Shown piece by piece: positions 1 to 64,000 of a stretch of DNA of 64,000 nt (position 1 is the first letter of the stretch; every line of letters starts with the position of its first letter). Origin of the DNA: Chloroflexota bacterium (GTDB lineage: Bacteria > Chloroflexota > Anaerolineae > Anaerolineales > Villigracilaceae); the NCBI GenBank assembly GCA_016213105.1, contig JACRBN010000001.1:124001-188000 (forward strand), read 5' to 3'. Below the pieces are notes generated by a model. It did not search any database. It had not been told where the DNA came from and saw only the letters and a program-made list of their open reading frames with translations. The position numbers were made by a program, and so were the translations under genes.

Positions 1-408
1 GACACATGCGGCGAAGGCTACGCCCATCTGAACACGGAGGAGCAGGCCATGGTGCGCGGCGCCCTGGTGGGATCGGTCAACGCCACCTGCGAAAATTGCC
101 CGCTGGGCCTCGATCTGAGCCAGGCGGACTTTTCGGTGACCGTCTTCGCCCATACCCTGCTGGCCAACTGCGAACAGGCCGGGCGCATCGTGCGCAACTT
201 TACGGGCAAAGCCCCGGGCGTCACCGTCTCCTATGAAGATATGTGGAAATTTACCCTGGTCAATTACAACGCCGGGCCAGGCTGTCTGGGGGATGCCATC
301 GAGGGCGCAAAGGGCCAGAGCAAGGCGCTGACCTGGGAAAACGTTTCGGCCTACCTGCCGGGCGTATGCACAGGGGCCATCGATTACGTCAACGACATCA
401 GCCAATAA
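1..408 (+). CDS. C-terminal part of a possible lytic transglycosylase-like protein (5' end outside window)
   Basis: The reading frame is open from base 1, so only the last 135 residues are seen. Near the end the protein contains NYNAGPGCL, which resembles the AYNAGPG motif of SLT-type lytic transglycosylases that cleave peptidoglycan. Several cysteines (CENC, GPGC, PGVC) suggest an exported, disulphide-bonded protein, but the signal peptide would lie outside the window. The gene ends just before a strong terminator, so it is the last gene of its transcript. The family call rests on one motif and could be wrong; it is otherwise a hypothetical protein. Confidence 0.5.
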   Translation, partial: DTCGEGYAHLNTEEQAMVRGALVGSVNATCENCPLGLDLSQADFSVTVFAHTLLANCEQAGRIVRNFTGKAPGVTVSYEDMWKFTLVNYNAGPGCLGDAIEGAKGQSKALTWENVSAYLPGVCTGAIDYVNDISQ

Positions 409-423
409 CCCACCAACACCTGC

Positions 424-454
424 GGAGATGAGCAACCCTCATCTCCTTTTTGTT
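424..454 (+). terminator. Rho-independent terminator
   Basis: A perfect 9-bp stem (GGAGATGAG, 424-432, with its complement at 438-446) and a 5-nt loop are followed by five T. It closes the partial gene upstream. Confidence 0.9.
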
Positions 455-662
455 ATACGCAATAAAAGACTGTCACAGGTAAACCAGTCGGCGCCAGTTA
501 CTTCCAGTGTTTTTTATCACCCAGGGTGGAGCGGGAAATTCCACAGGCGGCTTTCCTTGGATGTATTAGCCCAATCAATCATTTCAAATAACTGATGATT
601 ATCACTGGCAAAATCCATGCTTAGAACTTATGCTCAGAGAGAAACTTTATCAACAGTGCTTA

Positions 663-723
663 TATAATACCCACGGGTGAAAATTGCGTTTTCCTCCCTC
701 TAAAAGAGCGCAATTTTCACCCG
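663..723 (+). promoter_or_regulatory. Putative promoter with 15-bp inverted repeat before the LysR gene
   Basis: A TATAAT -10 box lies at 663-668, with no good -35 box. Just downstream is a perfect 15-bp inverted repeat: CGGGTGAAAATTGCG at 674-688 and its complement at 709-723, separated by 20 nt. It ends 26 nt before the LysR start. It could be an autoregulatory operator, since LysR proteins bind dyads, or a 5' UTR hairpin. The rest of 455-749 shows no gene. Confidence 0.55.
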
Positions 724-749
724 AGTGCGGTGTAGTCCAGGAGAAAACC

Positions 750-1700
750 ATGCTCGAGCTGTCCACATTGCGCGTCTTCCTCGCGGCCGCGGAGGAAAAG
801 AATTTCAGCCAGGCCGCCAGGCGGTTGCATTTGTCCCAATCGGCGGTCAGCCAGAATATCCAGACCCTCGAACAGGCCTATGGCGTTGACCTCTTCCTGC
901 GGCGTGGACGTTCCGTGGCCTTGAGTGAGGCGGGCGAGGCCATCCTGCCGATGGTGCGCGGCGTGCTCCGCTCTGCGCGGTTGCTCGAGGACACCCTGCA
1001 AAACATCAACGCGATCGATGTCGGGGGCGAACTGCTTATCGGTTGTTCCACCTCAGCGGGGAAGTACCTCATGCCTGCCCTGCTCTCCATGTTCCAACTG
1101 GAATACCCGGCCGTGCATCCGCGCGTCAAGATCATGTCGCGGGATGGCATCTTTGAGCGGCTGCTTCAACAAGTCATCCCAATGGGCGCATCCAGCAAAC
1201 TGTTCGAACACCGTGAAATCGATTGCCAGCCCCTGTTCGAAGACCGCATTATCCTGATCGTCCCCGATGACCACCCCTGGGTAAAATTCGGCCGCGCCAC
1301 TCCTGACGATCTCCTCGACCAGAAGCTGATCCTGCGCGAGGAACTCTCCGGCACCTGTGAAACCGTCATGCAGGGACTCAGGGCCTACGGCATCACCCCG
1401 GATATGCTCAACGTGGCCATGGAACTCGGCAATCCCGAGGCCATCGAAATGGCCGTGGAGCGCGGCGTGGGCATCGCCTTTGTCTCGGAGATGGTGGCCG
1501 CGCGCGGCCTGGCCCTGGGGCGGATCAGGAAAGTGGAGGTGGATGGACTCGACCTGCATCGCACGGTGTACATCTCGCGGCACGTCAATTATCCCTTCAC
1601 CCGCGCCCAGGCGCTGTTTTGGGATTTTGCCCAGGCGCAGCGCGGCAAATTGAATACGGAAATATGGGACAGCCTTTTGAATTTTGCCACTCCCGCATAA
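750..1700 (+). CDS. LysR-family transcriptional regulator
   Basis: This is a 316-residue protein of normal LysR length. Residues 1-60 form the winged helix-turn-helix (LSTLRVFLAAAEEKNFSQAARRL, then LSQSAVSQNIQTLE). Residues 90-300 match the periplasmic-binding-like effector domain. I chose the ATG at 750 because it gives the canonical LysR N-terminus and has AGGAG at 739-743; an in-frame upstream ATG at 684 lies inside the inverted repeat and adds 22 atypical residues. The neighbour on the same strand, 72 bp downstream, is a membrane Fe-S oxidoreductase that it may control. The effector cannot be told from sequence. Confidence 0.9.
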   Translation: MLELSTLRVFLAAAEEKNFSQAARRLHLSQSAVSQNIQTLEQAYGVDLFLRRGRSVALSEAGEAILPMVRGVLRSARLLEDTLQNINAIDVGGELLIGCSTSAGKYLMPALLSMFQLEYPAVHPRVKIMSRDGIFERLLQQVIPMGASSKLFEHREIDCQPLFEDRIILIVPDDHPWVKFGRATPDDLLDQKLILREELSGTCETVMQGLRAYGITPDMLNVAMELGNPEAIEMAVERGVGIAFVSEMVAARGLALGRIRKVEVDGLDLHRTVYISRHVNYPFTRAQALFWDFAQAQRGKLNTEIWDSLLNFATPA

Positions 1701-1772
1701 AGGTGTGCTAAACTAAATCACATTGCGAAACCCATCCTCTCCCGACAGGGAGAGGAATGTTATGGAGGTGTC

Positions 1773-3758
1773 ATGCTCACCCTTGTTGAAAAGATCCTCT
1801 TTGTGCTGGCGGTCATTGCTTCGCTGTATGCCACCTGGCGCGGCGTGGAACGCATCATCAAAAACATCGGCAGCGGCCAGGGCAAGGTGAACTGGGCCGT
1901 GATACAGAAACGGATTGGAGCGCTCATTGTCAAGGTGGGCCTGTTCCAACCCGTTTTTCGTTTCAGGCTGGGGCCAAGTATTTTGCACGCGCTCATCGGC
2001 TGGGGGTTTCTTTCGTTTCTTTTGATCAACCTCGCGGATCTGATCTACGCCTACACAGATTTCAAACTCCTGGAGCACCTGGGCTGGTTCGGGAATGTCT
2101 ACCGCCTGCTGGCAGACATTGCCAACGTGGCGATCATCGCGGGCATCCTGGCGATGGCGGTGCGCCGCTTCGTCCTGCGGCCTGCGACCCTATCCACGCG
2201 TGAGACGACGCTGCTGCACCCCAAGGCGCGCTTCGGAATCCTGCGCGACTCGGCCATCGTGGCGGGCTTCATCTTCATCCACAACGCGATGCGCTTCCTG
2301 GGAGAATCCTTCGGGGTGGCCTTGGCGGGACACGCCGACCCGTGGCAGCCGGCCATTTCAACGGTGGCAGGCTGGTGGTCGGGGGTGAGTTCGGGGGCGC
2401 TTGTCGCGGGGGAGCATATCGCGTTCTGGCTGTCCATCGGCGCAGTGGTGGCCTTCCTCCCGTATTTCCCGTACAGCAAGCACATCCACCTGTTCTTTGC
2501 GCCGATCAATTTTGCGCTGAAGCCCGAACGAAAATCCATCGGCGAGTTGAGTTACATCAATCTCGACGACCAGAGCATCGAGCAGTTCGGCGCGGCGAAG
2601 ATGAAAGACCTCGGCTGGGAGCAGATCATGGACAGCTACGCCTGCATCATGTGCTTCCGCTGCCAGGAGGTTTGCCCCGAGTACAACACGGGCAAGCTGC
2701 TTTCGCCTGCCGCGCTGGAAATCAACAAACGCTATCATCTGAACGGCGGCGGCGCGACAGACGTGGAACTCAAAACGCTCATCTCGGACGAGGCGGTCTG
2801 GGCCTGCACCTCCTGCGGCGCCTGCGTGGACATTTGCCCCGTGGGCAATGAGCCGATGCGCGACATCCTCGACATCCGCCGCAACCTGTCGATGATGGAA
2901 AGCGAATTCCCGAAGCAGTTGGAGACGGCTTTCAAGGGCATGGAACGCAACTCGAATCCGTGGAACGTGAGCCAGGCCGACCGTATGAAGTGGGCGCAGG
3001 GTCTCACCGTCCCGACCATCGAGCAGAATCCCGAGCCTGAGATTCTGTGGTGGGTGGGCTGCGCTCCCGCCACTGACGCGCGCGCCCAGAAGACCGCGCA
3101 GGCCTTTGCCAAGATCCTGAACACGGCAGGCGTGAACTATGCCGTGCTGGGCAGGAATGAATCCTGCACAGGCGACTCGGCGCGGCGCGCGGGACGCGAG
3201 GACATCTTCTTTGGGCTGGCGACGCAGAATGTGGAAATTTTGAACGATGTCGCACCGAAACGCATCGTCACCACCTGTCCGCATTGTCTGCATACCCTCA
3301 AAAACGAGTATCCCGCCTTTGGCGGAAATTACGAAGTCATCCATCACACGCAGTTCATCAATGAACTGGTGGGCGCGGGGAAGATTCAAATGGAAGTGAC
3401 CAAGGATGATTTGAAAGTCACATTCCACGATCCGTGCTATTTGGGGCGGCACAACAAGATCGTGGATGCGCCGCGTGACGCGTTAAAATCCGCTGGGGCG
3501 CTGACCATCGAGATGCCACGCCACGCGGAAAAATCCTTCTGCTGCGGCGCGGGCGGTGCGCAGATGTGGAAGGAGGAGGAGGCAGGCACGGCGCGCGTCA
3601 ATGAGGCACGCTTTGCTGAGGCCAAGTCGACTGGCGCGGAGACGGTGGCTGTCGGCTGCCCCTTCTGCCTGACGATGATGACCGACGCCTCCAAAGCGGA
3701 CGGCGGCGGCATCCAGGTCAGGGATGTGGCGGAGATTGTAGCGGAGAGATTGAAGTAA
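1773..3758 (+). CDS. Membrane-bound (Fe-S) oxidoreductase, HdrD/FadF type
   Basis: This 661-residue fusion starts with about 270 residues carrying several membrane helices, resembling the NarI/HdrE cytochrome b-like part. Two [4Fe-4S] motifs follow: CIMCFRCQEVCP near residue 290 and CTSCGACVDICPVG near 345. The C-terminal half has two cysteine-rich CCG-type segments (CPHCLHT near 505, CYLGRHN, CCGAGGAQMW near 590). This order is that of Bacillus FadF and related proteins, thought to pass electrons from electron-transfer flavoproteins or other donors to the quinone pool. No etf or acyl-CoA dehydrogenase gene is adjacent, so the donor is unknown. GGAGGTG at 1764-1770 supports the start. Confidence 0.85.
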   Translation: MLTLVEKILFVLAVIASLYATWRGVERIIKNIGSGQGKVNWAVIQKRIGALIVKVGLFQPVFRFRLGPSILHALIGWGFLSFLLINLADLIYAYTDFKLLEHLGWFGNVYRLLADIANVAIIAGILAMAVRRFVLRPATLSTRETTLLHPKARFGILRDSAIVAGFIFIHNAMRFLGESFGVALAGHADPWQPAISTVAGWWSGVSSGALVAGEHIAFWLSIGAVVAFLPYFPYSKHIHLFFAPINFALKPERKSIGELSYINLDDQSIEQFGAAKMKDLGWEQIMDSYACIMCFRCQEVCPEYNTGKLLSPAALEINKRYHLNGGGATDVELKTLISDEAVWACTSCGACVDICPVGNEPMRDILDIRRNLSMMESEFPKQLETAFKGMERNSNPWNVSQADRMKWAQGLTVPTIEQNPEPEILWWVGCAPATDARAQKTAQAFAKILNTAGVNYAVLGRNESCTGDSARRAGREDIFFGLATQNVEILNDVAPKRIVTTCPHCLHTLKNEYPAFGGNYEVIHHTQFINELVGAGKIQMEVTKDDLKVTFHDPCYLGRHNKIVDAPRDALKSAGALTIEMPRHAEKSFCCGAGGAQMWKEEEAGTARVNEARFAEAKSTGAETVAVGCPFCLTMMTDASKADGGGIQVRDVAEIVAERLK

Positions 3759-3878
3759 TCAACAATTGCGTTTACATGAGGGGCGTCCCGCGGGTTGACA
3801 TAGGGTCGAATCCACCCTGTTGACCCTGCGGCCCCCCCCTACCAAAGGGTCTGATGACCAAAGTACTAGCAAACGGCA

Positions 3879-3907
3879 TTGACAAAACATATCCCACATG
3901 CAATAAT
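3879..3907 (+). promoter_or_regulatory. Sigma-70-type promoter for the serine protease gene
   Basis: TTGACA at 3879-3884, a 17-bp spacer and AATAAT at 3902-3907 form a near-consensus promoter. Transcription would begin near 3914, giving a leader of about 200 nt before the ATG at 4111. The 3759-3878 stretch shows no gene, only an imperfect GGGT/ACCC hairpin around 3794-3828. Confidence 0.7.
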
Positions 3908-3958
3908 GACTTTGACGATTTATACATGAGGAAAAGATTTTAGCGACCCTGGATAAAT

Positions 3959-3996
3959 ACAGGCTATGAGTTCAAAATCTTGCCTGTGTTTTTTTT
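3959..3996 (+). terminator. Terminator-like hairpin inside the protease 5' leader
   Basis: ACAGGC (3959-3964) can pair with GCCTGT (3982-3987), followed by G and eight T. It lies between the promoter at 3879 and the gene start at 4111, so it could act as an attenuator. The stem is only 6 bp with a 17-nt loop, so this is tentative. Confidence 0.4.
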
Positions 3997-4110
3997 ATGA
4001 GGGATAATTTTTAGATAGACGAAGTTGAAAGGAGGCACCTGTAAAAATTCTTCCTTCTTAGTTTGAGTCCGTACCGGCCAATTCAATTTCGTTTCACGAG
4101 GAGATTTAAA

Positions 4111-5244
4111 ATGAAAATTTCGAAGTTCGTATTCTTGGTCATGGTGCTCATGCTCCTGGCGATGACACTGGCCCCGGCTGGAACAGCCAAGGCAGCCATT
4201 CAGCCGCAGACCGATGAAAAAGCGGTGACCTCGCTGGATGTCACCGCAGTTCAGCAGAAATCCGCCCTGAAGTTCTGGACTCGCGACGCCATCTCCAAGG
4301 CCATGCCCATGGAAATGCCCGTCGACACCTCGGCTGACACGGCCCCGATCATCAGCAATGAGCCGGAAGCCGCCGTGGCGCCCGAATTCGCGCTGCCCGG
4401 AGCGGCCGCCCCGGATGCGGATCGCGTCGCCCAGAAAGCCTTCGCTGCCGACTGGAAATTGAGCCAGACCAATGCTGCGGCTCCCGCGGAAATCGCCGGC
4501 GAGCCAGCTGGCTCGTCTGGTATCTACACCAGCTACAACATCAACGGTTGGGCTGCTGCGCAGACCGCCTTCCCCCACAGGTGGGTTGGCCGTCTCAGCT
4601 TCAGCACGGTCAGCGGCACCAGCTACTGCTCCGCCACCGCCATCAGCGGGAACAACTTTGTGACGGCTGCGCACTGCGTCTACGACACCACCAACAATCG
4701 TTGGTATTCGAACTGGGTCTTCACCCCGGCCTACCGCGCCGGCTCCGCGCCTTACGGTTCCTTTGCGGCCACCACCTGCACGATCCTGACCGCCTGGATG
4801 AATCTGAGCGGTAGTTTCAGCATCAACGGCTGGTCGAAATATGATGTGGCTGTCTGCACCGTGGGCACAAACGGCGCCAACCAGACCCTGAACACCGCTG
4901 TCGGTTGGGCTGGACGCAGTTGGAACGCCGGTTACATCCGCCATTACTTCGACATGGGCTATCCGTGGCAAGACACCAACGGCAACCCGCTGCCGAGCGC
5001 CGGCCTGTACCTGCGCACCTGCGCCTCCGAAAGCTTCCAGCAGACCACCGACACCCGCGGCACGGGCTGCAATCTCGGACCCGGCATCAGCGGCGGCCCG
5101 TGGCTGACCGGCTATGCCCAGACCCAGGTGAGTGGTTGGGTGGATGGCGTCAACTCCGGCTACTACGTTGGCACGCCCAACATGTACGGTCCGCGCTTTA
5201 CCAGCAACAACATCGTGCCGCTCTGCAGCGCGCGCGGCTGCTAG
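4111..5244 (+). CDS. Secreted trypsin-like serine protease (S1 family)
   Basis: A 377-residue protein with an N-terminal signal peptide (hydrophobic stretch, cleavage likely after GTAKA). A propeptide-like region runs to about residue 135. The chymotrypsin-fold triad is visible: His188 in TAAHC, Asp245 in KYDVAV, and Ser327 in GISGGPW. Several cysteines suggest disulphides. The ATG at 4111 has GAGGAG at 4097-4102; an upstream TTG at 4063 would add 16 residues before the signal peptide and is unlikely. The gene is monocistronic, with its own promoter and terminator. It is probably an exported endopeptidase; the substrate is unknown. Confidence 0.88.
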   Translation: MKISKFVFLVMVLMLLAMTLAPAGTAKAAIQPQTDEKAVTSLDVTAVQQKSALKFWTRDAISKAMPMEMPVDTSADTAPIISNEPEAAVAPEFALPGAAAPDADRVAQKAFAADWKLSQTNAAAPAEIAGEPAGSSGIYTSYNINGWAAAQTAFPHRWVGRLSFSTVSGTSYCSATAISGNNFVTAAHCVYDTTNNRWYSNWVFTPAYRAGSAPYGSFAATTCTILTAWMNLSGSFSINGWSKYDVAVCTVGTNGANQTLNTAVGWAGRSWNAGYIRHYFDMGYPWQDTNGNPLPSAGLYLRTCASESFQQTTDTRGTGCNLGPGISGGPWLTGYAQTQVSGWVDGVNSGYYVGTPNMYGPRFTSNNIVPLCSARGC

Positions 5245-5280
5245 CCATTTACGACAGTACGATCTCCCGTACGTGATTAA

Positions 5281-5315
5281 AAAAGGTGGAGGCCGCATGG
5301 CCTCCACCTTTTTTT
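5281..5315 (+). terminator. Rho-independent terminator of the protease gene
   Basis: A perfect 14-bp stem (5281-5294 with 5299-5312), GCAT loop and a seven-T run. Confidence 0.93.
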
Positions 5316-5400
5316 AGTGGACGGGGGAACAAATAGGTAAACACCTGCGTCATCGCATTAAAAGACCCGCGTTCCCTCATCCAGAAAAGGAGATGCAGAG

Positions 5401-6072
5401 ATGCTTGCAAAATGGTTTTTGTTTACATTCATGATCGCAATCCTGGCGGCTGCCACCGCATGTGCGCCCTCATTAACTGGGGAGGAGGTTATCTCCATGC
5501 AAAACAACAATGAAGCCACCGTCGAGATGGTCCCAGTGCCTGAAAATCCCTCCAATGAGGTGGGCAGCAGCGCCCCATTTGCGGCGGAAGGGGAATCATC
5601 CGTCCCTGAACAGCTTGACGATCAGCAAGCGTCAGGCGTAAGTCTTGTGTACACGGATGATACATACAAATTTGCGGTGGAATACCCGTCTGATTTCACA
5701 TTTTTCGCGCAACCCGCCGATCAACTCACCGGCCTGATTCCACAACCGTTGGCGGCATTCCGCTTCACGAACCCGCAGGCCGCCGCAAGCGACATCGCTG
5801 AACTCGAACCGGCCGACCTCGAGATACGGGTGTACGATGCGATGAATGCGGTCTCACTGGAGCACTGGCTGGACACCACCCGCCTGGGCGGGGAGGGAGC
5901 CACCACCAAGGCATTTGAAACCTCGCATGTTTCAGGCCTGAGGGTCTGCGCCGCCACCATGATCTTCCCCGCATGCAGTTACCTCGTGATCGGCGCTGAC
6001 CGCATCTACCAGCTCATCCCGGTCAATCTGGCAGGTGAAGAGATGGTCAAATCCTTCATGCTCATCCCCTAA
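5401..6072 (+). CDS. Putative lipoprotein of unknown function
   Basis: A 223-residue protein whose N-terminus (MLAKWFLFTFMIAILAAATAC) ends in a lipobox-like AATAC, so it is probably acylated at Cys21 and exposed outside the membrane. Residues 22-80 are low-complexity and acidic. Residues 80-223 resemble a small alpha/beta domain of the PsbP-like type (YTDDTYKFAVEYPSDFTFF), with a single CAATMIFPAC segment near the end. AAGGAGA just upstream supports the start. The function is not recognised. Confidence 0.7.
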   Translation: MLAKWFLFTFMIAILAAATACAPSLTGEEVISMQNNNEATVEMVPVPENPSNEVGSSAPFAAEGESSVPEQLDDQQASGVSLVYTDDTYKFAVEYPSDFTFFAQPADQLTGLIPQPLAAFRFTNPQAAASDIAELEPADLEIRVYDAMNAVSLEHWLDTTRLGGEGATTKAFETSHVSGLRVCAATMIFPACSYLVIGADRIYQLIPVNLAGEEMVKSFMLIP

Positions 6073-6104
6073 GTTGATTGCATTCGGAATGACTGGACAT
6101 CCCG

Positions 6105-6140
6105 GGCCGCCATGCGCCCCCAAATTCGCGCATGGTGGCC
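6105..6140 (+). terminator. Hairpin between the lipoprotein and kinase genes (possible terminator)
   Basis: A 13-bp stem with one mismatch pairs 6105-6117 with 6128-6140 and is followed by a T-rich stretch. It probably ends the lipoprotein transcript. It includes the ATG at 6112, which argues against that ATG as the kinase start. Confidence 0.55.
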
Positions 6141-6234
6141 TTGCGTTTTCGTTTGTCATGAAAGTAGCATACTCCAACGGGGAAAGAGTAGAGTAAAATT
6201 CCTTGAAAGGCTCATCCACCCAATCGATAACCCC

Positions 6235-9200
6235 ATGCAGCGGACAAATACGCTCCTCACTCGCATTCTCCAAATCACCGTGACCGTCTACCAAGCGGTG
6301 ACCATTGCGGCCTTCATGATGGCTATTTTGTTTGCCATCCAATGGCTCAACATTCCCTTCATTGGCATTCTCGTCGAACCCACGCTGGTGGTGAACGGGG
6401 CAACTCCCACCGGCGCGGAACCCTGGAACATGTATGAACAGGGGGTGCGGGCGGGAGATCAAATCGTCGCAGTGAAGAATACACCCGTGCGGAGCGCACG
6501 GGAGATCATGGACCTGTTGAGCACGAATTTCGGCGGCGAGAATGTTCCGGTCACCGTGCGCAAATCGGACGGAACCATCGTGGAGTTGACCGTCCAATTG
6601 GCTGCTTTTCCCAGCGCGGACGTGGTAGCCTATCTCATCATCCCCGTTATCATCGGATTTTTCTTCCTTATTATCAGTTTGTGGACATTTGGTCTGCGCC
6701 GCACGGAAATGGCGGGACGCTCCTTCGGCCTGTTTGCCTCCTCGCTATCGATCGTCACCACCTCATTTTTCGACTTATACACCACGCATTTGCTCGCATA
6801 CCTGTGGACCGCCGCCGCCGCAATTGCGGGAGGCGCGCTGATCGACCTGGCACTGTCCTTCCCGCGCGAGATGCGGTTGGTGGTCGGACGCCCATACCTG
6901 CGCTGGATCGGCATGTACGTTGCGGCGGGCTTGTTTCTGTACGCCTACCCTACGATCTTCGACCTGGGACATCCCACGGCATATTTTCTGCCATGGCGCT
7001 ACATTTACCTGTTCGTGGGCGTGGCTGTGCTCATCTTCCTGGGGATGAATATTTTCCACCGGTTTACGGCTCCATCCCCCGTTATTCGCGCGCAAACGCA
7101 CACCATCCTGATCGGGACGATGGCCGGGCTGGGCCCGATCACACTCTGGCTGGTGACAACCCCGCTCCACCTGTTCGAGTTCTCGCCCTATTTCTTCCTG
7201 CCCATTATTTTCTTCCCGGCCTCCATCGGCTACACCATCCTGCGTTTCCGCTTCCTGCGCACGGATGAGTGGGTGCGCAGCGGCCTGGTGTACGGCGTCC
7301 TGACCGGCATCGTGGTGATCGCCTACGGTGTCATCGCCAGCGCCATGAGCATGCTTATCACCGAATCCATGCCGTGGAGTAACATCTGGGTGGGCGTCTT
7401 CGTCTTCCTCGTGGTGCTCATGCTGGAACCACTCCGCAACCGCCTGCGCAACCTGGTGGATACGACATTCTTCCGCGGCCAGCGTGTTTATGCCGAGCAA
7501 ATTTCCCAGTTCAGTCACGAACTGACCACGGCCCTCGACCTCAACAAGATTGCGATCAGCCTGCGCGAGCAGATCAATACCGTCTTCGCTCCCGAACTGT
7601 TCCACATTTACACGTATGACAAGACCAACGACCAGTTCACCACCCTGCCCGGTGAAGATGGCCGCGCCACCAGCGACATCACCTTCGGGGTGAACAGTCC
7701 GCTCGCGCGTTACTTTGCCAGGGAACACCTGCCCCTCTACCTGGATGGCACCACCCTCCCACCCTCGCTCGAACCGGAGAAATCCCGCCTGGCCCTGCTG
7801 AATGCGCGTCTGTTCCTGGCCCTGCCCGGCAAAGGGGATCTTCCCACCGGCTGGCTTGCGTTGGGAGCGCGCCGCTCCGGCCAACCATACACCCCACAGG
7901 ACCTGACTTTCCTCGAAAACATCAGCGACCAGGCATCGATCGGCATCGAACGCGTCCAGACCGTGGCCGACCTCGAACGCCGCATCCTCGAAACAGATGC
8001 ACTGGTGCGCGTTTCGCAGGGCGTGAACATCACCCTGACCTTCGATGATGTGCTCGAACTGATCTACACCCAGACTTCGCAGATTATTCCCATCACGCAC
8101 CTGCATATCACCTTGTACAACAAGGAAAACAACTTCTATTACTATGGCTTTTGCGTGGAGGACAATGAACGCCTCCAGGACCGTGAAAACCTGCCGCTGC
8201 CCGCCAACAGCGGCCTCGCACCCGAGATTGTGCGCAAGGGCCGTCCGATCCTGACCCAGGACTATATTCGCGAGTGCCAGACGCGCAATTTGACCCCCTC
8301 CTTTGACGGCGTATATGCCTGGGTTGGTGTGCCGCTCAACGCCGCTGCGGAAACCATCGGCGTGTTGAGCGTCGGGAACCGCGACACCGGCATCACCTAC
8401 ACCCAAAGCCAGTCGCAACTCCTGCAAGCCATTGCCGACCAGACCGCAGGCGCAATCGTCAAGGCGCGCCTGCTTCAGGAAACCCAGCAACGCGCCCACC
8501 AACTCTCCACGCTGAATGAGATCACGCGTCAACTCACCGGGACTCTGGAGCTCGAGCCCCTGCTGCAAAGCATGCTTGAAAGCGCCGTGTCCATCCTGAA
8601 CAGCGAGGCAGGCGGCCTCTTCCTGGTGGATGAACAGACCGGTGAATTAATCTTCAAGGTCACTGTTGGCCCGGTGGCCGCCAACCTGGTGGGCCAGCGG
8701 CTTCCGCCTGGCAGCGGCATCGTGGGACACGTCGTACAAACCCGCCAGCCTATCATCGAAAACTCAGCCCAGCAATCCCCCATCCGCTTCGACACCGATC
8801 AGCAGACAGGCTTCGTCAGCCGCTCGATCCTGGCGGTGCCCCTGCAAGCCAAGGGACGGGTCATCGGCGTGGTCGAGGTTGTCAACCGCCGCGACGGCCT
8901 GCCCTTCGTGGAAGAGGATCAGAACCTGTTGACCGCATTCGCAGGCCAGGCCTCGGTGGCCATGGAAAACGCCCGCCTGTATACCCTGACCGACCTGGAA
9001 CTCGCCAACCGCGTGGAGGAACTCCAGGTGATGCAGCGCATCGACCGTGAGTTGAACGCCAGCCTCGAAACCGACCGGGCCATGCGCATCACACTCGATT
9101 GGGCCTTGCGCCAATCCCATGCGGAAGCCGGCCTGATCGGGATGCTCGAAGAAGGCAAACTGTCCATCATGGCCGAACAGGGCTATGAGGAACGCCCCAC

Positions 9201-10212
9201 CTCCCTCACCGAACAGATCAAACAGCTGCAACTGCCCATCCTCCAAGCCTCCATCGAAACCGGCCAACCCCAGCGTTTGTCCCTTCCCAGTGGCGGACCC
9301 AGCCGCAGCCTGCTGGCCGGCGCCCACACACAAATCTCCATCCCAATCCGCCGCGAAGCATCGGTGATCGGCCTGATCCTGCTGGAAAGCGCCAGCGATT
9401 CGCAGGAGGACCTGGCTTTCCTCAACCGTCTGAGCGACCACGCCGCCATCGCCATCTCGAACGCCCAACTCTACGGTGAAGTCCAGCGTGCCAATCTGGC
9501 CAAGAGCGAATTCGTCTCATTGGTGGCGCACGAGTTGAAGAACCCAATGACCTCGATCAAGGGCTACACCGAGTTGCTGGCCAGCGGCGCCGTTGGCGGG
9601 ATCAACGATGTGCAATCCAACTTCCTGAACACCATCCGCTCGAATGTCGAGCGCATGTCCACGCTGGTCTCGGACCTAAACGACAACTCCAAGATCGAAG
9701 TGGGACGCCTGCGCCTCGACTTCAAAGCCACTGAGGTATCCGACCTGGTGGACGAGGTTCTGCGCTCCACCAAACGCCAACTCGAAGACAAGAAACAGTC
9801 TGTCATGCTCGACCTGCCCCTCAAACTTCCCACCGTGTGGGCCGACCGCACGCGCGTCGGACAGGTGCTCACCAACCTAGTCAGCAACGCGCACAAGTAC
9901 ACGCCCGAAAGCGGCACTATCACCGTGGGAGCCGAGGAAACCACCAATCTGTGGGATCCTGAAGGCGCCGCCCACGTGGTACACATGTGGGTGCGCGACA
10001 ACGGCATCGGCATCAGCGCCGAGGACCAGGCCAAGATCTTCCAGAAATTCTTCCGCTCCGATGACTCGAAAGCCCGCGAAGCGCCCGGCACCGGCCTGGG
10101 CTTAAACATCACCAAGAGCCTGGTCGAAATGCAGGGCGGGCGCATCTGGTTCGAGAGCGAATTTCGCAATGGCACCACCTTCCATTTCACGATCCCGGTG
10201 GCGGAGGGATAA
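6235..10212 (+). CDS. PDZ and multi-GAF membrane sensor histidine kinase
   Basis: A protein of about 1325 residues. In order: one N-terminal membrane helix, a PDZ-like domain (about 45-125, GVRAGDQIVAVKNTPV), seven or so membrane helices (to about 380), four GAF-like domains (about 430-1085), a HisKA domain with phospho-acceptor His in VAHELKNP near residue 1099, and an HATPase domain with NLVSNAHKYTPE, DNGIGI and GTGLGLNI. It should autophosphorylate in response to membrane or small-molecule signals. The start is uncertain: ATG 6235 gives a natural N-terminus but has no clear Shine-Dalgarno; ATG 6112 lies in a hairpin. FIST follows 6 bp downstream. No response regulator is adjacent. Confidence 0.88.
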   Translation: MQRTNTLLTRILQITVTVYQAVTIAAFMMAILFAIQWLNIPFIGILVEPTLVVNGATPTGAEPWNMYEQGVRAGDQIVAVKNTPVRSAREIMDLLSTNFGGENVPVTVRKSDGTIVELTVQLAAFPSADVVAYLIIPVIIGFFFLIISLWTFGLRRTEMAGRSFGLFASSLSIVTTSFFDLYTTHLLAYLWTAAAAIAGGALIDLALSFPREMRLVVGRPYLRWIGMYVAAGLFLYAYPTIFDLGHPTAYFLPWRYIYLFVGVAVLIFLGMNIFHRFTAPSPVIRAQTHTILIGTMAGLGPITLWLVTTPLHLFEFSPYFFLPIIFFPASIGYTILRFRFLRTDEWVRSGLVYGVLTGIVVIAYGVIASAMSMLITESMPWSNIWVGVFVFLVVLMLEPLRNRLRNLVDTTFFRGQRVYAEQISQFSHELTTALDLNKIAISLREQINTVFAPELFHIYTYDKTNDQFTTLPGEDGRATSDITFGVNSPLARYFAREHLPLYLDGTTLPPSLEPEKSRLALLNARLFLALPGKGDLPTGWLALGARRSGQPYTPQDLTFLENISDQASIGIERVQTVADLERRILETDALVRVSQGVNITLTFDDVLELIYTQTSQIIPITHLHITLYNKENNFYYYGFCVEDNERLQDRENLPLPANSGLAPEIVRKGRPILTQDYIRECQTRNLTPSFDGVYAWVGVPLNAAAETIGVLSVGNRDTGITYTQSQSQLLQAIADQTAGAIVKARLLQETQQRAHQLSTLNEITRQLTGTLELEPLLQSMLESAVSILNSEAGGLFLVDEQTGELIFKVTVGPVAANLVGQRLPPGSGIVGHVVQTRQPIIENSAQQSPIRFDTDQQTGFVSRSILAVPLQAKGRVIGVVEVVNRRDGLPFVEEDQNLLTAFAGQASVAMENARLYTLTDLELANRVEELQVMQRIDRELNASLETDRAMRITLDWALRQSHAEAGLIGMLEEGKLSIMAEQGYEERPTSLTEQIKQLQLPILQASIETGQPQRLSLPSGGPSRSLLAGAHTQISIPIRREASVIGLILLESASDSQEDLAFLNRLSDHAAIAISNAQLYGEVQRANLAKSEFVSLVAHELKNPMTSIKGYTELLASGAVGGINDVQSNFLNTIRSNVERMSTLVSDLNDNSKIEVGRLRLDFKATEVSDLVDEVLRSTKRQLEDKKQSVMLDLPLKLPTVWADRTRVGQVLTNLVSNAHKYTPESGTITVGAEETTNLWDPEGAAHVVHMWVRDNGIGISAEDQAKIFQKFFRSDDSKAREAPGTGLGLNITKSLVEMQGGRIWFESEFRNGTTFHFTIPVAEG

Positions 10213-10218
10213 GCCCCC

Positions 10219-11367
10219 ATGACTTTATCTGCATCCGTTGGATCTGCCCAGGCCCTCGATGGGCGCGAAGCCGGCCTGCAAGCCGCCCACCATGCTCTCA
10301 ACCAACTCGGCGCGGGCACACCCTCGCTCGGGCTGGTCATCGCGTCCCACCAATACCAGCCGCGCGAAGTCGCCAGCGGCGTCTCCAGCCTGCTCGGCGA
10401 CGTTCCACTGATCGGATTCAGCGCCCCGGCCGGCATCACCTCCGAGGGATTGCATCCGCACTCCGTGGTGGTGGCGCTTCTGGGTGGGGATTTCCAGGCC
10501 GAAGCTCACTGGCTGCCCGGCTATGCCCAATCTGGACGTGAGACGGCCGCCCGTCTCTTGAACATTGCCAACGCCCAGGACAACCTCCGCTCCCTGTTGC
10601 TCTTTGCGGATGGCTTCAACGGCGATGCCGAACAGTTGTGCGCCAGCCTGGCGGGCATCAACCTACCGCTGGCCGGCGCCCTCTCCAGCGGCGACCTGCA
10701 TACAGGCAGCACCTACCAGATGTCTGGTCTGCAGACCGGGGCGGGCGCCCTGACTGCCGCCTTTTTGCGCGGCAACCTGCGCATCGGCATCGGCCATGCC
10801 CACGGGTGGAATCCCGTCGGCAGCCAGTTCCGTGTCACCCGTTCGCGCGGCTTCTGGCTGCGCACCCTGGACGGCCGCCCCGCCTCCGAAACCTATGCGG
10901 GACTGTTCGGTTATCCCGCCCGCGAATGGGCTTTTCCGCCGCTCAGCCACTTGGCCCGCCTCTATCCGCTTGGCGTGGAACAAGGCGAAACGATGGTGGT
11001 GCGCTCCCCCATCCGCGTGGAAGCCGACGGCAGTTTCCGCATGAACGGCACCGTGCGCGACGGCATCGATGCGTACGTCCTGGTCGGCACCCGCAGCGAC
11101 TGTGAGAAGGCGGCCCAACAGGCCGCGCAACAAGCCCTGCTGGGACTGGGCAGCGCCAAACCCGTCTTTGCCTTGGTGCTGGTGGACATCGCCTGGCAGA
11201 TGCTGCTCAAGGCCACCCCGGGCGCGGAGGTTGCCGCCGTGCAGGACATGCTCGGGCCAAAGATTCCCATTGCGGGAGGATACACGCTCGGGCAGATCGT
11301 CTCGGGCGCAGCGGGGCCTAATTTCCTTAACCAGCACATTGTGGTGGTCGCCTTCGGTGAGGAATAG
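10219..11367 (+). CDS. FIST-domain signal protein
   Basis: A 382-residue cytosolic protein with a FIST N domain (about 1-190; LGLVIASHQYQPREVASGV, LIGFSAPAGI) and a FIST C domain (about 210-370; ending GAAGPNFLNQHIVVVAFGEE). FIST proteins are predicted sensory modules binding small ligands, often next to histidine kinases or methyl-accepting proteins. It starts 6 bp after the PDZ-GAF kinase stop, so the two are almost certainly co-transcribed, and FIST may supply a ligand-dependent input to that kinase. A bidirectional terminator follows. Confidence 0.85.
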   Translation: MTLSASVGSAQALDGREAGLQAAHHALNQLGAGTPSLGLVIASHQYQPREVASGVSSLLGDVPLIGFSAPAGITSEGLHPHSVVVALLGGDFQAEAHWLPGYAQSGRETAARLLNIANAQDNLRSLLLFADGFNGDAEQLCASLAGINLPLAGALSSGDLHTGSTYQMSGLQTGAGALTAAFLRGNLRIGIGHAHGWNPVGSQFRVTRSRGFWLRTLDGRPASETYAGLFGYPAREWAFPPLSHLARLYPLGVEQGETMVVRSPIRVEADGSFRMNGTVRDGIDAYVLVGTRSDCEKAAQQAAQQALLGLGSAKPVFALVLVDIAWQMLLKATPGAEVAAVQDMLGPKIPIAGGYTLGQIVSGAAGPNFLNQHIVVVAFGEE

Positions 11368-11400
11368 CCCGTCACCGTTCGAAGTTTCCCTTTCAAAACA

Positions 11401-11431
11401 ACAAGCCCGACTCACAGCGAGTCGGGCTTGT
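11401..11431. terminator. Bidirectional terminator between convergent FIST and trpB genes
   Basis: A perfect 13-bp stem (ACAAGCCCGACTC, 11401-11413, with 11419-11431) lies between the 3' ends of two convergent genes. T-runs are short on both sides. Confidence 0.75.
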
Positions 11432-11459
11432 TCATGGATGGAACACGCCGGTCTTCGAG

Positions 11460-12833
11460 TTACGCCGGGAGCGCCACCTTGGGCAGTCTTTCCATGGCAG
11501 AGGCCACGGCCTCGGCGGGATATTCGTAATCCTCCAGCTTGCCAGCCAGGTAGGACTCGTAGGCGGTCATGTCGAAGTTGCCGTGACCCGAGAGGTTGAA
11601 CAGGATCACGCGCTTCTCACCCTTCTCCTTGGCATCCAACGCCTCGTCAATCGCCGCGCGAATGGCATGGGACGACTCGGGCGCGGGGACGATGCCCTCG
11701 GCGCGGGCGAATTGAACGGCCGCCTCGAAGGTGGGCGTCTGCCTGACCGCCGTCGCCTCGATCAGACCCGCATCCACCAGCGCGCTCAGGGCGGGCGCCA
11801 TGCCGTGATAGCGCAATCCACCCGCGTGGATGGACGGCGGCACGAAGTCGTGGCCGAGCGTGTGCATCTTGACGACCGGCGCCATCTTGGCCGTATCGCC
11901 GTAATCGAAGGTGTAGATGCCCTTGGTCAGGGAGGGCGTCGCGGTCGGTTCCACGGCCACCAGGCGCGTGCGTTGTCCGTTCTTGAGGTTCTCGCGCAGG
12001 AAGGGGAAGGCAATGCCCGCAAAATTCGAGCCGCCGCCCACACAGCCGATCACCACGTCGGGATACTCGTTTGCCAGATCCATCTGTTTGAGGGCTTCCT
12101 CGCCAATCACGGACTGGTGCATCAAGACGTGATTCAACACCGAGCCGAGGCTGTACTTCTTCGCGCCACCCGAAGAAGCCGCAACTTCCACTGCCTCGGA
12201 GATGGCGATGCCCAGCGAGCCCGGGCTTTGCGGATCCTGGGCCAGCACGGAGCGCCCGTAATTCGTGAGGTTGGTGGGGCTGGCGAAGACCTGCGCGCCG
12301 AAGGTCTCCATCAGGATGCGGCGATAGGGCTTCTGGGTGTACGAAACCTTGACCATGTACACTTCCAGGTCGAGGTCGAACATCTGACAGGCCATCGAGA
12401 GCGCCGAACCCCACTGCCCCGCGCCGGTCTCGGTGGTCAGGGCCTTCGTCCCGGCCGCCTTGTTGAAAAAGGCCTGCGGGATGGCGGTATTGGACTTGTG
12501 GCTGCCCGAGGGCGAAGCGCCCTCGTATTTGTAGTAGATATGCGCCGGGGTGCCCAGCGCTTTTTCGAGGCGGCGAGCGCGGATCAACGGGGTGGGACGG
12601 AACAGCTTGTAGATCTCGCGCACTTCCTCGGGGATCGGGATGTAGCGTTCGCTGGAAATCTCCTGCAGGATCAGTTCCATGGGGAACAGCACGGACAGGA
12701 AATCGGGGGTGACGGGTTCGAGCGTACCAGGATGCAGGACCGGGGTCGGCGGCACGGGGCTGTCGGCCTGGATGTTGTACCAGAATTTCGGCAGGTCGTT
12801 TTCGTTCAGCAGAAAGCGGGTTTGGTCAGACAT
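11460..12833 (-). CDS. trpB: TrpB2-type tryptophan synthase beta chain (PLP-dependent)
   Basis: A 457-residue fold-type II PLP enzyme of TrpB2 length, longer than TrpB1 (about 400). The PLP lysine is in SGSHKSNTA, the [12 protein letters not shown] stretch matches the substrate loop, and [11 protein letters not shown] is the phosphate-binding glycine loop. TrpB2 enzymes condense indole with serine to give tryptophan and often act without a dedicated TrpA; no trpA or other trp gene is in the window. An AGGAGA sits 6-7 bp before the ATG. The tryptophan T-box upstream independently supports a role in tryptophan supply. Confidence 0.93.
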
Positions 12834-12976
12834 GGGATTCTCCTATGAAGTGTGAAATGAGCATGGGTCGTTCGAGCTTGCCGCGCGGATTGTTCTCCGC
12901 GCCACATGGACAATTTCAACGCGAGGCCCTTCAAGGCGGATGGAACGTGATAATGTGCATGGTTTCGGCCTCTCTC

Positions 12977-13123
12977 CTACGGTACGAAAATCGTGGGGCG
13001 GTTCTCCTGCTCGCTCTGTTCCTTGAGGATCTGCTCGGCGGGCAGGGAGGTATCTTCGATGATTTGAGCCGGGCGTTCCTGCAAGGGAATGGACTCGGGG
13101 TCGGGGCGGGTGATGGGGTTCAT
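12977..13123 (-). CDS. 48-residue small protein between the T-box and trpB
   Basis: The ATG at 13123 (minus strand) has a strong AAAGGAG 6 bp upstream and opens a 48-codon frame, MNPITRPDPESIPLQERPAQ..., ending FVP. The product is acidic, rich in Pro, Glu and Gln, and has no membrane segment, cysteine or Trp codon, so it is not a classical Trp leader peptide. It lies after the T-box terminator and 143 bp before trpB, so it should be made only when the T-box reads through, together with TrpB2. I do not recognise the family. A further 9-codon frame begins shortly after its stop but has little support. Confidence 0.6.
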   Translation of the reverse strand: MNPITRPDPESIPLQERPAQIIEDTSLPAEQILKEQSEQENRPTIFVP

Positions 13124-13159
13124 GATCTCTCCTTTTGACGAAGTTCCATTTGATTACTT

Positions 13160-13175
13160 GCAGACTGAAGTCTGC
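13160..13175. repeat. Small palindromic intergenic repeat (copy 1)
   Basis: GCAGACTGAAGTCTGC is a near-perfect palindrome followed by ACTCCGAC. A related unit, GCGGACTGAAGTCCGC followed by GCTCCGG, is at 47208. These look like REP-like intergenic units; copy number elsewhere in the genome is unknown. Confidence 0.6.
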
Positions 13176-13200
13176 ACTCCGACTTCCAGGATGTACCCAA

Positions 13201-13508
13201 ATAAAAACAGCGTTCATCCCAAAATGGGACGAACGCTGTCGCATCCGTGGTGCCACCCAAATGAAGCTATAAAAAAATCCCGTTATGTAGCAACGGGAGC
13301 CAGCTTCACTCTTTTCGAGTACGGCCAATCAGGCTTATACTCTAGCCCTGTAACGGGGGCAACCCGACTATGGCTACTTGCTGTTGCGTTCGCCTCGCAG
13401 CTCGGAGGTCCATTCGGCTCCATCGTTTCGGGCAGGTCTTTCACCGCGTTCCGCCTGCTCTCTATACCGTCGTTTGGCGCGTACTCGTCCTCGTCTTCGC
13501 TTTTGATT
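13201..13508 (-). promoter_or_regulatory. T-box leader, tryptophan-specific, upstream of trpB
   Basis: On the minus strand the leader contains AGAGAG (complement of 13454-13459), a stem I region with GAA-TGG-ACC whose TGG (13410-13412) fits a Trp specifier, and the T-box sequence GGGTGGCACCACGG (complement of 13245-13258). The UGGC bulge has C at the variable position, fitting the G73 discriminator of bacterial tRNA-Trp. An intrinsic terminator follows: a 14-bp stem with one G-U pair (13208-13221 with 13225-13238) and a U-run at 13202-13207. Uncharged tRNA-Trp should block this terminator and allow expression of the 48-codon gene and trpB. Confidence 0.9.
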
Positions 13509-13514
13509 GTGCCG

Positions 13515-13542
13515 ATTATATGCAATCCACTATAATTGTCAA
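13515..13542 (-). promoter_or_regulatory. Consensus promoter for the T-box/trpB transcript, interleaved with a divergent promoter
   Basis: On the minus strand TTGACA (complement of 13537-13542), a 16-bp spacer and TATAAT (complement of 13515-13520) match consensus at all twelve positions. On the plus strand TATAAT at 13531-13536, with a weak TTGTGC -35 at 13507-13512 and an 18-bp spacer, lies inside the same interval and suits the lipoprotein gene at 13565. The two promoters therefore overlap and should compete for polymerase. Confidence 0.85.
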
Positions 13543-13564
13543 TAGTAACCAGGAGGCTTTTCCC

Positions 13565-14314
13565 ATGAAAACCCGAACCGTTCTGATCGGATTGTTGACA
13601 CTGATCCTGTTGACCGGGTGTTCCTTTCCGAGCAACGCCCCGACTCCCACCCCCACGCTGGCCCCAATTCTCGCCACCCCGACTATCATCGCGCCAACCG
13701 CCCCCATCGTAACGGTCACGGCGGCCCCGTTGGTGATCCCCACCGTGACGGGTGTGTTCGTCCCCGCCACCGCGGCAGCAAACGCGGGCAGCATCGGCGG
13801 CGTGACTCCCGTCCCGTCGGCCACCTTCTGCGCAGACGCCCAGGTGACTGCCGTCCTCGACAGTTTGAAGACCGCCCTGCAAACCTCCAATGGGACCCTG
13901 CTGGCTTCGCTGGTCAGCCCGGTGCATGGCATGGAGGCGCGTTATTACCGCGACGGGCGCACGGTCATCTATGACCAGACTCATGCCAAATTCCTGTTCA
14001 TTTCGACCTGGCAGGTGGACTGGGGCGATGCGCCCGGCAGCGGACTGCCCAGCGTGGGCGCGTTCCACGATGTTATCATCCCCGACCTGCTGAAACTCTT
14101 CAACACCACCTACACCTTGACCTGCAACCAGGTGCAGGTCGGCGGCACCACCTACCAGGCGGCCTGGCCGTATTCGGCCAACTTCTACTCGGTCTATTAC
14201 GGCGGCACGTCGGCCAACGGCAACATGGACTGGCTGACCTGGCTGGTCGGCTTCGAGTACGTCAACGGCAGGCCCTATCTCTATGCCCTGCTGCCCTATC
14301 GCTGGGAACCGTAA
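13565..14314 (+). CDS. Putative lipoprotein of unknown function
   Basis: A 249-residue protein with a clear lipoprotein signal (MKTRTVLIGLLTLILLTGC, acylation at Cys19) and a Pro/Thr/Ala-rich linker (about 22-85) that would hold the folded part away from the membrane. The folded region (about 90-249) has the pattern of an NTF2-like or SnoaL-like cone (ALQTSNGTLLASLVSP, HAKFLFISTWQVDWG, LTCNQV), but this is only a resemblance. AGGAGG 8 bp upstream fixes the start. Function is not recognised. It is transcribed divergently from the trp T-box unit. Confidence 0.75.
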   Translation: MKTRTVLIGLLTLILLTGCSFPSNAPTPTPTLAPILATPTIIAPTAPIVTVTAAPLVIPTVTGVFVPATAAANAGSIGGVTPVPSATFCADAQVTAVLDSLKTALQTSNGTLLASLVSPVHGMEARYYRDGRTVIYDQTHAKFLFISTWQVDWGDAPGSGLPSVGAFHDVIIPDLLKLFNTTYTLTCNQVQVGGTTYQAAWPYSANFYSVYYGGTSANGNMDWLTWLVGFEYVNGRPYLYALLPYRWEP

Positions 14315-14340
14315 TCGAAGCGATTGTCCCCTGCGCCCCT

Positions 14341-14373
14341 GCCCTGCAAGGATTTTCCCTTGCAGGGCTTTTT
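14341..14373 (+). terminator. Rho-independent terminator
   Basis: An 11-bp perfect stem (14341-14351 with 14358-14368) is followed by five T. Confidence 0.93.
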
Positions 14374-14438
14374 GATACCTTTTGCAAGCGCGGATCGGTA
14401 AGAATGCTGCGCCTGCAAGCGACAGGATAAGGAGTACA

Positions 14439-14456
14439 ATTGCAAAAACTTGCAAT
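14439..14456 (+). promoter_or_regulatory. Putative Fur-family operator upstream of the fur-like gene
   Basis: ATTGCAA-AAAC-TTGCAAT is a perfect 7-4-7 inverted repeat ending just before the AAGGA ribosome site of the Fur-family gene. Fur-family regulators bind AT-rich dyads of this size, so autoregulation is plausible. The metal is not indicated by the site. Confidence 0.6.
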
Positions 14457-14470
14457 AAGGATTTAACTGC

Positions 14471-14908
14471 ATGAGCTGTGTGAACGAATTTGCTCCCCAA
14501 CTCCGCGCGCGCGGGTTTCGCGCCACCCCCCAGCGCATGGTCATCCTGCACGTCCTGCGCCATGCGGGCGGACATTTGACCCCGTCCCAGGTGTACGAGC
14601 AGGCCCGCGCCGAAATGCCCGGGCTGACGGAGCCCACCATCTACCGCACGCTGGATTTTTTGGCGGCAAGCGGCTTTGTCCTGGCCGCGCACATGGGCAA
14701 CGGCAGAACCGTGTACGAGCTGGCCGAAGCCAATCACCATCACCTGATCTGCCGCAGCTGCGGCGGTTCCATGCAAATTGCGCACACTCCCCTGGAGAAA
14801 CTGTACCGCCAACTCGAAACCACCACGGGCTATAAACTGGACTCCAGCCACGTCACCCTGTTCGGCTTGTGTCCGCAATGTCAGCTTGTAGACTCCAACG
14901 TCTCCTGA
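14471..14908 (+). CDS. Fur-family metal-responsive regulator
   Basis: A 145-residue protein of normal Fur length. Residues 1-80 are the winged helix (FRATPQRMVILHVLRHAGGHLTPSQVYEQ, then TEPTIYRTLDFLAASGFV). The dimerisation part has the metal-ligand segment EANHHHLICRSCGG and a second CPQC near the C-terminus, so a structural four-Cys zinc site is present. The gene is followed 37 bp later by cbiM on the same strand, which suggests control of cobalt or nickel uptake rather than iron. Zinc (Zur) is a less likely alternative. Confidence 0.88.
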   Translation: MSCVNEFAPQLRARGFRATPQRMVILHVLRHAGGHLTPSQVYEQARAEMPGLTEPTIYRTLDFLAASGFVLAAHMGNGRTVYELAEANHHHLICRSCGGSMQIAHTPLEKLYRQLETTTGYKLDSSHVTLFGLCPQCQLVDSNVS

Positions 14909-14915
14909 CGTTGGA
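14894..14915 (+). other. Hairpin at the fur/cbiM junction
   Basis: A perfect 9-bp stem (TCCAACGTC, 14894-14902, with 14907-14915) and 4-nt loop overlap the fur stop codon. There is no T-run, so it is more likely a processing or mRNA-stability element than a terminator. Confidence 0.55.
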
Positions 14916-14945
14916 ATTCATACCACCTTAAAAGGAGACCCCAAA

Positions 14946-15890
14946 ATGTTATATTCCCCCGCTCCCCTGCATATTCCAGACGGCTTTCTGAACCTCGTGA
15001 TCTCCCTGCTCTTCTGGGTCATTACCGCCGCCACGGTTGGCGTGGCAGTCTCGAAAACCAACAAGTCGTTGGGCGAGAAGCAGGTACCCTTGATGGGTAT
15101 CATGGCCGCCTTCATCTTTGCGGCACAGATGCTGAACTTCCCCGTGATGGGCGGCACCTCGGGTCACTTCCTGGGCGGCGTGCTGGCAGCCATTGTGCTG
15201 GGACCGTGGGCCTCGGTACTGGTCATGACCGCGGTCATTGCCCTGCAAGGCCTGCTCTTTCAGGATGGCGGTCTGCTGGCGATGGGCGCCAATATCTTCA
15301 ACATGGGCCTGCTGACCGCCATGATCGGATATGGGCTGTATCGCAGCGTCCTCAGCCAGAGCAAGGGCATCCGCCTGGCCGTGGCGGGTGGAGCGGCCTG
15401 GCTGGCAGTCGTTGCCGCCGCCCTGATGACCTCCCTGCAACTGTGGCTGAGCGGCGCGGCGCAATTGCAGATCGTGATCCCCGCCATGCTGGGCGTGCAC
15501 GTGCTAATCGGCATTGGGGAAGCCATTGTCACAGTGGCGGCGCTGGCCTTCATCGAACAGACCCGCCCCGACCTGCTCGGACAAAAGGCCACCGCCGAGA
15601 AAGGCGGAGGCGGCTGGGTCGTCGCAGGCGTGATCGTCTCCCTGCTGGCGGTGCTGCTCTCGCCGCTGGCCTCCGCCGACCCCGATGGGCTGGAGCGTGT
15701 GGCCGAGGACATGGGTTTCCTCCAATTGGGGCAATCCGCACCGTACCAGATCCTGCCCGATTACACCATTCCGTTCCTGGGCGAGACGGCCCTTTCCACC
15801 ATCGTGGCGGGAACGGTCGGGGCGCTGGTGTTGCTGGGCTTGATGATCGTGCTCGGCAATATGCTGAAGCGGAAATCCAATCAATCCTGA
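14946..15890 (+). CDS. cbiM: Cobalt/nickel ECF transporter substrate-specific component CbiM with fused PDGLE (CbiN-like) domain
   Basis: A 314-residue membrane protein. Residues 1-215 are the CbiM/NikM core (LHIPDGFL near the N-terminus, NFPVMGGTSGHFLGGVLAAIVLGPWAS, FQDGGLLAMGANIFNMG) with about six helices. Residues 230-310 hold two more helices around ADPDGLERVAEDMGF, the PDGLE signature of CbiN-like subunits, so the two subunits are fused. It binds and translocates the metal. AAAGGAG at 14930-14936 supports ATG 14946, which places seven residues before the canonical HIPDGF. Its stop overlaps cbiQ by one base. Confidence 0.92.
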   Translation: MLYSPAPLHIPDGFLNLVISLLFWVITAATVGVAVSKTNKSLGEKQVPLMGIMAAFIFAAQMLNFPVMGGTSGHFLGGVLAAIVLGPWASVLVMTAVIALQGLLFQDGGLLAMGANIFNMGLLTAMIGYGLYRSVLSQSKGIRLAVAGGAAWLAVVAAALMTSLQLWLSGAAQLQIVIPAMLGVHVLIGIGEAIVTVAALAFIEQTRPDLLGQKATAEKGGGGWVVAGVIVSLLAVLLSPLASADPDGLERVAEDMGFLQLGQSAPYQILPDYTIPFLGETALSTIVAGTVGALVLLGLMIVLGNMLKRKSNQS

Positions 15891-16681
15891 TGCACGCTGA
15901 AATTTTCGACCGTTTCCACGAAGCTGAAAGCCGATTGCACCGCCTCGACCCGCGCGTCAAGGTGGTGGTGACGGTGCTGTTCATCCTGTCCAACGCGCTG
16001 CTGCCCGACGGCGCCTGGGCCGCCTTTGGGCTGTCCTGGCTGGTCCTGCTGGGATGGAATGCGCTCTCACGCCTGGGCGTGGACTTCACCTTCCGCCGCT
16101 CGTTCGTGGCCCTGCCTTTCGCGCTGGCCGCCGTCTCGGCCATTTTCTCGCCCATCGGGAAGCCGCTGGCAGATTGGTCGCTCGGTCCGCTGGTGCTCAT
16201 CCCCACCGATTATGGCGTGATCAAATTCGTCAGCATTCTGCTGCGCTCGTGGATCTCGGTGCAGGCGGCCATCCTGCTGGTGGCGGTCACGCGCTTCCCC
16301 GACATGATCCACGCCTTCGAACACCTGCGCGTGCCGGGCGTCCTGACCACCATCGTGGCCTTCCTGTACCGCTACCTGTTCGTGTTGACCGACGAAGTCA
16401 TGCGCCTGCTGCGGGCGCGGGACTCCCGCTCGGCGGCAGAACCAGGCCGCAGGTCCGGGCGGAACGTGGTTTGGCGGGCGTGCGTGGCGGGCAACATGGC
16501 GGGCCAGCTCTTCCTGCGCAGTTACGAACGCAGCGACCGCATCTACAACGCCATGCTGGCGCGCGGCTACGACGGCCACTTGCGCACGCTTAATCCGCAC
16601 GTCCTGCATCCCAGCGATTGGGCCTATGGCGCGGCGGCGATCTTCATCCTCATTCTCCTGCAACTGGTTGGACGGTTCTAA
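15890..16681 (+). CDS. cbiQ: ECF transporter transmembrane component CbiQ
   Basis: A 263-residue membrane protein starting at an ATG that shares one base with the cbiM stop (TGATG), so translation is coupled. It has the CbiQ start pattern (ESRLHRLDPRVKVV), about five membrane helices, and the two cytoplasmic coupling segments: ARDSRSA near 185 and MLARGYDG near 225, the latter with the typical A-R-G core that contacts the ATPase. It should form the scaffold of the cobalt/nickel uptake complex with CbiM and CbiO. Confidence 0.93.
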   Translation: MHAEIFDRFHEAESRLHRLDPRVKVVVTVLFILSNALLPDGAWAAFGLSWLVLLGWNALSRLGVDFTFRRSFVALPFALAAVSAIFSPIGKPLADWSLGPLVLIPTDYGVIKFVSILLRSWISVQAAILLVAVTRFPDMIHAFEHLRVPGVLTTIVAFLYRYLFVLTDEVMRLLRARDSRSAAEPGRRSGRNVVWRACVAGNMAGQLFLRSYERSDRIYNAMLARGYDGHLRTLNPHVLHPSDWAYGAAAIFILILLQLVGRF

Positions 16682-17436
16682 TGCCTGTGACTCATCCTGT
16701 CAAAAAATACGAATTCCCCGAGTGTGAGGGGGACGTGCTGCACGTCAACGACCTGCACTTCTCCTACCCCGATGGGCACGTGGCCCTGCGCGGCGTCTCG
16801 CTGCGCCTGTGCGAAGGCGACAAGGTGGCGCTGGTCGGCCCGAACGGCGCGGGAAAAAGCACCCTGATGCTGCACCTGAACGGAATTTTGGGGGGAGGTG
16901 GCGAGATCGAGATCGGCGGCCTGCGCCTCAGCCCCGACCGTTTGCCTGCCATCCGCGCGATGGTTGGACTCGTGTTCCAGAACCCCGACGACCAACTCTT
17001 CTCCCCCACCGTCTTCGAGGACGTGGCCTTCGGTCCGCTGCACATGGGCCTGCCCGAGGACGAAGTGCGCGCGCGCGTGGACTCGGCGCTGGAAGCCGTG
17101 CGCATGTCCGCCTACAAGGAACGCCTCTCGCACCACCTGAGCGTGGGCGAAAAGAAACGCATCGCCATCGCCACCGTGCTCTCGATGAATCCCAAACTGC
17201 TGGTGCTCGACGAACCCTCGGCGGGACTCGACCCGCGCGCCCGCCGCACCCTGATCCACCTGCTGCGCGACCTGCCCATCACCATGCTGGTCTCCACGCA
17301 CGACATGCGACTGGTACAGGAACTCTTCCCCCGCACCATCGTGATGGACGATGGTCAGATCGTGGCCGATGGGCTGACGATGGACATCCTGGAGGACGAG
17401 AAGCTGCTGGAGGCGCACGGGTTGGAGAAGGGATAG
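16681..17436 (+). CDS. cbiO: ECF transporter ATPase CbiO
   Basis: A 251-residue ABC ATPase whose ATG shares one base with the cbiQ stop (TAATG). Motifs in order: Walker A GPNGAGKST near residue 57, Q-loop VFQNPDDQLF near 98, signature LSVGEKKR near 155, Walker B LLVLDEPSAGLD near 178, and the switch His in STHD near 206. It powers cobalt/nickel uptake with CbiM and CbiQ. A strong terminator follows. A 52-codon copy of its 3' end is found 4.9 kb downstream, at 22331. Confidence 0.94.
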   Translation: MPVTHPVKKYEFPECEGDVLHVNDLHFSYPDGHVALRGVSLRLCEGDKVALVGPNGAGKSTLMLHLNGILGGGGEIEIGGLRLSPDRLPAIRAMVGLVFQNPDDQLFSPTVFEDVAFGPLHMGLPEDEVRARVDSALEAVRMSAYKERLSHHLSVGEKKRIAIATVLSMNPKLLVLDEPSAGLDPRARRTLIHLLRDLPITMLVSTHDMRLVQELFPRTIVMDDGQIVADGLTMDILEDEKLLEAHGLEKG

Positions 17437-17456
17437 GCCATCTGTCTTCTTCGAAG

Positions 17457-17484
17457 AAATGCCCTCCCGGTGAGGGCATTTTTG
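17457..17484 (+). terminator. Rho-independent terminator of the cbiMQO operon
   Basis: A 10-bp stem (17457-17466 with 17472-17481), 5-nt loop and a T-rich tail. Confidence 0.9.
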
Positions 17485-17579
17485 TTTTCGTACTTTGGAA
17501 CTTCTTTTCCAATGGAAACGTCAATTTATCACATTCCCCATTCAATCGTTTCCTTGCAGGGCTGTGCGCCTCAGAGAGC

Positions 17580-17707
17580 GTTTCTTAAGTACCAATTTGT
17601 ATAAGAAAAGAGCATTCACCTCAGAGAACAAAGAGTCCACGGAGATATTTTAAGGGTTTTTCCTCAGTGTTCTCTGTGATCTCAGTGGTAAAAAGCCCTT
17701 AAGAAAC
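17580..17707. repeat. Intergenic element bounded by 10-bp inverted repeats
   Basis: GTTTCTTAAG at 17580-17589 is matched by its exact complement at 17698-17707. Inside are partly complementary segments (CCTCAGAGAACA and TGTTCTCTGTGATCTCAG) that can fold into a long imperfect hairpin. There is no coding frame. It resembles small non-coding palindromic repeats, but no second copy is in this window. Downstream, a TATAAT at 17734-17739 may be the -10 box for the gene at 17832. Confidence 0.5.
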
Positions 17708-17831
17708 AAACTCTCAAGGGAGCCAGAGCAGGATATAATCGAAACCGCAACGCAGGTGGACACGACAAGCATACATTCTGCCCACCCCATCCAAATTCGC
17801 AGTCTGAGCGTTTCCCGTCAGGAGGTTATCC

Positions 17832-20800
17832 ATGTCGACCAAAAGTTTCGTTGTTGCGACCCGCGTTCTGAGTGCGTTCCTGATCCTGTGCCTATCCTTT
17901 GGCCCGCTGGGCATGACCCCCGCGCGCGCGGCTGGGGTTCTCCACGTTACCTCCAATGGAAGCGGAGACTGCTCCACTTGGGCCAATGCCTGTTCCCTGC
18001 AAAGCGCATTGACGAACTCCGTCAGCGGGGATGAAATCTGGGTCAAGGCAGGCCATTACAAACCGACCACAGGCACTGACCGCAGCGCCACCTTCCAGCT
18101 CAAAAGCGGAGTGGCTGTGTACGGCGGATTTCGGGGCAACGAATCTGTCCGTTTCGAACGCGACTTTACGGTCCATGTCACCACCCTAAGTGGGGATCTG
18201 CTTGGAAATGACAACGACATCATCCTGCCAGACGAGCCCACCCGCGCCGATAATTCCTATCACGTGGTCACAGGCGCAAGCGGCGCGATCCTGGATGGAT
18301 TCACGGTCACGGCAGGCAATGCGAATGGAAGTCCGTTCCCCAACGATAGCGGCGGTGGCCTTCTCGATCTTTACAGTGGTTCCATATTGACAAACATTCT
18401 CTTCCTCCGAAACACCGGCTGTGGGATAGTGAGCCTGCACAGCGACACAGTTTTGACGGATGTTATCTTCCGTGAAAATTATGGGATAGCTGGCGGTGGA
18501 ATGTATACGGCTAGTCCCTCCAATAATCCGACCTTAACGAGGGTCACCTTCGATAACAACTCCTCGACGACCAATGGCGGCGGCATGTTCGTCGGCCAGG
18601 GAAATTCCACTTTGACGGATGTCGCCTTTATTCACAATTCTGCGAACGTGGGCGGCGGCCTTTACAATGAGTCGGATGGACTGGTGATGAACAACATCAC
18701 CTTCTTCAACAACTCAGCGGTCACGTATGGCGGCGGTATATTGCAGTCCATGTTCGGTCATGTAAACCTGACCAACGCCACCTTTGCAGGCAATTCAGCC
18801 CAAAACGGCGGCGGGGTTGCCAATTTTTCACACTCTGCTGGTTCCACCTCCACCATGATCAATATCACGTTCAACGGGAATACAGCCGACTCAAATGGCG
18901 GCGGCGTTTACAACGATTACGGCTATTTGACCCTCCATAACACGATCCTTTGGGGAAACACTGACCTGAGCGGATTGCAAGTCTACGACACAGGCATTGT
19001 CACGATCAGCGATAGTGTGATCCAGGGAGAATGTTCGATCTACAGCATTTGCTCAAACATCATCACCGAGGATCCCCTGCTCGGGACACTTGGGGATCAT
19101 GGCGGCTTTACGCAAACCATCCCAATCGAGGAAGGTTCCCCAGCCATCAATGCAACCAGCAATAACTGTCCCGCGACCGACCAGCGCGGATTAGCACGAT
19201 CCAATCCCGCCTGTGACATTGGAGCATATGAAATACAAACTTCCAGCGTATTGTATGCAACCCCAGACGGTCTGACCAGCGGAGCTTGTTCCAGTTGGGA
19301 CAATGCCTGTGACCTGCAATATGCCCTGACCAACGCCGTCTCTGGACAAGAGATTTGGGTCCAGGCGGGCCTTTACAAACCCACCACGGGCACCGACCGC
19401 GCCGCCACCTTCCAGCTCAAGAGCGGCGTGTCCGTGTACGGTGGATTCTCGGGGACCGAATCCGCCCGCAGCGAGCGCGACTTTGCCACGAATGTCACCA
19501 CCCTCAGCGGGGATTTGCTTGGAAATGACAACGACAACATCCTGCCAGACGAGCCCACCCGCGCCGAGAATTCCTATCACGTGGTCACAGGCGCAAGCGG
19601 CGCAATCCTGGATGGATTCACGGTCACGGCGGGCAATGCAAATGGAGAGACGTCTTCTTATTATGGTGGTGGGCTATATAACTTCCAAAGCGATCCAGTA
19701 ATTCAAAATGTAATATTCAGCAGCAACACCGCCCGTTATGGTGGAGGCGGAATCTATGACTATGAAAGTCAGCCACAATTGGTGAATATTGTGTTCATCA
19801 ATAATTGGGCTGGTATAGGGGGAGGCATGGATAACGACTATAGCAGCCCAATATTGACGAATGTCTCATTTGTGGATAACTCAGCCTACATGGGGGCAGG
19901 TATGCGCAACAACTTCGGCAGCAGCCCAACGCTGACAAATGTCACCTTTAAAAACAATTCTGCAGACCACGGCGGCGGATTGAACAATTGCGATGACAGC
20001 AATCCAATATTAATTTCCGTTGTTTTTAATGGGAATACAGCCATGGGAGACAATAACGGAAGCGGCGGAAACGGCGGAGCCATGTTGAATGTAGAAAACA
20101 GCAAGCCGATATTGGTGAATGTGGAATTTCTCAACAACACGGCTGATTACGGTGGCGGAATATCCAATTACTACAGCAGTGCCACGCTAACAAATGTAAC
20201 ATTCAGCAAAAACTCGGCCATGTACGGAGGAGGAATATATGGAACGTATGATCAATATCATATTTCCGAGTTAACCAATGTGACCTTTACGGATAATTCG
20301 GCGGACGGATATTATTGGGGAATTCGCCGTGGATATGGAGGTGGAATTTACGCCTATGGTGGAAACCTGAAGCTATTGAACGTAACATTTAGCAGCAATA
20401 CCGCCTTTGATAGTGGCGGCGGAATATACACCACCAATGGCGCCCTTGACCTAAAAAACGTCACCTTTGCCAACAACTCTGCCAACTATTCTGGGGGCGG
20501 AATACTTGATGAAAGTAGTGACATAACAATAAAAAACTCGATTCTTTGGCAAAACATCTCTCCACATGGCGCACAAATTTACAATACTTATAGTACTCCC
20601 ACTATCAGCGATAGCGTCGTGCAAGGTGGCTATGCAGGTGGGACAAACATCATCACTGATGATCCAAAACTGGGCACCCTGGGCAATTATGGCGGCTTTA
20701 CCCCAACCATCCCGCTCCTGGCGGGTTCATCCGCGATCGATGCAGGGAATGACAACACCTGTACCGAAACCGATCAACGTGGTGTGACTCGCCCGCAGGG

Positions 20801-22268
20801 ATTGCATTGCGACATTGGCGCTTATGAGGCAATAGAAGATACAACACTCCCCGAAACTTCCATCTTGAGCGCTCCGCCCGCGTTTGACAAGGATAATACT
20901 CCCACCTTCACATTCAGTGGAGACGATGGAGTGAATAGCGGCATTTCCGTTTTCTTGTGCCGTGTGGATGACAGTCCCTACACCACTTGCGCCAGTCCGT
21001 ATACATTGAACACACTCTCCGAGGGCGCACACACCTTTGATGTCTACGCCATCGACCTGGCCGGGACCGCCGACCCATCCCCAGCATCCCATGCCTGGAC
21101 GGTGGAAACCGTCGCCCCCGAAACCTCGTTCCTGACCACTCCACCCGTATTGGATAACGACATTACTCCCACCTTCACCTTCGACGGCGACGACGGTGCG
21201 GGCAGCGGGTTGGATGTTTTCCTGTGCAGGGTCGACACTGGCGAGTTTGCGCCTTGCAGCAGTCCGTTCACATCATCCGCGCTGGCAGATGGCCCGCACA
21301 CCTTCGAAGTCTACGCCATCGACCTGGCGGGGAACGCCGACCCGTCCCCTGCATCCCACGCCTGGAGCGTTGAAACAGAAGCGCCGATCATTCTTTCCAT
21401 CACCCGCGCCAATCCCAACCCGACCGACCTGGCCAGCGTGGACTTCACCGTGACCTTCTCCGAACCCGTCACAGGCGTGGATGGGAGCGGGCCAGCCTTC
21501 GACGACTTCATCCTCGCGACCAGCGCTGGGATCAGCGGCGCCTCGGTGACAGCCGTGAACGGTTCAGGCGACACCTACACCGTAACGGTCGACACAGGCA
21601 GCGGCAACGGCACACTCAGACTCGATGTGATCGGCGGCGGCAATATCCAGGACGCCGCCAATAATCCGCTGGCGGGTGGATTTACCACGGGTGAAGTCTA
21701 CAGCCTCATCAAAACCGCCACGTTCACAGACGTGCCGCTTTCCAATTGGGCCAGCCGATTCATCGAGCAGCTGTATTACAACGGAATCACCGGCGGCTGC
21801 TCCACTTCTCCGCTGATGTACTGTCCCGACTCCACCGTCACCCGTGCCCAAATGGCCGTCTTCCTGCTGGTCGCCGAGCATGGCACGGGCTACACTCCGC
21901 CCGATGCGGTCGGCATCTTCAACGATGTCCCCGCCGACAACGGCTTTGCCAAATGGATCGAGCAACTGGCCGCTGAAGGCATCACCGGTGGCTGTGGCGG
22001 GGGCAATTATTGCCCCAATACCCCCGTCACCCGTGAACAGATGGCCGTCTTCCTGCTGGTCGCCAAGTATGGCAGCGGCTACACTCCGCCCGCCGCGAGC
22101 GGAATCTTTGCGGATGTACCCGCCGATTATCCCTTTGCCCCCTGGATCGAAGCCTTGGCCGCCGAGGGCATCACTGGCGGCTGCGGCGGCGGCAACTTCT
22201 GCCCCAAGGGAACTGTCAACCGCGCCCAGATGGCGGTATTCCTCGTTATGGCTTTCAATCTGCCGTAA
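17832..22268 (+). CDS. SLH-anchored surface protein with two beta-helix domains and Ig-like repeats
   Basis: A 1478-residue exported protein. A signal peptide (cleavage near TPARA) is followed by two parallel beta-helix regions of the choice-of-anchor type (about 35-470 and 470-1000), each built of about 20-residue LTNVTFxxNSAxxxGGG turns and ending in TDQRGxxRP...CDIGAYE. Two Ig-like repeats (about 1001-1090 and 1093-1180; PETS...PTFTF...SHAW) and one larger Big-like domain (about 1183-1290) lead to three SLH repeats (about 1294-1478). SLH repeats bind cell-wall polymers, so this is a cell-surface adhesin or carbohydrate-interacting protein. AGGAGG precedes the ATG. No small partner gene lies upstream, unlike in several later modules. 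Confidence 0.9.
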   Translation: MSTKSFVVATRVLSAFLILCLSFGPLGMTPARAAGVLHVTSNGSGDCSTWANACSLQSALTNSVSGDEIWVKAGHYKPTTGTDRSATFQLKSGVAVYGGFRGNESVRFERDFTVHVTTLSGDLLGNDNDIILPDEPTRADNSYHVVTGASGAILDGFTVTAGNANGSPFPNDSGGGLLDLYSGSILTNILFLRNTGCGIVSLHSDTVLTDVIFRENYGIAGGGMYTASPSNNPTLTRVTFDNNSSTTNGGGMFVGQGNSTLTDVAFIHNSANVGGGLYNESDGLVMNNITFFNNSAVTYGGGILQSMFGHVNLTNATFAGNSAQNGGGVANFSHSAGSTSTMINITFNGNTADSNGGGVYNDYGYLTLHNTILWGNTDLSGLQVYDTGIVTISDSVIQGECSIYSICSNIITEDPLLGTLGDHGGFTQTIPIEEGSPAINATSNNCPATDQRGLARSNPACDIGAYEIQTSSVLYATPDGLTSGACSSWDNACDLQYALTNAVSGQEIWVQAGLYKPTTGTDRAATFQLKSGVSVYGGFSGTESARSERDFATNVTTLSGDLLGNDNDNILPDEPTRAENSYHVVTGASGAILDGFTVTAGNANGETSSYYGGGLYNFQSDPVIQNVIFSSNTARYGGGGIYDYESQPQLVNIVFINNWAGIGGGMDNDYSSPILTNVSFVDNSAYMGAGMRNNFGSSPTLTNVTFKNNSADHGGGLNNCDDSNPILISVVFNGNTAMGDNNGSGGNGGAMLNVENSKPILVNVEFLNNTADYGGGISNYYSSATLTNVTFSKNSAMYGGGIYGTYDQYHISELTNVTFTDNSADGYYWGIRRGYGGGIYAYGGNLKLLNVTFSSNTAFDSGGGIYTTNGALDLKNVTFANNSANYSGGGILDESSDITIKNSILWQNISPHGAQIYNTYSTPTISDSVVQGGYAGGTNIITDDPKLGTLGNYGGFTPTIPLLAGSSAIDAGNDNTCTETDQRGVTRPQGLHCDIGAYEAIEDTTLPETSILSAPPAFDKDNTPTFTFSGDDGVNSGISVFLCRVDDSPYTTCASPYTLNTLSEGAHTFDVYAIDLAGTADPSPASHAWTVETVAPETSFLTTPPVLDNDITPTFTFDGDDGAGSGLDVFLCRVDTGEFAPCSSPFTSSALADGPHTFEVYAIDLAGNADPSPASHAWSVETEAPIILSITRANPNPTDLASVDFTVTFSEPVTGVDGSGPAFDDFILATSAGISGASVTAVNGSGDTYTVTVDTGSGNGTLRLDVIGGGNIQDAANNPLAGGFTTGEVYSLIKTATFTDVPLSNWASRFIEQLYYNGITGGCSTSPLMYCPDSTVTRAQMAVFLLVAEHGTGYTPPDAVGIFNDVPADNGFAKWIEQLAAEGITGGCGGGNYCPNTPVTREQMAVFLLVAKYGSGYTPPAASGIFADVPADYPFAPWIEALAAEGITGGCGGGNFCPKGTVNRAQMAVFLVMAFNLP

Positions 22269-22284
22269 AATAACCGGCAACGCT

Positions 22285-22319
22285 AAAAAACGCTTCCAGC
22301 AACGGAAGCGTTTTTGTTT
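22285..22319 (+). terminator. Rho-independent terminator (duplicated with the one at 27162)
   Basis: A 12-bp stem (22286-22297 with 22304-22315) and a T-rich tail. The flanking sequence, from the end of the SLH region to CGCCAGGG at 22328, recurs at 27145-27206. Confidence 0.93.
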
Positions 22320-22330
22320 CCGCCAGGGAC

Positions 22331-22486
22331 GTCATGCTCGTCCCCACCCATGTCATGGCCTTGGCGCGGGAGTTGTTCCCCCGCACCGTGGTCATGGACG
22401 ATGGTCAAATCGTGGCGGATGGGTTAACGGCTGAGATCCTGGAGGACGAGAAGCTGCTGGAGGCGCACGGGTTGGAGAAGCCGTGA
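22331..22486 (+). pseudogene. Remnant of a cbiO-like ABC ATPase gene (3' end only)
   Basis: The 52-codon open stretch reads VMLVPTHVMALARELFPRTV... and aligns without gaps to the last 50 residues of CbiO (16681-17436). The final 45 nt before the last codon (22436-22480) are identical to 17386-17430. It has no Walker A, signature or Walker B region and the switch Asp of STHD is replaced (PTHV). It therefore cannot be a working ATPase. It lies just after the first SLH gene's terminator, so that gene is flanked by two cbiO 3' ends. Confidence 0.88.
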
Positions 22487-22538
22487 GAGAGATTTCATAA
22501 CTCTTTTGTGTTTGCAAATCAAGTGATATTTGTCATTT

Positions 22539-22555
22539 AGGCAGGAAACCTGCCT
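22539..22555. other. Short perfect hairpin between convergent sequences
   Basis: AGGCAGG-AAA-CCTGCCT is a perfect 7-bp hairpin, lacking a T-run, between the cbiO remnant and the end of the LuxR gene. It may weakly terminate the LuxR transcript. Confidence 0.4.
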
Positions 22556-22628
22556 GAATTGTATTGCTTTGAATTAGAAAATACCGAAAAAGGAGTCCCC
22601 CACATTCTCGATTCCCAAACAGTTGTCT

Positions 22629-23792
22629 TCACAACTCCTTCTTTTGAAGCATACTGCGGGCAATCCATCCCAATCGGTAGCGATTGGGCGCTTCAAGGGT
22701 TTTCATCAGAATGGTAACGTGATTTTTGACTGTGCTCACGGTGATATTCAATTCCAGGGCGATCTGCTGGTTACTCTTCTCATCTGCCAATAAACGCATC
22801 ACTTCGCGCTGACGGGGGGTCAGTGTTTTCGGCGTTTGATCTTCCACTTTGTATTCCGGCAAGGTCAGGCGCAAGATACGGGGCAGGACGAATAAGTGAA
22901 CCAACACCAAAGCCGCCTGAACGATCAAGAACGGACGCATGGCGCGCGCCAGCACTTGCGGGTCTGAAGGCACGCCCGAATCGGACACGAGGGAATTGGA
23001 AACCAGATAAGTGATCAACCCCAACAAGAGAAACAAAGCCAACGAAATAAGCAAGGAAACGCGCGTGACTAGCAGATCCGGCTCTCTGCGCGAACCCGCA
23101 TGGATGACCGTCGCGCCTGTAAAGATGATCATCAACCCAAGCGAGGTAAACAGCCCAACCTGGGAATCCGACAAAGACAATCGTCCACGCGCAATCAAGA
23201 GCATGGGGATGATCGCCAGGACTAGAAATAAAAAAGTATAACGCTTCAGGGCGGATCTCGATTCAGATTTCACATCCGTATTCAGTCTGGACATGCCGCG
23301 CCAGGTGACGAATGCCAGCCCCAGTACGATAACCAGGAAAAGGATGTTACGAAGCGTATCCAAACTCGAAGGGAGGCGAAAGATCATTCCTTGTGAAGAC
23401 AGGGAAACCAGCCAGAGCACATTCAGCGTCATCTGTAGCGCAAAAACTACCAACAAAATCGTTTTTGCATGTTTGTGCTGGGGCTGCAAATTTCCATCCT
23501 CATAGTCTTCCAAAAAGTATAAGAAGACAAATAAAAGCCCAGGCAAAATGAACAACCTGCGAACCGCAAAAAAAATATCCGAATTTGCCAGACCGAAACC
23601 AGCCAGACAGGCATCCACACTCGTTTGGACTATGAAGAAGAACAGGGCAACCAACTGATTGGATGATTCGGCGTATCCCTGTCTCATGCGTCTGACATGC
23701 CCGATGGTGATAAAGACCAAAATAATCAGCAGGGAAATGAAATTGATCACCAGGTCATTGAGAAAGAATTTATCGAAATACGTTTCAGGCAT
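22629..23792 (-). CDS. Membrane-embedded LuxR-family regulator
   Basis: A 387-residue protein with about seven to eight hydrophobic helices in residues 1-300 and a C-terminal LuxR/GerE helix-turn-helix (LTPRQREVMRLLADEKSNQQIALELNITVSTVKNHVTILMKTL, about 325-380). No response-regulator receiver domain is present, so the signal is probably sensed by the membrane part. It lies between two SLH genes and points away from the second one (23939), a position that suggests control of that gene or of itself. The ATG lies only 6 bp from a TAGAAT -10 box, so the mRNA may be leaderless. Confidence 0.85.
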   Translation of the reverse strand: MPETYFDKFFLNDLVINFISLLIILVFITIGHVRRMRQGYAESSNQLVALFFFIVQTSVDACLAGFGLANSDIFFAVRRLFILPGLLFVFLYFLEDYEDGNLQPQHKHAKTILLVVFALQMTLNVLWLVSLSSQGMIFRLPSSLDTLRNILFLVIVLGLAFVTWRGMSRLNTDVKSESRSALKRYTFLFLVLAIIPMLLIARGRLSLSDSQVGLFTSLGLMIIFTGATVIHAGSRREPDLLVTRVSLLISLALFLLLGLITYLVSNSLVSDSGVPSDPQVLARAMRPFLIVQAALVLVHLFVLPRILRLTLPEYKVEDQTPKTLTPRQREVMRLLADEKSNQQIALELNITVSTVKNHVTILMKTLEAPNRYRLGWIARSMLQKKEL

Positions 23793-23798
23793 AAATGA

Positions 23799-23804
23799 AT
23801 TCTA
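23799..23804 (-). promoter_or_regulatory. -10 box predicting a leaderless LuxR mRNA
   Basis: On the minus strand TAGAAT is followed by 6 nt and then the ATG at 23792. This is the same -10-to-ATG distance as at several other genes in the window. No convincing -35 box or direct repeat was seen. Confidence 0.5.
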
Positions 23805-23938
23805 TCATTTTTGAAAGATTCCACCCTACCAGTACTTTAACTGTACCATCATTTTTAATCATTAAGGGTATACATCTAAATTATCAGAAGCTGCTTTGAG
23901 CAATTAAAACGACACTATCTTTCTACCAGGAGAATACT

Positions 23939-26900
23939 ATGAAGCACAGATTTTTGAACTTTTGGTCGGTTGTTCCGATCCTGCTGGCGCTGACATTCAG
24001 CGCAGCGAACCTTACCCCCGCGTCTGCAGCGGCAACCATTATCGTCTCCAATGCCAACGATAGCGGCGCAGGCTCCCTGCGCCAAGCCATCGCAGATGCA
24101 GGAGAAGGTGATACGATTACCTTCGCGGGCGATTACGCCATCCAGCTTGCCAGCGAACTGACTATTGGCAGTGACTTGACCATCGATGGGTCGGGACACA
24201 GCATCAGCGTCAGCGGCGATACCACTGGGGACGGCGCGGGTGATGTGCGTGTGTTTTACGTCAATACCGGCGTCTTCTTTAACCTGAATAATCTCACCGT
24301 TACAAAGGGGCAGGCAATTGGCAACTTTGGCGGCGGCCTCTACAACAATAATGGCACGGTAACCATAACGAACAGCACCTTCTCTGGCAACAGTGCAGAC
24401 CAGGGCAGCAGCATCTACAACGATAACGGCACGGTAAACGTAACAACCAGTACCTTTTCTGGCAACAGCGCAGTCTTCGGCGCTGGCCTCTTCAATAAAA
24501 GCGGCGGCGTGATGACCGTAACAAACAGCACGCTTTCTGACAACAGTGCCAGTGTTGGCGGCGGCATCTTCAATTATGGCGCACTGACTGTGGACAATAG
24601 CACTTTCACTGGCAACAGCGCAATAGATGCAGGCGGCGGCGGTATCGTCAACACTGGCACTTTGGATGTGACGAACAGCACTTTCTCTGGTAACACTGCC
24701 AAGGGTGGCGGCGGCATCTACAACACTGGCACAGCAAATGTGGCGAACAGCACCTTCTCTGAGAACAGCACGACAATTATCGGCGGCGGTGGTATCTTCA
24801 GCACTGGCACGCTCACAGCGCTGAACACAACCTTTTCCGGTAACAATACAGACACCACGGGCGGCGGCATCTACAGCAGCGGTTCGGCGACGGTGAAAAA
24901 CACCTTGGTGGTCAAGGGAACAGCCGGCGATAACTGCTTTGGCACGCTTGATGGAACAGCCAACGCAGCGGATGACGGCAGTTGCGGCGCGAGTTTTGCC
25001 AATACACCCAACCTCCACCTTGGGACGCTCGGAAATTACGGCGGACCCACCCAAACCATCCCGCTCCTGATTTTTTCCGATGCCATCAACATGGGCGATA
25101 ATGCCACCTGCTCTGCCGCCTCGGTGAATGGCAAAGACCAGCGCGGCAAAGCACGCGATGCGGCCTGCGATATGGGCGCGTATGAATTTGAATTCAGCCA
25201 GGCTGGCCCCACTTTCACCGTCACCACCGCCGCCGATTACGATGACAACGCTTGCTCGGATGCAAACTGCACCCTACGCGAAGCGCTCAACGCGGCCAAC
25301 GCGAACAGCGATGCGAATACCATCACTTTTGCCGCGAACTACACCATCACGCTCGGCAATCAATTGCCCGCCGTGACGACTGCCATCGTCATCAACGGCA
25401 ATGGCCTGGCGAACACCATCGTCCAGGCCTCCGACTGTAACCCGGTTACCCTGCCGAACAACTGCACACCTGCGGCCTATCGCGTTTTTGAAGTCAGTGC
25501 AGCCGGCGACTTGACTCTTGACGGTCTGACTGTGCAGAACGGGGCTTGCAGCGGGCTGTGCTCCACAAGTGGGTCAAGGGGCGGCGGCGTTTATAACGCA
25601 GGAACGATGACAATTTCCAATGTGGCTTTTAGCCAAAATTCTGCGAATAATAATGGCGGCGGGATGTACAACGCCATCGGCAGCAACGCGACCCTGACAA
25701 ACGTGACTTTTAGCGCCAACCTTGGCGCCGGCCCATACGGCGGCGGTGGAATGGCCAACAGCGGCAGCAACCCAATCTTAACCAACGTAACTTTCTCCGA
25801 CAACTTTGCAGGCGGTCTCGTCAACGGTACAACGTATGATGGTCTTGGCGGCGGAATGTTCAACTACGGCAGCAGCCCACAGTTGACGAACGTCATCTTT
25901 AGCCAAAATTCAACCAATACCTTTGGCTACGGCGGCGGGATGTACAACGAGAACAACAGCAGCCCAACGTTGACAAATGTGACTTTCTCGGACAACTGGG
26001 CAGGCGCGGGTGGCGGGATGTACAACAGCAATAGTAGCAGCCCTGCGCTGACAGATGTGCTATTCAGCGCCAACTCAACCCTGAGCAGGGGCGGCGGGAT
26101 GTACAACGAGAACAACAGCAACCCAACGCTGACAAATGTGACTTTCTCAGGGAACACGGCGGGACCTCAGGGCGGCGGGATGTACAACAATAGCAATCCG
26201 ACGCTGATGAATGTGACCTTCTCCGGCAATTCTGCAGCCAGTGGCGGCGGGATGTTCAACGGCAGCGGGGTTCCCACGCTGACAAATACCATCATTGCCA
26301 ATAGCGCAAGCGGCGGAGATTGTTCCGGGACGCTGAACGCCGCATCCACTTACAATTTGATCGAAGGCAGCTCCTGCGGGTTGACCGATGGCGTGAATGG
26401 CAACATCGTTGGGCAAGACCCCATGCTTGACATTCTTGCCGATAACAGTGGTTTCACCCAAACCCATGCCCTGCTAGCTGGTTCACCCGCCACAGATTCG
26501 GGTACGAATACCGGTTGCCCGGCTACCGATCAGCGTGGGTTGACACGTCCACAGGGGAGTCATTGTGATATTGGCGCGTATGAGTATAAATACTCAACCT
26601 TTGCCGATGTGCCACTCACCTATTGGGCCAATAGCTTTATTGAGCGTCTCTACAACAACGGCATCACCGGCGGCTGCTCCGCCTCCCCGCTGATGTATTG
26701 TCCCGACTCCACCGTCACCCGCGCGCAGATGGCCGTCTTCCTGCTGGTCGCCGAGCATGGCACGGGTTACACTCCGCCCGATGCGGTCGGCATCTTCAAC
26801 GATGTCCCCGCCAGCAACGGCTTTGCCAAATGGATCGAGCAACTGGCCGCTGAAGGCATCACCGGTGGCTGTGGCGGGGGCAATTATTGCCCCAATACCC

Positions 26901-27145
26901 CCGTCACCCGTGAACAGATGGCCGTCTTCCTGCTGGTCGCCAAGCATGGGACGGGTTACACCCCGCCCGCCGCGAGCGGTGTTTTTGCAGACGTGCCCGC
27001 CGATTATCCCTTTGCCCCCTGGATCGAGGCCCTGGCCGCCGAGGGCATCACCGGCGGCTGCGGCGGCGGCAACTTCTGTCCAAATGGCACCGTCACCCGC
27101 GCGCAGATGGCGGTATTCCTCGTCACGGCTTTCAACCTGCCGTAA
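23939..27145 (+). CDS. SLH-anchored surface protein with two beta-helix domains (CSLREA-like)
   Basis: A 1068-residue exported protein. A signal peptide (cleavage near TPASA) is followed by a first beta-helix (about 30-420), then a second region opening with a CSLREA-like motif (CSDANCTLREALNAANANSD, about 440) and many LTNVTFSxNxxGxGGGMYN turns (to about 870), and three SLH repeats (about 884-1068). The SLH-coding part is nearly identical over several hundred bases to that of the gene at 17832 and includes the same terminator, so the 3' ends have been copied. CAGGAGAA precedes the ATG. The upstream gap has an ATCATT direct repeat near a TATACA box. Confidence 0.9.
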   Translation: MKHRFLNFWSVVPILLALTFSAANLTPASAAATIIVSNANDSGAGSLRQAIADAGEGDTITFAGDYAIQLASELTIGSDLTIDGSGHSISVSGDTTGDGAGDVRVFYVNTGVFFNLNNLTVTKGQAIGNFGGGLYNNNGTVTITNSTFSGNSADQGSSIYNDNGTVNVTTSTFSGNSAVFGAGLFNKSGGVMTVTNSTLSDNSASVGGGIFNYGALTVDNSTFTGNSAIDAGGGGIVNTGTLDVTNSTFSGNTAKGGGGIYNTGTANVANSTFSENSTTIIGGGGIFSTGTLTALNTTFSGNNTDTTGGGIYSSGSATVKNTLVVKGTAGDNCFGTLDGTANAADDGSCGASFANTPNLHLGTLGNYGGPTQTIPLLIFSDAINMGDNATCSAASVNGKDQRGKARDAACDMGAYEFEFSQAGPTFTVTTAADYDDNACSDANCTLREALNAANANSDANTITFAANYTITLGNQLPAVTTAIVINGNGLANTIVQASDCNPVTLPNNCTPAAYRVFEVSAAGDLTLDGLTVQNGACSGLCSTSGSRGGGVYNAGTMTISNVAFSQNSANNNGGGMYNAIGSNATLTNVTFSANLGAGPYGGGGMANSGSNPILTNVTFSDNFAGGLVNGTTYDGLGGGMFNYGSSPQLTNVIFSQNSTNTFGYGGGMYNENNSSPTLTNVTFSDNWAGAGGGMYNSNSSSPALTDVLFSANSTLSRGGGMYNENNSNPTLTNVTFSGNTAGPQGGGMYNNSNPTLMNVTFSGNSAASGGGMFNGSGVPTLTNTIIANSASGGDCSGTLNAASTYNLIEGSSCGLTDGVNGNIVGQDPMLDILADNSGFTQTHALLAGSPATDSGTNTGCPATDQRGLTRPQGSHCDIGAYEYKYSTFADVPLTYWANSFIERLYNNGITGGCSASPLMYCPDSTVTRAQMAVFLLVAEHGTGYTPPDAVGIFNDVPASNGFAKWIEQLAAEGITGGCGGGNYCPNTPVTREQMAVFLLVAKHGTGYTPPAASGVFADVPADYPFAPWIEALAAEGITGGCGGGNFCPNGTVTRAQMAVFLVTAFNLP

Positions 27146-27161
27146 AATAACCGGCAACTCT

Positions 27162-27194
27162 AAAAAACGCTTCCAGCAACGGAAGCGTTTTTTG
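27162..27194 (+). terminator. Rho-independent terminator (copy of the one at 22285)
   Basis: A 13-bp stem (27162-27174 with 27181-27193) with the same AGCAAC loop as at 22298-22303. Confidence 0.93.
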
Positions 27195-27368
27195 TTTCCG
27201 CCAGGGCGGTGTGCAGTGCCGTCTCTTCTGTGTAAGATGAGCCATTAAAATTTTCTGGATGGGGAAATTAATTGGATCGCTCCGTCGAACTGGATATGCC
27301 TTTCGGACAGTGTCAGCTTTCAGCGTCGTGTGATGCGCTGAACGGCTGTACATCCCGCTATTTTCGCT

Positions 27369-27411
27369 TGTCACAAAATGTCACTTTTGATCACGACCTT
27401 GCTTGTAAGAT
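27369..27411 (+). promoter_or_regulatory. TGTCAC-type promoter, site 1
   Basis: TGTCAC at 27369 and 27379 (10-bp period; AAAA between) is followed by 21 nt and TAAGAT at 27406-27411. A degenerate third unit, GATCAC, sits at 27389. Exactly the same spacing is found at 46047 and 46902. The ATG at 27418 lies 6 nt after the -10 box, so the transcript is predicted to be leaderless. Confidence 0.78.
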
Positions 27412-27417
27412 GGGCAT

Positions 27418-27654
27418 ATGAAACATGGCACTTTCCAGCGCTTGTTTATGATCAAGATGACTGAATTGGTCGAGGTGACAGAAACCATCACGGTTTTGAT
27501 CGAGAATGATCTTTCAAATGGGATCAAAAATGATGTCTGTTCTGACCTTAACTTTGCCTGCCTGCCTTGTGCTGCCTACCGGTTTTGGCGACAGCAGCGC
27601 GGTGCCAAAGTGATCGAAACTGCGGAGGTGATTAAACCATCACATTTTTTATAA
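27418..27654 (+). CDS. Small protein, VEVTET family, upstream of an SLH gene
   Basis: A 78-residue protein. Residues 12-28 (IKMTELVEVTETITVLIE) match TLTETVEVTETLTILVE of the small protein at 46952, and both genes have the same TGTCAC promoter and are followed by an SLH gene. No signal peptide or membrane helix is present; the C-terminal part carries CLPCAAYRFWRQQR, unlike the other copy. It ends 71 bp before the SLH gene at 27726, so the two are probably one operon. Function is unknown; a shared regulatory or chaperone-like role for the exported partner is only a guess. Confidence 0.68.
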   Translation: MKHGTFQRLFMIKMTELVEVTETITVLIENDLSNGIKNDVCSDLNFACLPCAAYRFWRQQRGAKVIETAEVIKPSHFL

Positions 27655-27725
27655 GCGTAACCCACTCCAATGCATAACCTAAATTCCATATGATAGAGGA
27701 GCGAACCTCCTCAAGGAGAAAGATA

Positions 27726-29996
27726 ATGAAAAGAAAAATTCTGTCTTTTATTTTGAGCCTGACCCTGTTATTAGCGTTCGTCGGTACACATCCAGTTCTC
27801 GCAGATAGCGCGGTGGTGGGCACAGGCTCACCTGCCAGTTGCACAGAGGCCGCGCTCAACGCCGCCCTGGCGAAGCTTTACCCCGGCGCAACCGCACCCG
27901 GCGGAGTGCTGAGCTTTAATTGCGGCGCCAATCCCCACACGATTGTTGTGACTGGAGAAAAACTTCTGTATGATGGCACCGTGGTGGATGGCGGCGGCTT
28001 GATCACGCTCTCGGGCGGCAACAGCACGCGCATTTTCTTTGTCACTCAACAGGCACGGGTTGAGCTGCATCACATAAAGTTGATCAATGGTTTCGCTGCC
28101 GGCGGCGGCGCAATCTTCGTGGAACCGAATTTCAGCGGCGATTACACCTATCTCACGCTCGATGATGTCGCGTTCAGCAATAACAATTCCACAACCTCTG
28201 GCGGGGCGATTGACGCAGAACATGCTTCCCTGAGCGTCACCAACAGTCATTTTACCGGAAACAGTTCAAACGGAGGCGGGGGGGCGATCAGTCTTAATGA
28301 AGGCATGTTGACCCTGATCGCCAGCGAAGTGCTGGGCAATACCAGCGAATTGGCAGGCGGCACTGGCGGTGGGCTGGATGTTTGGAATGCCACGCTGGAT
28401 ATCCAAACCACCACGTTGCGGAGCAACTCGGCTCTTGTAGCGGCTGGCGGGGCCATCTCCCTGCGTAATTGCAGCGGAACCATCGCCAGCAGCCTGATTG
28501 ATCAAAACACCGCATTTGATTTCGGCGGGGGCCTCTACCAGTCAAACGGCAGCGTTACATTAAGCCAGGTGACGATCACGAACAACACGGCGCCCCACGG
28601 CGGCGGCATTACCAATGACAACAGCACGCTTGTGCTCGATGGCGCGACGACCCTGACGGGCAACACGTCCAATACCGGCGGGGGCGTTTATAACTTCAAT
28701 GGACAGGTGACTGCGCAAAATGTCCAACTGCTGAATAACCAGGCGGCTTATGGCGGCGGGCTCTACAATCAAAATGGCACGCTTGCGCTGGCCGATGTCA
28801 CGCTGTCTGGAAATTCGGCGACATCGGGCGGCGGGGGCTTGTACAACAACGGAGTGACGACCCTGACGCGGGCGACACTTGCGTTGAATACCAGCGGGGA
28901 TGGGGGCGCGGTCTTCAACACCGATGCAGCGAACCTAACCCTGACCAATTCCACTCTTTCGGAGAATCAGGCTAACTTCGGCGGCGGTGTATTCAACACT
29001 GGGACGCTGTCCTTGACCAATGTCACCATCGCTAAAAATTCTGCGCTCGGTGGCGGCGGAGGCATATTGCACAATAGCGGCGCGGCAACGCACCTGGCAA
29101 TGGTCAACACTCTTTTTTCTGCCAATACAGCCTTTGACCCAAACAGCAATCAATGCCTGTTATATGAAGCTCCCGAAAGCCAGCTTTTTAGCCTGTGGCA
29201 GGGAGTGAGCTGCGGTTCAAGCACTGCGAATGGCAATCAGCCTAATACCGATATCTTGTTAGCGCCTCTTGGCTTTTCGAGCGTAGTTTTACCGACCGAG
29301 CTGACCATGACGCACGCATTACTGGCCCTCAGCCCGGCAAAGGATGCCGGCACCTGCGGCAGCGGCGCGCCAACCACGGATCAGCGCGGCGTAGCTCGAC
29401 CACAGGGGGCGGCCTGCGACATCGGTTCATATGAAGAAAAAGTCGCTATCTTTGTCGATGTGCCCACCACCTATTGGGCCAGCACCTTCATCGAACTCCT
29501 CTACAACAATGGCGTCACCGGCGGCTGTTCTGCCTCCCCGCTGATGTATTGTCCCGAAGCCAGCGTCACCCGCGCGCAAATGGCGGTCTTCCTGCTGGTC
29601 GCCGAGCATGGCACGGGCTACACCCCGCCCCCCGCAAGCGGCCTCTTCAACGATGTCCCCGCCAGCAACGGCTTCGCCAAATGGATCGAGCAACTGGCAG
29701 CCGAAGGCATCACCGGCGGCTGCGGCGGCGGAAACTATTGTCCCGACGCTCCGGTCACACGCGAGCAGATGGCCGTCTTCCTGATGGTCGCCAGGAATGG
29801 CAGCAGCTACACTCCGCCCGCCGCAAGCGGCGTCTTCGCCGACGTGCCCACCAATTATCCCTTCGCTCCCTGGATCGAGGCGCTGGCTGCCGAGGGCATC
29901 ACCGGAGGCTGCGGCGGCGGCAAATTCTGTCCCAAGGGAACCGTAACGCGCGCCGAAATGGCCGTCTTCCTGGTCACGACTTTCAACCTGCCGTAA
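27726..29996 (+). CDS. SLH-anchored beta-helix surface protein
   Basis: A 756-residue exported protein. The ATG at 27726 has AAGGAGAAA upstream and gives a clean signal peptide (MKRKILSFILSLTLLLAFVG, cleavage near VLA). An earlier in-frame ATG at 27690 would put 12 charged residues in front. A beta-helix region (about 30-560) with repeated GGG-xYN turns ends in TTDQRGVARPQGAACDIGSYE; three SLH repeats follow (about 571-756). The N-terminal SAVVGTGSPASCTEAALNAAL resembles the start of the protein at 47273; both also follow a VEVTET small gene, so these are paired paralogous modules. Confidence 0.9.
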   Translation: MKRKILSFILSLTLLLAFVGTHPVLADSAVVGTGSPASCTEAALNAALAKLYPGATAPGGVLSFNCGANPHTIVVTGEKLLYDGTVVDGGGLITLSGGNSTRIFFVTQQARVELHHIKLINGFAAGGGAIFVEPNFSGDYTYLTLDDVAFSNNNSTTSGGAIDAEHASLSVTNSHFTGNSSNGGGGAISLNEGMLTLIASEVLGNTSELAGGTGGGLDVWNATLDIQTTTLRSNSALVAAGGAISLRNCSGTIASSLIDQNTAFDFGGGLYQSNGSVTLSQVTITNNTAPHGGGITNDNSTLVLDGATTLTGNTSNTGGGVYNFNGQVTAQNVQLLNNQAAYGGGLYNQNGTLALADVTLSGNSATSGGGGLYNNGVTTLTRATLALNTSGDGGAVFNTDAANLTLTNSTLSENQANFGGGVFNTGTLSLTNVTIAKNSALGGGGGILHNSGAATHLAMVNTLFSANTAFDPNSNQCLLYEAPESQLFSLWQGVSCGSSTANGNQPNTDILLAPLGFSSVVLPTELTMTHALLALSPAKDAGTCGSGAPTTDQRGVARPQGAACDIGSYEEKVAIFVDVPTTYWASTFIELLYNNGVTGGCSASPLMYCPEASVTRAQMAVFLLVAEHGTGYTPPPASGLFNDVPASNGFAKWIEQLAAEGITGGCGGGNYCPDAPVTREQMAVFLMVARNGSSYTPPAASGVFADVPTNYPFAPWIEALAAEGITGGCGGGKFCPKGTVTRAEMAVFLVTTFNLP

Positions 29997-30011
29997 CACC
30001 TCCCGCACACA

Positions 30012-30039
30012 AAACGCCGCCCAAACGGGCGGCGTTTTT
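30012..30039 (+). terminator. Rho-independent terminator
   Basis: An 11-bp GC-rich stem (30012-30022 with 30027-30037), AAAC loop and T-run. Confidence 0.93.
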
Positions 30040-30097
30040 CATTCCCAAATATCATCACACCCAAATGCCGTATAATCAAACCAGGATTCAAGGGCAC

Positions 30098-32491
30098 ATG
30101 GCATCCCCACTCGTCGACACACCCGAACACCCTGCCTGGCAGGTTCACCTGCTCGGCGGCTTGAGGATTCTGCGCGGCGGTCTGCCTGTGGCGTCCCCGC
30201 CCTTCCGCGCGCAGGCCCTGCTGGCCTGGCTGTTGCTGCATCCTACGCCGCAGAAAAGGGAAGGGATCGCGGGCGGACTCTTCCCTGACTCGCCTGGCGA
30301 GGCGGCCAAGGCCCGCATCAGCGATTGCCTGTGGCTGGTGCGCAAACACCTGCCCGGCTTCCCGCTCTGCGCCACGCCCGGCGAGATCGGCTTCGACGCA
30401 ACACAGGTCCAGCTCGATGTGGACGAGTTCCGCCGCCTGGCCCGACAGGGCGATCCCGCCAGCCTGGCCTGCGCCATCGACCTGTATCGCGGCGACCTGC
30501 TGCCCGAGCAGGATCTCGACTGGCTGCTGCTGGAACGCGAGAATCTATATCTGGCCTACGTGCGCGCCCTGCAAACCCTGGGCACCCACCTCCTGCAAAA
30601 CGGGGAACCCAGGCAGGCTGTCCCACTGCTCGAAAAACTGAATCAAATCGAACCCTTCGACGAGTACCACCTGCGCGGATTGCTGCGCGCCCACCAAACC
30701 AGCGGCGGACGCGGCGCGGCGCTGGCGGCCTTCGACCGCTTCCGTATCCACCTCAAGGAAGAGATGGGACTCGACCCCGAGCCTGCCACGCTGGAACTCG
30801 TGCAGGCCATCCGCGCGCAGGCAGCCCCGCCTCCCCCCTCCCACGCGGACTTGAGCCTGCCCACGTCTCTACGCGACCTCTTCCAACGCGGACAGGCCTC
30901 CCTCTGGCGCGGCGACTTCCGCAGCCTGCAAGCCTGCATCGAGTCGCTGCGCAAAAAATCGGCGGGCATCGAAGCCGATGGTCTGGAGGCGGCCTCGGCC
31001 ATACTGCGCGGCGACTTCGCCTGCGCAAAGAAGATTCTCGCCAGGCATGTTCCTCCGCCAATGCTGATCCATGTTCAGCAGATCCATCTTTCTGTCGAAC
31101 TTCGGGAATTCTCCCACGTGGTGGAGCGCTGCAAAGCTGCCATCCTCGAAGCCCATCGCCAAAAGGACCTGGGCACTGAACTGCTCCTGCTGGCCGACCA
31201 GGGCTCCGCCTGCCAGCGCACAGGCCAGCCGCTCGAAGCCATGCGCTGCGCCAACCAGGTCATCACCCAGGCCGAGAAGGAAAACCTGCCGTATTTCATG
31301 GCGCGGGGGCTGCTGCTCAAAGGTATTCTGCAGATCAGCCAGGGATTTGAGCGTGACGCCCTGGAGACCTTCCATCATGCCGCAACCTACGCCGGCGAAC
31401 ACGGGTTCCTGCCCCTGCTCTCGCGCGTGGAGGGCAAGCTGGGTATCGCCTATCAACAGGCGGGGAAGTACCGTTTGTCCATTCAGCATCACGAGCGCGC
31501 CCTGCAGATCGCCCGCGACCTGAACATGAAACGCGACGAGGCTGAGACGCTGCACAACTTGGCCGTCGCCCTGGCCTCGCTGGGACGCAACGACGAGAGC
31601 ATCCACTACATTCGCCAGGGACGCGACCTGTTCGCCACGTTGAACGATGAGCAGGGCATGGCGCGCAACACCTACCACCTGGCCTTTGGGCTGGCCCTGG
31701 CCGAAGGCACCGACCTCGGCGAGGCTTTATCGCTGGGTCATCAAGCGCTGGAAATTTTCGAGAAACACCAGTCGCAGGGCTGGATGGCCTCGGTGTACGC
31801 GATGCTCGGCTACATCCACTGGCTGAGGAGCGAGCCTGACGCCGCCATCGCCATGTGCGGGCAGGCCCTCCCGATCTACCAACAGCTCGAAGAAGCCGAT
31901 TTCATCCCCGAACTCTATGGCTATATCGGATTGGCTCATTTGCAAAAAGGCGACCCGCAGCAGGCGCTCACCTTCACCACCGCCGCGATGGACGAGATGA
32001 TGCGCAGCGAACTGTACGACATCGCCTCCGAGATCTACTATGCCCACGCCTCGGCCCTCGACTCGCTGGGCCGCCAGGACGAAGCCGAAGACTACTTCCA
32101 GCGCGGCTACAAAAACCTGCTGAACTATGCGGCCGAGATCGAAGACCCCGAGGCGCTGGATGCCTACTTCCGCCGCGACCCAACCGTCCGCCGCCTGATG
32201 GAACAAGTCTACGCCCGCGGCCTGGCCCCGCGCCCACGGGTGGAGACGCGCCTCGTCCCGGCCCCTGGCAGGCCCTCCGTGCCCATATCCCTGACCGTGG
32301 ATGCGGGCGCCGCCGACGTGGCCCTCAAGAATGCAGCAGGCGCCGTCCAGTTGCGCCGTGCCCGCCTGCTGCGCATCCTGCGCGAAGCCCGCGCCCAGGG
32401 CAGGGACCCCTCCCTCGCGCAGATCGCGGAGATGATGAACGTCAGCCTGCGCACCCTCCAGCGCGACGTGGGCCGTTTGGAAGAATCGTAG
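30098..32491 (+). CDS. BTAD (SARP-like) regulator with TPRs and an additional C-terminal HTH
   Basis: A 797-residue protein. Residues 10-95 form an OmpR-like winged helix (VHLLGGLRILRGGLPV...ALLAWLLLHPTPQKREGIAGGLFP), residues 100-245 the bacterial transcriptional activation domain (CAIDLYRGDLLPEQDLDWLLLERE...EEMGLDPEPATLELV), and residues 270-690 a TPR-rich array. Residues 750-797 add a second HTH (LAQIAEMMNVSLRTLQRDVGRLEES). No ATPase domain is present. TATAAT at 30071-30076 lies between two candidate ATGs, so the ATG at 30098 is preferred. Just downstream, at 32551, lies a SARP-type direct repeat, the likely target. Confidence 0.88.
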   Translation: MASPLVDTPEHPAWQVHLLGGLRILRGGLPVASPPFRAQALLAWLLLHPTPQKREGIAGGLFPDSPGEAAKARISDCLWLVRKHLPGFPLCATPGEIGFDATQVQLDVDEFRRLARQGDPASLACAIDLYRGDLLPEQDLDWLLLERENLYLAYVRALQTLGTHLLQNGEPRQAVPLLEKLNQIEPFDEYHLRGLLRAHQTSGGRGAALAAFDRFRIHLKEEMGLDPEPATLELVQAIRAQAAPPPPSHADLSLPTSLRDLFQRGQASLWRGDFRSLQACIESLRKKSAGIEADGLEAASAILRGDFACAKKILARHVPPPMLIHVQQIHLSVELREFSHVVERCKAAILEAHRQKDLGTELLLLADQGSACQRTGQPLEAMRCANQVITQAEKENLPYFMARGLLLKGILQISQGFERDALETFHHAATYAGEHGFLPLLSRVEGKLGIAYQQAGKYRLSIQHHERALQIARDLNMKRDEAETLHNLAVALASLGRNDESIHYIRQGRDLFATLNDEQGMARNTYHLAFGLALAEGTDLGEALSLGHQALEIFEKHQSQGWMASVYAMLGYIHWLRSEPDAAIAMCGQALPIYQQLEEADFIPELYGYIGLAHLQKGDPQQALTFTTAAMDEMMRSELYDIASEIYYAHASALDSLGRQDEAEDYFQRGYKNLLNYAAEIEDPEALDAYFRRDPTVRRLMEQVYARGLAPRPRVETRLVPAPGRPSVPISLTVDAGAADVALKNAAGAVQLRRARLLRILREARAQGRDPSLAQIAEMMNVSLRTLQRDVGRLEES

Positions 32492-32550
32492 CGCAAACTC
32501 GGAGCGCAGCAGGATGGCAGCTTGCGTTCCGATTGTTTTAACGACAAACC

Positions 32551-32583
32551 CGCGAGAGTCACGCGAGAGCGACTGGGTATAGT
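32551..32583 (+). promoter_or_regulatory. SARP-type promoter: CGCGAGAG direct repeat
   Basis: CGCGAGAG at 32551-32558 and 32562-32569 has an 11-bp period. Eight base pairs separate the second copy from TATAGT at 32578-32583. This is the published layout of Streptomyces SARP targets (heptamers 11 bp apart, 8 bp before the -10). The ATG at 32590 is 6 nt after the -10, predicting a leaderless mRNA. The BTAD gene ends 59 bp upstream. Confidence 0.78.
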
Positions 32584-32589
32584 GGGGAC

Positions 32590-32808
32590 ATGATGAGCGA
32601 CCCGATTTCCTTTCACTTCAGTTTTATCGTCCGCTGCTGGCGGGATTCGAATGGCGTGCTGCGCGGCTCGGTCATGGATGCGCTCACCCAGCGTTCGTAT
32701 CCCTTCATCAATGGGGAGGAAATGACCGCCCGCATCGAAAGCCTGACCCAGGAACCTCCACAGGATTCCACCCATCTCCCGCTTCCGCAAGGAACGTCCC
32801 ATGCGTGA
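32590..32808 (+). CDS. Small protein, RLW/RGSV family, heading a small-gene cluster
   Basis: A 72-residue protein (ATGATG start; first ATG taken because it sits 6 nt after the -10 box). FSFIVRCWRDSNGVLRGSVMDALTQRSYPF corresponds to LFVVRLWSET...LRGSVEHVPSGQKFYF in the small proteins at 49699, 52430 and 58747 and, more weakly, to the one at 40596. No signal peptide or membrane helix. The 3' end overlaps the next gene by 8 bp, so a translationally coupled cluster follows. It is driven by the CGCGAGAG repeat. Function unknown. Confidence 0.68.
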   Translation: MMSDPISFHFSFIVRCWRDSNGVLRGSVMDALTQRSYPFINGEEMTARIESLTQEPPQDSTHLPLPQGTSHA

Positions 32809-32950
32809 GATGACCGGTATCGCCGCGGAACGCGCCCCCTCCAAACTGGATCGCTTCAGGCAGGTTGCCATGCTTCTGCTGGTCTTTGTCATGCCGCTGT
32901 GCTTCATCGAAATCGGTGTGATCGCCTATATTCCTGTATTCCTCGACTAA
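32801..32950 (+). CDS. 49-residue single-pass membrane peptide
   Basis: The ATG at 32801 overlaps the previous gene by 8 bp and has AAGGAAC 5 bp upstream. The frame encodes 49 residues: a charged N-terminus (MREMTGIAAERAPSKLDRFR) and one hydrophobic helix (VAMLLLVFVMPLCFIEIGVIAYI) ending in FLD. It is probably an inner-membrane peptide with its N-terminus in the cytoplasm. The next gene, a lipoprotein, starts 15 bp later. No family is recognised; the overlap and ribosome site are the main support. Confidence 0.55.
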   Translation: MREMTGIAAERAPSKLDRFRQVAMLLLVFVMPLCFIEIGVIAYIPVFLD

Positions 32951-32965
32951 CCCAAGGAGCCCCCC

Positions 32966-33664
32966 ATGAAATCACGCAAGTTTTTCTTCCCCATCCTGGT
33001 CGCAGCCCTGGCGCTTCTGCTCTCGGCCTGCAAAGTCAACTTCATCACCGAGATCGGCAGCAACGGCTCGGGCAAATACGTGCAGGAGATCGGCTTCCAG
33101 GGCGATGAAGCCTCGATGGCCGGGCTGAGCAGCGCCGGCGAGGATTTCTGCGCAGGCCAAAACGAAAATACCCCGCCCGGTACCAGCATCCGCCAGGAGA
33201 CCCGCAACGAGACCGAGACCTGGTGCATCTACGAAACGCCCTTCGCTTCCCTGGAGGAATTGAAGGCCATCTACGGCACCACCGATACGGTCGTCAACGA
33301 CATCTCGCTGGCGAACGGCCAGATGACCTACGACATCACCCTCGACCTGAGCGGCGACAGCAACGCCCCGACTGGCGCAGAGATGTACTGGATCGTGACC
33401 ATGCCCGGGAGCCTGGTCGAGCACAACTCCACCCTGCAGGATGGCAACACCCTGAGCTGGCAATTGCTGCTGGGCCAGCCCAACAGCATCCGCGCGGTGA
33501 GCAAGGTCGGTTTCCTGAGCGGCAACGCCATCTGGTACGTCGTGGGCGGCGGCGCCTTCCTCGGGTTCTGCTGCGTGGGCCTGCTGGTCGTCGGCGGCGG
33601 AGTCTTCTTCCTCGTCCGCCGCAACAAGAAAGCCTCCCCCGCCGAGCCCCCCACGGCCAACTGA
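32966..33664 (+). CDS. Putative lipoprotein with C-terminal membrane helix (LppM-like)
   Basis: A 232-residue protein. The N-terminus (MKSRKFFFPILVAALALLLSAC) ends in a lipobox, so Cys22 is probably acylated. The body (about 25-190; KVNFITEIGSNGSGKYVQEIGF) resembles the LppM-type domain, and a glycine-rich helix near residues 195-220 is followed by RRNKK, giving a second membrane anchor with a short cytoplasmic tail. CAAGGAG lies 8 bp upstream. It belongs to the cluster headed by the small gene at 32590. The LppM resemblance is weak evidence of function. Confidence 0.72.
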   Translation: MKSRKFFFPILVAALALLLSACKVNFITEIGSNGSGKYVQEIGFQGDEASMAGLSSAGEDFCAGQNENTPPGTSIRQETRNETETWCIYETPFASLEELKAIYGTTDTVVNDISLANGQMTYDITLDLSGDSNAPTGAEMYWIVTMPGSLVEHNSTLQDGNTLSWQLLLGQPNSIRAVSKVGFLSGNAIWYVVGGGAFLGFCCVGLLVVGGGVFFLVRRNKKASPAEPPTAN

Positions 33665-33706
33665 CTATTTGACCATCCGGCTATTTGACTCTTTGGCTAT
33701 CAGACC

Positions 33707-34357
33707 ATGACCGACATCCTGCTCAACCTCATCGTCCTGGCCGTTTTGGCCGTGATTGGCGGCGCGGTCTTCCTGCTTGTGCGCCGCAACCAGGCGGCAG
33801 AGGAACAGAAACTCGTCCAAATGGCCACGCAACGCGGCTGGACTTATGAACCCATCCGCGAACCGCTGGCCTGGGGATTGCACATCCGAGCGCCAGGCTG
33901 GACGCTGGAATCCCTCTCGCGCTCCAGCGGGCAGGAGGCGGCGCCCGGTTCGAGCAATATCTCCATGTCCACCACCTGGCAGGCGGGCGCGGCAGGCAGT
34001 CCCCTGCTGGTCGGGCCGCGCACCTCGCAGGTCGACCTGGGCGGCTTCGGCGACATGCTCACCCGACAGATGCTGGAGTTGGCGCTCGGCGCCGAAGCGG
34101 AGGGCCTGTCCGAGGTCCGCGTGGGGGGCGGGGACTTCCATAAGCGCTACATGCTCTGGGCGCAGAGTCCCTTCGAAGCGGCGGAAGTCGTCACGCCGGC
34201 GGTCCAAGCTGCCCTGCTGGCCTGGAAGGGCGCCGCCCCCGTCATCACGCGGACATCGAACGGTCTAACCATCGAACTGCGCGGCGTGCGCGCTAGGCAG
34301 GCGGACGAGGTCGACGCCATCGTCGCACTGGGCGAAACGCTCTTGCGTTCGAACTAA
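33707..34357 (+). CDS. Membrane-anchored protein of unknown function
   Basis: A 216-residue protein with one N-terminal membrane helix (LLNLIVLAVLAVIGGAVFLLV) followed by RRN and a soluble cytoplasmic region. The RRN after the helix is reminiscent of the end of the preceding lipoprotein (LVRRNKK). The soluble part has no motif I recognise (QMATQRGWTYEPIREPL, VRVGGGDFHKRYMLW). It begins 42 bp after that lipoprotein on the same strand and is probably co-transcribed. Confidence 0.72.
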   Translation: MTDILLNLIVLAVLAVIGGAVFLLVRRNQAAEEQKLVQMATQRGWTYEPIREPLAWGLHIRAPGWTLESLSRSSGQEAAPGSSNISMSTTWQAGAAGSPLLVGPRTSQVDLGGFGDMLTRQMLELALGAEAEGLSEVRVGGGDFHKRYMLWAQSPFEAAEVVTPAVQAALLAWKGAAPVITRTSNGLTIELRGVRARQADEVDAIVALGETLLRSN

Positions 34358-34383
34358 TCAGCAAAAGGAGGATCAACCCTGTC

Positions 34384-34570
34384 TACACCCCGCCCACTGC
34401 GACCGGCATATTCAGCGACGTACGCTGACAATCCCTTCGCTCCCTGGATCGGGGCCCTGGCCGCCGAAGGCATCACCGGCGGCTGCGGCGGTGGCAACTT
34501 CTGCCCCAAGGGAACCGTCACACGCGCCCAGATGGCGGTATTCCTGGTCACGGCATTCAATTTACCGTAA
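34384..34570 (+). pseudogene. Frameshifted remnant of an SLH-protein gene (last SLH repeat only)
   Basis: Bases from 34384 read YTPPTATGIFSDV and then stop; after a shift of frame the rest reads [19 protein letters not shown]...TAFNLP and ends with TAA, exactly the third SLH repeat of neighbouring surface proteins. The break lies at about 34420, where about two bases are missing compared with intact copies. A strong AAAGGAGG at 34364-34371 immediately precedes it, as if the ribosome site of a lost surface-protein gene has been joined to its tail by deletion. A terminator follows. Confidence 0.85.
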
Positions 34571-34580
34571 GCCAAAGTCA

Positions 34581-34614
34581 AAAACATCCCCATCCGCCCG
34601 GGTGGGGACGTTTT
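34581..34614 (+). terminator. Rho-independent terminator after the SLH remnant
   Basis: A 12-bp stem with one mismatch (34581-34592 with 34603-34614), ending in four T. Confidence 0.75.
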
Positions 34615-34777
34615 GAGTCCCCGCGGTCCCTTGCATCTGGGGCGATGGCCGAGACAAGGCGGGGCAATTTTTTTCTGATAGCCGCAGAAAAACTCACGTG
34701 TCCGATGGACAAAGTTCGGATTGACAGGTCAAAATCCAGACGATGTTTTAGAAAACGATACCCGGATGGAACCAGCG

Positions 34778-34800
34778 CAACGAAAAATTCGTTGTATAGG
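34778..34800 (+). promoter_or_regulatory. Inverted repeat abutting a possible -10 box before the metalloprotease gene
   Basis: CAACGAA-AAA-TTCGTTG (34778-34794) is a perfect 7-3-7 dyad directly followed by TATAGG (34795-34800). It could be an operator overlapping the promoter of the gene at 34855. A second short palindrome, TTCCGCGGAA, lies about 25 bp further on. The remainder of 34615-34777 holds no gene I can support. Confidence 0.4.
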
Positions 34801-34854
34801 CGCGCGCAAACACAGTTCGTGTTCCGCGGAACCTGGTACATCAAGGAGAGAACA

Positions 34855-37446
34855 ATGAAAGCAGGGAAATCATTCCACCGAATATTGAAAGTTTTGACAG
34901 CGCTGATGCTGGTTATCCATTTCCTGGGAGGGGCTTTGATCGTCAACGCGGCAGGAGGGACGGAGGCGCCCACATCGGTCCGCGGTCAACTGATCGTTCT
35001 GTGGGGCGATGCAATCGGCAATGCCACAGACATGCGCTATTACCTGAGGACGGAAGACAGTCGAATGCTGCGGGTAAATCCCACCGAAGCGCAGATTCAG
35101 GCCCTGGGCGGGGCGGGGGCGGCGAATCGCCAATGGGTGGCGGCGACCGGCACGTGGTCCACGGGAAACAAAGAGGCGGGGATCGAGCCATCCAGTTTGA
35201 CGTTGGCAGGCGGTCGGCAGAGTCCGAATGCGGGTCTGCAAGTCAGTGGGGCCCAGCCGTGGGTCACCATCCTGTGCAAGTTCAGCGATATGCCCGATGA
35301 GCCAGGCAGCCTGCCTTATTTTCAGGGTATGTATGGCGCCGCCTGGCCCGGCCTGGACCATTACTGGCGTGAATTATCGAATAACGAAATCGAATTGACC
35401 GGGAGCGCGGCCTTTGGCTGGTTTACCCTGCCCAACCCCCGCGTTTACTATAATCCCACCGATACGATGGGGGGCATGGACCTCTACGCGCTGGCCGCGG
35501 ATTGCACCGCCGCGGCCGACGCCAGCGTGGACTTTGCCCAGTATGCCGGCATCAACATGATGTTCAATGCAGATCTGGACGGCTATGCCTGGGGCGGTTC
35601 ATTAAACCTGCTCCTCGACGGGGTGGATAAAATTTGGATGACCACCTGGCTGCCGCCCTGGGGCTATACCGATCTGGCAGTCACCTCCCACGAAATGGGC
35701 CACGGGTTCGGCCTGCCGCATTCTTTTGGCCCTTGGGGCGGTCCTTACGACAACGTCTGGGATGTGATGAGCGGCTGGTGGAGCAATTGCGATATCTCCC
35801 GGGATGACACCTATGGCTGTTTGGGGCAGCACACCATTTCCTATCACAAGGACATGCTCGGCTGGGTCGCCACGGAGCGGAAGTTCCTTGCGCCCGACAG
35901 CGGTGACATGGCCCCTGGCGAATCGAGTTCTGCAACCATCACGCTCGAACAACTGGCCCTGCCGCAAACCGAAAACTATCTGCTCGCACAAATTCCCGTG
36001 GATGACGGCCTGGGGAGTTTTTATACACTGGAGGCCCGCCGCAAGACCGGCTACGATGTGAAACTACCCGGCGAGGGAGTCGTCATTCACAAAGTGACCT
36101 ACGGCACCGCCACCGTGCTCGATGCCGACGATAACGGTGATACCAGTGACGATGGCACAATCTGGACGGTTGGCGAGACGTTCACTGACATCCAATCCGG
36201 TCTGGTCATGACAGTCGATTCCGAGACCTCCAGCGGATATACCGTGACCATCACCGTTTCCGGGCCCGATCCAAACGCGCCGCCGGTGACCTTCGATAAA
36301 CGCAATCCCAATGATGGTTCAGAGCTCTGGTGGTACCCGTCCAATCCGGTCATTACGAGTGTGTTGGCTTGGGGGCCAAGCCGGGGAGCCGAGTCCTATG
36401 AGTACTGCCTGGACATGGTCGACAACGATGCCTGCGATACCCAGTGGCTGCCCGGCCCTGCCGAAGGCTATGTCGAGTTGATCGACTCCTATGTCCCGGG
36501 CGTGTATTCCTGGCAGGTTCGTTCCACGAATCTCAACGGGACCACCCATGCCGACGATGGGGACTGGTGGAACTTCCAAATTGTCCTGGCGCCCTCCTTC
36601 CCGCTGGAACCGGGCCTGCCGTTGTCGCCGGATTCGCCCAAAATCGACACCCGCCAGCCCACCTTCCTCTGGACAGAGGTTCTCGGGGCAACCCAGTATT
36701 TCCTGGAAGTGGTGCCAGGCGACGAGTGCAAGACATTCTCAGAAAAGGTCATCGAGGTAAGCCTGAGCGGCACCTCCTTCACGCCCGCCGAGCCTTTGAA
36801 TGACAACGCCCGCTACTGCTGGCGCATCAAGACAAAATACGCTGCATACGAAAGCCCCTATTCAGCGGTCTACCAATTCACGATAGGCAACCCGACCACC
36901 TTCGCCGACGTGCCCATCGAGCATTGGGCCTGGCAGTATATCGAAAGCCTCTACAACGCCGGCATCACGGGTGGATGTTCCACCGATCCGCTCAATTTCT
37001 GTCCCGATCAATCCGTCACCCGCGCGCAGGCGGCGGTTTTCCTGCTGGTCGCCGAACACGGCAGTGGCTACACCCCGCCTGCGGCAAGCGGCATCTTCAA
37101 CGATGTTCCCGCCAACAACGGATTCGCCCCGTGGATCGAACAGTTCTTCAATGAAGGCATCACCGGCGGCTGCGGGAATGGAAATTATTGTCCCAATTCC
37201 CCGGTCACGCGTGAGCAGATGGCCGTCTTCCTGATGGTCGCCAAGTATGGCAGCGGCTACACTCCGCCCGCCGCGACGGGTGTCTTCAACGATGTGCCCG
37301 CCGATTATCCCTTTGCCCCCTGGATCGAAGCCCTGGCCGCCGAAGGCATCACCGGCGGCTGCGGCGGCGGGAACTTCTGCCCCAAGGGAACCGTCACCCG
37401 CGCCCAGATGGCGGTATTCCTGGTCACGGCTTTCAATCTGCCGTAG
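34855..37446 (+). CDS. SLH-anchored secreted metalloprotease (metzincin/M6-like)
   Basis: An 863-residue exported protein. The ATG at 34855 has AAGGAGAG upstream and gives a signal peptide (hydrophobic stretch to IVNAAGG); an in-frame upstream start at 34645 lacks a ribosome site. The zinc motif HEMGHGFGLPH (near residue 279) has the HExxHxxGxxH form and is followed by a Met-turn-like DVMSGWW (near 304), typical of metzincins and M6 immune-inhibitor-A-like proteases. Fibronectin-III-like segments (about 480-670; YEYCLDMVDNDACD, YFLEVVPGDECK) and three SLH repeats (about 681-863) follow. It is an endopeptidase tethered to the cell surface; the substrate is unknown. Confidence 0.87.
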   Translation: MKAGKSFHRILKVLTALMLVIHFLGGALIVNAAGGTEAPTSVRGQLIVLWGDAIGNATDMRYYLRTEDSRMLRVNPTEAQIQALGGAGAANRQWVAATGTWSTGNKEAGIEPSSLTLAGGRQSPNAGLQVSGAQPWVTILCKFSDMPDEPGSLPYFQGMYGAAWPGLDHYWRELSNNEIELTGSAAFGWFTLPNPRVYYNPTDTMGGMDLYALAADCTAAADASVDFAQYAGINMMFNADLDGYAWGGSLNLLLDGVDKIWMTTWLPPWGYTDLAVTSHEMGHGFGLPHSFGPWGGPYDNVWDVMSGWWSNCDISRDDTYGCLGQHTISYHKDMLGWVATERKFLAPDSGDMAPGESSSATITLEQLALPQTENYLLAQIPVDDGLGSFYTLEARRKTGYDVKLPGEGVVIHKVTYGTATVLDADDNGDTSDDGTIWTVGETFTDIQSGLVMTVDSETSSGYTVTITVSGPDPNAPPVTFDKRNPNDGSELWWYPSNPVITSVLAWGPSRGAESYEYCLDMVDNDACDTQWLPGPAEGYVELIDSYVPGVYSWQVRSTNLNGTTHADDGDWWNFQIVLAPSFPLEPGLPLSPDSPKIDTRQPTFLWTEVLGATQYFLEVVPGDECKTFSEKVIEVSLSGTSFTPAEPLNDNARYCWRIKTKYAAYESPYSAVYQFTIGNPTTFADVPIEHWAWQYIESLYNAGITGGCSTDPLNFCPDQSVTRAQAAVFLLVAEHGSGYTPPAASGIFNDVPANNGFAPWIEQFFNEGITGGCGNGNYCPNSPVTREQMAVFLMVAKYGSGYTPPAATGVFNDVPADYPFAPWIEALAAEGITGGCGGGNFCPKGTVTRAQMAVFLVTAFNLP

Positions 37447-37457
37447 TCCCATACACG

Positions 37458-37487
37458 AACGGCGCGTCCAATGGACGCGCCGTTTTT
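37458..37487. terminator. Terminator between convergent protease and BTAD genes
   Basis: A 12-bp stem (37458-37469 with 37473-37484) followed by a T-run on the plus strand; it probably serves both genes. Confidence 0.9.
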
Positions 37488-37495
37488 GATTCTGA

Positions 37496-40400
37496 TCACA
37501 ATTCGAGCAGCAAGGATGGAATCCATTCTTCGAGGGGTTCCTGCCCTGGCGCGGCGGGCGGCAGCCCCCCAACCTCCGTGACCAGGCGATTCGTCCGCTG
37601 GCGGGCTTCCTCGGCGGCGCCCGGGTGCGGATGGATGCGGGACAACAATCGCAGGGTCAGGTCGCGCCGTCCCTGGCGCAGGGTCAGGTCGGTGGCGGCG
37701 GCCAGCAGATCGAGCATCAACTGCACATCGCCCACCTGCAACGCCAGTTCCAGGGCCTGCTTGAGTCGCTCCCGCGCCGGCTCGTGCGCGGATTCGGCCA
37801 GGTCGATGTCGGCCAGGCCTGCCAGCGCCACCGCCTCCCCGCGGCGGTCATTGACTTGGCGTTTCAGCTCCAGGCCTTCGGTCAGCAGGCCACGCGCGGA
37901 TGCGTGCTGTCCCCGCTTGAAGGCCAGTTTGCCCGCGTTGGACAGGGTGGTGGCCGCACCGTGGAGATGCTCGTGCGCCTTGAAGATACCGCCGCTTTCG
38001 ACATAATAATATTGCGCACCCTCGAAGTCGCCCTGGTTTTGCAGCAGGTTACCCAAATTATTGAGCACCATGGCCGCACCGATCTCATCCTGCATGGCGC
38101 GATAGACGGCCGCCGAACGCTCGAAGCAGGCGCGCGCTTCGGCGTAGTCGCCCTGGGCCTTGGCGCAACTGCCCAGGAAGTTGAGCGCAAAGGCGGCCCC
38201 GTCCTGGTTGCCGGCCGCTTCGGAGAGGGACAGGCTCTCGCGGGCCAGCGCCGTGGCCTGGGGATAATCACCGGCGTAGTAGTTCGTGATGGCCAGCGAA
38301 TCGAGCACGCGCGCGCGGCGGGAGGGATCGTCGAGGTGTTCGAGGTGAGTCAGGGCCTGGCGCAGGTCGGCGCGCGCCGCTTCGAGCTGGCCGATCTGGG
38401 TGTGCATACGCGCCTTGCGCCCGAGCAGTTCACAAGCCAGGCCGTCGGCCCCGCTTCGCTGTGTTCGTTCAAGCATGGAGAGCACATCCGCAAAGAGGGT
38501 GATGCCTTCGACAAACCAACTCTGCACGCTGAAGAAGCTGTGCAGCACGCCCGCCGTGCGTTCCAGGGCGGGGAGGTCGCCCGCCTCGGCGGCCCGGCTC
38601 CAGGCGAGACGCAGGTTGTCCCACTCAGGGCGGATGCGCGCGCGCTGTTCGGGCGACTCGCCGCCGCCCAGGTTGGTGAGGAAATCCAGATAGTGGGCGG
38701 TGTGCCGCGCAAAGGCCAACTCGCGCGCTGCGGGCAGGGACGATAATTTCTCGGCGGCATATTGCCGCAGCAGGGGATGGATATCGTGACGTTCATCGGG
38801 CTGACGCTGGAGCAGGGACTGATCGGCCAGGTCGGCGAGCGGCGTCCATCCATCGGAGGCTTCGCCCAGGATGGCTTCCCCTGCTTCGGAGGTGAATCCG
38901 CCGCGGAAGACTGAGAGTTGGGCAAAGGCCAGTTGTTCGCGCTCCGAAAGTAAATTCCACGAGCGCTCGAAGACCGCCCGCAAACTGCGGTGCGCCTCGG
39001 GCGCGTCGCGATAGGGCGTGGATAGGAAATCCAAGTCTTGTTCGATCTGGGCGGCGATCTGGGCGCAGGGGTAATGCCGCACCCAGGCCGAGGCCAGTTC
39101 GAGGGCCAGCGGCGCGCCTTCCACCAGGCGACAGATGCGCGCGACCGATTCCGCCTGGGCGGGATCGAGAACAAAGCTGCGCTGCACGCGGCGGGCGTTC
39201 TGCGCAAAGAGGGCCATCGCCCCCGAGGACTCAGGACGCTGCGCGCCATCGGCGGGCAGGTCCAGCCCATGCAGGTCGAAGACGGTTTCCTCATACAGGT
39301 TCAGCCGCTCGCGCGAGGTAATCACCAGCTGCAGTTCGGGGGCCTGGCGCAGCAATTCCACCACGAAGGCGATGGCCGCGCCCGCGTCATCCATCAGGTG
39401 CTCGAAGTTATCCAGGATCAGCAGCGCCTCGCGCTCACGCAGATGCTCGAACAATTGCTTTTGGGGCGACTCTGCGCCGTGGAAGTTGAAGCCGATGCTC
39501 TCGGCCAGCCGCGTGACGAGAGTCTCGGGCGTGTCCACGGTGGTCAGCGGGACGAAGAAAGCCCCGTGCAGGAACTGGCCCGGGGCCTGGTTCACAAGGG
39601 CGCGTACCGCTTCGACGGCCAGGCGCGTCTTGCCCATGCCGCCCGGGCCGGTGATGGTCAACAGGCGGGCGCGGGCGAGGAGATAACCCTTGAGTTCAGC
39701 GATCTCCACATCACGGCCCACAAAGGGGATGGCGAAGGCGGGCAGTTGCAGCGCGGGGGGAAAGTCGAGGCGCTGGATGCGGCGGAAGAGGTCGAGGGTG
39801 GCCGAGGCGGGTGTGACGCCCAGGTCGGAGTCCAGTTTTTGTTTGAGGGCCTGGTGGGTTTGCAGAGCGGCGGCGCGCTGTCCCGTACGCAGGAAGAGCC
39901 ACATCAGGGTGCGGCAGGCGTCTTCATCGTAGGGATCGAGGCGCTGCCAGCGCAAGGCGGTGAACAGGCCCTGGGCGTAGAGTCCGCTCTCGAGCTGAAA
40001 ACGGGCCAGGGTACGGAGTCCGTCGCGGGCCAGTTGGCGCAGGCGTTCGCGCTGCAGGATGGCCCACTCCTCGAAGCCGTATCCATCCCGCAGGTGAAAG
40101 CCTTCCAGAAAATCCCCGCGGTACAGGTCGAGGGCGGACTGCAATCGGCGCGGGTCGGCGGGAACGCCCAACGCCTTGAGCTGGTTCTCGAACTCGACCG
40201 TATCCAGCCAGGCCTGCTCCGCGCCCGTGAAGGCCAGGGTATTGCGCTCCACGGACAGGTATTCGCCCAACTCGCGCCGCAGGGGGGTGAGGATGGTGCG
40301 CAGGTTGGTCAGCGCCTGGGTGGGGGAACGCTCGGCCCATAGCAGTTCGGCCAGTTTCTCGCGCGAGACCGGGCGCGGGTTGCAAGCCAGGTAAATGAAC

Positions 40401-40498
40401 AGCGCCTCGGCGGCGCGCGAAGGCAGCCCGTTGATGGGCGCATCCCCCTTTTGGATGGATACCTCACCCAGGAGTGAAATTCGGAGTTTCGATGGCAT
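37496..40498 (-). CDS. BTAD (SARP-like) STAND regulator with NB-ARC-type ATPase and TPRs
   Basis: A 1000-residue protein. Residues 5-95: OmpR-like winged helix (LRISLLGEVSIQKGDAPI...LFIYLACNPRPVSREKLAELLW). Residues 95-240: BTAD. Residues 255-520: ATPase with Walker A ITGPGGMGKTRLAVE, Walker B LLILDNFEHL and sensor-like LVITSRERLN. Residues 600-960: TPR array. This is the layout of AfsR-type STAND activators, which hold inactive until a ligand and ATP allow oligomerisation. CTAAGCG direct repeats lie 5 bp upstream of its start and could serve both itself and the divergent gene at 40596. Confidence 0.92.
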   Translation of the reverse strand: MPSKLRISLLGEVSIQKGDAPINGLPSRAAEALFIYLACNPRPVSREKLAELLWAERSPTQALTNLRTILTPLRRELGEYLSVERNTLAFTGAEQAWLDTVEFENQLKALGVPADPRRLQSALDLYRGDFLEGFHLRDGYGFEEWAILQRERLRQLARDGLRTLARFQLESGLYAQGLFTALRWQRLDPYDEDACRTLMWLFLRTGQRAAALQTHQALKQKLDSDLGVTPASATLDLFRRIQRLDFPPALQLPAFAIPFVGRDVEIAELKGYLLARARLLTITGPGGMGKTRLAVEAVRALVNQAPGQFLHGAFFVPLTTVDTPETLVTRLAESIGFNFHGAESPQKQLFEHLREREALLILDNFEHLMDDAGAAIAFVVELLRQAPELQLVITSRERLNLYEETVFDLHGLDLPADGAQRPESSGAMALFAQNARRVQRSFVLDPAQAESVARICRLVEGAPLALELASAWVRHYPCAQIAAQIEQDLDFLSTPYRDAPEAHRSLRAVFERSWNLLSEREQLAFAQLSVFRGGFTSEAGEAILGEASDGWTPLADLADQSLLQRQPDERHDIHPLLRQYAAEKLSSLPAARELAFARHTAHYLDFLTNLGGGESPEQRARIRPEWDNLRLAWSRAAEAGDLPALERTAGVLHSFFSVQSWFVEGITLFADVLSMLERTQRSGADGLACELLGRKARMHTQIGQLEAARADLRQALTHLEHLDDPSRRARVLDSLAITNYYAGDYPQATALARESLSLSEAAGNQDGAAFALNFLGSCAKAQGDYAEARACFERSAAVYRAMQDEIGAAMVLNNLGNLLQNQGDFEGAQYYYVESGGIFKAHEHLHGAATTLSNAGKLAFKRGQHASARGLLTEGLELKRQVNDRRGEAVALAGLADIDLAESAHEPARERLKQALELALQVGDVQLMLDLLAAATDLTLRQGRRDLTLRLLSRIHPHPGAAEEARQRTNRLVTEVGGLPPAAPGQEPLEEWIPSLLLEL

Positions 40499-40502
40499 GG
40501 CT

Positions 40503-40536
40503 CTAAGCGCTTTCTAAGCGGCAATACAGATATAAA
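40503..40536 (+). promoter_or_regulatory. CTAAGCG direct repeat between divergent BTAD and small-protein genes
   Basis: CTAAGCG at 40503-40509 and 40514-40520 has the 11-bp period of SARP sites. TATAAA at 40531-40536 is 10 bp beyond the second copy, not 8 as in the other sites, and the small gene starts 59 bp later, so this promoter is less typical. Because the repeats sit right before the ATG of the minus-strand BTAD gene, binding there could also repress that gene. Confidence 0.55.
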
Positions 40537-40595
40537 CGGTAATGGATAGCCAAATTTACCACATCCACCCGTTGATGCCATAGGTTGAATTTCCC

Positions 40596-40799
40596 ATGTC
40601 AAGCGACCGCCCCGACTATCACGTATACCTGCTACGCCTGTGGCGCGACGATGAAGCCACGCCCTGGCGCATCCAAGCCGAGGATCCGCACACGGACGAG
40701 GTGCTGGCCTTCCCAGACCTGGAGGACTTGTTCACCTTCCTACGCCGGCGCACCGGGCGGGACACATTCCCCACCGAAGATGACAGGCCCGGCCTGTGA
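40596..40799 (+). CDS. Small protein, RLW family (divergent member), upstream of an SLH gene
   Basis: A 67-residue acidic protein. YHVYLLRLWRDDEATPWRIQAEDPHTDEVLAFPDLEDLFTFL matches the layout of the 72-residue small proteins at 49699, 52430 and 58747 (LFVVRLWSET...FYFTSLNDLSDFI) but lacks the RGSVE core. No signal peptide or membrane segment. It ends 41 bp before the SLH gene at 40841 and is divergent from a BTAD regulator. No clear ribosome site is present, as in the leaderless relatives, but the promoter position does not settle whether this one is leaderless. Confidence 0.62.
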   Translation: MSSDRPDYHVYLLRLWRDDEATPWRIQAEDPHTDEVLAFPDLEDLFTFLRRRTGRDTFPTEDDRPGL

Positions 40800-40840
40800 T
40801 CGAAAGCTTATTTATTCATTCAGACAAGGAGATGAGAGAG

Positions 40841-43486
40841 ATGTTTGGAAAATTTCGCAAGCAAATCGCGCGTTGGGCTTCCGCCCTGGCGGCGCTGGCC
40901 CTGCTGCTGACCAACACAGCCAGCGTGCGGGCCTCGGGCACCACGGAACTGGAGGCCGATATTTACACCGCTCCCTACGGCAGGGATGATTCCAATCCAT
41001 CGGACATGGTGGTCTTCAACGGAAAATTGTACTTCAGCGCGCTTGGAGATGCGGACTACGGATATGAGTTGTGGGTATATGACGGGGTCAACCCGCCCGG
41101 CATGGCTGTGGACATTCAGCCCGGCCTCATGGATTCCAGTCCGACTTCCCCGGTCATATTCAACAATATGTTGTATTTTGGCGCGTACGACCTGGCCACG
41201 GGATATGAGTTATGGAAATACGACGGGGTCAACGCCCCCAGCCTGGTGGTCGACATCAACAGCGGCTCGAATTCCTCCTATCCCGATGATCTGGCCGTAT
41301 ACAACAATGCGCTCTACTTCAGCGCAGACGGCGGGGACGGGGCGGGCACCGAGCTATGGAAGTATGATGGGGTCAACGCCCCCAGCCGCGTGGCCGACAT
41401 CCACCCAGGCTCGGGCAGTTCCCACCCCGCCTATATGACGGTGGTGGGCAATTTTCTGGTCTTCAATGCGAACGGCAACGATGGCGCGGGGGAAGAACCC
41501 TGGGTGTATAACGGCGTCAACCCGCCCAGCCGTGTGGGCGACCTCAACCCCGGCGCGGCTTCCTCATACCCGCAGAATTTCACGCTGTTCAACAGCGTCT
41601 TGTACTTCGGCGCGGAAGATGGAGTGAATGGCAATGAATTGTGGAAGTACACCGGCGTCGGCCCGGCCACCCTGGCTGCTGATATCATCAGCGGCTCCGA
41701 TTCCTCCTATCCCGCAGACTTGGCGGTCCTGGATAACAAACTATATTTCAGGGCCGAAGATGCAAACGGTGATTCCGAATTGTGGGAGTACGATGGTGTC
41801 AACCCACCCAGCCTGACCGCGGATATTTGCCCAAGTTATTCCTCCTACCCGCAAGAGATGACAGCCTTCGATGGCCGCTTGTACTTCCAGGCCGACGGAT
41901 GCAATACGGCCGGGTATGAGCTTTGGTCGTATGACGGCGTGAACCCGCCCGCGATGGTCAGGGATATCAACCCGGAAGGCAATGGTTCCTATCCCAATGA
42001 ACTGGCGGTCTTCAACGGAAACCTGTATTTCAGCGCCAACGGCAACGACGGGGCGGGCCAGGAGTTGTGGAAATACGACGGCGTCAACCCGCCCACGCGC
42101 ATCGCCGATATCTACAGCGGCTCATTCGACGCATCCATAGCCTACCTGACCGAGTTCAACAACACACTTTACTTCCGCGCCCGCGACAGCCACGGCTACG
42201 AATTGTGGAAGTATGACGGCGTCAACCCGCCCAGCCTGGTCGCGGATATCTACAGCGGGACGAGCAGTTCCTCCCCGGGCTACCTGACCGTCTTCAACAA
42301 CATCCTGTACTTTGCTGCCAACGGCAACGATGGGGCCGGCTACGAATTATGGAAATACGATGGCATCAACCCGCCCAGCCGCGCCGCTGACATCTACGCC
42401 GGCTCCATGAGTTCCTCACCGATGGGCCTGACCGTATTCGATGGCATGCTCTATTTCGGCGCAAATGGCAACAACGGAGCAGGCAACGAATTATGGAAGT
42501 ATGACGGGGTCAACCCACCCACAATGGCAGCAAACATCGCCAGCGGATCCGCCAACTCCTACCCCACCGACCTGGCGACGATGAACGGCATCCTCTACTT
42601 CCGCGCCTACGATGCGCTCACGGGCTTCGAACTGTGGCAATACGACGGCGTTAATCCGCCCAGCCTCCTGGCTGACATTGCCAGCGGTGCGGCTAATTCC
42701 TATCCCGGTTCGCTGACCGTCTTCGACGACCGTCTGTACTTCCGCGCGTCCGAATCATCCAACGGCCTGGAACTGTGGATGTATGACGGTGTCCACCCGC
42801 CCAGCCTCGAACTCGACCTGTGGCCGGGCGAGATCAGTTCGTACACCGATTCCCTGGCCGTCTTCAACGGAAAACTATTCTTCGGCGGGGATGCCGGCAA
42901 CAGCGCGGGCAACGAACTTTGGTCTTACGTCAAGGATCCCATCTTCGCCGACGTGCCCCAGAATCACTGGGCCAACAACCAGATCGAGGATATCTACGAG
43001 TACGGCATCACCGGGGGCTGCGGCGGCAGCAACTACTGTCCCAACGGCAACGTCACCCGCGAGCAGATGGCCGTCTTCCTGCTCAAAGGCAAGCATGGCT
43101 CCGCCTACACCCCACCCCCCGCTTCAGGCACAGTCTTCAACGATGTGCCGGCCAGCGACCCCTTTGCCCCGTGGATCGAGCAACTGGCCGCCGAAGGCAT
43201 CACCGGTGGCTGCGGCGGGAATAACTATTGTCCCGACCAGGCCGTCACGCGCGAGCAGATGGCGGTCTTCCTGCTGGTCGCCGAGCACGGCAGCAGCTAC
43301 ACTCCGCCCGCCGCGACGGGCGTCTTCAATGATGTGCCCGCTAACAATCCATTCGCCCCCTGGATCGAGGCGCTGGCCGCCGAAGGCATCACCGGCGGCT
43401 GCGGTGGCGGCAACTTCTGCCCCAAGGGAACCGTCACACGCGCCCAGATGGCGGTATTCCTCGTTGCGGCTTTCAATTTGCCGTAA
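40841..43486 (+). CDS. SLH-anchored surface protein built of ELW..DG repeats
   Basis: An 881-residue exported protein. The ATG at 40841 is chosen for the AAGGAG at 40826-40831; in-frame ATG 40832 and GTG 40796 are alternatives. After the signal peptide (RWASALAALALLLTNTASVRA) come about fourteen repeats of roughly 45-50 residues ending ELWKYDGVNPPS, each with LYFxAxGNDGAG, a pattern of beta-propeller-like ELWxxDGT repeats. Three SLH repeats follow (about 700-881). It is the only non-helix, non-protease surface protein of the island. The function may be adhesion or glycan binding. Confidence 0.88.
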   Translation: MFGKFRKQIARWASALAALALLLTNTASVRASGTTELEADIYTAPYGRDDSNPSDMVVFNGKLYFSALGDADYGYELWVYDGVNPPGMAVDIQPGLMDSSPTSPVIFNNMLYFGAYDLATGYELWKYDGVNAPSLVVDINSGSNSSYPDDLAVYNNALYFSADGGDGAGTELWKYDGVNAPSRVADIHPGSGSSHPAYMTVVGNFLVFNANGNDGAGEEPWVYNGVNPPSRVGDLNPGAASSYPQNFTLFNSVLYFGAEDGVNGNELWKYTGVGPATLAADIISGSDSSYPADLAVLDNKLYFRAEDANGDSELWEYDGVNPPSLTADICPSYSSYPQEMTAFDGRLYFQADGCNTAGYELWSYDGVNPPAMVRDINPEGNGSYPNELAVFNGNLYFSANGNDGAGQELWKYDGVNPPTRIADIYSGSFDASIAYLTEFNNTLYFRARDSHGYELWKYDGVNPPSLVADIYSGTSSSSPGYLTVFNNILYFAANGNDGAGYELWKYDGINPPSRAADIYAGSMSSSPMGLTVFDGMLYFGANGNNGAGNELWKYDGVNPPTMAANIASGSANSYPTDLATMNGILYFRAYDALTGFELWQYDGVNPPSLLADIASGAANSYPGSLTVFDDRLYFRASESSNGLELWMYDGVHPPSLELDLWPGEISSYTDSLAVFNGKLFFGGDAGNSAGNELWSYVKDPIFADVPQNHWANNQIEDIYEYGITGGCGGSNYCPNGNVTREQMAVFLLKGKHGSAYTPPPASGTVFNDVPASDPFAPWIEQLAAEGITGGCGGNNYCPDQAVTREQMAVFLLVAEHGSSYTPPAATGVFNDVPANNPFAPWIEALAAEGITGGCGGGNFCPKGTVTRAQMAVFLVAAFNLP

Positions 43487-43497
43487 TCCCGCACGAA

Positions 43498-43531
43498 AAA
43501 AGACAGCCGACCTTCGGGTCGGCTGTCTTTT
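43498..43531. terminator. Bidirectional terminator between convergent genes
   Basis: A perfect 15-bp stem (43498-43512 with 43517-43531) with a TTCG tetraloop; the A-run on the left and T-run on the right let it work in both directions. Confidence 0.95.
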
Positions 43532-45990
43532 CATTTCCCCGATCGGCGCTGGTCGATGGCGGCTTGCAGGTGTTGATTTTCGGCCTGCTCCAGCGGCGCG
43601 AGGTGACGTTTCACCCGTCCGCGCAGGGAGCGCGCTTCGCGGAACAATTCCTCGGCGCGGGTCAGGCCCGCAGGTGAGGGGTCTTCGTCCAGGGCGAGCC
43701 AGGCCAGGACGTGCAGGCAGTTTGCCACGCCGTGTTCATCCTCCGTCTGCTGGTATTGGCGCAGCACGTCGGCGCACAACTCACGCGCGGTGGACAGGTC
43801 GCCGCGCAGGCGGGCGAGACTGGCCAGCAGCAATTGCGCTTCAGGCAGGTAAAGCGCGTCGCCCATCTCCTGAAATAACTTCAGGCTGTGACGGGCGATC
43901 TGCTCGGCGCGCGCCAGGTCGCCCATCTCGTAACAGACCGTGGCCAGGTAGATGGAGGCAAAGGCGTTCTCCCAGGGGGTGTCCTCCGGGCTGGAGGCTT
44001 CGAGGGCGCGCTCCAGCCAGCGCTGCGCGGCGGGCAGGTCATACATTAGCGTGGCGGTCGTGCCAAGATTGGCAAAGCCGATGGCCTGGTCGCGCGCGTC
44101 GTTGGGGTCCGAAAGCGAGAGGGATTCTTCCAGCAGGGCGATGGCGCGCGGATAATCGCCCTGGCATTGCGCCACCAGGCCCATGTTGTGCAGGACAGTG
44201 GAGATACCTTTCTGGTCGCGCAGTTCGCGCCGCAGGGCCAGGCCTTCCTCGTGATAGCGCATGGCGGCGGCAAATTCGTTCAACTCGGCGGCGGTGGCCC
44301 CCGCGCCGTTGAGCGCCGTGGCGCGCCGACGCTGGGAGGTCTCGTCGAATGGCGCGGGGCGCGGACAGCGCAGGGCCGCCTCCAGCCAGGTCATGGCCTC
44401 GCGCCCGAAGCCCTGCCGCCCCCAGAACCACCACAACCCGCCCGCCAGGCTGACGGCCAATCCGCCGTCGTCCTGCTCCAGGGCAAAGCGCAGGGCCGCG
44501 CGGAAGTTCTCATGGTCGAGGCGCGCGCGCGACAGCCAAAGCGACTGCTCCGCGCCCAGGATGCCCTGGAAAACCGCCTGGGCATATTCGGCAAAATGGA
44601 TGGCGTGCGCGCGGCGCAGCGCATCGAGCCAGCCGTCGGCGGCGAGCTGCTCGAAGGCGAAGGCACGCAGGGTTTCGAGCAGGGTCACGCGGCCCGCTTC
44701 GACCCGCAGCAGGCTGGCCGCAGATAGGGCGTTCAGCACATCCGCGTCCGCGCCGCAGACTTGTTGCGCGGTCTCCAGGTCGCAGCCGCCGGTCATGACT
44801 CCCAGGCGCAGGAAGGCCGCGCGCTGGTGCTCGGGCAGCAGGTGGACACTCCACGCGATGGCGGCGTGCAGGGTGCGGTGACGTTCGGCGATGTTGCGTT
44901 TGGTTTGCCCGAGCAGGGTGGATGAAAGCTGGGATGGCTGGCGGGCGGCCATGATCTGGCGCAGCAATTCCTGCGCAGAGAGGTCACGCACGCGCGCGGC
45001 GGCAATCTCCAGCGCCAGGGGCAGGCCGTCGAGGGCGGCGCACAGGGCCGAGACAGCCAGGGCGTTTTCCGCATCCAGGCGGAAGGCGGCGCGCACGGCG
45101 CGGGCGCGGGCAGTGAACAATTGCACCGACGGGACTTGCGCCAGGTCGTCCACGGCGGGCAGGTGCGCCAGGTCGGGCAGGGCCAGCGGGGAGAGGTCCC
45201 ATTCGTATTCGCCATACAAGTCAAGGGCCACGCGGCTGGTACACAGCAGGCGCAGTTTCGGCGCGGCGGACAGCCAATCGCCAAAGTGCGAGGCCGCCTC
45301 CAGGATGTGCTCGCAGTTGTCCAGCACCAGCAGCAGGTCGCGGGGCATCAGATGGGCGCGGACGAGATCCTGGGCGGGCGGGTCGGCCGCGGGCGTCAGG
45401 CCCAGCGCCAGGGCGATGGCGCCCGCCACATCGTGCGCATCGTGGATCGCATCCAGTTCGACGAAGCACACGCCGTCGGGGAAGCTGCCCTTCAACTGGC
45501 GGGCCGCCTCCAGCGCCAGGCGGGTCTTGCCGATGCCCGGGGCGCCGACCAGAGTCACGAGGCGGGCGTCCCCCGTCAGCAGGCGGGTAATGGACTCCAA
45601 TTCGGCGGCGCGGCCCAACAGCGGCAGGAGCGGCGCGGGCAGCGGATAGGGCGAGACGGCGGTCACCTCCAGCGTGCGCTCGGTGCGGGTCTGCACGCTG
45701 CGGGTGACGGTGATGCGCTGCGTCCCGTCTGCTTCCGCGCGCACCTGCCCCGCCAGTTCGAGCAGGCGCTGGGACAGTTCAGCCTGGCGCTGCAAGCCCA
45801 GGGCGGGGAGGAAGAGCGCGGCCACCACGGCCAGGTCGGGCAGGCGGCTGCCGTTTTCGAGGCGGGCGATCTGCTCGCGGCTGTAGCCCACGGCGCGGCC
45901 CAGTTCATCCTGGGTCAGGTGCTCGCGTTTGCGCAGGAAGCGCAGGGCTTCGCCGAAGGTTTGGGCGGGGAAGGCGGTCGGAAACGACAT
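43531..45990 (-). CDS. XRE-type STAND regulator (HTH, NB-ARC-like ATPase, TPRs)
   Basis: An 819-residue protein. Residues 10-75: Cro/C1-type HTH (FGEALRFLRKREHLTQDELGRAVGYSREQIARLENGSRLPDL). Residues 120-420: ATPase with Walker A LVGAPGIGKTRLALE, Walker B LLLVLDNCEHIL and LLCTSRVALD. Residues 490-800: TPRs. The ATG at 45990 is preferred over TTG 45996 because it lies 6 nt after a TAAGAT -10 box, so the mRNA may be leaderless. The divergent lipoprotein promoter carries TGTCAC repeats, a candidate target. Confidence 0.9.
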   Translation of the reverse strand: MSFPTAFPAQTFGEALRFLRKREHLTQDELGRAVGYSREQIARLENGSRLPDLAVVAALFLPALGLQRQAELSQRLLELAGQVRAEADGTQRITVTRSVQTRTERTLEVTAVSPYPLPAPLLPLLGRAAELESITRLLTGDARLVTLVGAPGIGKTRLALEAARQLKGSFPDGVCFVELDAIHDAHDVAGAIALALGLTPAADPPAQDLVRAHLMPRDLLLVLDNCEHILEAASHFGDWLSAAPKLRLLCTSRVALDLYGEYEWDLSPLALPDLAHLPAVDDLAQVPSVQLFTARARAVRAAFRLDAENALAVSALCAALDGLPLALEIAAARVRDLSAQELLRQIMAARQPSQLSSTLLGQTKRNIAERHRTLHAAIAWSVHLLPEHQRAAFLRLGVMTGGCDLETAQQVCGADADVLNALSAASLLRVEAGRVTLLETLRAFAFEQLAADGWLDALRRAHAIHFAEYAQAVFQGILGAEQSLWLSRARLDHENFRAALRFALEQDDGGLAVSLAGGLWWFWGRQGFGREAMTWLEAALRCPRPAPFDETSQRRRATALNGAGATAAELNEFAAAMRYHEEGLALRRELRDQKGISTVLHNMGLVAQCQGDYPRAIALLEESLSLSDPNDARDQAIGFANLGTTATLMYDLPAAQRWLERALEASSPEDTPWENAFASIYLATVCYEMGDLARAEQIARHSLKLFQEMGDALYLPEAQLLLASLARLRGDLSTARELCADVLRQYQQTEDEHGVANCLHVLAWLALDEDPSPAGLTRAEELFREARSLRGRVKRHLAPLEQAENQHLQAAIDQRRSGK

Positions 45991-45996
45991 GCGCAA

Positions 45997-46033
45997 ATCT
46001 TATCATGGCTGCGCCGCAATACAATGGCCGCAA
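45997..46033 (-). promoter_or_regulatory. Leaderless promoter of the XRE-STAND gene with TTGCGGC repeats
   Basis: On the minus strand two TTGCGGC copies (complements of 46027-46033 and 46013-46019; 14-bp period) precede TAAGAT (complement of 45997-46002). The ATG follows 6 nt later. The direct repeat is less regular than the 11-bp sites. Confidence 0.5.
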
Positions 46034-46046
46034 GGGGGGATTTGTC

Positions 46047-46089
46047 TGTCACAAAATGTCACCTTTTGCGGCGGCGCGGCCGCTAAGAT
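46047..46089 (+). promoter_or_regulatory. TGTCAC-type promoter, site 2
   Basis: TGTCAC at 46047 and 46057, then 21 nt, then TAAGAT at 46084-46089: the same layout as at 27369 and 46902. It points to the lipoprotein gene at 46130, which here has a normal GGAGG ribosome site, so the transcript has a leader of about 35 nt. Confidence 0.78.
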
Positions 46090-46129
46090 GGGAAACATCC
46101 AGCCCATATCCCCTTTTATTGGAGGCCGC

Positions 46130-46897
46130 ATGAACCCAAGGAAACGCCCGCAACTCCTGCTGATCCTGGCCGCCCTGGCGACCTTGATGTGCCGCTGCAG
46201 CCTGGACTCAGGCGCACCCGTCAAGTTGAGCTTCAGCGATGGCAGCAGCGTGCAATGCAGAAGGTACACCGTATACATTGCCACCTGGAACGACCCCTAC
46301 GGCAGCACTTCCGATTACGATTGCGAAATCCCCTGCCCTGACGGCTCGACCGTTAAAGTGGAGCACCTCTCGCGCCAGCAGGTCGGTGCGGAGGATGAGA
46401 CGCAGGATGCCGAAGTGCTGCAAAGTTGGCAGGCGCAGTATTGCCCCGTCGACCCGTCGACGGGCGGCGCCACCCGCGTTCCGTCCACATCCAGCCCCGC
46501 GCCGACGATGACAGCGATGGCCGCGCGAACGGCCACCCCCAGCGCGACGGCAGCCCCGCGCCCGCTGTTGACCGGAGCCGTCAGCGCCTGCGACCTGACC
46601 CAGGGATTCATCAACTTCACCCTGGCCCAGCCGCCGCTCGACATCAGCAGCAAGGTTTTGAATGTGCGCTTCAACAATATCCCCGCCCGCTGCTCCATCC
46701 CGCGCGTCAACCCCAACGTGCTGACCTGCAACATCCCCGCGGGCGCGCGCCCGCCTGTCAACATCAGCGTGACCCTCGATGGGGTACTGGTCAACAGTTT
46801 CAACTACAGCGGCGCGGGATGCACCAGCCCAAAGCCCAACAATCCCAACCAGGACAAGCCGCCCGTGAACCCGACGCCCACCGACTGGCAGGGATAG
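46130..46897 (+). CDS. Exported protein or lipoprotein of unknown function
   Basis: A 255-residue protein. The ATG at 46130 has GGAGG at 46121-46125. The N-terminus (MNPRKRPQLLLILAALATLMCRC) is a signal peptide; whether one of the two cysteines is a lipobox is unclear. Residues 28-110 are cysteine-containing (CRRYTV, CEIPCPDGS, YCPVD), followed by a Thr/Ala/Pro-rich linker and a second domain (about 150-235; CDLTQGFINFTLAQPPLDISSKVLNVRFNNI). No family is recognised. It is divergent from the XRE-STAND regulator, and the next TGTCAC promoter begins 5 bp after its stop. Confidence 0.72.
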   Translation: MNPRKRPQLLLILAALATLMCRCSLDSGAPVKLSFSDGSSVQCRRYTVYIATWNDPYGSTSDYDCEIPCPDGSTVKVEHLSRQQVGAEDETQDAEVLQSWQAQYCPVDPSTGGATRVPSTSSPAPTMTAMAARTATPSATAAPRPLLTGAVSACDLTQGFINFTLAQPPLDISSKVLNVRFNNIPARCSIPRVNPNVLTCNIPAGARPPVNISVTLDGVLVNSFNYSGAGCTSPKPNNPNQDKPPVNPTPTDWQG

Positions 46898-46901
46898 CAT
46901 C

Positions 46902-46944
46902 TGTCACAAAATGTCACCTTTTCGCACAGCCCGGCCGATAAGAT
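46902..46944 (+). promoter_or_regulatory. TGTCAC-type promoter, site 3
   Basis: TGTCAC at 46902 and 46912, 21 nt, TAAGAT at 46939-46944. The ATG at 46952 lies 7 nt later, so the transcript is predicted to be leaderless. Confidence 0.78.
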
Positions 46945-46951
46945 GTATTCC

Positions 46952-47161
46952 ATGCAGCGCCGATTCCGCATCACCCTGACCGAAACCGTGGAAGTGACCG
47001 AGACCCTCACCATCCTGGTCGAAGGCCGCGCCGCACAGAAGGAGAGTCAACCCGCCGAACGAACCGTCGAGACAAAACAATTCCCCGTTGAGCCAGGCCG
47101 CCCGCGCCGCCCTTATCGATTTCACAAGCGCAAGACCCGCAAACGATACCGAAGCGACTAA
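46952..47161 (+). CDS. Small basic protein, VEVTET family, upstream of an SLH gene
   Basis: A 69-residue protein (ATG 46952; the ATG at 46943 overlaps the -10 box and is rejected). RFRITLTETVEVTETLTILVE matches the small protein at 27418; the tail here is strongly basic (RPRRPYRFHKRKTRKRYRSD), unlike the other copy. It could bind nucleic acid or an acidic partner through that tail. The SLH gene at 47273 begins 111 bp later with a palindromic repeat between them, and both probably lie on one transcript. Confidence 0.68.
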   Translation: MQRRFRITLTETVEVTETLTILVEGRAAQKESQPAERTVETKQFPVEPGRPRRPYRFHKRKTRKRYRSD

Positions 47162-47207
47162 GAGACCATCCAAAATCAGAGTGCAGACTTTAGCCTGCTC
47201 TGATACG

Positions 47208-47223
47208 GCGGACTGAAGTCCGC
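47208..47223. repeat. Small palindromic intergenic repeat (copy 2)
   Basis: GCGGACTGAAGTCCGC is a near-perfect palindrome followed by GCTCCGG, related to the unit at 13160. A less regular half-copy (GTGCAGACTTTAGCCTGC) precedes it at 47181. Confidence 0.6.
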
Positions 47224-47272
47224 GCTCCGGGAATGATCGGATCCACACGAACACCCATTTAGAGGAGAAACC

Positions 47273-49465
47273 ATGAAACAAAAACTGCTTTCCCTGATGC
47301 TGGCGCTGGCCGTTCTGGCTGCGCTGATTAATGTCTCGCCCGTCCGCGCGGCCAGCGCCGTGGTCGGGACGGGTACGCCCGCCTCCTGCACCGAGGCGGC
47401 CCTCAACGCCGCCCTGGCAAGCGCCAACGCGGGCGGCGGAACCGTCACCTTCAACTGCGGCCCGTCCTCTGTGACCATCAACCTGACCGTGCAGAAGATC
47501 ATGAACCTGGCCAGCGTCACCATCGACGGCGGCGGGCTGGTCACACTGAAAGGCATGACCGAAGTGCGCCACTTCTTCGCCGGCAACGGAATCACCCTGA
47601 CCCTCAAGAACATCATCCTGCGGGATGGTGATTCCCTGGTGGGCGGCGGATCGATCGAAGCGTCCGGGGCGCACATTGTTTTGGAATCAGTTCAATTACT
47701 GAATAATTACGCGTCCAACCAGGGCGGGGCGATTTATTGCTATATTGGCGCCGACGGTACCTTGACGGTGAACAACAGCCTCTTCGAGAATAATGCCTCA
47801 AACAACGGCGGCGCCATTTATAACGATGGCTGTACCACCACGATCAACAATACCACCTTCCTGACCAATCAGGCCTTCGCCGCCGGCGGCGCCATCCACA
47901 ATGCTTTTGGGGCCAGCCTGGAAGTGAACGACAGCATACTCCAGGCCAATACCGCCCTGGATGGCGGCGGTTTGTTCAACGACAGCGGCTCCACAATCAC
48001 GCTCAACTCCGTCACAATTCAATCCAACAGCGGCGGGTATGGCGGCGGACTGGAAAACAGCGGTACGGTCACGCTCAACGACAGCCTGGTCCACTCGAAC
48101 ACTGTCACCGGTTCCGGCGGAGGCATCTGGAATTTTAATGGCGCGATGACGTTGAACCGCACCACGGTGAGCAATAACAGCGCCTACGAAGGCGGCGGCA
48201 TCAACACCTACGGCGGACAGCTGCAAATCACGAACGCCAACATCACGAACAATACCGCCACAGGCACGCACGGCGGCGGACTGTATCACGGCGGCGGGAC
48301 GGCCTATATCTCCAACGCCACCATCAGCGGCAACCAGGCCACAAATGCGGCGGGCAACGGCGGCGGCATCTACCAGGCCTCGGACGACAACATGACCCTG
48401 ACCAACGTGACCCTGGCGAAGAATCACGCCGGCTCGCTCGGCGGCGGGCTGTATCACTTCAGCCGCTATGCCGTCCTCACCAATGTGACCGTTGCGGACA
48501 ACACGGCCGGCGCGGCTGGCCCCGCCATCTATGAAGACTCGCCCATGACCCCGTCCTTCCCGGGCGTGGTGCAAATTGTCAACAGCGCCATCCTCGGCGA
48601 CGTCAACAACTGCGGCGGCGGCCTGTTCGACTCGCTCGGATATAACTTCAGTCAGGGCACCTGTGCCGCCCTCGACCAAGCCAGCGATTTGGAAAATTAC
48701 GCCGGCAGCGCAAATCTCATGGCCCTGACCTACACCAGCGGAACCTTCGCCATGCAGACCATGCTGCCCAAACCCGGCAGTCCGCTGATCGACGGGGGCA
48801 CGAATGCCGAATGCGCCTCCCCCGACCAGCGCGGACTGACCCGCCCGGTGGACGGTGACAACAACACCTCGGCCATCTGCGACATCGGCGCGGTGGAGTT
48901 CCAGCCCGGGCCGGTCTTCGCCGACGTGCCCTGGAGCTACTGGGCCGCGCCCTACATCGAGATGATGTATTACGACGGCATCACCGGCGGATGCACGGTC
49001 AACCCGCTCAACTACTGTCCCAACAATCCGGTCACCCGCGCACAAATGGCGGTCTTCCTGCTCAAGGCCATGTACGGTACAGCCTATGTCCCAGCGAATG
49101 CCACGGGCGCCGTTTTCAATGACATCCCTGCCAGCAACCCCTTCGCCAAGTGGATCGAGCAACTGGCGGCCGAAGGCATCACCGGCGGCTGCGGCGGCGG
49201 CAATTACTGCCCCAATAACCCGGTCACCCGCGAGCAGATGGCGGTCTTCCTGCTGGTTGCCAAGCATGGCACCGGCTACACTCCGCCCGCCGCGACCGGC
49301 ATCTTTGCCGACGTCCCAGCCAGCAACGGCTTCGCCCCCTGGATCGAGCAACTGGCCGCCGAGGGCATCACCGGCGGCTGCGGCGGAGGCAACTTCTGCC
49401 CCAAGACCGTCGTCACCCGCGCCCAGATGGCGGTCTTCCTGGTCACGGCCTTTAGCGCGCCATAG
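47273..49465 (+). CDS. SLH-anchored beta-helix surface protein
   Basis: A 730-residue exported protein with GAGGAGAAA before the ATG and a signal peptide ending near PVRA. A beta-helix region (about 25-535) with many GGGLYxN/GGGIxN turns ends in SPDQRGLTRP...CDIGAVE, and three SLH repeats follow (about 546-730). The mature N-terminus (SAVVGTGTPASCTEAALNAAL) is close to that of the protein at 27726. The 3' end and terminator are shared with the gene at 52645. It is the surface partner of the small protein at 46952. Confidence 0.9.
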   Translation: MKQKLLSLMLALAVLAALINVSPVRAASAVVGTGTPASCTEAALNAALASANAGGGTVTFNCGPSSVTINLTVQKIMNLASVTIDGGGLVTLKGMTEVRHFFAGNGITLTLKNIILRDGDSLVGGGSIEASGAHIVLESVQLLNNYASNQGGAIYCYIGADGTLTVNNSLFENNASNNGGAIYNDGCTTTINNTTFLTNQAFAAGGAIHNAFGASLEVNDSILQANTALDGGGLFNDSGSTITLNSVTIQSNSGGYGGGLENSGTVTLNDSLVHSNTVTGSGGGIWNFNGAMTLNRTTVSNNSAYEGGGINTYGGQLQITNANITNNTATGTHGGGLYHGGGTAYISNATISGNQATNAAGNGGGIYQASDDNMTLTNVTLAKNHAGSLGGGLYHFSRYAVLTNVTVADNTAGAAGPAIYEDSPMTPSFPGVVQIVNSAILGDVNNCGGGLFDSLGYNFSQGTCAALDQASDLENYAGSANLMALTYTSGTFAMQTMLPKPGSPLIDGGTNAECASPDQRGLTRPVDGDNNTSAICDIGAVEFQPGPVFADVPWSYWAAPYIEMMYYDGITGGCTVNPLNYCPNNPVTRAQMAVFLLKAMYGTAYVPANATGAVFNDIPASNPFAKWIEQLAAEGITGGCGGGNYCPNNPVTREQMAVFLLVAKHGTGYTPPAATGIFADVPASNGFAPWIEQLAAEGITGGCGGGNFCPKTVVTRAQMAVFLVTAFSAP

Positions 49466-49516
49466 AATTCAAACCTGAGGGAAACCTCGCCAGCGCAGGA
49501 AATATCAAATCGATCC

Positions 49517-49548
49517 AAGGCGGCCCTGATCCCAGGGCCGCCTTTTAT
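49517..49548 (+). terminator. Rho-independent terminator (near-identical copy at 54899)
   Basis: A 12-bp stem (49517-49528 with 49533-49544) with ATCC loop and a T-run. A second perfect hairpin (TGGCAGACTC and its complement) follows within 49550-49585. Confidence 0.93.
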
Positions 49549-49659
49549 TGTGGCAGACTCGTTCCGTGGAGTCTGCCAGATACTGGATGGCCTTCAGAGG
49601 AATCCCCATCTGTGCCATCCTGAGAAATTTGCGGCTGAATTTTAAATTGGGGGCGATTT

Positions 49660-49691
49660 TGGACGCTTTCTGGACGCCTGCTCCATAGAAT
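49660..49691 (+). promoter_or_regulatory. SARP-type promoter: TGGACGC direct repeat, copy 1
   Basis: TGGACGC at 49660-49666 and 49671-49677 (11-bp period), then 8 bp, then TAGAAT at 49686-49691. The ATG at 49699 follows after 7 nt, so the mRNA is predicted to be leaderless. Copies with the same geometry are at 52391 and 58708. Confidence 0.8.
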
Positions 49692-49698
49692 GATGACA

Positions 49699-49917
49699 AT
49701 GGACACGAAACCTGCACCCCATCAACACCTTTTTGTCGTCCGTTTGTGGTCGGAGACGGCGGAAAACCCCCAGATCCCCCTGCGCGGATCCGTGGAACAC
49801 GTGCCCAGCGGGCAAAAGTTCTATTTCACATCGCTGAATGACCTGTCCGATTTTATCGCGCTCAAAGCGATGGTCTTATCCCAATCCATCTCCAAAGAAA
49901 AGGAAACCAAACCATGA
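49699..49917 (+). CDS. 72-residue RLW/RGSVE small protein, coupled to an SLH gene
   Basis: The ATG at 49699 is chosen because the earlier in-frame ATG at 49690 overlaps the -10 box. LFVVRLWSETAENPQIPLRGSVEHVPSGQKFYFTSLNDLSDFIAL is nearly identical to the proteins at 52430 and 58747. There is no signal peptide, membrane helix or cysteine. The stop overlaps the next gene's start as ATGA, so the two are translationally coupled at a fixed ratio. The last codons (SKEKETKP) double as the AAAGGAAA ribosome site of the SLH gene. Function unknown. Confidence 0.75.
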   Translation: MDTKPAPHQHLFVVRLWSETAENPQIPLRGSVEHVPSGQKFYFTSLNDLSDFIALKAMVLSQSISKEKETKP

Positions 49918-52277
49918 AACACAAACTCATCTCCCTCTTCGTCCTGCTGGCTCTCCTGTTGGCGGGGATGCCAGTCCAGCCTGCCCGCGCCGCGGGGGTG
50001 ATCATCTACGTGGACGCGGACTCGGGCTGTTCTTCGTCCTGCGGCGGGTCATGGGCCGCGGCTCATCGCACACTGCAAGCCGCCCTCACGGCCGCCAAAA
50101 GCTCCGACCAGCTCTGGGTGGCGGAAGGCGTTTATTATCCCGGCGCGGCGGGCGACCGCACCGTCACCTTCACGCTCAAGAACGGCGTGGCAATTTATGG
50201 CGGCTTCAACGGCACCGAGACTCGGCTTTCGAGTCGGGATTGGCAAGTCAACCCCACCATCCTGAGCGGCGATATTGACCAGAACGATGTCAACCTGGAT
50301 GGCAACTTCGTCGCCGAAACCACAGCCAATATCATTGGCGATAACGCCTACAACGTGGTCACTGGCGGCGGAACGGACAATACGGCCATCCTGGATGGCT
50401 TCACCATTACGGCGGGTCGGGCAAACCTTCTCGATGCTTCGTTCGCCACCGGCGGTGGGATGTACAACTCATCCAGTAGTCCGACACTCACGAATTTAAC
50501 CTTCAGTGGCAACTTCGCAGCCTTCTCCGGTGGCGGGATGTTCAACTCATCCAGCAGTCCGACATTGTCGAATGTCACCTTTGGTGGAAACTGGGCGACC
50601 GCCGGTGGCGGAATGTTCAACACGAATAGCAATCCATTTCTGACAAACGTTTCTTTTCAAAACAACAGCGCCGCGGATGGAGGGGGCATGGCAAATATTA
50701 ACAGCGCGCCCGTCATCTCAGGAGGGACATTCGATCAAAACACTGCCACATCAAAAGGTGGGGGCCTCTACAACGACAACAGTGATCTATCGCTTTCGAA
50801 CACCGACTTCACCCTTAACAACGCGGCAAACGGTGGCGGGATCTATAATGCCAACGGCAGCAACCTGATGCTGAATGGGGGGCAAATCTTCGGCAATTCA
50901 ACCACTACAGGCAATGGAGGCGGGATATACAACTCTCTAAGTATGATCTCGCTGGTGACGGTTGATATCAATAGTAACAGGGCCGACAACTCCGGCGGCG
51001 GGATATTTAACGACATCGGAAACCTTACTTCGGCTAGCACATTCTCGTTGACGAACGTTAAATTTATAATGAATATATCGAATTCCGGCGGCGGGATGTA
51101 CAACGGTGAACTTTCCAGTGGCACATTGACCAATGTTGAATTCTATGAAAATGTTTCCACGGGCTTTCAAGGCGGCGGGATGAACAACTCCTCCGCCGGC
51201 AATCTGGCGCTGGAAAACGTCACGTTTACCAATAATTACGCGCCAAAGGGCGGTGGAATGAACAATAACTATACCGACCCATCCCTGACAAACGTTACGT
51301 TCCATCATAACGGCTCCCAAGGCAACGCGGGCATGGGCGGCGGAATGTACAATAACGCAAGCCACCCCATCCTCATCAACACCGTGATCGCCGATAGCGA
51401 AAGCGGTGGGGATTGCGCCGGTTCCACGCTGGACAGCGCCTCCTCCAACAACCTGATCGAAGACAGCGCCTTTGCCTGCGGATTGACGAACGGCGACGCA
51501 AACGGCAACATCGTCGGGCTGGACCCCAACTTGGGTCCACTGGCAGATAACGGCGGCTTCACCCAGACCCATGCCCTGCTCACCGGTTCCCCGGCCATCG
51601 ACGCGGGCGATGATGCCTCCTGCCCGGACACCGATCAGCGCGGCCTGTCCCGCCCCTGGGACGGCGACGGCTCTGGCGGCGCTGCCTGCGACATCGGCGC
51701 CTATGAGGTTCCCTACCCCTCTCCCGTCTTTGCGGATGTACCCGTCGGCTATTGGGCGATCTCCCACATCGAAAGCCTGTATGCCAACGGCATCACCGGC
51801 GGCTGCACAGTCAGCCCACTCAACTACTGTCCCGCCAATCCCGTCACGCGCGCACAGATGGCCGTCTTCCTGCTCAAGGCCATGTACGGCGCGGCTTGTG
51901 TCCCAGCTGATGCCACCGGCACGATCTTCAACGATGTTCCCGCCAGCAACCCCTTCGCCAAATGGATCGAGCAACTGGCGGCCGAAGGCATCACCGGCGG
52001 CTGTGGCGGCGGAAATTATTGTCCCAACACCCCAGTCACCCGCGAGCAGATGGCCGTCTTCCTGCTGGTCGCCGAGCACGGCACCGGCTACACCCCGCCC
52101 GCCGCAACCGGCGTCTTCGCGGATGTACCCGCCAGCAACGGCTTCGCCCCCTGGATCGAGCAACTGGCCGCCGAAGGCATCACCGGCGGCTGCGGCGGAG
52201 GCAACTTCTGCCCCAAGACCGTTGTCACCCGCGCCCAGATGGCTGTCTTCCTCGTCTCCGCTTTCAACCTGCCGTAA
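49914..52277 (+). CDS. SLH-anchored beta-helix surface protein, module 1 of three
   Basis: A 787-residue exported protein starting within the ATGA overlap with the small gene. The signal peptide ([20 protein letters not shown], cleavage near PARA) is almost the same in the proteins at 52645 and 58962. The beta-helix region (about 30-595) opens with [20 protein letters not shown], has many GGGMFN/GGGMYN turns and ends [26 protein letters not shown]; three SLH repeats follow (about 604-787). An imperfect hairpin without T-run lies after the stop. Exported with an SLH anchor; possible adhesin. Confidence 0.9.
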
Positions 52278-52287
52278 ACAGGATGAC

Positions 52288-52324
52288 ATCAACAGGCGGG
52301 GTCGGACCGGCTCCGCCTGTTGAT
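52288..52324 (+). other. Hairpin after the module 1 SLH gene
   Basis: A perfect 12-bp stem (52288-52299 with 52313-52324) without a T-run; it may work as a weak terminator or 3' end stabiliser. A second, imperfect hairpin with a six-T run (about 52342-52391) lies just before the next promoter and is a better terminator candidate. Confidence 0.55.
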
Positions 52325-52390
52325 ATGGGATATGGATGAATAAGAGAAAGCTCCGCAAGATACCCAAACTCCTTGGAGCCCTTTCTTTTT

Positions 52391-52422
52391 TGGACACTTT
52401 CTGGATGCCCCTTCCCTACAAT
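52391..52422 (+). promoter_or_regulatory. SARP-type promoter: TGGACAC/TGGATGC direct repeat, copy 2
   Basis: TGGACAC at 52391-52397 and TGGATGC at 52402-52408 (11-bp period; each differs from TGGACGC by one base), then 8 bp, then TACAAT at 52417-52422. The ATG at 52430 follows after 7 nt. Confidence 0.75.
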
Positions 52423-52429
52423 GAGAGCA

Positions 52430-52648
52430 ATGAACACAAAACCCGCTCCATCTCAACACCTCTTTGTTGTCCGTTTGTGGTCGGAGACGGCGGAAAAAAA
52501 CCAGATCCCCCTGCGCGGATCCGTGGAACACGTGCCCAGTGGGCAAAGGCTCTACTTCACTTCGCTGAACGACCTGTCTGATTTCATCGCGCTCAAAGCG
52601 ATGGTCTTACCCCAATTCATCTCCAAAGAAAAGGAAACCAAACCATGA
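52430..52648 (+). CDS. 72-residue RLW/RGSVE small protein, coupled to an SLH gene
   Basis: A close copy of the protein at 49699; changes are mainly AEKNQ for AENPQ, QRLYF for QKFYF and LPQF for LSQS. The ATG at 52430 is 7 nt after the -10 box and the earlier ATG at 52421 overlaps it. The stop overlaps the SLH start as ATGA. The promoter repeats here are one base off the TGGACGC form in each half, so the response to the regulator may be weaker than at the other two modules. Confidence 0.75.
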   Translation: MNTKPAPSQHLFVVRLWSETAEKNQIPLRGSVEHVPSGQRLYFTSLNDLSDFIALKAMVLPQFISKEKETKP

Positions 52649-54846
52649 AACACAAACTGATCTCCCTCTTCGTCCTGCTGGCTCTCCTGCTGGCGTGGAT
52701 GCCAGTCCAGCCTGCCCGGGCTGGCGCGGCCTGGTTTGTAGACGTTGATTCCACCTGTGTCTCTTCCTGCGGCGGTTCCTGGGCCAAAGCCTACCCCACC
52801 CTGCAAGCCGCGCTGGTGGAGGCGGGTGCCGGCATCGAGATTTGGGTAGCGGAGGGCGTGTACTATCCCGATGAAGGGCCGGGACAGACAGACAATAGCC
52901 GTGTCTCCGCTTTTGGCTTGAAGAATGGCGTGGAAATCTACGGCGGATTCAACGGCACAGAAACCGTGTTCTCCGAACGGGACATTGCAGCAAATCCCGT
53001 CATCTTGAGTGGCGATATTGACAAGAACGATGTCAACACCGATGGCGATTTCATTGCCGATACCGCCGCCGACATTGTTGGAAATAATACCTACCACGTG
53101 GTGAGGGGCAGCGGAACCGATAACACCGCCATTCTGGACGGAGTCTTCATCACGGCCGGGCTGGCAAATGGAACTTCCCCGCACGACCAGGGCGGCGGGA
53201 TCTACAATAACGGCGGCAGTCCCAAACTGGATTCTGTTTTTTTTATCGGGAATCGCGCCAATATTGGCGGAGGGATGCGCAATGCCAGTGGGAATCCCCA
53301 ATTGACCAGTAACATCTTCATGAACAACAGCGCCGATTTTGGGGGCGGCATGGCAAATTGGAACAGTTCGCCTTCCATCGCTGGTACTACCTTCCACAAT
53401 AATGAAGCCACCAACTCGGGCGCAAACACCGGGTTCGGCGGCGGAATGCATAACTGGAACAGTAGTCCTGTCATCATCGAAAGCGGGTTCGGATCGAACG
53501 ACGCCGTGAGCGGCGGTGGCATGTACAATGACGGTGCAAGCGCCCCAATCATTACCTCGGGATACTTTAGCGGCAACAATGCCAACTATGGCGGCGCCCT
53601 GCACAATGATGCGAGCAGCCCCATCATTACCAAGGTTGACATTCATTTCAATACAGCCTCAGACCAGGGAGGCGGCATATACAACGTGGAGAGCAGCCCT
53701 GTTTTCGACTCTGGTTCGATCAACGACAATACTGCGACTGTTGACGGCGGCGGAATATACAATTATTCCAGCAATCCTGAAATCAAAAATACCACCATCT
53801 CCAAAAATACGGCCGGGAATAAGGGCGGTGGAATGTACAACGGCTATAGTAATCCAGTGCTGACCAACCTCACGATGAGTGAAAACGAAGCAAGCGATGG
53901 AGGCGGGCTGCGCAATTACTACGGCGAGATCCTGCTGAAAAACACCCTGATCGCCAATAGCGTGTCCGGGGGCGATTGTGTCAATGGCGCTGGAGTTCTT
54001 ATCCATGCCGCGTCAGGAAACAATCTGATCGAAGACGCCGGCCATGCCTGCGGGCTGACGAACGGCACAGATGGGAATATTGTTGGTGTCGACCCAAAAC
54101 TTGGGGAACTTTGGGATAACGGCGGCTCCACCCAAACGCATGCCCTGCTCGCCGGTTCCCCGGCCATCGACGCGGGCGATGATGCAATCTGCCCGGACAC
54201 CGATCAGCGCGGCCTGTCCCGCCCCTGGGACGGCGACGGCTCTGGCGGCGCTGCCTGCGATATCGGCGCGTACGAAGTTCCCTCCCCCTCTCCCGTCTTT
54301 GCGGATGTGCCCGTCGGCTATTGGGCGATCTCCCACATCGAAAGCCTGTATGCCAACGGCATCACCGTCGGCTGCACGGTCAGCCCGCTCAACTACTGTC
54401 CCGCCAATCCCGTCACGCGCGCACAGATGGCCGTCTTCCTGCTCAAGGCCATGTACGGCGCGGCCTATGTCCCAGCCGATGCCACCGGCACGATCTTCAA
54501 CGATGTTCCCGCCAGCAACCCCTTCGCCAAATGGATCGAGCAACTGGCGGCTGAAGGCATCACCGGCGGCTGCGGCGGCGGAAATTACTGCCCCAATACC
54601 CCCGTCACGCGCGAGCAGATGGCGATCTTCCTGCTGGTTGCCGAGCATGGCACCGGCTATACTCCGCCCGCCGCAACCGGCGTCTTCGCGGACGTACCCG
54701 CCGACTACTGGGCTGCTCCCTGGATCGAGCAACTGGCCGCCGAGGGCATCACCGGCGGCTGCGGCGGAGGCAACTTCTGCCCCAAGACCGTCGTCACCCG
54801 CGCCCAGATGGCTGTCTTCCTCGTCTCCGCTTTCAACCTGCCATAG
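52645..54846 (+). CDS. SLH-anchored beta-helix surface protein, module 2 of three
   Basis: A 733-residue exported protein starting in the ATGA overlap with the small gene. Signal peptide as in module 1. The beta-helix region (about 28-540) begins [23 protein letters not shown] and is only moderately similar to module 1 in the middle, while the ends are near-identical. Three SLH repeats follow (about 550-733); the first has GITVGC instead of the usual GITGGC, and the third has ADYWAAPW instead of SNGFAPW. The terminator and 3' flank match the gene at 47273, which indicates copying between modules. Confidence 0.9.
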   Translation: MKHKLISLFVLLALLLAWMPVQPARAGAAWFVDVDSTCVSSCGGSWAKAYPTLQAALVEAGAGIEIWVAEGVYYPDEGPGQTDNSRVSAFGLKNGVEIYGGFNGTETVFSERDIAANPVILSGDIDKNDVNTDGDFIADTAADIVGNNTYHVVRGSGTDNTAILDGVFITAGLANGTSPHDQGGGIYNNGGSPKLDSVFFIGNRANIGGGMRNASGNPQLTSNIFMNNSADFGGGMANWNSSPSIAGTTFHNNEATNSGANTGFGGGMHNWNSSPVIIESGFGSNDAVSGGGMYNDGASAPIITSGYFSGNNANYGGALHNDASSPIITKVDIHFNTASDQGGGIYNVESSPVFDSGSINDNTATVDGGGIYNYSSNPEIKNTTISKNTAGNKGGGMYNGYSNPVLTNLTMSENEASDGGGLRNYYGEILLKNTLIANSVSGGDCVNGAGVLIHAASGNNLIEDAGHACGLTNGTDGNIVGVDPKLGELWDNGGSTQTHALLAGSPAIDAGDDAICPDTDQRGLSRPWDGDGSGGAACDIGAYEVPSPSPVFADVPVGYWAISHIESLYANGITVGCTVSPLNYCPANPVTRAQMAVFLLKAMYGAAYVPADATGTIFNDVPASNPFAKWIEQLAAEGITGGCGGGNYCPNTPVTREQMAIFLLVAEHGTGYTPPAATGVFADVPADYWAAPWIEQLAAEGITGGCGGGNFCPKTVVTRAQMAVFLVSAFNLP

Positions 54847-54898
54847 GAAATCAAACCTGAGGGAAACTCGCCAGCGTTGGTTGATGCTGGTTCGATCC

Positions 54899-54930
54899 AA
54901 GGCGGCCCTGATCCCAGGGCCGCCTTTTGT
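54899..54930 (+). terminator. Rho-independent terminator (copy of the one at 49517)
   Basis: The same 12-bp stem and ATCC loop as at 49517 (here 54899-54910 with 54915-54926), followed by four T. Confidence 0.93.
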
Positions 54931-55139
54931 TTTGCGCGCGGGCGTGGCATCGAGAGAAGCGACTGGGATGGAATCGCATCTGATATATTCGCCCATCCAT
55001 TTTGTTGCTACAATCGACCCAACCTTTGATACCCTGCTATTTTTACTCGTAGATGTCCGCTGCGCCCGTTGTCAGGGCCGGAAGAAATGGAAGTGTCCAA
55101 GCCAATTCGGGCTTATCCTTCAAATACCGGGAGTTCACC

Positions 55140-58100
55140 ATGACGTTGATGATTCATTTGCTCGGCAAACCAAAACTGCTGCTGGATTCGACGCCTTTAA
55201 AATTCAACGCCCCGCCCCGCACTCTGCCCCTGCTGGCCTATCTGTTGCTGCATCGGCGGCAGGCACTCGAACGACAGAATGTCTCCTACGCCCTGTGGCC
55301 CGACGACTCTGAAAGCAACGCCCGCACCAACCTGCGCCGTCACATCCACCAATTGCAACGCGTCCTGCCGCCCGCGGATCAACCCTGGCTCTTCGGGGAT
55401 ATGCGCACCATCAGGTGGAATCCCGAATCTGACTTTTGGCTGGATGTGGAAGAGTTCGAACATCTCGCGGCCCAGCCCAACCATCTCGAAGCGGCCGCGG
55501 CCTGTTACACGGGAGACCTGCTCGAAACCGTCTACGACGACTGGGTCTTCTTCGAACGGGAACGCCTGCTCAATCAATATTTCGACCTGCTCACCCGCCT
55601 TGTCTTCCAGCATCGCGCCGGGCGCGATTACCCCAAGGCCATCGGCTTTGCGCGCCAGTTACTTAACCGTGATCCCTTCCGCGAGGATACCCTGCGGCAA
55701 TTGATCGCCGTCCGTTACGAATCAGGCGACCGCGCGGGCGCCATTCAGGAATTCAAAACCTTCGAGCGCCGCCTGCGGGATGAGATGGGCGTGACGCCCA
55801 TGCCCGAAACCCTTTCCCTGCACGAACTGGTGACGCGCGACGAGCGTTTGCCCGCCCTCGACACGCCCGCCGCTTCCGATCCTGAACCCGAAGCGGGCCG
55901 CGCGTTTCGAGGCGCGTCCCTGCCCTTTGTGGGGCGCGAACGCGAGATGGAGCGCGCCTCCGCCTGGTGGAGCCGCGCCGCGCGTGGCTACGGCGGACTG
56001 AGTATGATCGGCGGCGAGGCGGGCGTGGGCAAGTCGCGGCTGGCGCGGCAGGTGTCCCTGCTGGTCGAGAGTCAGGGCGGACGCGTGCTCGTCGGGCGCA
56101 CCTCGCCGCAGGAGGCGCGTCCGTATCAGGCCGTGATTGAAGCCATGCAATCCGTCCTGCCGTTGCTGGCCGCTCAAAACACAGACTTGATGCACATGGC
56201 CGCGCTCGGCCTCCTGATTCCCGAACTCAAATCGCGCATGAAGTTGCCCGACCTCCCGCCGCTGGATGCCGAGCGCGAACGCCTGCGCCTGTTCAGCGCG
56301 GTGGCGAAGTCACTTGAGCAGTTGGCCGCGCCACGTCCATTGTTGTTGCTGCTCGAAGATTTGCACTGGGCAGGCGAGGCCAGCGCCGCGCTGGTGGAAT
56401 TTTTGGCGCGTCATGCCGCCCGCCTCCCGATCCTGATTCTATGCACCTACCGCGACGAAGAGACGCCGCGCATTCATCCGTTGCGTCAAATGCGCCGCAA
56501 ACTGCAAGCCGACCTGACCGTGGAGCACATGGCGCTCAGCCGCCTCTCGCGCGAGGCGGTGGATGACCTCGTGGGGCGGATTGGCAATCCGCCTTACTCA
56601 TCGTCACGGTTGTTTTCCGAAAGCGAGGGCAACCCACTCTTCATCGAAATGCTGGTGCAGAGTTGGAGCGAGGGCGAAGCGACCGAATCGGTACCGGGCG
56701 GAATCCGCGCCGTGATCGCGGCGCAATTGGAGAAGCTGCCCGAGTCGGCGCGGGCGTTTGCCGAGACCGCCGCCGTGCTGGGCCCCGCCTTCGACGCGGA
56801 AGCCACGCGCGAGGTCGGCGGCTGGGACGAGGCGCAATCGCACGAGGCATTGCGCGGTCTGCTCGACCGTCGCCTCGTGTGGGAAACGGAGGGACGCAGT
56901 CGCTTCGATTATTTCTTCGCGCACCATCTCATTCAATCGGTGCTATACAACGAAATCCCACTTGCCAAGCGCAAGCGCCGTCACCTGCGCGCGGCCGAGG
57001 TGCTGGAGGAACTCCATCCCGAACAGCGGAGTCGGATGGCAGGTGAGCTTGCTTCGCACTACGATCTGGGCGACGCGCCCGCGCAGGCCATTCCTCTATA
57101 TCTCGAAGCCGCGCGCGGACACCTGACCGTCTTCGCAGATGCGGAGGCGTTGACCGTCAGCGGGCGGGCGCTTCAATTGGCCGCGTCCCGCCCCGAGGTC
57201 GGAGAGACGCGAACCGTCTTCGAGTTGATCCGCTTACAGGAGGGAATCCACCATCGGCGCGGTGAACGCGACGAGCAACGCGTCGCATTGGAAAAGATGG
57301 AGAGGCTCACGGGCGAATTGAACGATCCCGAATTGGTCTGCGAGGCGACCCGATGTCAAATCCAATTTTACAGGGCTGTGGATGACCACCCATCACAACG
57401 GGCGAAGGTTGACTTGCTTCAACAGCAGGCCAAAAAAATGGGAAGCCGCTATTGGCAAGCCGAGGCGCTTTTTGCCGAGGGCAACTTTCGAAAAATAACG
57501 CATGAATTTCCCGAGGCCATCCAACGGCTTGGGGAAGCCGCGGTGTTTTACCGTGAGGCACAGATCGCAGAGGCAGAGGTGGATTGCTACAACCTGCTGT
57601 CTGAGATAAGTATCATCCAACGCCACAGCGCCGAAGCGGAGGCCTGGGCGCAAAAAGCCCTGGCCTTGTGCGAGAAGGGGCGCCCCACGCACGCGCTCCT
57701 GCAAACGCTTTGGAATTTGTCTGCCAATGGCTTGACGGTCAAGGATTACGAACGCTGTTATCGTTACGCCCGGCAATTGCTCGAGTCTGCCCAGCAGGCA
57801 CATGACTTGGTATGGCAGGCCGCGGCGCATCGTTTGATGGGCATGGCCTACCAACGTCAATTCCGCATTGCCGAAGCACATAAAAGCCTGAACACTGCGC
57901 TCAATCTGTACCAGCAGGTTCAAAAGCCGAAAGGCCAGGCGCTCACATTGCAAACCATCGGACATGTTGAGGTATCGGTGGGAAACCATGCCACGGCCAT
58001 TCAAAACTATGAGCAGGCTTACGAAATCAACGAAAAACTTCGCGACCAAAACGGGATGGCGAGCGAGGCGATCAATATCAGTTGCGCGGCTTCCTTTCAA

Positions 58101-58622
58101 GGGGATTACGCCATAGAAAAGGAATACGCCCAGCGCGCCATCCCGCTTGCCCGGCAGATTCATAGTGGTTTTCTCGAAGGGATGGCTCTGCAAAACCTGG
58201 GCGAGGCCGAACGCGAACTGGGCGACCTGGAGTCCGCCCGCCAGCATTTGGCTGAATCCTTAAACTTCATGGACGACGCGACCCAGATTGTGGAACGGTC
58301 GAGCATTTTGTCCGACCTGGCGTTGACGTACTGGAAGGCAGGCGACCTGCCGCTCGCCATGCAAACTGCCGAGCAGATTTTATCTGCCTATCCCGAAGTG
58401 GAAGGGAAAGACGATAACGTTCACCGCTTCCTGTGGGTGGCGGCGCGCATCCTGCACGCGGACGGTCAAGCCGACCACGCGGCGGCTACTGTGGCTCAGG
58501 CCTACGCGGCCTTCCAGAAGGACGCGGCCGCCATCCCCGAGGCCGAGTCGCGGCGCAGTTTTGCTGAAATTCGCCACAACCGGCAGATCGTCGCGGCCCA
58601 CGAACGGGGGGAATGGCCGTAA
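55140..58622 (+). CDS. BTAD (SARP-like) STAND regulator with AAA ATPase and TPRs
   Basis: A protein of about 1160 residues. Residues 3-95: OmpR-like winged helix (IHLLGKPKLLLDSTPLKF...LPLLAYLLLHRRQALERQNVSYALWP). Residues 95-250: BTAD (ACYTGDLLETVYDDWVFFERERLL...RDEMGVTPMPETL). Residues 275-560: AAA ATPase with Walker A GGEAGVGKSRLA and Walker B LLLLLEDLHW. Residues 650-1150: TPRs. ATG 55140 has GGGAG upstream; ATG 55053 would add 29 atypical residues. The TGGACGC repeats flank the gene (52391 upstream, 58708 just downstream), making it the likely activator of the three RLW modules. Confidence 0.9.
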   Translation: MTLMIHLLGKPKLLLDSTPLKFNAPPRTLPLLAYLLLHRRQALERQNVSYALWPDDSESNARTNLRRHIHQLQRVLPPADQPWLFGDMRTIRWNPESDFWLDVEEFEHLAAQPNHLEAAAACYTGDLLETVYDDWVFFERERLLNQYFDLLTRLVFQHRAGRDYPKAIGFARQLLNRDPFREDTLRQLIAVRYESGDRAGAIQEFKTFERRLRDEMGVTPMPETLSLHELVTRDERLPALDTPAASDPEPEAGRAFRGASLPFVGREREMERASAWWSRAARGYGGLSMIGGEAGVGKSRLARQVSLLVESQGGRVLVGRTSPQEARPYQAVIEAMQSVLPLLAAQNTDLMHMAALGLLIPELKSRMKLPDLPPLDAERERLRLFSAVAKSLEQLAAPRPLLLLLEDLHWAGEASAALVEFLARHAARLPILILCTYRDEETPRIHPLRQMRRKLQADLTVEHMALSRLSREAVDDLVGRIGNPPYSSSRLFSESEGNPLFIEMLVQSWSEGEATESVPGGIRAVIAAQLEKLPESARAFAETAAVLGPAFDAEATREVGGWDEAQSHEALRGLLDRRLVWETEGRSRFDYFFAHHLIQSVLYNEIPLAKRKRRHLRAAEVLEELHPEQRSRMAGELASHYDLGDAPAQAIPLYLEAARGHLTVFADAEALTVSGRALQLAASRPEVGETRTVFELIRLQEGIHHRRGERDEQRVALEKMERLTGELNDPELVCEATRCQIQFYRAVDDHPSQRAKVDLLQQQAKKMGSRYWQAEALFAEGNFRKITHEFPEAIQRLGEAAVFYREAQIAEAEVDCYNLLSEISIIQRHSAEAEAWAQKALALCEKGRPTHALLQTLWNLSANGLTVKDYERCYRYARQLLESAQQAHDLVWQAAAHRLMGMAYQRQFRIAEAHKSLNTALNLYQQVQKPKGQALTLQTIGHVEVSVGNHATAIQNYEQAYEINEKLRDQNGMASEAINISCAASFQGDYAIEKEYAQRAIPLARQIHSGFLEGMALQNLGEAERELGDLESARQHLAESLNFMDDATQIVERSSILSDLALTYWKAGDLPLAMQTAEQILSAYPEVEGKDDNVHRFLWVAARILHADGQADHAAATVAQAYAAFQKDAAAIPEAESRRSFAEIRHNRQIVAAHERGEWP

Positions 58623-58661
58623 TCTTCATCATCCCCGCCCTTTCCCCCTTTTGGGGGAGGG

Positions 58662-58708
58662 AAGAAGACCCTAAAGGTTTCCAAAACCTTTAGGGTCTTC
58701 TTGTTTTT
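58662..58708 (+). terminator. Strong terminator of the BTAD-AAA gene, abutting the next promoter
   Basis: A perfect 19-bp stem (58662-58680 with 58684-58702), 3-nt loop, then G and five T. The last T is the first base of the TGGACGC repeat, so termination and the next promoter are packed back to back. Confidence 0.95.
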
Positions 58709-58739
58709 GGACGCTTTCTGGACGCCTGCTCTGTAGAAT
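58708..58739 (+). promoter_or_regulatory. SARP-type promoter: TGGACGC direct repeat, copy 3
   Basis: TGGACGC at 58708-58714 and 58719-58725 (11-bp period), 8 bp, TAGAAT at 58734-58739. The ATG at 58747 follows after 7 nt. Confidence 0.8.
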
Positions 58740-58746
58740 GAGAGCA

Positions 58747-58965
58747 ATGAATAAGAAACCCACCCCCCCGCAACACCTTTTTGTTGTCCGTTTGTGGTCG
58801 GAAACGGCGGGAAAAAACCAGATGCCCCTGCGCGGCTCGGTGGAACACATCCCCAGCGGGCAAAAGTTCTATTTCACTTCGCTGAATGACCTGTCCGATT
58901 TCATCGCGCTCAAAGCGGTGGTCTCATCCCAACCCATCTCCAAAGAAAAGGAAAACCAACAATGA
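58747..58965 (+). CDS. 72-residue RLW/RGSVE small protein, coupled to an SLH gene
   Basis: Close to the proteins at 49699 and 52430 (LFVVRLWSETAGKNQMPLRGSVEHIPSGQKFYFTSLNDLSDFIAL). The earlier ATG at 58738 overlaps the -10 box, so 58747 is taken. The stop overlaps the next start as ATGA. The three copies keep the RLW-x(10-14)-RGSVE core and the FTSLNDLSDFIALKA tail almost unchanged, including silent positions, which fits recent duplication; selection on the protein cannot be separated from this by eye. Confidence 0.75.
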   Translation: MNKKPTPPQHLFVVRLWSETAGKNQMPLRGSVEHIPSGQKFYFTSLNDLSDFIALKAVVSSQPISKEKENQQ

Positions 58966-61127
58966 AGCACAAGCTCATCACCCTGTTCGTTCTGCTGGCC
59001 CTCCTGCTGGCTCTCGCACCCGTTCAACCAGCCCACGCGCTCGGGAATCTCTACGCCAAGCCGGTTGCAAGCGGCCTAGGAAATTGCTCCAGTTGGGCAA
59101 ACGCCTGCACCCTGCAAACCGCGCTGACCAACGCGCCCAGAGACACGGAAATATGGGCTGCCATGGGAACGCACCGCCCCACCACCTCGACAGTGAATCG
59201 CGACGCCACCTTCCAACTCAAAGATAGCGTGGCTGTGTACGGCGGATTCAAAGGCACCGAAACGACCCGCGACCAGCGCGACCCGGCGGCCAATGTCACC
59301 GTCCTGAGCGGCGATATTGACCGTAACGACAGCCAGACCCCGATCATCACCGACATCTCGACCGTAACCGGTAACGGCACCAACAGTTATCATGTGGTCA
59401 CGGGCATAACCGGTGCAACCCTGGATGGAGTCACCATCACGGCCGGCTTTGCCGGCGGCGATTATCCAAGCGATCGCGGCGGCGGGATGTACAACGCTTC
59501 CAACAGCAATCCGGTGTTGACGAACGTCACCTTCAGCGGCAACGCCGCGAGCGATAACGGCGGCGGGATGTGCAACTCGTACAGCAATCCGATGCTGACG
59601 ACCGTCACTTTCAGCAGTAATGCCGCACACTATGGCGGCGGGATGTACAACAATCACAGCAGTCCAATCTTGAATATCGCTACTTTCAGCGGTAACGTGG
59701 TAACCACCACCGGCACCGGCGGCGGGATGTATAACGCGTACAGCAGTAATCCAACTATGACGGACGTCACCTTCAGCGGCAACTTGTCAGCGTACTATGG
59801 CGGTGGGATGGGAAACTATGAAAGCAGTCCGATCTTGACAAATGTCACTTTCAGTAGCAACTCGGCAACAAACCATGGCGGCGGAATGTACAACGCGCGT
59901 TTTAGCAGTCCGGTGTTGACGAACGTCACCTTCAGCGGTAACACAACGACAGAGGCGGGCGGCGGGATGATCAACACCGAAAGCAATCCAACGTTAACGA
60001 ACGTCACCTTCAGCGACAATACAGCGAATCGCGGCGGTGGGATGAACAACGGCGGCGTCAGCAACCCAACGTTAACCAATGTCACCTTCAGCGGTAACAC
60101 AGCGACAGATATAGGCGGCGGGATATACAACATGGGCGGCACCCTGCTATTAACGAATGTCACCTTCAGCGGCAACACGGCAACAAACCGTGGCGGCGGG
60201 ATGTGGAACAATAGTAGTAATCCGCAGATCCGCAACACCATTTTCTGGGGTAACACGGCTACAACCGGAGCGCAGATTTACAACAACGACAGCATTTCTG
60301 CCGTGGTAAACGACAGCGTCGTGCAGGATGGCTGTCCCGCCGATAGCACTTGCACAAATATCATCACCGCAGATCCCCTGCTCGGCGCGCTCGGCGATAA
60401 CGGCGGATTCACGCTTACCATCCCGATCCAGGCAGGCTCGTCTGCCATCGACGCGGGAGATGATGCAATCTGCCCGGACACCGATCAGCGCGGCCTGTCC
60501 CGCCCCTGGGACGGCGATGGCTCTGGCGGCGCTGCCTGCGACATCGGCGCCTATGAGGTTCCCTCCCCTTCTCCCGTCTTTGCGGATGTACCCGTCGGCT
60601 ATTGGGCGATCTCCCACATCGAAAGCCTGTATGCCAACGGCATCACCGGCGGCTGCACAGTCAGCCCACTCAACTACTGTCCCGCCAATCCCGTCACCCG
60701 CGCACAGATGGCCGTCTTCCTGCTCAAGGCCATGTACGGCGCGGCTTATGTCCCAGCTGATGCCACCGGCACGATCTTCAACGATGTTCCCGCCAGCAAC
60801 CCCTTCGCCAAATGGATCGAGCAACTGGCGGCCGAAGGCATCACCGGCGGCTGTGGCGGCGGAAATTATTGTCCCAACACCCCCGTCACCCGCGAGCAGA
60901 TGGCCGTCTTCCTGCTGGTCGCCGAGCACGGCACTGGCTACACCCCGCCCGCCGCAACCGGCGTCTTCGCGGATGTGCCCGCCAGCAACGGCTTCGCCCC
61001 CTGGATCGAGGCCCTGGCCGCCGAAGGCATCACCGGCGGCTGCGGCGGCGGCAACTTCTGCCCCAAGACCATCGTCACCCGCGCACAGATGGCCGTCTTC
61101 CTGGTCACGGCTTTCAATCTGCCGTAG
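58962..61127 (+). CDS. SLH-anchored beta-helix surface protein, module 3 of three
   Basis: A 721-residue exported protein in ATGA overlap with the small gene. The signal peptide ([20 protein letters not shown]) resembles modules 1 and 2, but the mature N-terminus (LGNLYAKPVASGLGNCSSWANACTLQTALTN) resembles the proteins at 17832 and 61310, so this is a mosaic. The beta-helix region (about 25-530) is very regular (LTNVTFSGNTATxxGGGMYN) and ends like modules 1 and 2 ([22 protein letters not shown]). Three SLH repeats follow (about 540-721). Confidence 0.9.
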   Translation: MKHKLITLFVLLALLLALAPVQPAHALGNLYAKPVASGLGNCSSWANACTLQTALTNAPRDTEIWAAMGTHRPTTSTVNRDATFQLKDSVAVYGGFKGTETTRDQRDPAANVTVLSGDIDRNDSQTPIITDISTVTGNGTNSYHVVTGITGATLDGVTITAGFAGGDYPSDRGGGMYNASNSNPVLTNVTFSGNAASDNGGGMCNSYSNPMLTTVTFSSNAAHYGGGMYNNHSSPILNIATFSGNVVTTTGTGGGMYNAYSSNPTMTDVTFSGNLSAYYGGGMGNYESSPILTNVTFSSNSATNHGGGMYNARFSSPVLTNVTFSGNTTTEAGGGMINTESNPTLTNVTFSDNTANRGGGMNNGGVSNPTLTNVTFSGNTATDIGGGIYNMGGTLLLTNVTFSGNTATNRGGGMWNNSSNPQIRNTIFWGNTATTGAQIYNNDSISAVVNDSVVQDGCPADSTCTNIITADPLLGALGDNGGFTLTIPIQAGSSAIDAGDDAICPDTDQRGLSRPWDGDGSGGAACDIGAYEVPSPSPVFADVPVGYWAISHIESLYANGITGGCTVSPLNYCPANPVTRAQMAVFLLKAMYGAAYVPADATGTIFNDVPASNPFAKWIEQLAAEGITGGCGGGNYCPNTPVTREQMAVFLLVAEHGTGYTPPAATGVFADVPASNGFAPWIEALAAEGITGGCGGGNFCPKTIVTRAQMAVFLVTAFNLP

Positions 61128-61135
61128 GCACAGCC

Positions 61136-61172
61136 AATTCAGTGCCTCGTCATTTCGGTGAGGCACTGAATT
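61136..61172 (+). other. Hairpin after the module 3 SLH gene
   Basis: A perfect 13-bp stem (61136-61148 with 61160-61172) and 11-nt loop, without a T-run; possible terminator or mRNA 3' end structure. Confidence 0.55.
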
Positions 61173-61184
61173 GCCGAAATCACT

Positions 61185-61226
61185 CCATCCTTCGAAGAGA
61201 TCAATGGCGTTCCATACTTCGAAAAG
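61185..61226 (+). repeat. Pair of 15-bp near-identical direct repeats before the last SLH gene
   Basis: CCATCCTTCGAAGAG (61185-61199) and CCATACTTCGAAAAG (61212-61226) match at 13 of 15 positions with a 27-bp period; each holds a TTCGAA palindrome. No -10 box lies at a SARP-like distance. It may be a binding site of another regulator. Confidence 0.4.
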
Positions 61227-61309
61227 GGAAAATGCAAACCTGGATCAGAACAATTTCCAGGCACAAAACAATCGGGTGCCCAACTCGCACCCCATCCAAG
61301 GAGAGAATT

Positions 61310-63637
61310 ATGTCCACCCAAAACAGGTCCATCGCATTTCGTTTGTTCAGCACCTTCGCGCTGATTGCCTTGCTGTTCGGCGCGGTGGGGATCACTCCCG
61401 CACACGCCGGCGGGGGCGTCCTCTACGTCAAGCCGACAGCCACAGGGACGGGGGATTGCCTGAGTTGGGCAAATGCCTGCACCCTGCAAGCCGCGCTGGG
61501 GATGTCTGGCCCCGCCAACCCGATCTGGGTCATGGCTGGAACTCATAAGACCGCCCCACTCCCCGTCCGCATGTCTACGTTCCAGCTCCATGAAAACGCC
61601 TCCGTTTATGGTGGTTTTGCAGGGACGGAAACATCCCTCGACCAGCGCGACTTCGAGACGAATGTCACCATTCTAAGCGGTTCTTTCAACCCACCCAATG
61701 GCAACTCCTATCACGTGGTCACAGGAGCAAATGGCGCTATTCTGGATGGATTTACCATCACATCTGGACAGGCGGATGGTGAGTATCCCCACTACCGCGG
61801 TGGGGGCATGTATAACGACTCGGCCAGCCCGATCCTGAGGAATATCATCTTTCAAAATAACACTGCCATCTACGGGGGCGGATTATATAACTTCAACAGC
61901 AACCCGACCCTCGAGAACGTCACCTTCGAGAACAATTCAGCTTTTACGTACGGCGGCGGGATCGCCAATAACGAAAGCAACCCCTTGCTGACCAACGTCA
62001 CCTTCATCCACAACGAGGCAAGTGGAGATGTCGAGACCTTGGGCGGCGGGATGTACAGCCGCGGCGAGAGCGTCCCCACGCTGACCGATGTCACCTTCAA
62101 CGGAAATTCGGCAGATTACGGCGGCGGGATGTATAACCAAAACAGCCACCCCTCCCTCACGCAAGTCGATTTCAACGGGAATAAAGCACTCTTTGAAGGC
62201 GGCGGGATGTACAATGCCAATCTGAGCAACCCGGTCTTGATGAACGTCACCTTCGTGGAAAACTCGGCTGACAATTACGGGGGTGGCATGAGCAACTACA
62301 ACGACAGCAGCCCGTCCCTGACCAACGTCTCCTTCACCGACAATACCGCTGTCAACGCAGGCGGGGGAATGTACAACAATGACGGACATCCAACCATCTC
62401 ATCGGTTGGCTTCATCGGCAACTCGGCCGCGGGCGGCGGCGGTTTGTACAACTATTCCAGCCACCCGGTGCTGACCGACGTAACATTAACCACCAATACA
62501 GCCACCTACGGGGGCGGGATGAACAACCGTGACAGCAACCCGACCCTGACCAACGTCACCTTCAACGGCAACACAGCCGTGGATTACGGCGGCGGGATGT
62601 ACAACACGCTGGGCAGCGCTCCCACGCTGGTCAACGTCACATTCAGCGGTAACACGGCCACCAATGGCGGCGGCGGAGGCATGTACAACACTTCCAGCAG
62701 CCCGACTCTGACCAACGTCACCTTCAGCGGCAATTCGGCGCAGGGCGGCGGCGGAATCTATAACTGGAGCAGCAACTCCATCATTCGTAACACGATCCTG
62801 TGGGGCAATACCGCTCCCAATGGCCCGCAGATCTACAACAACTCCAGTTCTCCCACAGTCAGCGACAGCGTGATCCAAAATGGGTATACAAGCGGCACGA
62901 ATATCATCACTGCTGACCCCCTGCTCGGCGCACTTGGCAACAATGGCGGCCACACCCAGACCATTCCACTCCTGACTGGCTCATCGGCATTTGATGCGGG
63001 CAATGACTCTGTCTGCCCCGATACCGATCAACGCGGCGTCGAGCGTCCACAACATATCCGTTGCGACATTGGCTCATATGAATACAATGGGGCGGTTTTT
63101 ACAGATGTGTCGTTCACCCATTGGGCCAATACCTTCATCGAACGCCTGTACCTGCAAGGCATCACGGGCGGCTGCGGCGGCGGCAACTACTGTCCCAACA
63201 ACACCGTCACCCGCGCCCAGATGGCCGTTTTCCTGCTGGTCGCCGAACATGGTACGGGCTACACTCCGCCCGACGCAACTGGCATCTTCAATGACGTTCC
63301 CGCTAGCAATGGTTTTGCCAGGTGGATCGAACAACTGGCCGCCGAAGGCATCACGGGCGGCTGTGGCGGCGGTAACTATTGCCCCAATACTCCCGTCACC
63401 CGCGAGCAGATGGCTGTCTTCCTGCTGGTCGCCGAGCATGGGACAGGCTACACGCCACCCGCTGCGACTGGCGTCTTTGCGGATGTGCCCGCTGCCTACC
63501 CCTTTGCCCCCTGGATCGAGCAACTGGCTGCCGAAGGCATCACCGGCGGCTGCGGCGGCGGCGACTTCTGCCCCAAGACCGTCGTCAACCGCGCGCAGAT
63601 GGCGGTGTTCCTGGTCACGGCTTTCAATTTGCCATAG
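61310..63637 (+). CDS. SLH-anchored beta-helix surface protein
   Basis: A 775-residue exported protein. The ATG at 61310 has CAAGGAGAG upstream; the open frame that extends further 5' is the antisense-like shadow of the previous SLH gene. Signal peptide ends near TPAHA. The mature start (GGGVLYVKPTATGTGDCLSWANACTLQAAL) and the STFQLHENASVYGGFAGTE stretch resemble the protein at 17832. A beta-helix region (about 35-590) ends TDQRGVERPQHIRCDIGSYE; three SLH repeats follow (about 595-775). No small partner gene is seen in the 182-bp upstream gap. Confidence 0.9.
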   Translation: MSTQNRSIAFRLFSTFALIALLFGAVGITPAHAGGGVLYVKPTATGTGDCLSWANACTLQAALGMSGPANPIWVMAGTHKTAPLPVRMSTFQLHENASVYGGFAGTETSLDQRDFETNVTILSGSFNPPNGNSYHVVTGANGAILDGFTITSGQADGEYPHYRGGGMYNDSASPILRNIIFQNNTAIYGGGLYNFNSNPTLENVTFENNSAFTYGGGIANNESNPLLTNVTFIHNEASGDVETLGGGMYSRGESVPTLTDVTFNGNSADYGGGMYNQNSHPSLTQVDFNGNKALFEGGGMYNANLSNPVLMNVTFVENSADNYGGGMSNYNDSSPSLTNVSFTDNTAVNAGGGMYNNDGHPTISSVGFIGNSAAGGGGLYNYSSHPVLTDVTLTTNTATYGGGMNNRDSNPTLTNVTFNGNTAVDYGGGMYNTLGSAPTLVNVTFSGNTATNGGGGGMYNTSSSPTLTNVTFSGNSAQGGGGIYNWSSNSIIRNTILWGNTAPNGPQIYNNSSSPTVSDSVIQNGYTSGTNIITADPLLGALGNNGGHTQTIPLLTGSSAFDAGNDSVCPDTDQRGVERPQHIRCDIGSYEYNGAVFTDVSFTHWANTFIERLYLQGITGGCGGGNYCPNNTVTRAQMAVFLLVAEHGTGYTPPDATGIFNDVPASNGFARWIEQLAAEGITGGCGGGNYCPNTPVTREQMAVFLLVAEHGTGYTPPAATGVFADVPAAYPFAPWIEQLAAEGITGGCGGGDFCPKTVVNRAQMAVFLVTAFNLP

Positions 63638-63652
63638 CGCCTCCCTACGTCA

Positions 63653-63700
63653 AACATGACACATCCCGAAATTAATCTTTCGAGGATGTGTCATGTTTTT
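63653..63700 (+). terminator. Rho-independent terminator
   Basis: A 14-bp stem (63653-63666 with 63684-63697), with an inner CGAA/TTCG pairing, followed by T-run. Confidence 0.92.
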
Positions 63701-63709
63701 AAGGCATTT

Positions 63710-63781
63710 GGACGCTGATTCACGCTGAAAAACGCGGATTTTTCTTTGCCTCATCAGCGAAATCAGCGTTTTTCTGCGTCC
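63710..63781. repeat. 72-bp palindromic intergenic element
   Basis: The ends GGACGC and GCGTCC are complementary, and AAAAACGC (63728-63735) can pair with GCGTTTTT (63766-63773). Repeated CGCTGA/TCAGCG words fill the arms. It is non-coding and resembles dispersed CGCTGATT-type palindromes seen in many environmental genomes. Confidence 0.6.
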
Positions 63782-63830
63782 AGATTAAATTTGGGGTGTG
63801 TCATGTTTGTTTTTATTCTGTAAAGTGACA

Positions 63831-63862
63831 GGGACGATTCGAGGACGATGGTTCGATAAAAT
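63831..63862 (+). promoter_or_regulatory. SARP-type promoter: GGACGA direct repeat
   Basis: GGGACGA at 63831-63837 and AGGACGA at 63842-63848 (11-bp period), 8 bp, TAAAAT at 63857-63862. The shared GGACG core is that of the TGGACGC sites, so the same regulator may act here. The likely next start (63913) is 50 bp on, so this transcript would have a leader. Confidence 0.65.
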
Positions 63863-63912
63863 AAAGTCAACGATGAAGCGCACATGCCGCTTTCCAGAAA
63901 GACGAGGTTCAA

Positions 63913-64000
63913 ATGGTTACCAGCACCCCCAGAAGTTCCAGGCCGAAATTGCCCCCTCTTTTTCATCTCGCAGCCGTCCTGACCCTGCTGGCGCTGACCT
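63913..64000 (+). CDS. Start of a possible exported protein (cut by window end)
   Basis: The frame opens MVTSTPRSSRPKLPPLFHL and continues into a hydrophobic stretch (AAVLTLLALT), like a signal peptide, before the window ends after 29 codons. GACGAGG lies just upstream. The SARP-type promoter at 63831 points at it. It may be another surface-protein gene of the island, but only the signal peptide is visible. Confidence 0.5.
   Translation, partial: MVTSTPRSSRPKLPPLFHLAAVLTLLALT

Follow-up and report, generated by a model that had tools for sequence, protein, structure and literature searches.

Most actinomycete SARPs are known as antibiotic regulators, and the genes afsR and afsS stand side by side. 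SARPs are found mainly in actinomycetes, and in the promoters they control the repeats are 11 or 22 bp apart with the 3' repeat lying 8 bp from the -10 box (PMC10936776). AfsS itself is a protein of 63 amino acids with three repeats of 12 amino acids (PMC2267785). In a different setting, the relevant part of the account by Geller et al. 2021 (PMC8213781) names BTAD as a shell domain of extracellular contractile injection system loci.

The window, a 64,000-nucleotide stretch of DNA from a Chloroflexota bacterium, contains three promoter sites of the SARP kind, with direct repeats 11 bp apart and the 3' repeat 8 bp from the -10 box. In a preliminary description, these sites were reported as heptamers repeated at 11 bp, followed by 8 bp to the -10 box and 7 nt to an ATG, and were likened to the published SARP layout. 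The reported spacing is exact at all three sites, and the likeness agrees with the distances of 8 bp to the -10 box and 11 or 22 bp between repeats given in PMC10936776. The three sites, the genes behind them and the regulator gene among them are as follows.

49660 to 49691, + strand: SARP-type operator/promoter 1, TGGACGC (49660-49666), TTTC, TGGACGC (49671-49677), 8 bp, -10 box TAGAAT (49686-49691)
49699 to 49917, + strand: RLW small gene 1, 72 aa (P0001), ATG 7 nt after the -10 box, stop overlapping the next ATG
49914 to 52277, + strand: cargo 1, SLH protein with a signal-peptide-like start
52391 to 52422, + strand: SARP-type operator/promoter 2, TGGACAC, TTTC, TGGATGC, 8 bp, TACAAT
52430 to 52648, + strand: RLW small gene 2, 72 aa (P0002)
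52645 to 54846, + strand: cargo 2, SLH protein with a signal-peptide-like start
55140 to 58622, + strand: large SARP-type regulator, wHTH-BTAD-AAA_16-TPR, recognition helix NLRRHIHQLQR
58708 to 58739, + strand: SARP-type operator/promoter 3, TGGACGC, TTTC, TGGACGC, 8 bp, TAGAAT, immediately 3' to the regulator gene
58747 to 58965, + strand: RLW small gene 3, 72 aa (P0003)
58962 to 61127, + strand: cargo 3, SLH protein that also has Chlam_PMP repeats, signal-peptide-like start

All three sites share the TTTC spacer, the 8 bp from 3' heptamer to -10 box and the 7 nt from -10 box to ATG, and each ATG opens an ORF of 72 amino acids that is joined to the next gene, for an SLH protein, by an ATGA overlap. 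The pattern TGGACRC-N4-TGGAYGC-N8-TA[GC]AAT-N7-ATG matches at 49660, 52391 and 58708 with no mismatch. Its chance expectation in the window is 0.06 even when up to three mismatches are allowed, which rules out chance as the source of three exact matches. When the whole source genome was searched with up to two mismatches, as had been proposed with the preliminary description, only these three sites were returned, each before an RLW gene. A looser pattern with one mismatch gave six matches in the source genome against five in the reversed control; its three additional matches (L004-L006) are chance-like, lie in 3-kb loci with no RLW gene and were rejected as regulon members.

The regulator encoded at 55140-58622 had been described as a BTAD-AAA protein lying among the sites, and domain detection bore this out with BTAD, AAA_16 and TPR domains. 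BTAD scores 64.1 bits, above its cut-off of 22.1, while the winged helix (Trans_reg_C) scores 23.5 bits, below the curated cut-off of 26.2. AAA_16 lies at residues 262-433 and the TPR repeats from about residue 890 onward, both C-terminal of BTAD. The protein aligns to AfsR over residues 7-238, and phmmer matched it to AfsR (8hvr, E 3.8e-8) and EmbR (2fez, E 6.7e-9). By its wHTH-BTAD order and its homology to AfsR and EmbR, it is predicted to be a SARP-type activator; the NTPase and TPR parts after BTAD place it with the large SARPs of the AfsR kind.

The three modules are related copies and not independent, as was considered probable from the start: the RLW proteins are about 80% identical to one another, as paralogues, and cargo proteins 1 and 2 are each 65% identical to cargo 3. 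Survival of the geometry despite base changes at copy 2 had been offered as an argument for function. The layout there is indeed exact; since the modules are paralogues, however, this is weak evidence on its own, and the strong evidence comes from other loci, at which the SARP idea was therefore tested.

In the source genome, the unit of regulator, repeat and RLW gene occurs three more times, each time with a regulator and a repeat of its own. All six RLW genes found there have a BTAD gene no more than about 5 kb away, and four of the five strong BTAD genes have an RLW gene nearby. The operator designated C17 has a heptamer match of only 4/7 by the analyst's reading. Further sites that keep this layout but have other repeats had been overlooked in the preliminary description; they occur in the window at 32552 and 40505, before RLW genes, and as a candidate at 63831, where no convincing RLW gene was found.

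29474 to 32491, + strand: second regulator, BTAD and TPR repeats, start codon uncertain
32552 to 32583, + strand: operator with another heptamer, GCGAGAG, TCAC, GCGAGAG, 8 bp, TATAGT
32590 to 32808, + strand: RLW small gene 4, ATG 6 or 9 nt after the -10 box
32966 to 33664, + strand: cargo 4, predicted lipoprotein (signal-peptide-like start, Cys)
37496 to 40498, - strand: third regulator, BTAD, NACHT/AAA and TPR, divergent from RLW gene 5
40505 to 40536, + strand: operator with another heptamer, AAGCGCT, TTCT, AAGCGGC, 8 bp, TATAAA, weaker with 5/7 matches
40596 to 40799, + strand: RLW small gene 5
40796 to 43486, + strand: cargo 5, large protein, signal-peptide-like stretch, ATG at 40842 as the probable true start
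63831 to 63862, + strand: candidate operator, GGGACGA, TTCG, AGGACGA, 8 bp, TAAAAT, upstream of a gene with a signal-peptide-like start

Turning to other genomes, RLW relatives are present in at least 160 of 400 genomes of the order. The genome counts of the large searches, in which scoring covered no more than 14 first-look candidates for each genome, are lower bounds, and the genome sets of two of these searches overlap. A related pattern searched across 151 genomes of the order, including the source genome, gave 12 matches against 7 in the reversed control. Five of the 12 precede an RLW gene, three of those five being the window's own sites, and one further match precedes a gene for a secreted protein without RLW. 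The loci L007, L008, L009, L011, L013 and L014 were rejected as regulon members, as they stand at the level of the reversed control in stretches with no RLW gene. Outside the source genome, the related pattern alone is barely above control, and the strength of the SARP case therefore comes from scanning upstream of RLW genes.

For that scan, 108 RLW genes were examined, six from the source genome and 102 from 100 stretches of other genomes. The stretches were picked by RLW and not by BTAD from near the top of the RLW listing, with most rows that contained in-frame stops and a few others left aside; 8 of 35 named loci apparently come from genomes already used. A wHTH-BTAD ORF lies in the stretch for 93 of the 108 RLW genes (6/6 of the source genome, 87/102 of the others), and for the other 15 none was found in the fetched stretch, some regulator ORFs possibly being cut by stretch or contig ends. 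Among the 93, the BTAD ORF is upstream on the same strand in 66, upstream and divergent in 20, and downstream of RLW in 7; measured between stop-to-stop ORFs, it is within 300 bp of RLW in 66.

RLW upstream regions carry direct repeats 11 or 22 bp apart. The lag scan found them at lag 11 in 48 of the 108 regions and at lag 22 in 12, against at most 9 regions for every other lag from 5 to 33. The count at lag 11 is 47 of 103 in a less redundant set, and 60 of the 108 regions fall short of the 11-bp threshold. A heptamer pair with TAnnnT at 8 bp occurs before 32 of the 108 genes, compared with 0.54 on average over 50 shuffles and with 11 of 632 other ORFs, a control that, like the 560 ORFs used for signal peptides, includes spurious ORFs. 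The same scan gave 42 at 9 bp and 38 at 10 bp, because outside the window the register of the repeat can shift by 1-2 bp either way and blurs the 8-bp distance. Six further genera have TGGACGC or TGGACGT pairs in front of RLW genes. In Proteobacteria, each of the 16 RLW genes found has at least four GTGA units at 11 bp (random windows for this control were scored at three or more units) and, with the register set by the analyst, a constant distance to the -10 box. Repeats are 12 bp apart at L223, L224 and L180. In other repeat classes the ATG is often further downstream, so not all members are leaderless.

Repeat sequences vary from locus to locus and covary with the recognition helix of the BTAD protein. 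With the register set by the analyst, as in the heptamer listing, the Mantel r is 0.382 and the partial Mantel r, given the rest of the domain, is 0.223 (p=0.0004); part of this covariation may be shared ancestry. In a gap-free helix alignment, the two strongest positions align with T88 and R92 of AfsR (family-wise p over 16 helix positions 0.035 and 0.034), residues that make specific base contacts in the solved DNA complex (PMC10936776). Over 222 columns, one column outside the helix ranks first and AfsR 88 and 92 rank second and third. A further rule concerns the neighbouring position: in a non-redundant set, 10 of the 12 loci with R or K at AfsR-R87 have ACG in both repeats, against 0 of 12 of the others, the rule having been noticed in the 36-row set before being counted there. 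In that set, L151 and the register of L090 look misread, and both were retained. In other loci the rule gives 12/17 for R/K against 2/24 for non-R/K, in a count that was not blind, many repeats and helices having been seen beforehand. Of the 24 non-R/K rows, 15 are close proteobacterial relatives, some rows are related to the 36, and in several (e.g. L160, L164, L167, L170, L199, L210, L211, L219) the repeat selected as best is unlikely to be the operator. Gene neighbourhood and helix covariation support the neighbouring BTAD regulator as the putative reader of the repeats.

The RLW protein is modelled as a single beta-beta-beta-alpha unit, in agreement with the alignment, and keeps its conserved residues across phyla. 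Pfam at E 0.001 gave no family for P0001 and P0003. For 31 members, Pfam matches were scattered and weak, the best being Tnp_22_dsRBD (2 members, 6.4e-5), and the best weak NCBIfam match was 0.019. A Foldseek search of the model returned no match at E <= 0.001, and VIA-align gave a best Z of 5.1 to release factor 2 and lower Z to dsRBDs, likenesses that may reflect a common arrangement only. By a simple hydrophobicity rule made for this analysis, 62 of 87 genes downstream of RLW have a signal-peptide-like start, against 133 of 560 controls. Many of these genes lie 20 to 250 nt from RLW without overlap. The cargo is diverse, with SLH, beta-helix, propeller and phage-sheath genes, the last being 5 of the 81 genes in a Pfam scan that took 81 of the 87 downstream proteins and passed over six, two of them very long.

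Taken together, RLW is very probably the first gene of an operon turned on by a SARP-type activator, with secreted or surface cargo usually following, the three sites being operators of 55140-58622. From the computed geometry, linkage and covariation, we infer binding, activation, a leaderless start, gating and insulation. Two wHTH-BTAD protomers would occupy the two heptamers next to each other, spaced by one helical turn and covering the -35 region, and would bring RNA polymerase to the -10 box 8 bp further downstream, in the manner of AfsR at afsS. The transcript would begin at or next to the RLW ATG; since this ATG lies 7 nt after the -10 box at RLW gene 1, the message is probably leaderless. 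It would then run on through the ATGA overlap into the gene for the SLH surface protein. The regulator may gate the switch through its AAA and TPR parts, by nucleotide and some signal. Since the three further units of the source genome each come with a separate regulator and a distinct repeat, operator sequence probably keeps the parallel switches insulated from one another. RLW would be the constant first product ahead of varying cargo and, as a best guess, a small cytosolic regulator acting in feedback or as a co-factor. That it is a partner of the regulator is a tentative suggestion; if RLW touches the regulator, wHTH-BTAD is the place, because it is the sole part common to small and large regulators. 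A broader and rather doubtful picture is that of a portable cassette in at least two phyla, in which helix residues AfsR 87, 88 and 92 would set most of the specificity, RLW would close a feedback loop as a dedicated wHTH-BTAD partner, and any surface, lytic or injection cargo could be plugged in.

Pho boxes are also 11-bp direct repeats, and a different winged-helix protein, one of the OmpR/PhoB kind, might read the repeats instead of the neighbouring BTAD regulator. DNA geometry alone does not tell the two families apart, and the winged helix of 55140 is below the Pfam cut-off. The presence of a BTAD ORF beside 93 of 108 RLW genes nevertheless makes such a reader improbable, as does a repeat that tracks the recognition helix of the BTAD protein, most strongly at the base-contacting residues of AfsR. 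It is more improbable still that the three sites are mere relics of a module triplication, with no regulatory meaning beyond descent. The identity among RLW proteins and among cargo proteins and the unvarying TTTC spacer fit such relics, but the same geometry occurs with other repeats at many loci, also in another phylum, and TGGACGC/TGGACGT pairs recur in the six further genera. Mere paralogy was rejected on this geometry and on the 16/16 proteobacterial GTGA arrays.

The role of RLW is a separate matter. Rather than a regulator, it could be a helper in expression or export of the cargo, such as a coupling leader cistron, a small chaperone or an adaptor, a possible but unlikely role. Its position directly 5' of the cargo, the ATGA overlap in three source-genome modules and the 62 of 87 signal-peptide-like starts all suit a helper. 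The cargo is very diverse, however, while RLW keeps its conserved residues across phyla and stays with the regulator gene, and the many downstream genes 20 to 250 nt away lack the overlap. Less likely again is an AfsS-like role, in which RLW would serve the regulator as a small pleiotropic effector and act on targets elsewhere in the cell. A large SARP with a small gene under its operator is indeed the AfsR/afsS arrangement (PMC10936776; PMC2267785), but AfsS is described with three 12-aa repeats in 63 aa and RLW is a single predicted bbba unit. A small cytosolic regulator is retained as the best guess for RLW.

In Lysobacter-type bacteria and in Chloroflexota that are for the most part uncultured, surface and secreted proteins seem to be under the control of SARP promoter logic, and operons in these genomes could therefore be assigned to a regulator from sequence alone. 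The many paralogous regulator-operator pairs are a natural data set for the recognition code of the SARP winged helix, which is beyond the reach of a single AfsR-DNA structure. RLW is a newly defined small-protein family that follows the regulator across phyla.

Among known systems, AfsR-afsS of Streptomyces coelicolor shares the wHTH-BTAD-NTPase-TPR regulator (AfsR chains 8hvr, 8k60 and 8jke are homologous to it at E 3.8e-8 to 6.1e-7) and a small target gene controlled by two 11-bp repeats that cover the -35 region. It differs in that here cargo, often secreted-looking, stands behind the small gene, and the hosts are Chloroflexota and Proteobacteria instead of Streptomyces; by its description, AfsS is set apart from RLW by three repeats in place of one bbba domain. 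In the portion of PMC5930380 that concerns PimR and the SARP-LAL regulators, a heptamer with a 4-nt spacer likewise occurs in two or three copies, with one monomer per heptamer, whereas the main operator of PimR lies off the -35 box, its target is pimM and its heptamer is CGGCAAG. EmbR shares the wHTH-BTAD domain pair but has an FHA domain. Contractile injection loci share BTAD, and phage-sheath genes make up the 5 of 81 genes behind RLW noted above, whereas the portion of PMC8213781 that deals with those loci describes them without a small gene or operator repeats. The promoter logic is thus a known one, found here with the RLW small protein: an activator gene, its own repeat and RLW recur together widely in two phyla.

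The operators at 49660, 52391 and 58708 each place two direct-repeat heptamers and a -10 box before a small gene, and the layout reported in the preliminary description (heptamers repeated at 11 bp, 8 bp to the -10 box, 7 nt to the ATG) is exact at all three. By chance, 0.06 matches to the pattern would be expected in the window with up to three mismatches allowed. The genome-wide search which that description proposed has now been run over 5.39 Mb in 28 contigs; with up to two mismatches, the three sites were the sole matches, each before a gene of the family called RLW here after its VRLW motif, a working name and not a published one. Behind each operator a 72-aa ORF with this motif starts at the ATG, and its TGA overlaps the ATG of the next gene, whose SLH product has a signal-peptide-like start. 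A domain search likewise bears out the BTAD-AAA regulator described at 55140-58622.

Operators, BTAD regulators and further RLW genes of the genome (C17 is another of its contigs)
49660, operator 1: TGGACRC-N4-TGGAYGC-N8-TA[GC]AAT, 7 nt, ATG; 0 mismatches
52391, operator 2: same pattern; 0 mismatches
58708, operator 3: same pattern; 0 mismatches
55140-58622, regulator: BTAD-AAA_16-TPR, weak winged-helix score; common to three RLW genes
29474-32491, BTAD gene: one RLW gene behind
32590, RLW gene: behind GCGAGAG-TCAC-GCGAGAG-N8-TATAGT
37496-40498, BTAD gene: one RLW gene, divergent
40596, RLW gene: behind AAGCGCT-TTCT-AAGCGGC-N8-TATAAA
C17, regulator with C-terminal BTAD: one RLW gene behind
C17, sixth RLW gene: behind GTAACTC-CCCC-GTGACCA-N8-TATGCT (our reading; weak repeat)

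By eye, the stretch separating regulator gene from operator holds a terminator-like inverted repeat with a T run, both at ~58670-58703 and upstream of the RLW gene in locus L017 (the same place as L093); perhaps two transcription units are set apart there. A different small ORF at 46953-47162, lacking the RLW motif by eye, precedes the SLH gene at 47273, before which no RLW-type operator was seen.

Of 400 Anaerolineales genomes searched with a single RLW sequence, 50 have relatives. Upstream of many stood the window's repeat, or a different repeat in the same geometry; upstream of others no repeat showed. An alignment of 31 members, in which W17 is invariant (consensus FxVRxWxE...WRGSVEHVxSGExxYF), served as the basis of wider searches, which recovered six copies in the window's genome and copies in at least 160 of the 400 genomes of the order and at least 90 of 400 in a phylum sample. 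Individual genomes carry at least 13 (G005), 12 (G135) and 14 (G409) RLW genes, which suggests large sets of parallel switches. No signal peptide is apparent by eye in RLW, and in its AlphaFold2 model, which averages a pLDDT of 78 and reaches at least 90 for 34 of 72 residues, the chain forms one beta-beta-beta-alpha unit.

The window's genome holds five strong and two marginal BTAD genes, and each of its six RLW genes has one of four strong ones nearby. Together with 102 RLW genes in 100 stretches, mostly ~10 kb, fetched around matches in other genomes of the order, these give a set of 108, for 93 of which the stretch contains an ORF with the winged helix and BTAD pair (wHTH-BTAD): 66 upstream on the same strand, 20 upstream and divergent, 7 downstream, with none for 15. 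Of 90 pairs, 13 have a regulator ORF of at most 400 aa, 9 one of 401-900 aa and 68 a longer one. RLW divergence tracks BTAD divergence in these pairs (Mantel r 0.612), which is no proof of contact since any linked unit would show the same.

When the 108 upstream regions were scored for ungapped self-match at each lag from 5 to 33 (threshold score 7 or above), 48 passed at lag 11, 12 at lag 22, 9 at lag 9 and at most 5 at any remaining lag; some loci, such as L132 and L189, carry triplet or higher repeats. A heptamer pair with at least 6/7 matches and TAnnnT exactly 8 bp behind was present in 32 of 108. Fifty Markov shuffles averaged 0.54 such regions and never exceeded 3, and 632 regions upstream of other ORFs contained 11. 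With TAnnnT at 9 bp the same scan gave 42, and at 10 bp it gave 38; most of these are the same sites in a shifted register, so a distance of exactly 8 bp is firm at the window sites and only compatible elsewhere. Counter to the 11-bp rule, the repeats upstream of RLW in L223, L224 and L180 are 12 bp apart; these loci have an HRSxHx-type helix (HRSLHF/HRSMHH type) in common and are perhaps a sub-class with different spacing.

A scan of named genomes added 35 loci, 8 apparently on contigs already used, with a BTAD ORF in 32 of the 35 and none in the stretches of L196, L200 and L203. Sixteen are non-Chloroflexota, from Lysobacter, Luteimonas, Pseudoxanthomonas, Xanthomonas sp. Leaf131 and Lysobacterales, Hydrogenophaga and Ramlibacter MAGs. 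In each of these 16 proteobacterial loci GTGA recurs at intervals of exactly 11 bp, with at least four units; among 4800 random windows drawn from the same loci, 102 have three or more. Taking the heptamer as GTGAnnn, a [CT]AnnnT hexamer, a loose likeness to a -10 box, stands 8 bp after the last unit in 15 of 16 (GACACT in L203). In L206 the product of the gene after RLW is 1619 aa long and combines amidase, trypsin and C70 peptidase domains.

In 36 regulator-operator pairs, the more two operators differ, the more the recognition helices of their regulators tend to differ (r 0.382, p=0.0002). The correlation persists once rest-of-domain distance is removed (r 0.223, p=0.0004), and a set of 24 non-redundant pairs shows it too (r 0.257, p=0.001). 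By phmmer alignment against the PDB, the two best helix positions match T88 and R92 of the Streptomyces SARP AfsR (single-position p=0.001 each; family-wise 0.035 and 0.034 over 16 positions), the residues that make the specific base contacts according to the structure section of PMC10936776. Among all 222 usable domain columns they rank second and third, and since the top column lies outside the helix, ancestry contributes to the covariation. R or K at AfsR position 87 goes with ACG in both repeats (16/19 vs 0/17; non-redundant, 10/12 vs 0/12; other loci, partly seen before, 12/17 vs 2/24).

Of 87 genes that begin no more than 260 nt behind RLW, 62 have a signal-peptide-like start, compared with 133 of 560 control ORFs. 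Pfam, run on 81 of the 87, gave SLH (6), phage tail sheath (5), beta-helix (4) and many less frequent domains. In L132, L148, L154, L171 and L188, RLW is followed by the tail-sheath gene, with AGACG-type repeats upstream and a ~310-340-aa BTAD regulator in the stretch; injection-system loci seem to use the same BTAD-operator-RLW switch. At 63831-63862 (L060 913-3126), GGGACGA-TTCG-AGGACGA-N8-TAAAAT lies ~50 nt before a gene for a 737-aa protein with a signal-peptide-like start; the site has no convincing RLW gene and may belong to the regulon without one. In L015 (G135:C194, ~1501-1620), TGAACGC-CTTT-TGGACGC-N8-TATAAT precedes, without RLW, a gene for a secreted protein similar to the SLH proteins behind RLW in the window; the gene's frame is apparently broken near the start.

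While operator geometry, uniqueness in the window's genome, linkage and covariation are established by computation, the AfsR structure suggests how the switch may work: regulator protomers would sit side by side over the -35 region and recruit RNA polymerase, with the NTPase and TPR parts gating the regulator. The RLW message of the TGGACGC class would be leaderless, because the distance from -10 to ATG is so short (7 nt at each window site; six more loci of the class span 7 to 11 nt). RLW also accompanies the ~310-340-aa regulators, which are too short for NTPase and TPR domains, so any contact with the regulator would be through the wHTH-BTAD part. Our guess is that RLW is a regulator and not a helper.

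Among top-ranked matches (title and start of abstract) in the open-licence SARP/BTAD literature on Chloroflexi, Anaerolineae, Xanthomonadaceae, Lysobacter and contractile injection, the arrangement is undescribed, and the portion of PMC10020575 consulted, on Streptomyces injection systems, makes no mention of it. Geller et al. (PMC8213781) had earlier recorded BTAD genes in the vicinity of contractile injection systems, and the published SARP rules, as set out in sections of PMC10936776 (see also PMC5930380, PMC10972967), place repeats 11 or 22 bp apart with 8 bp to the -10 box.
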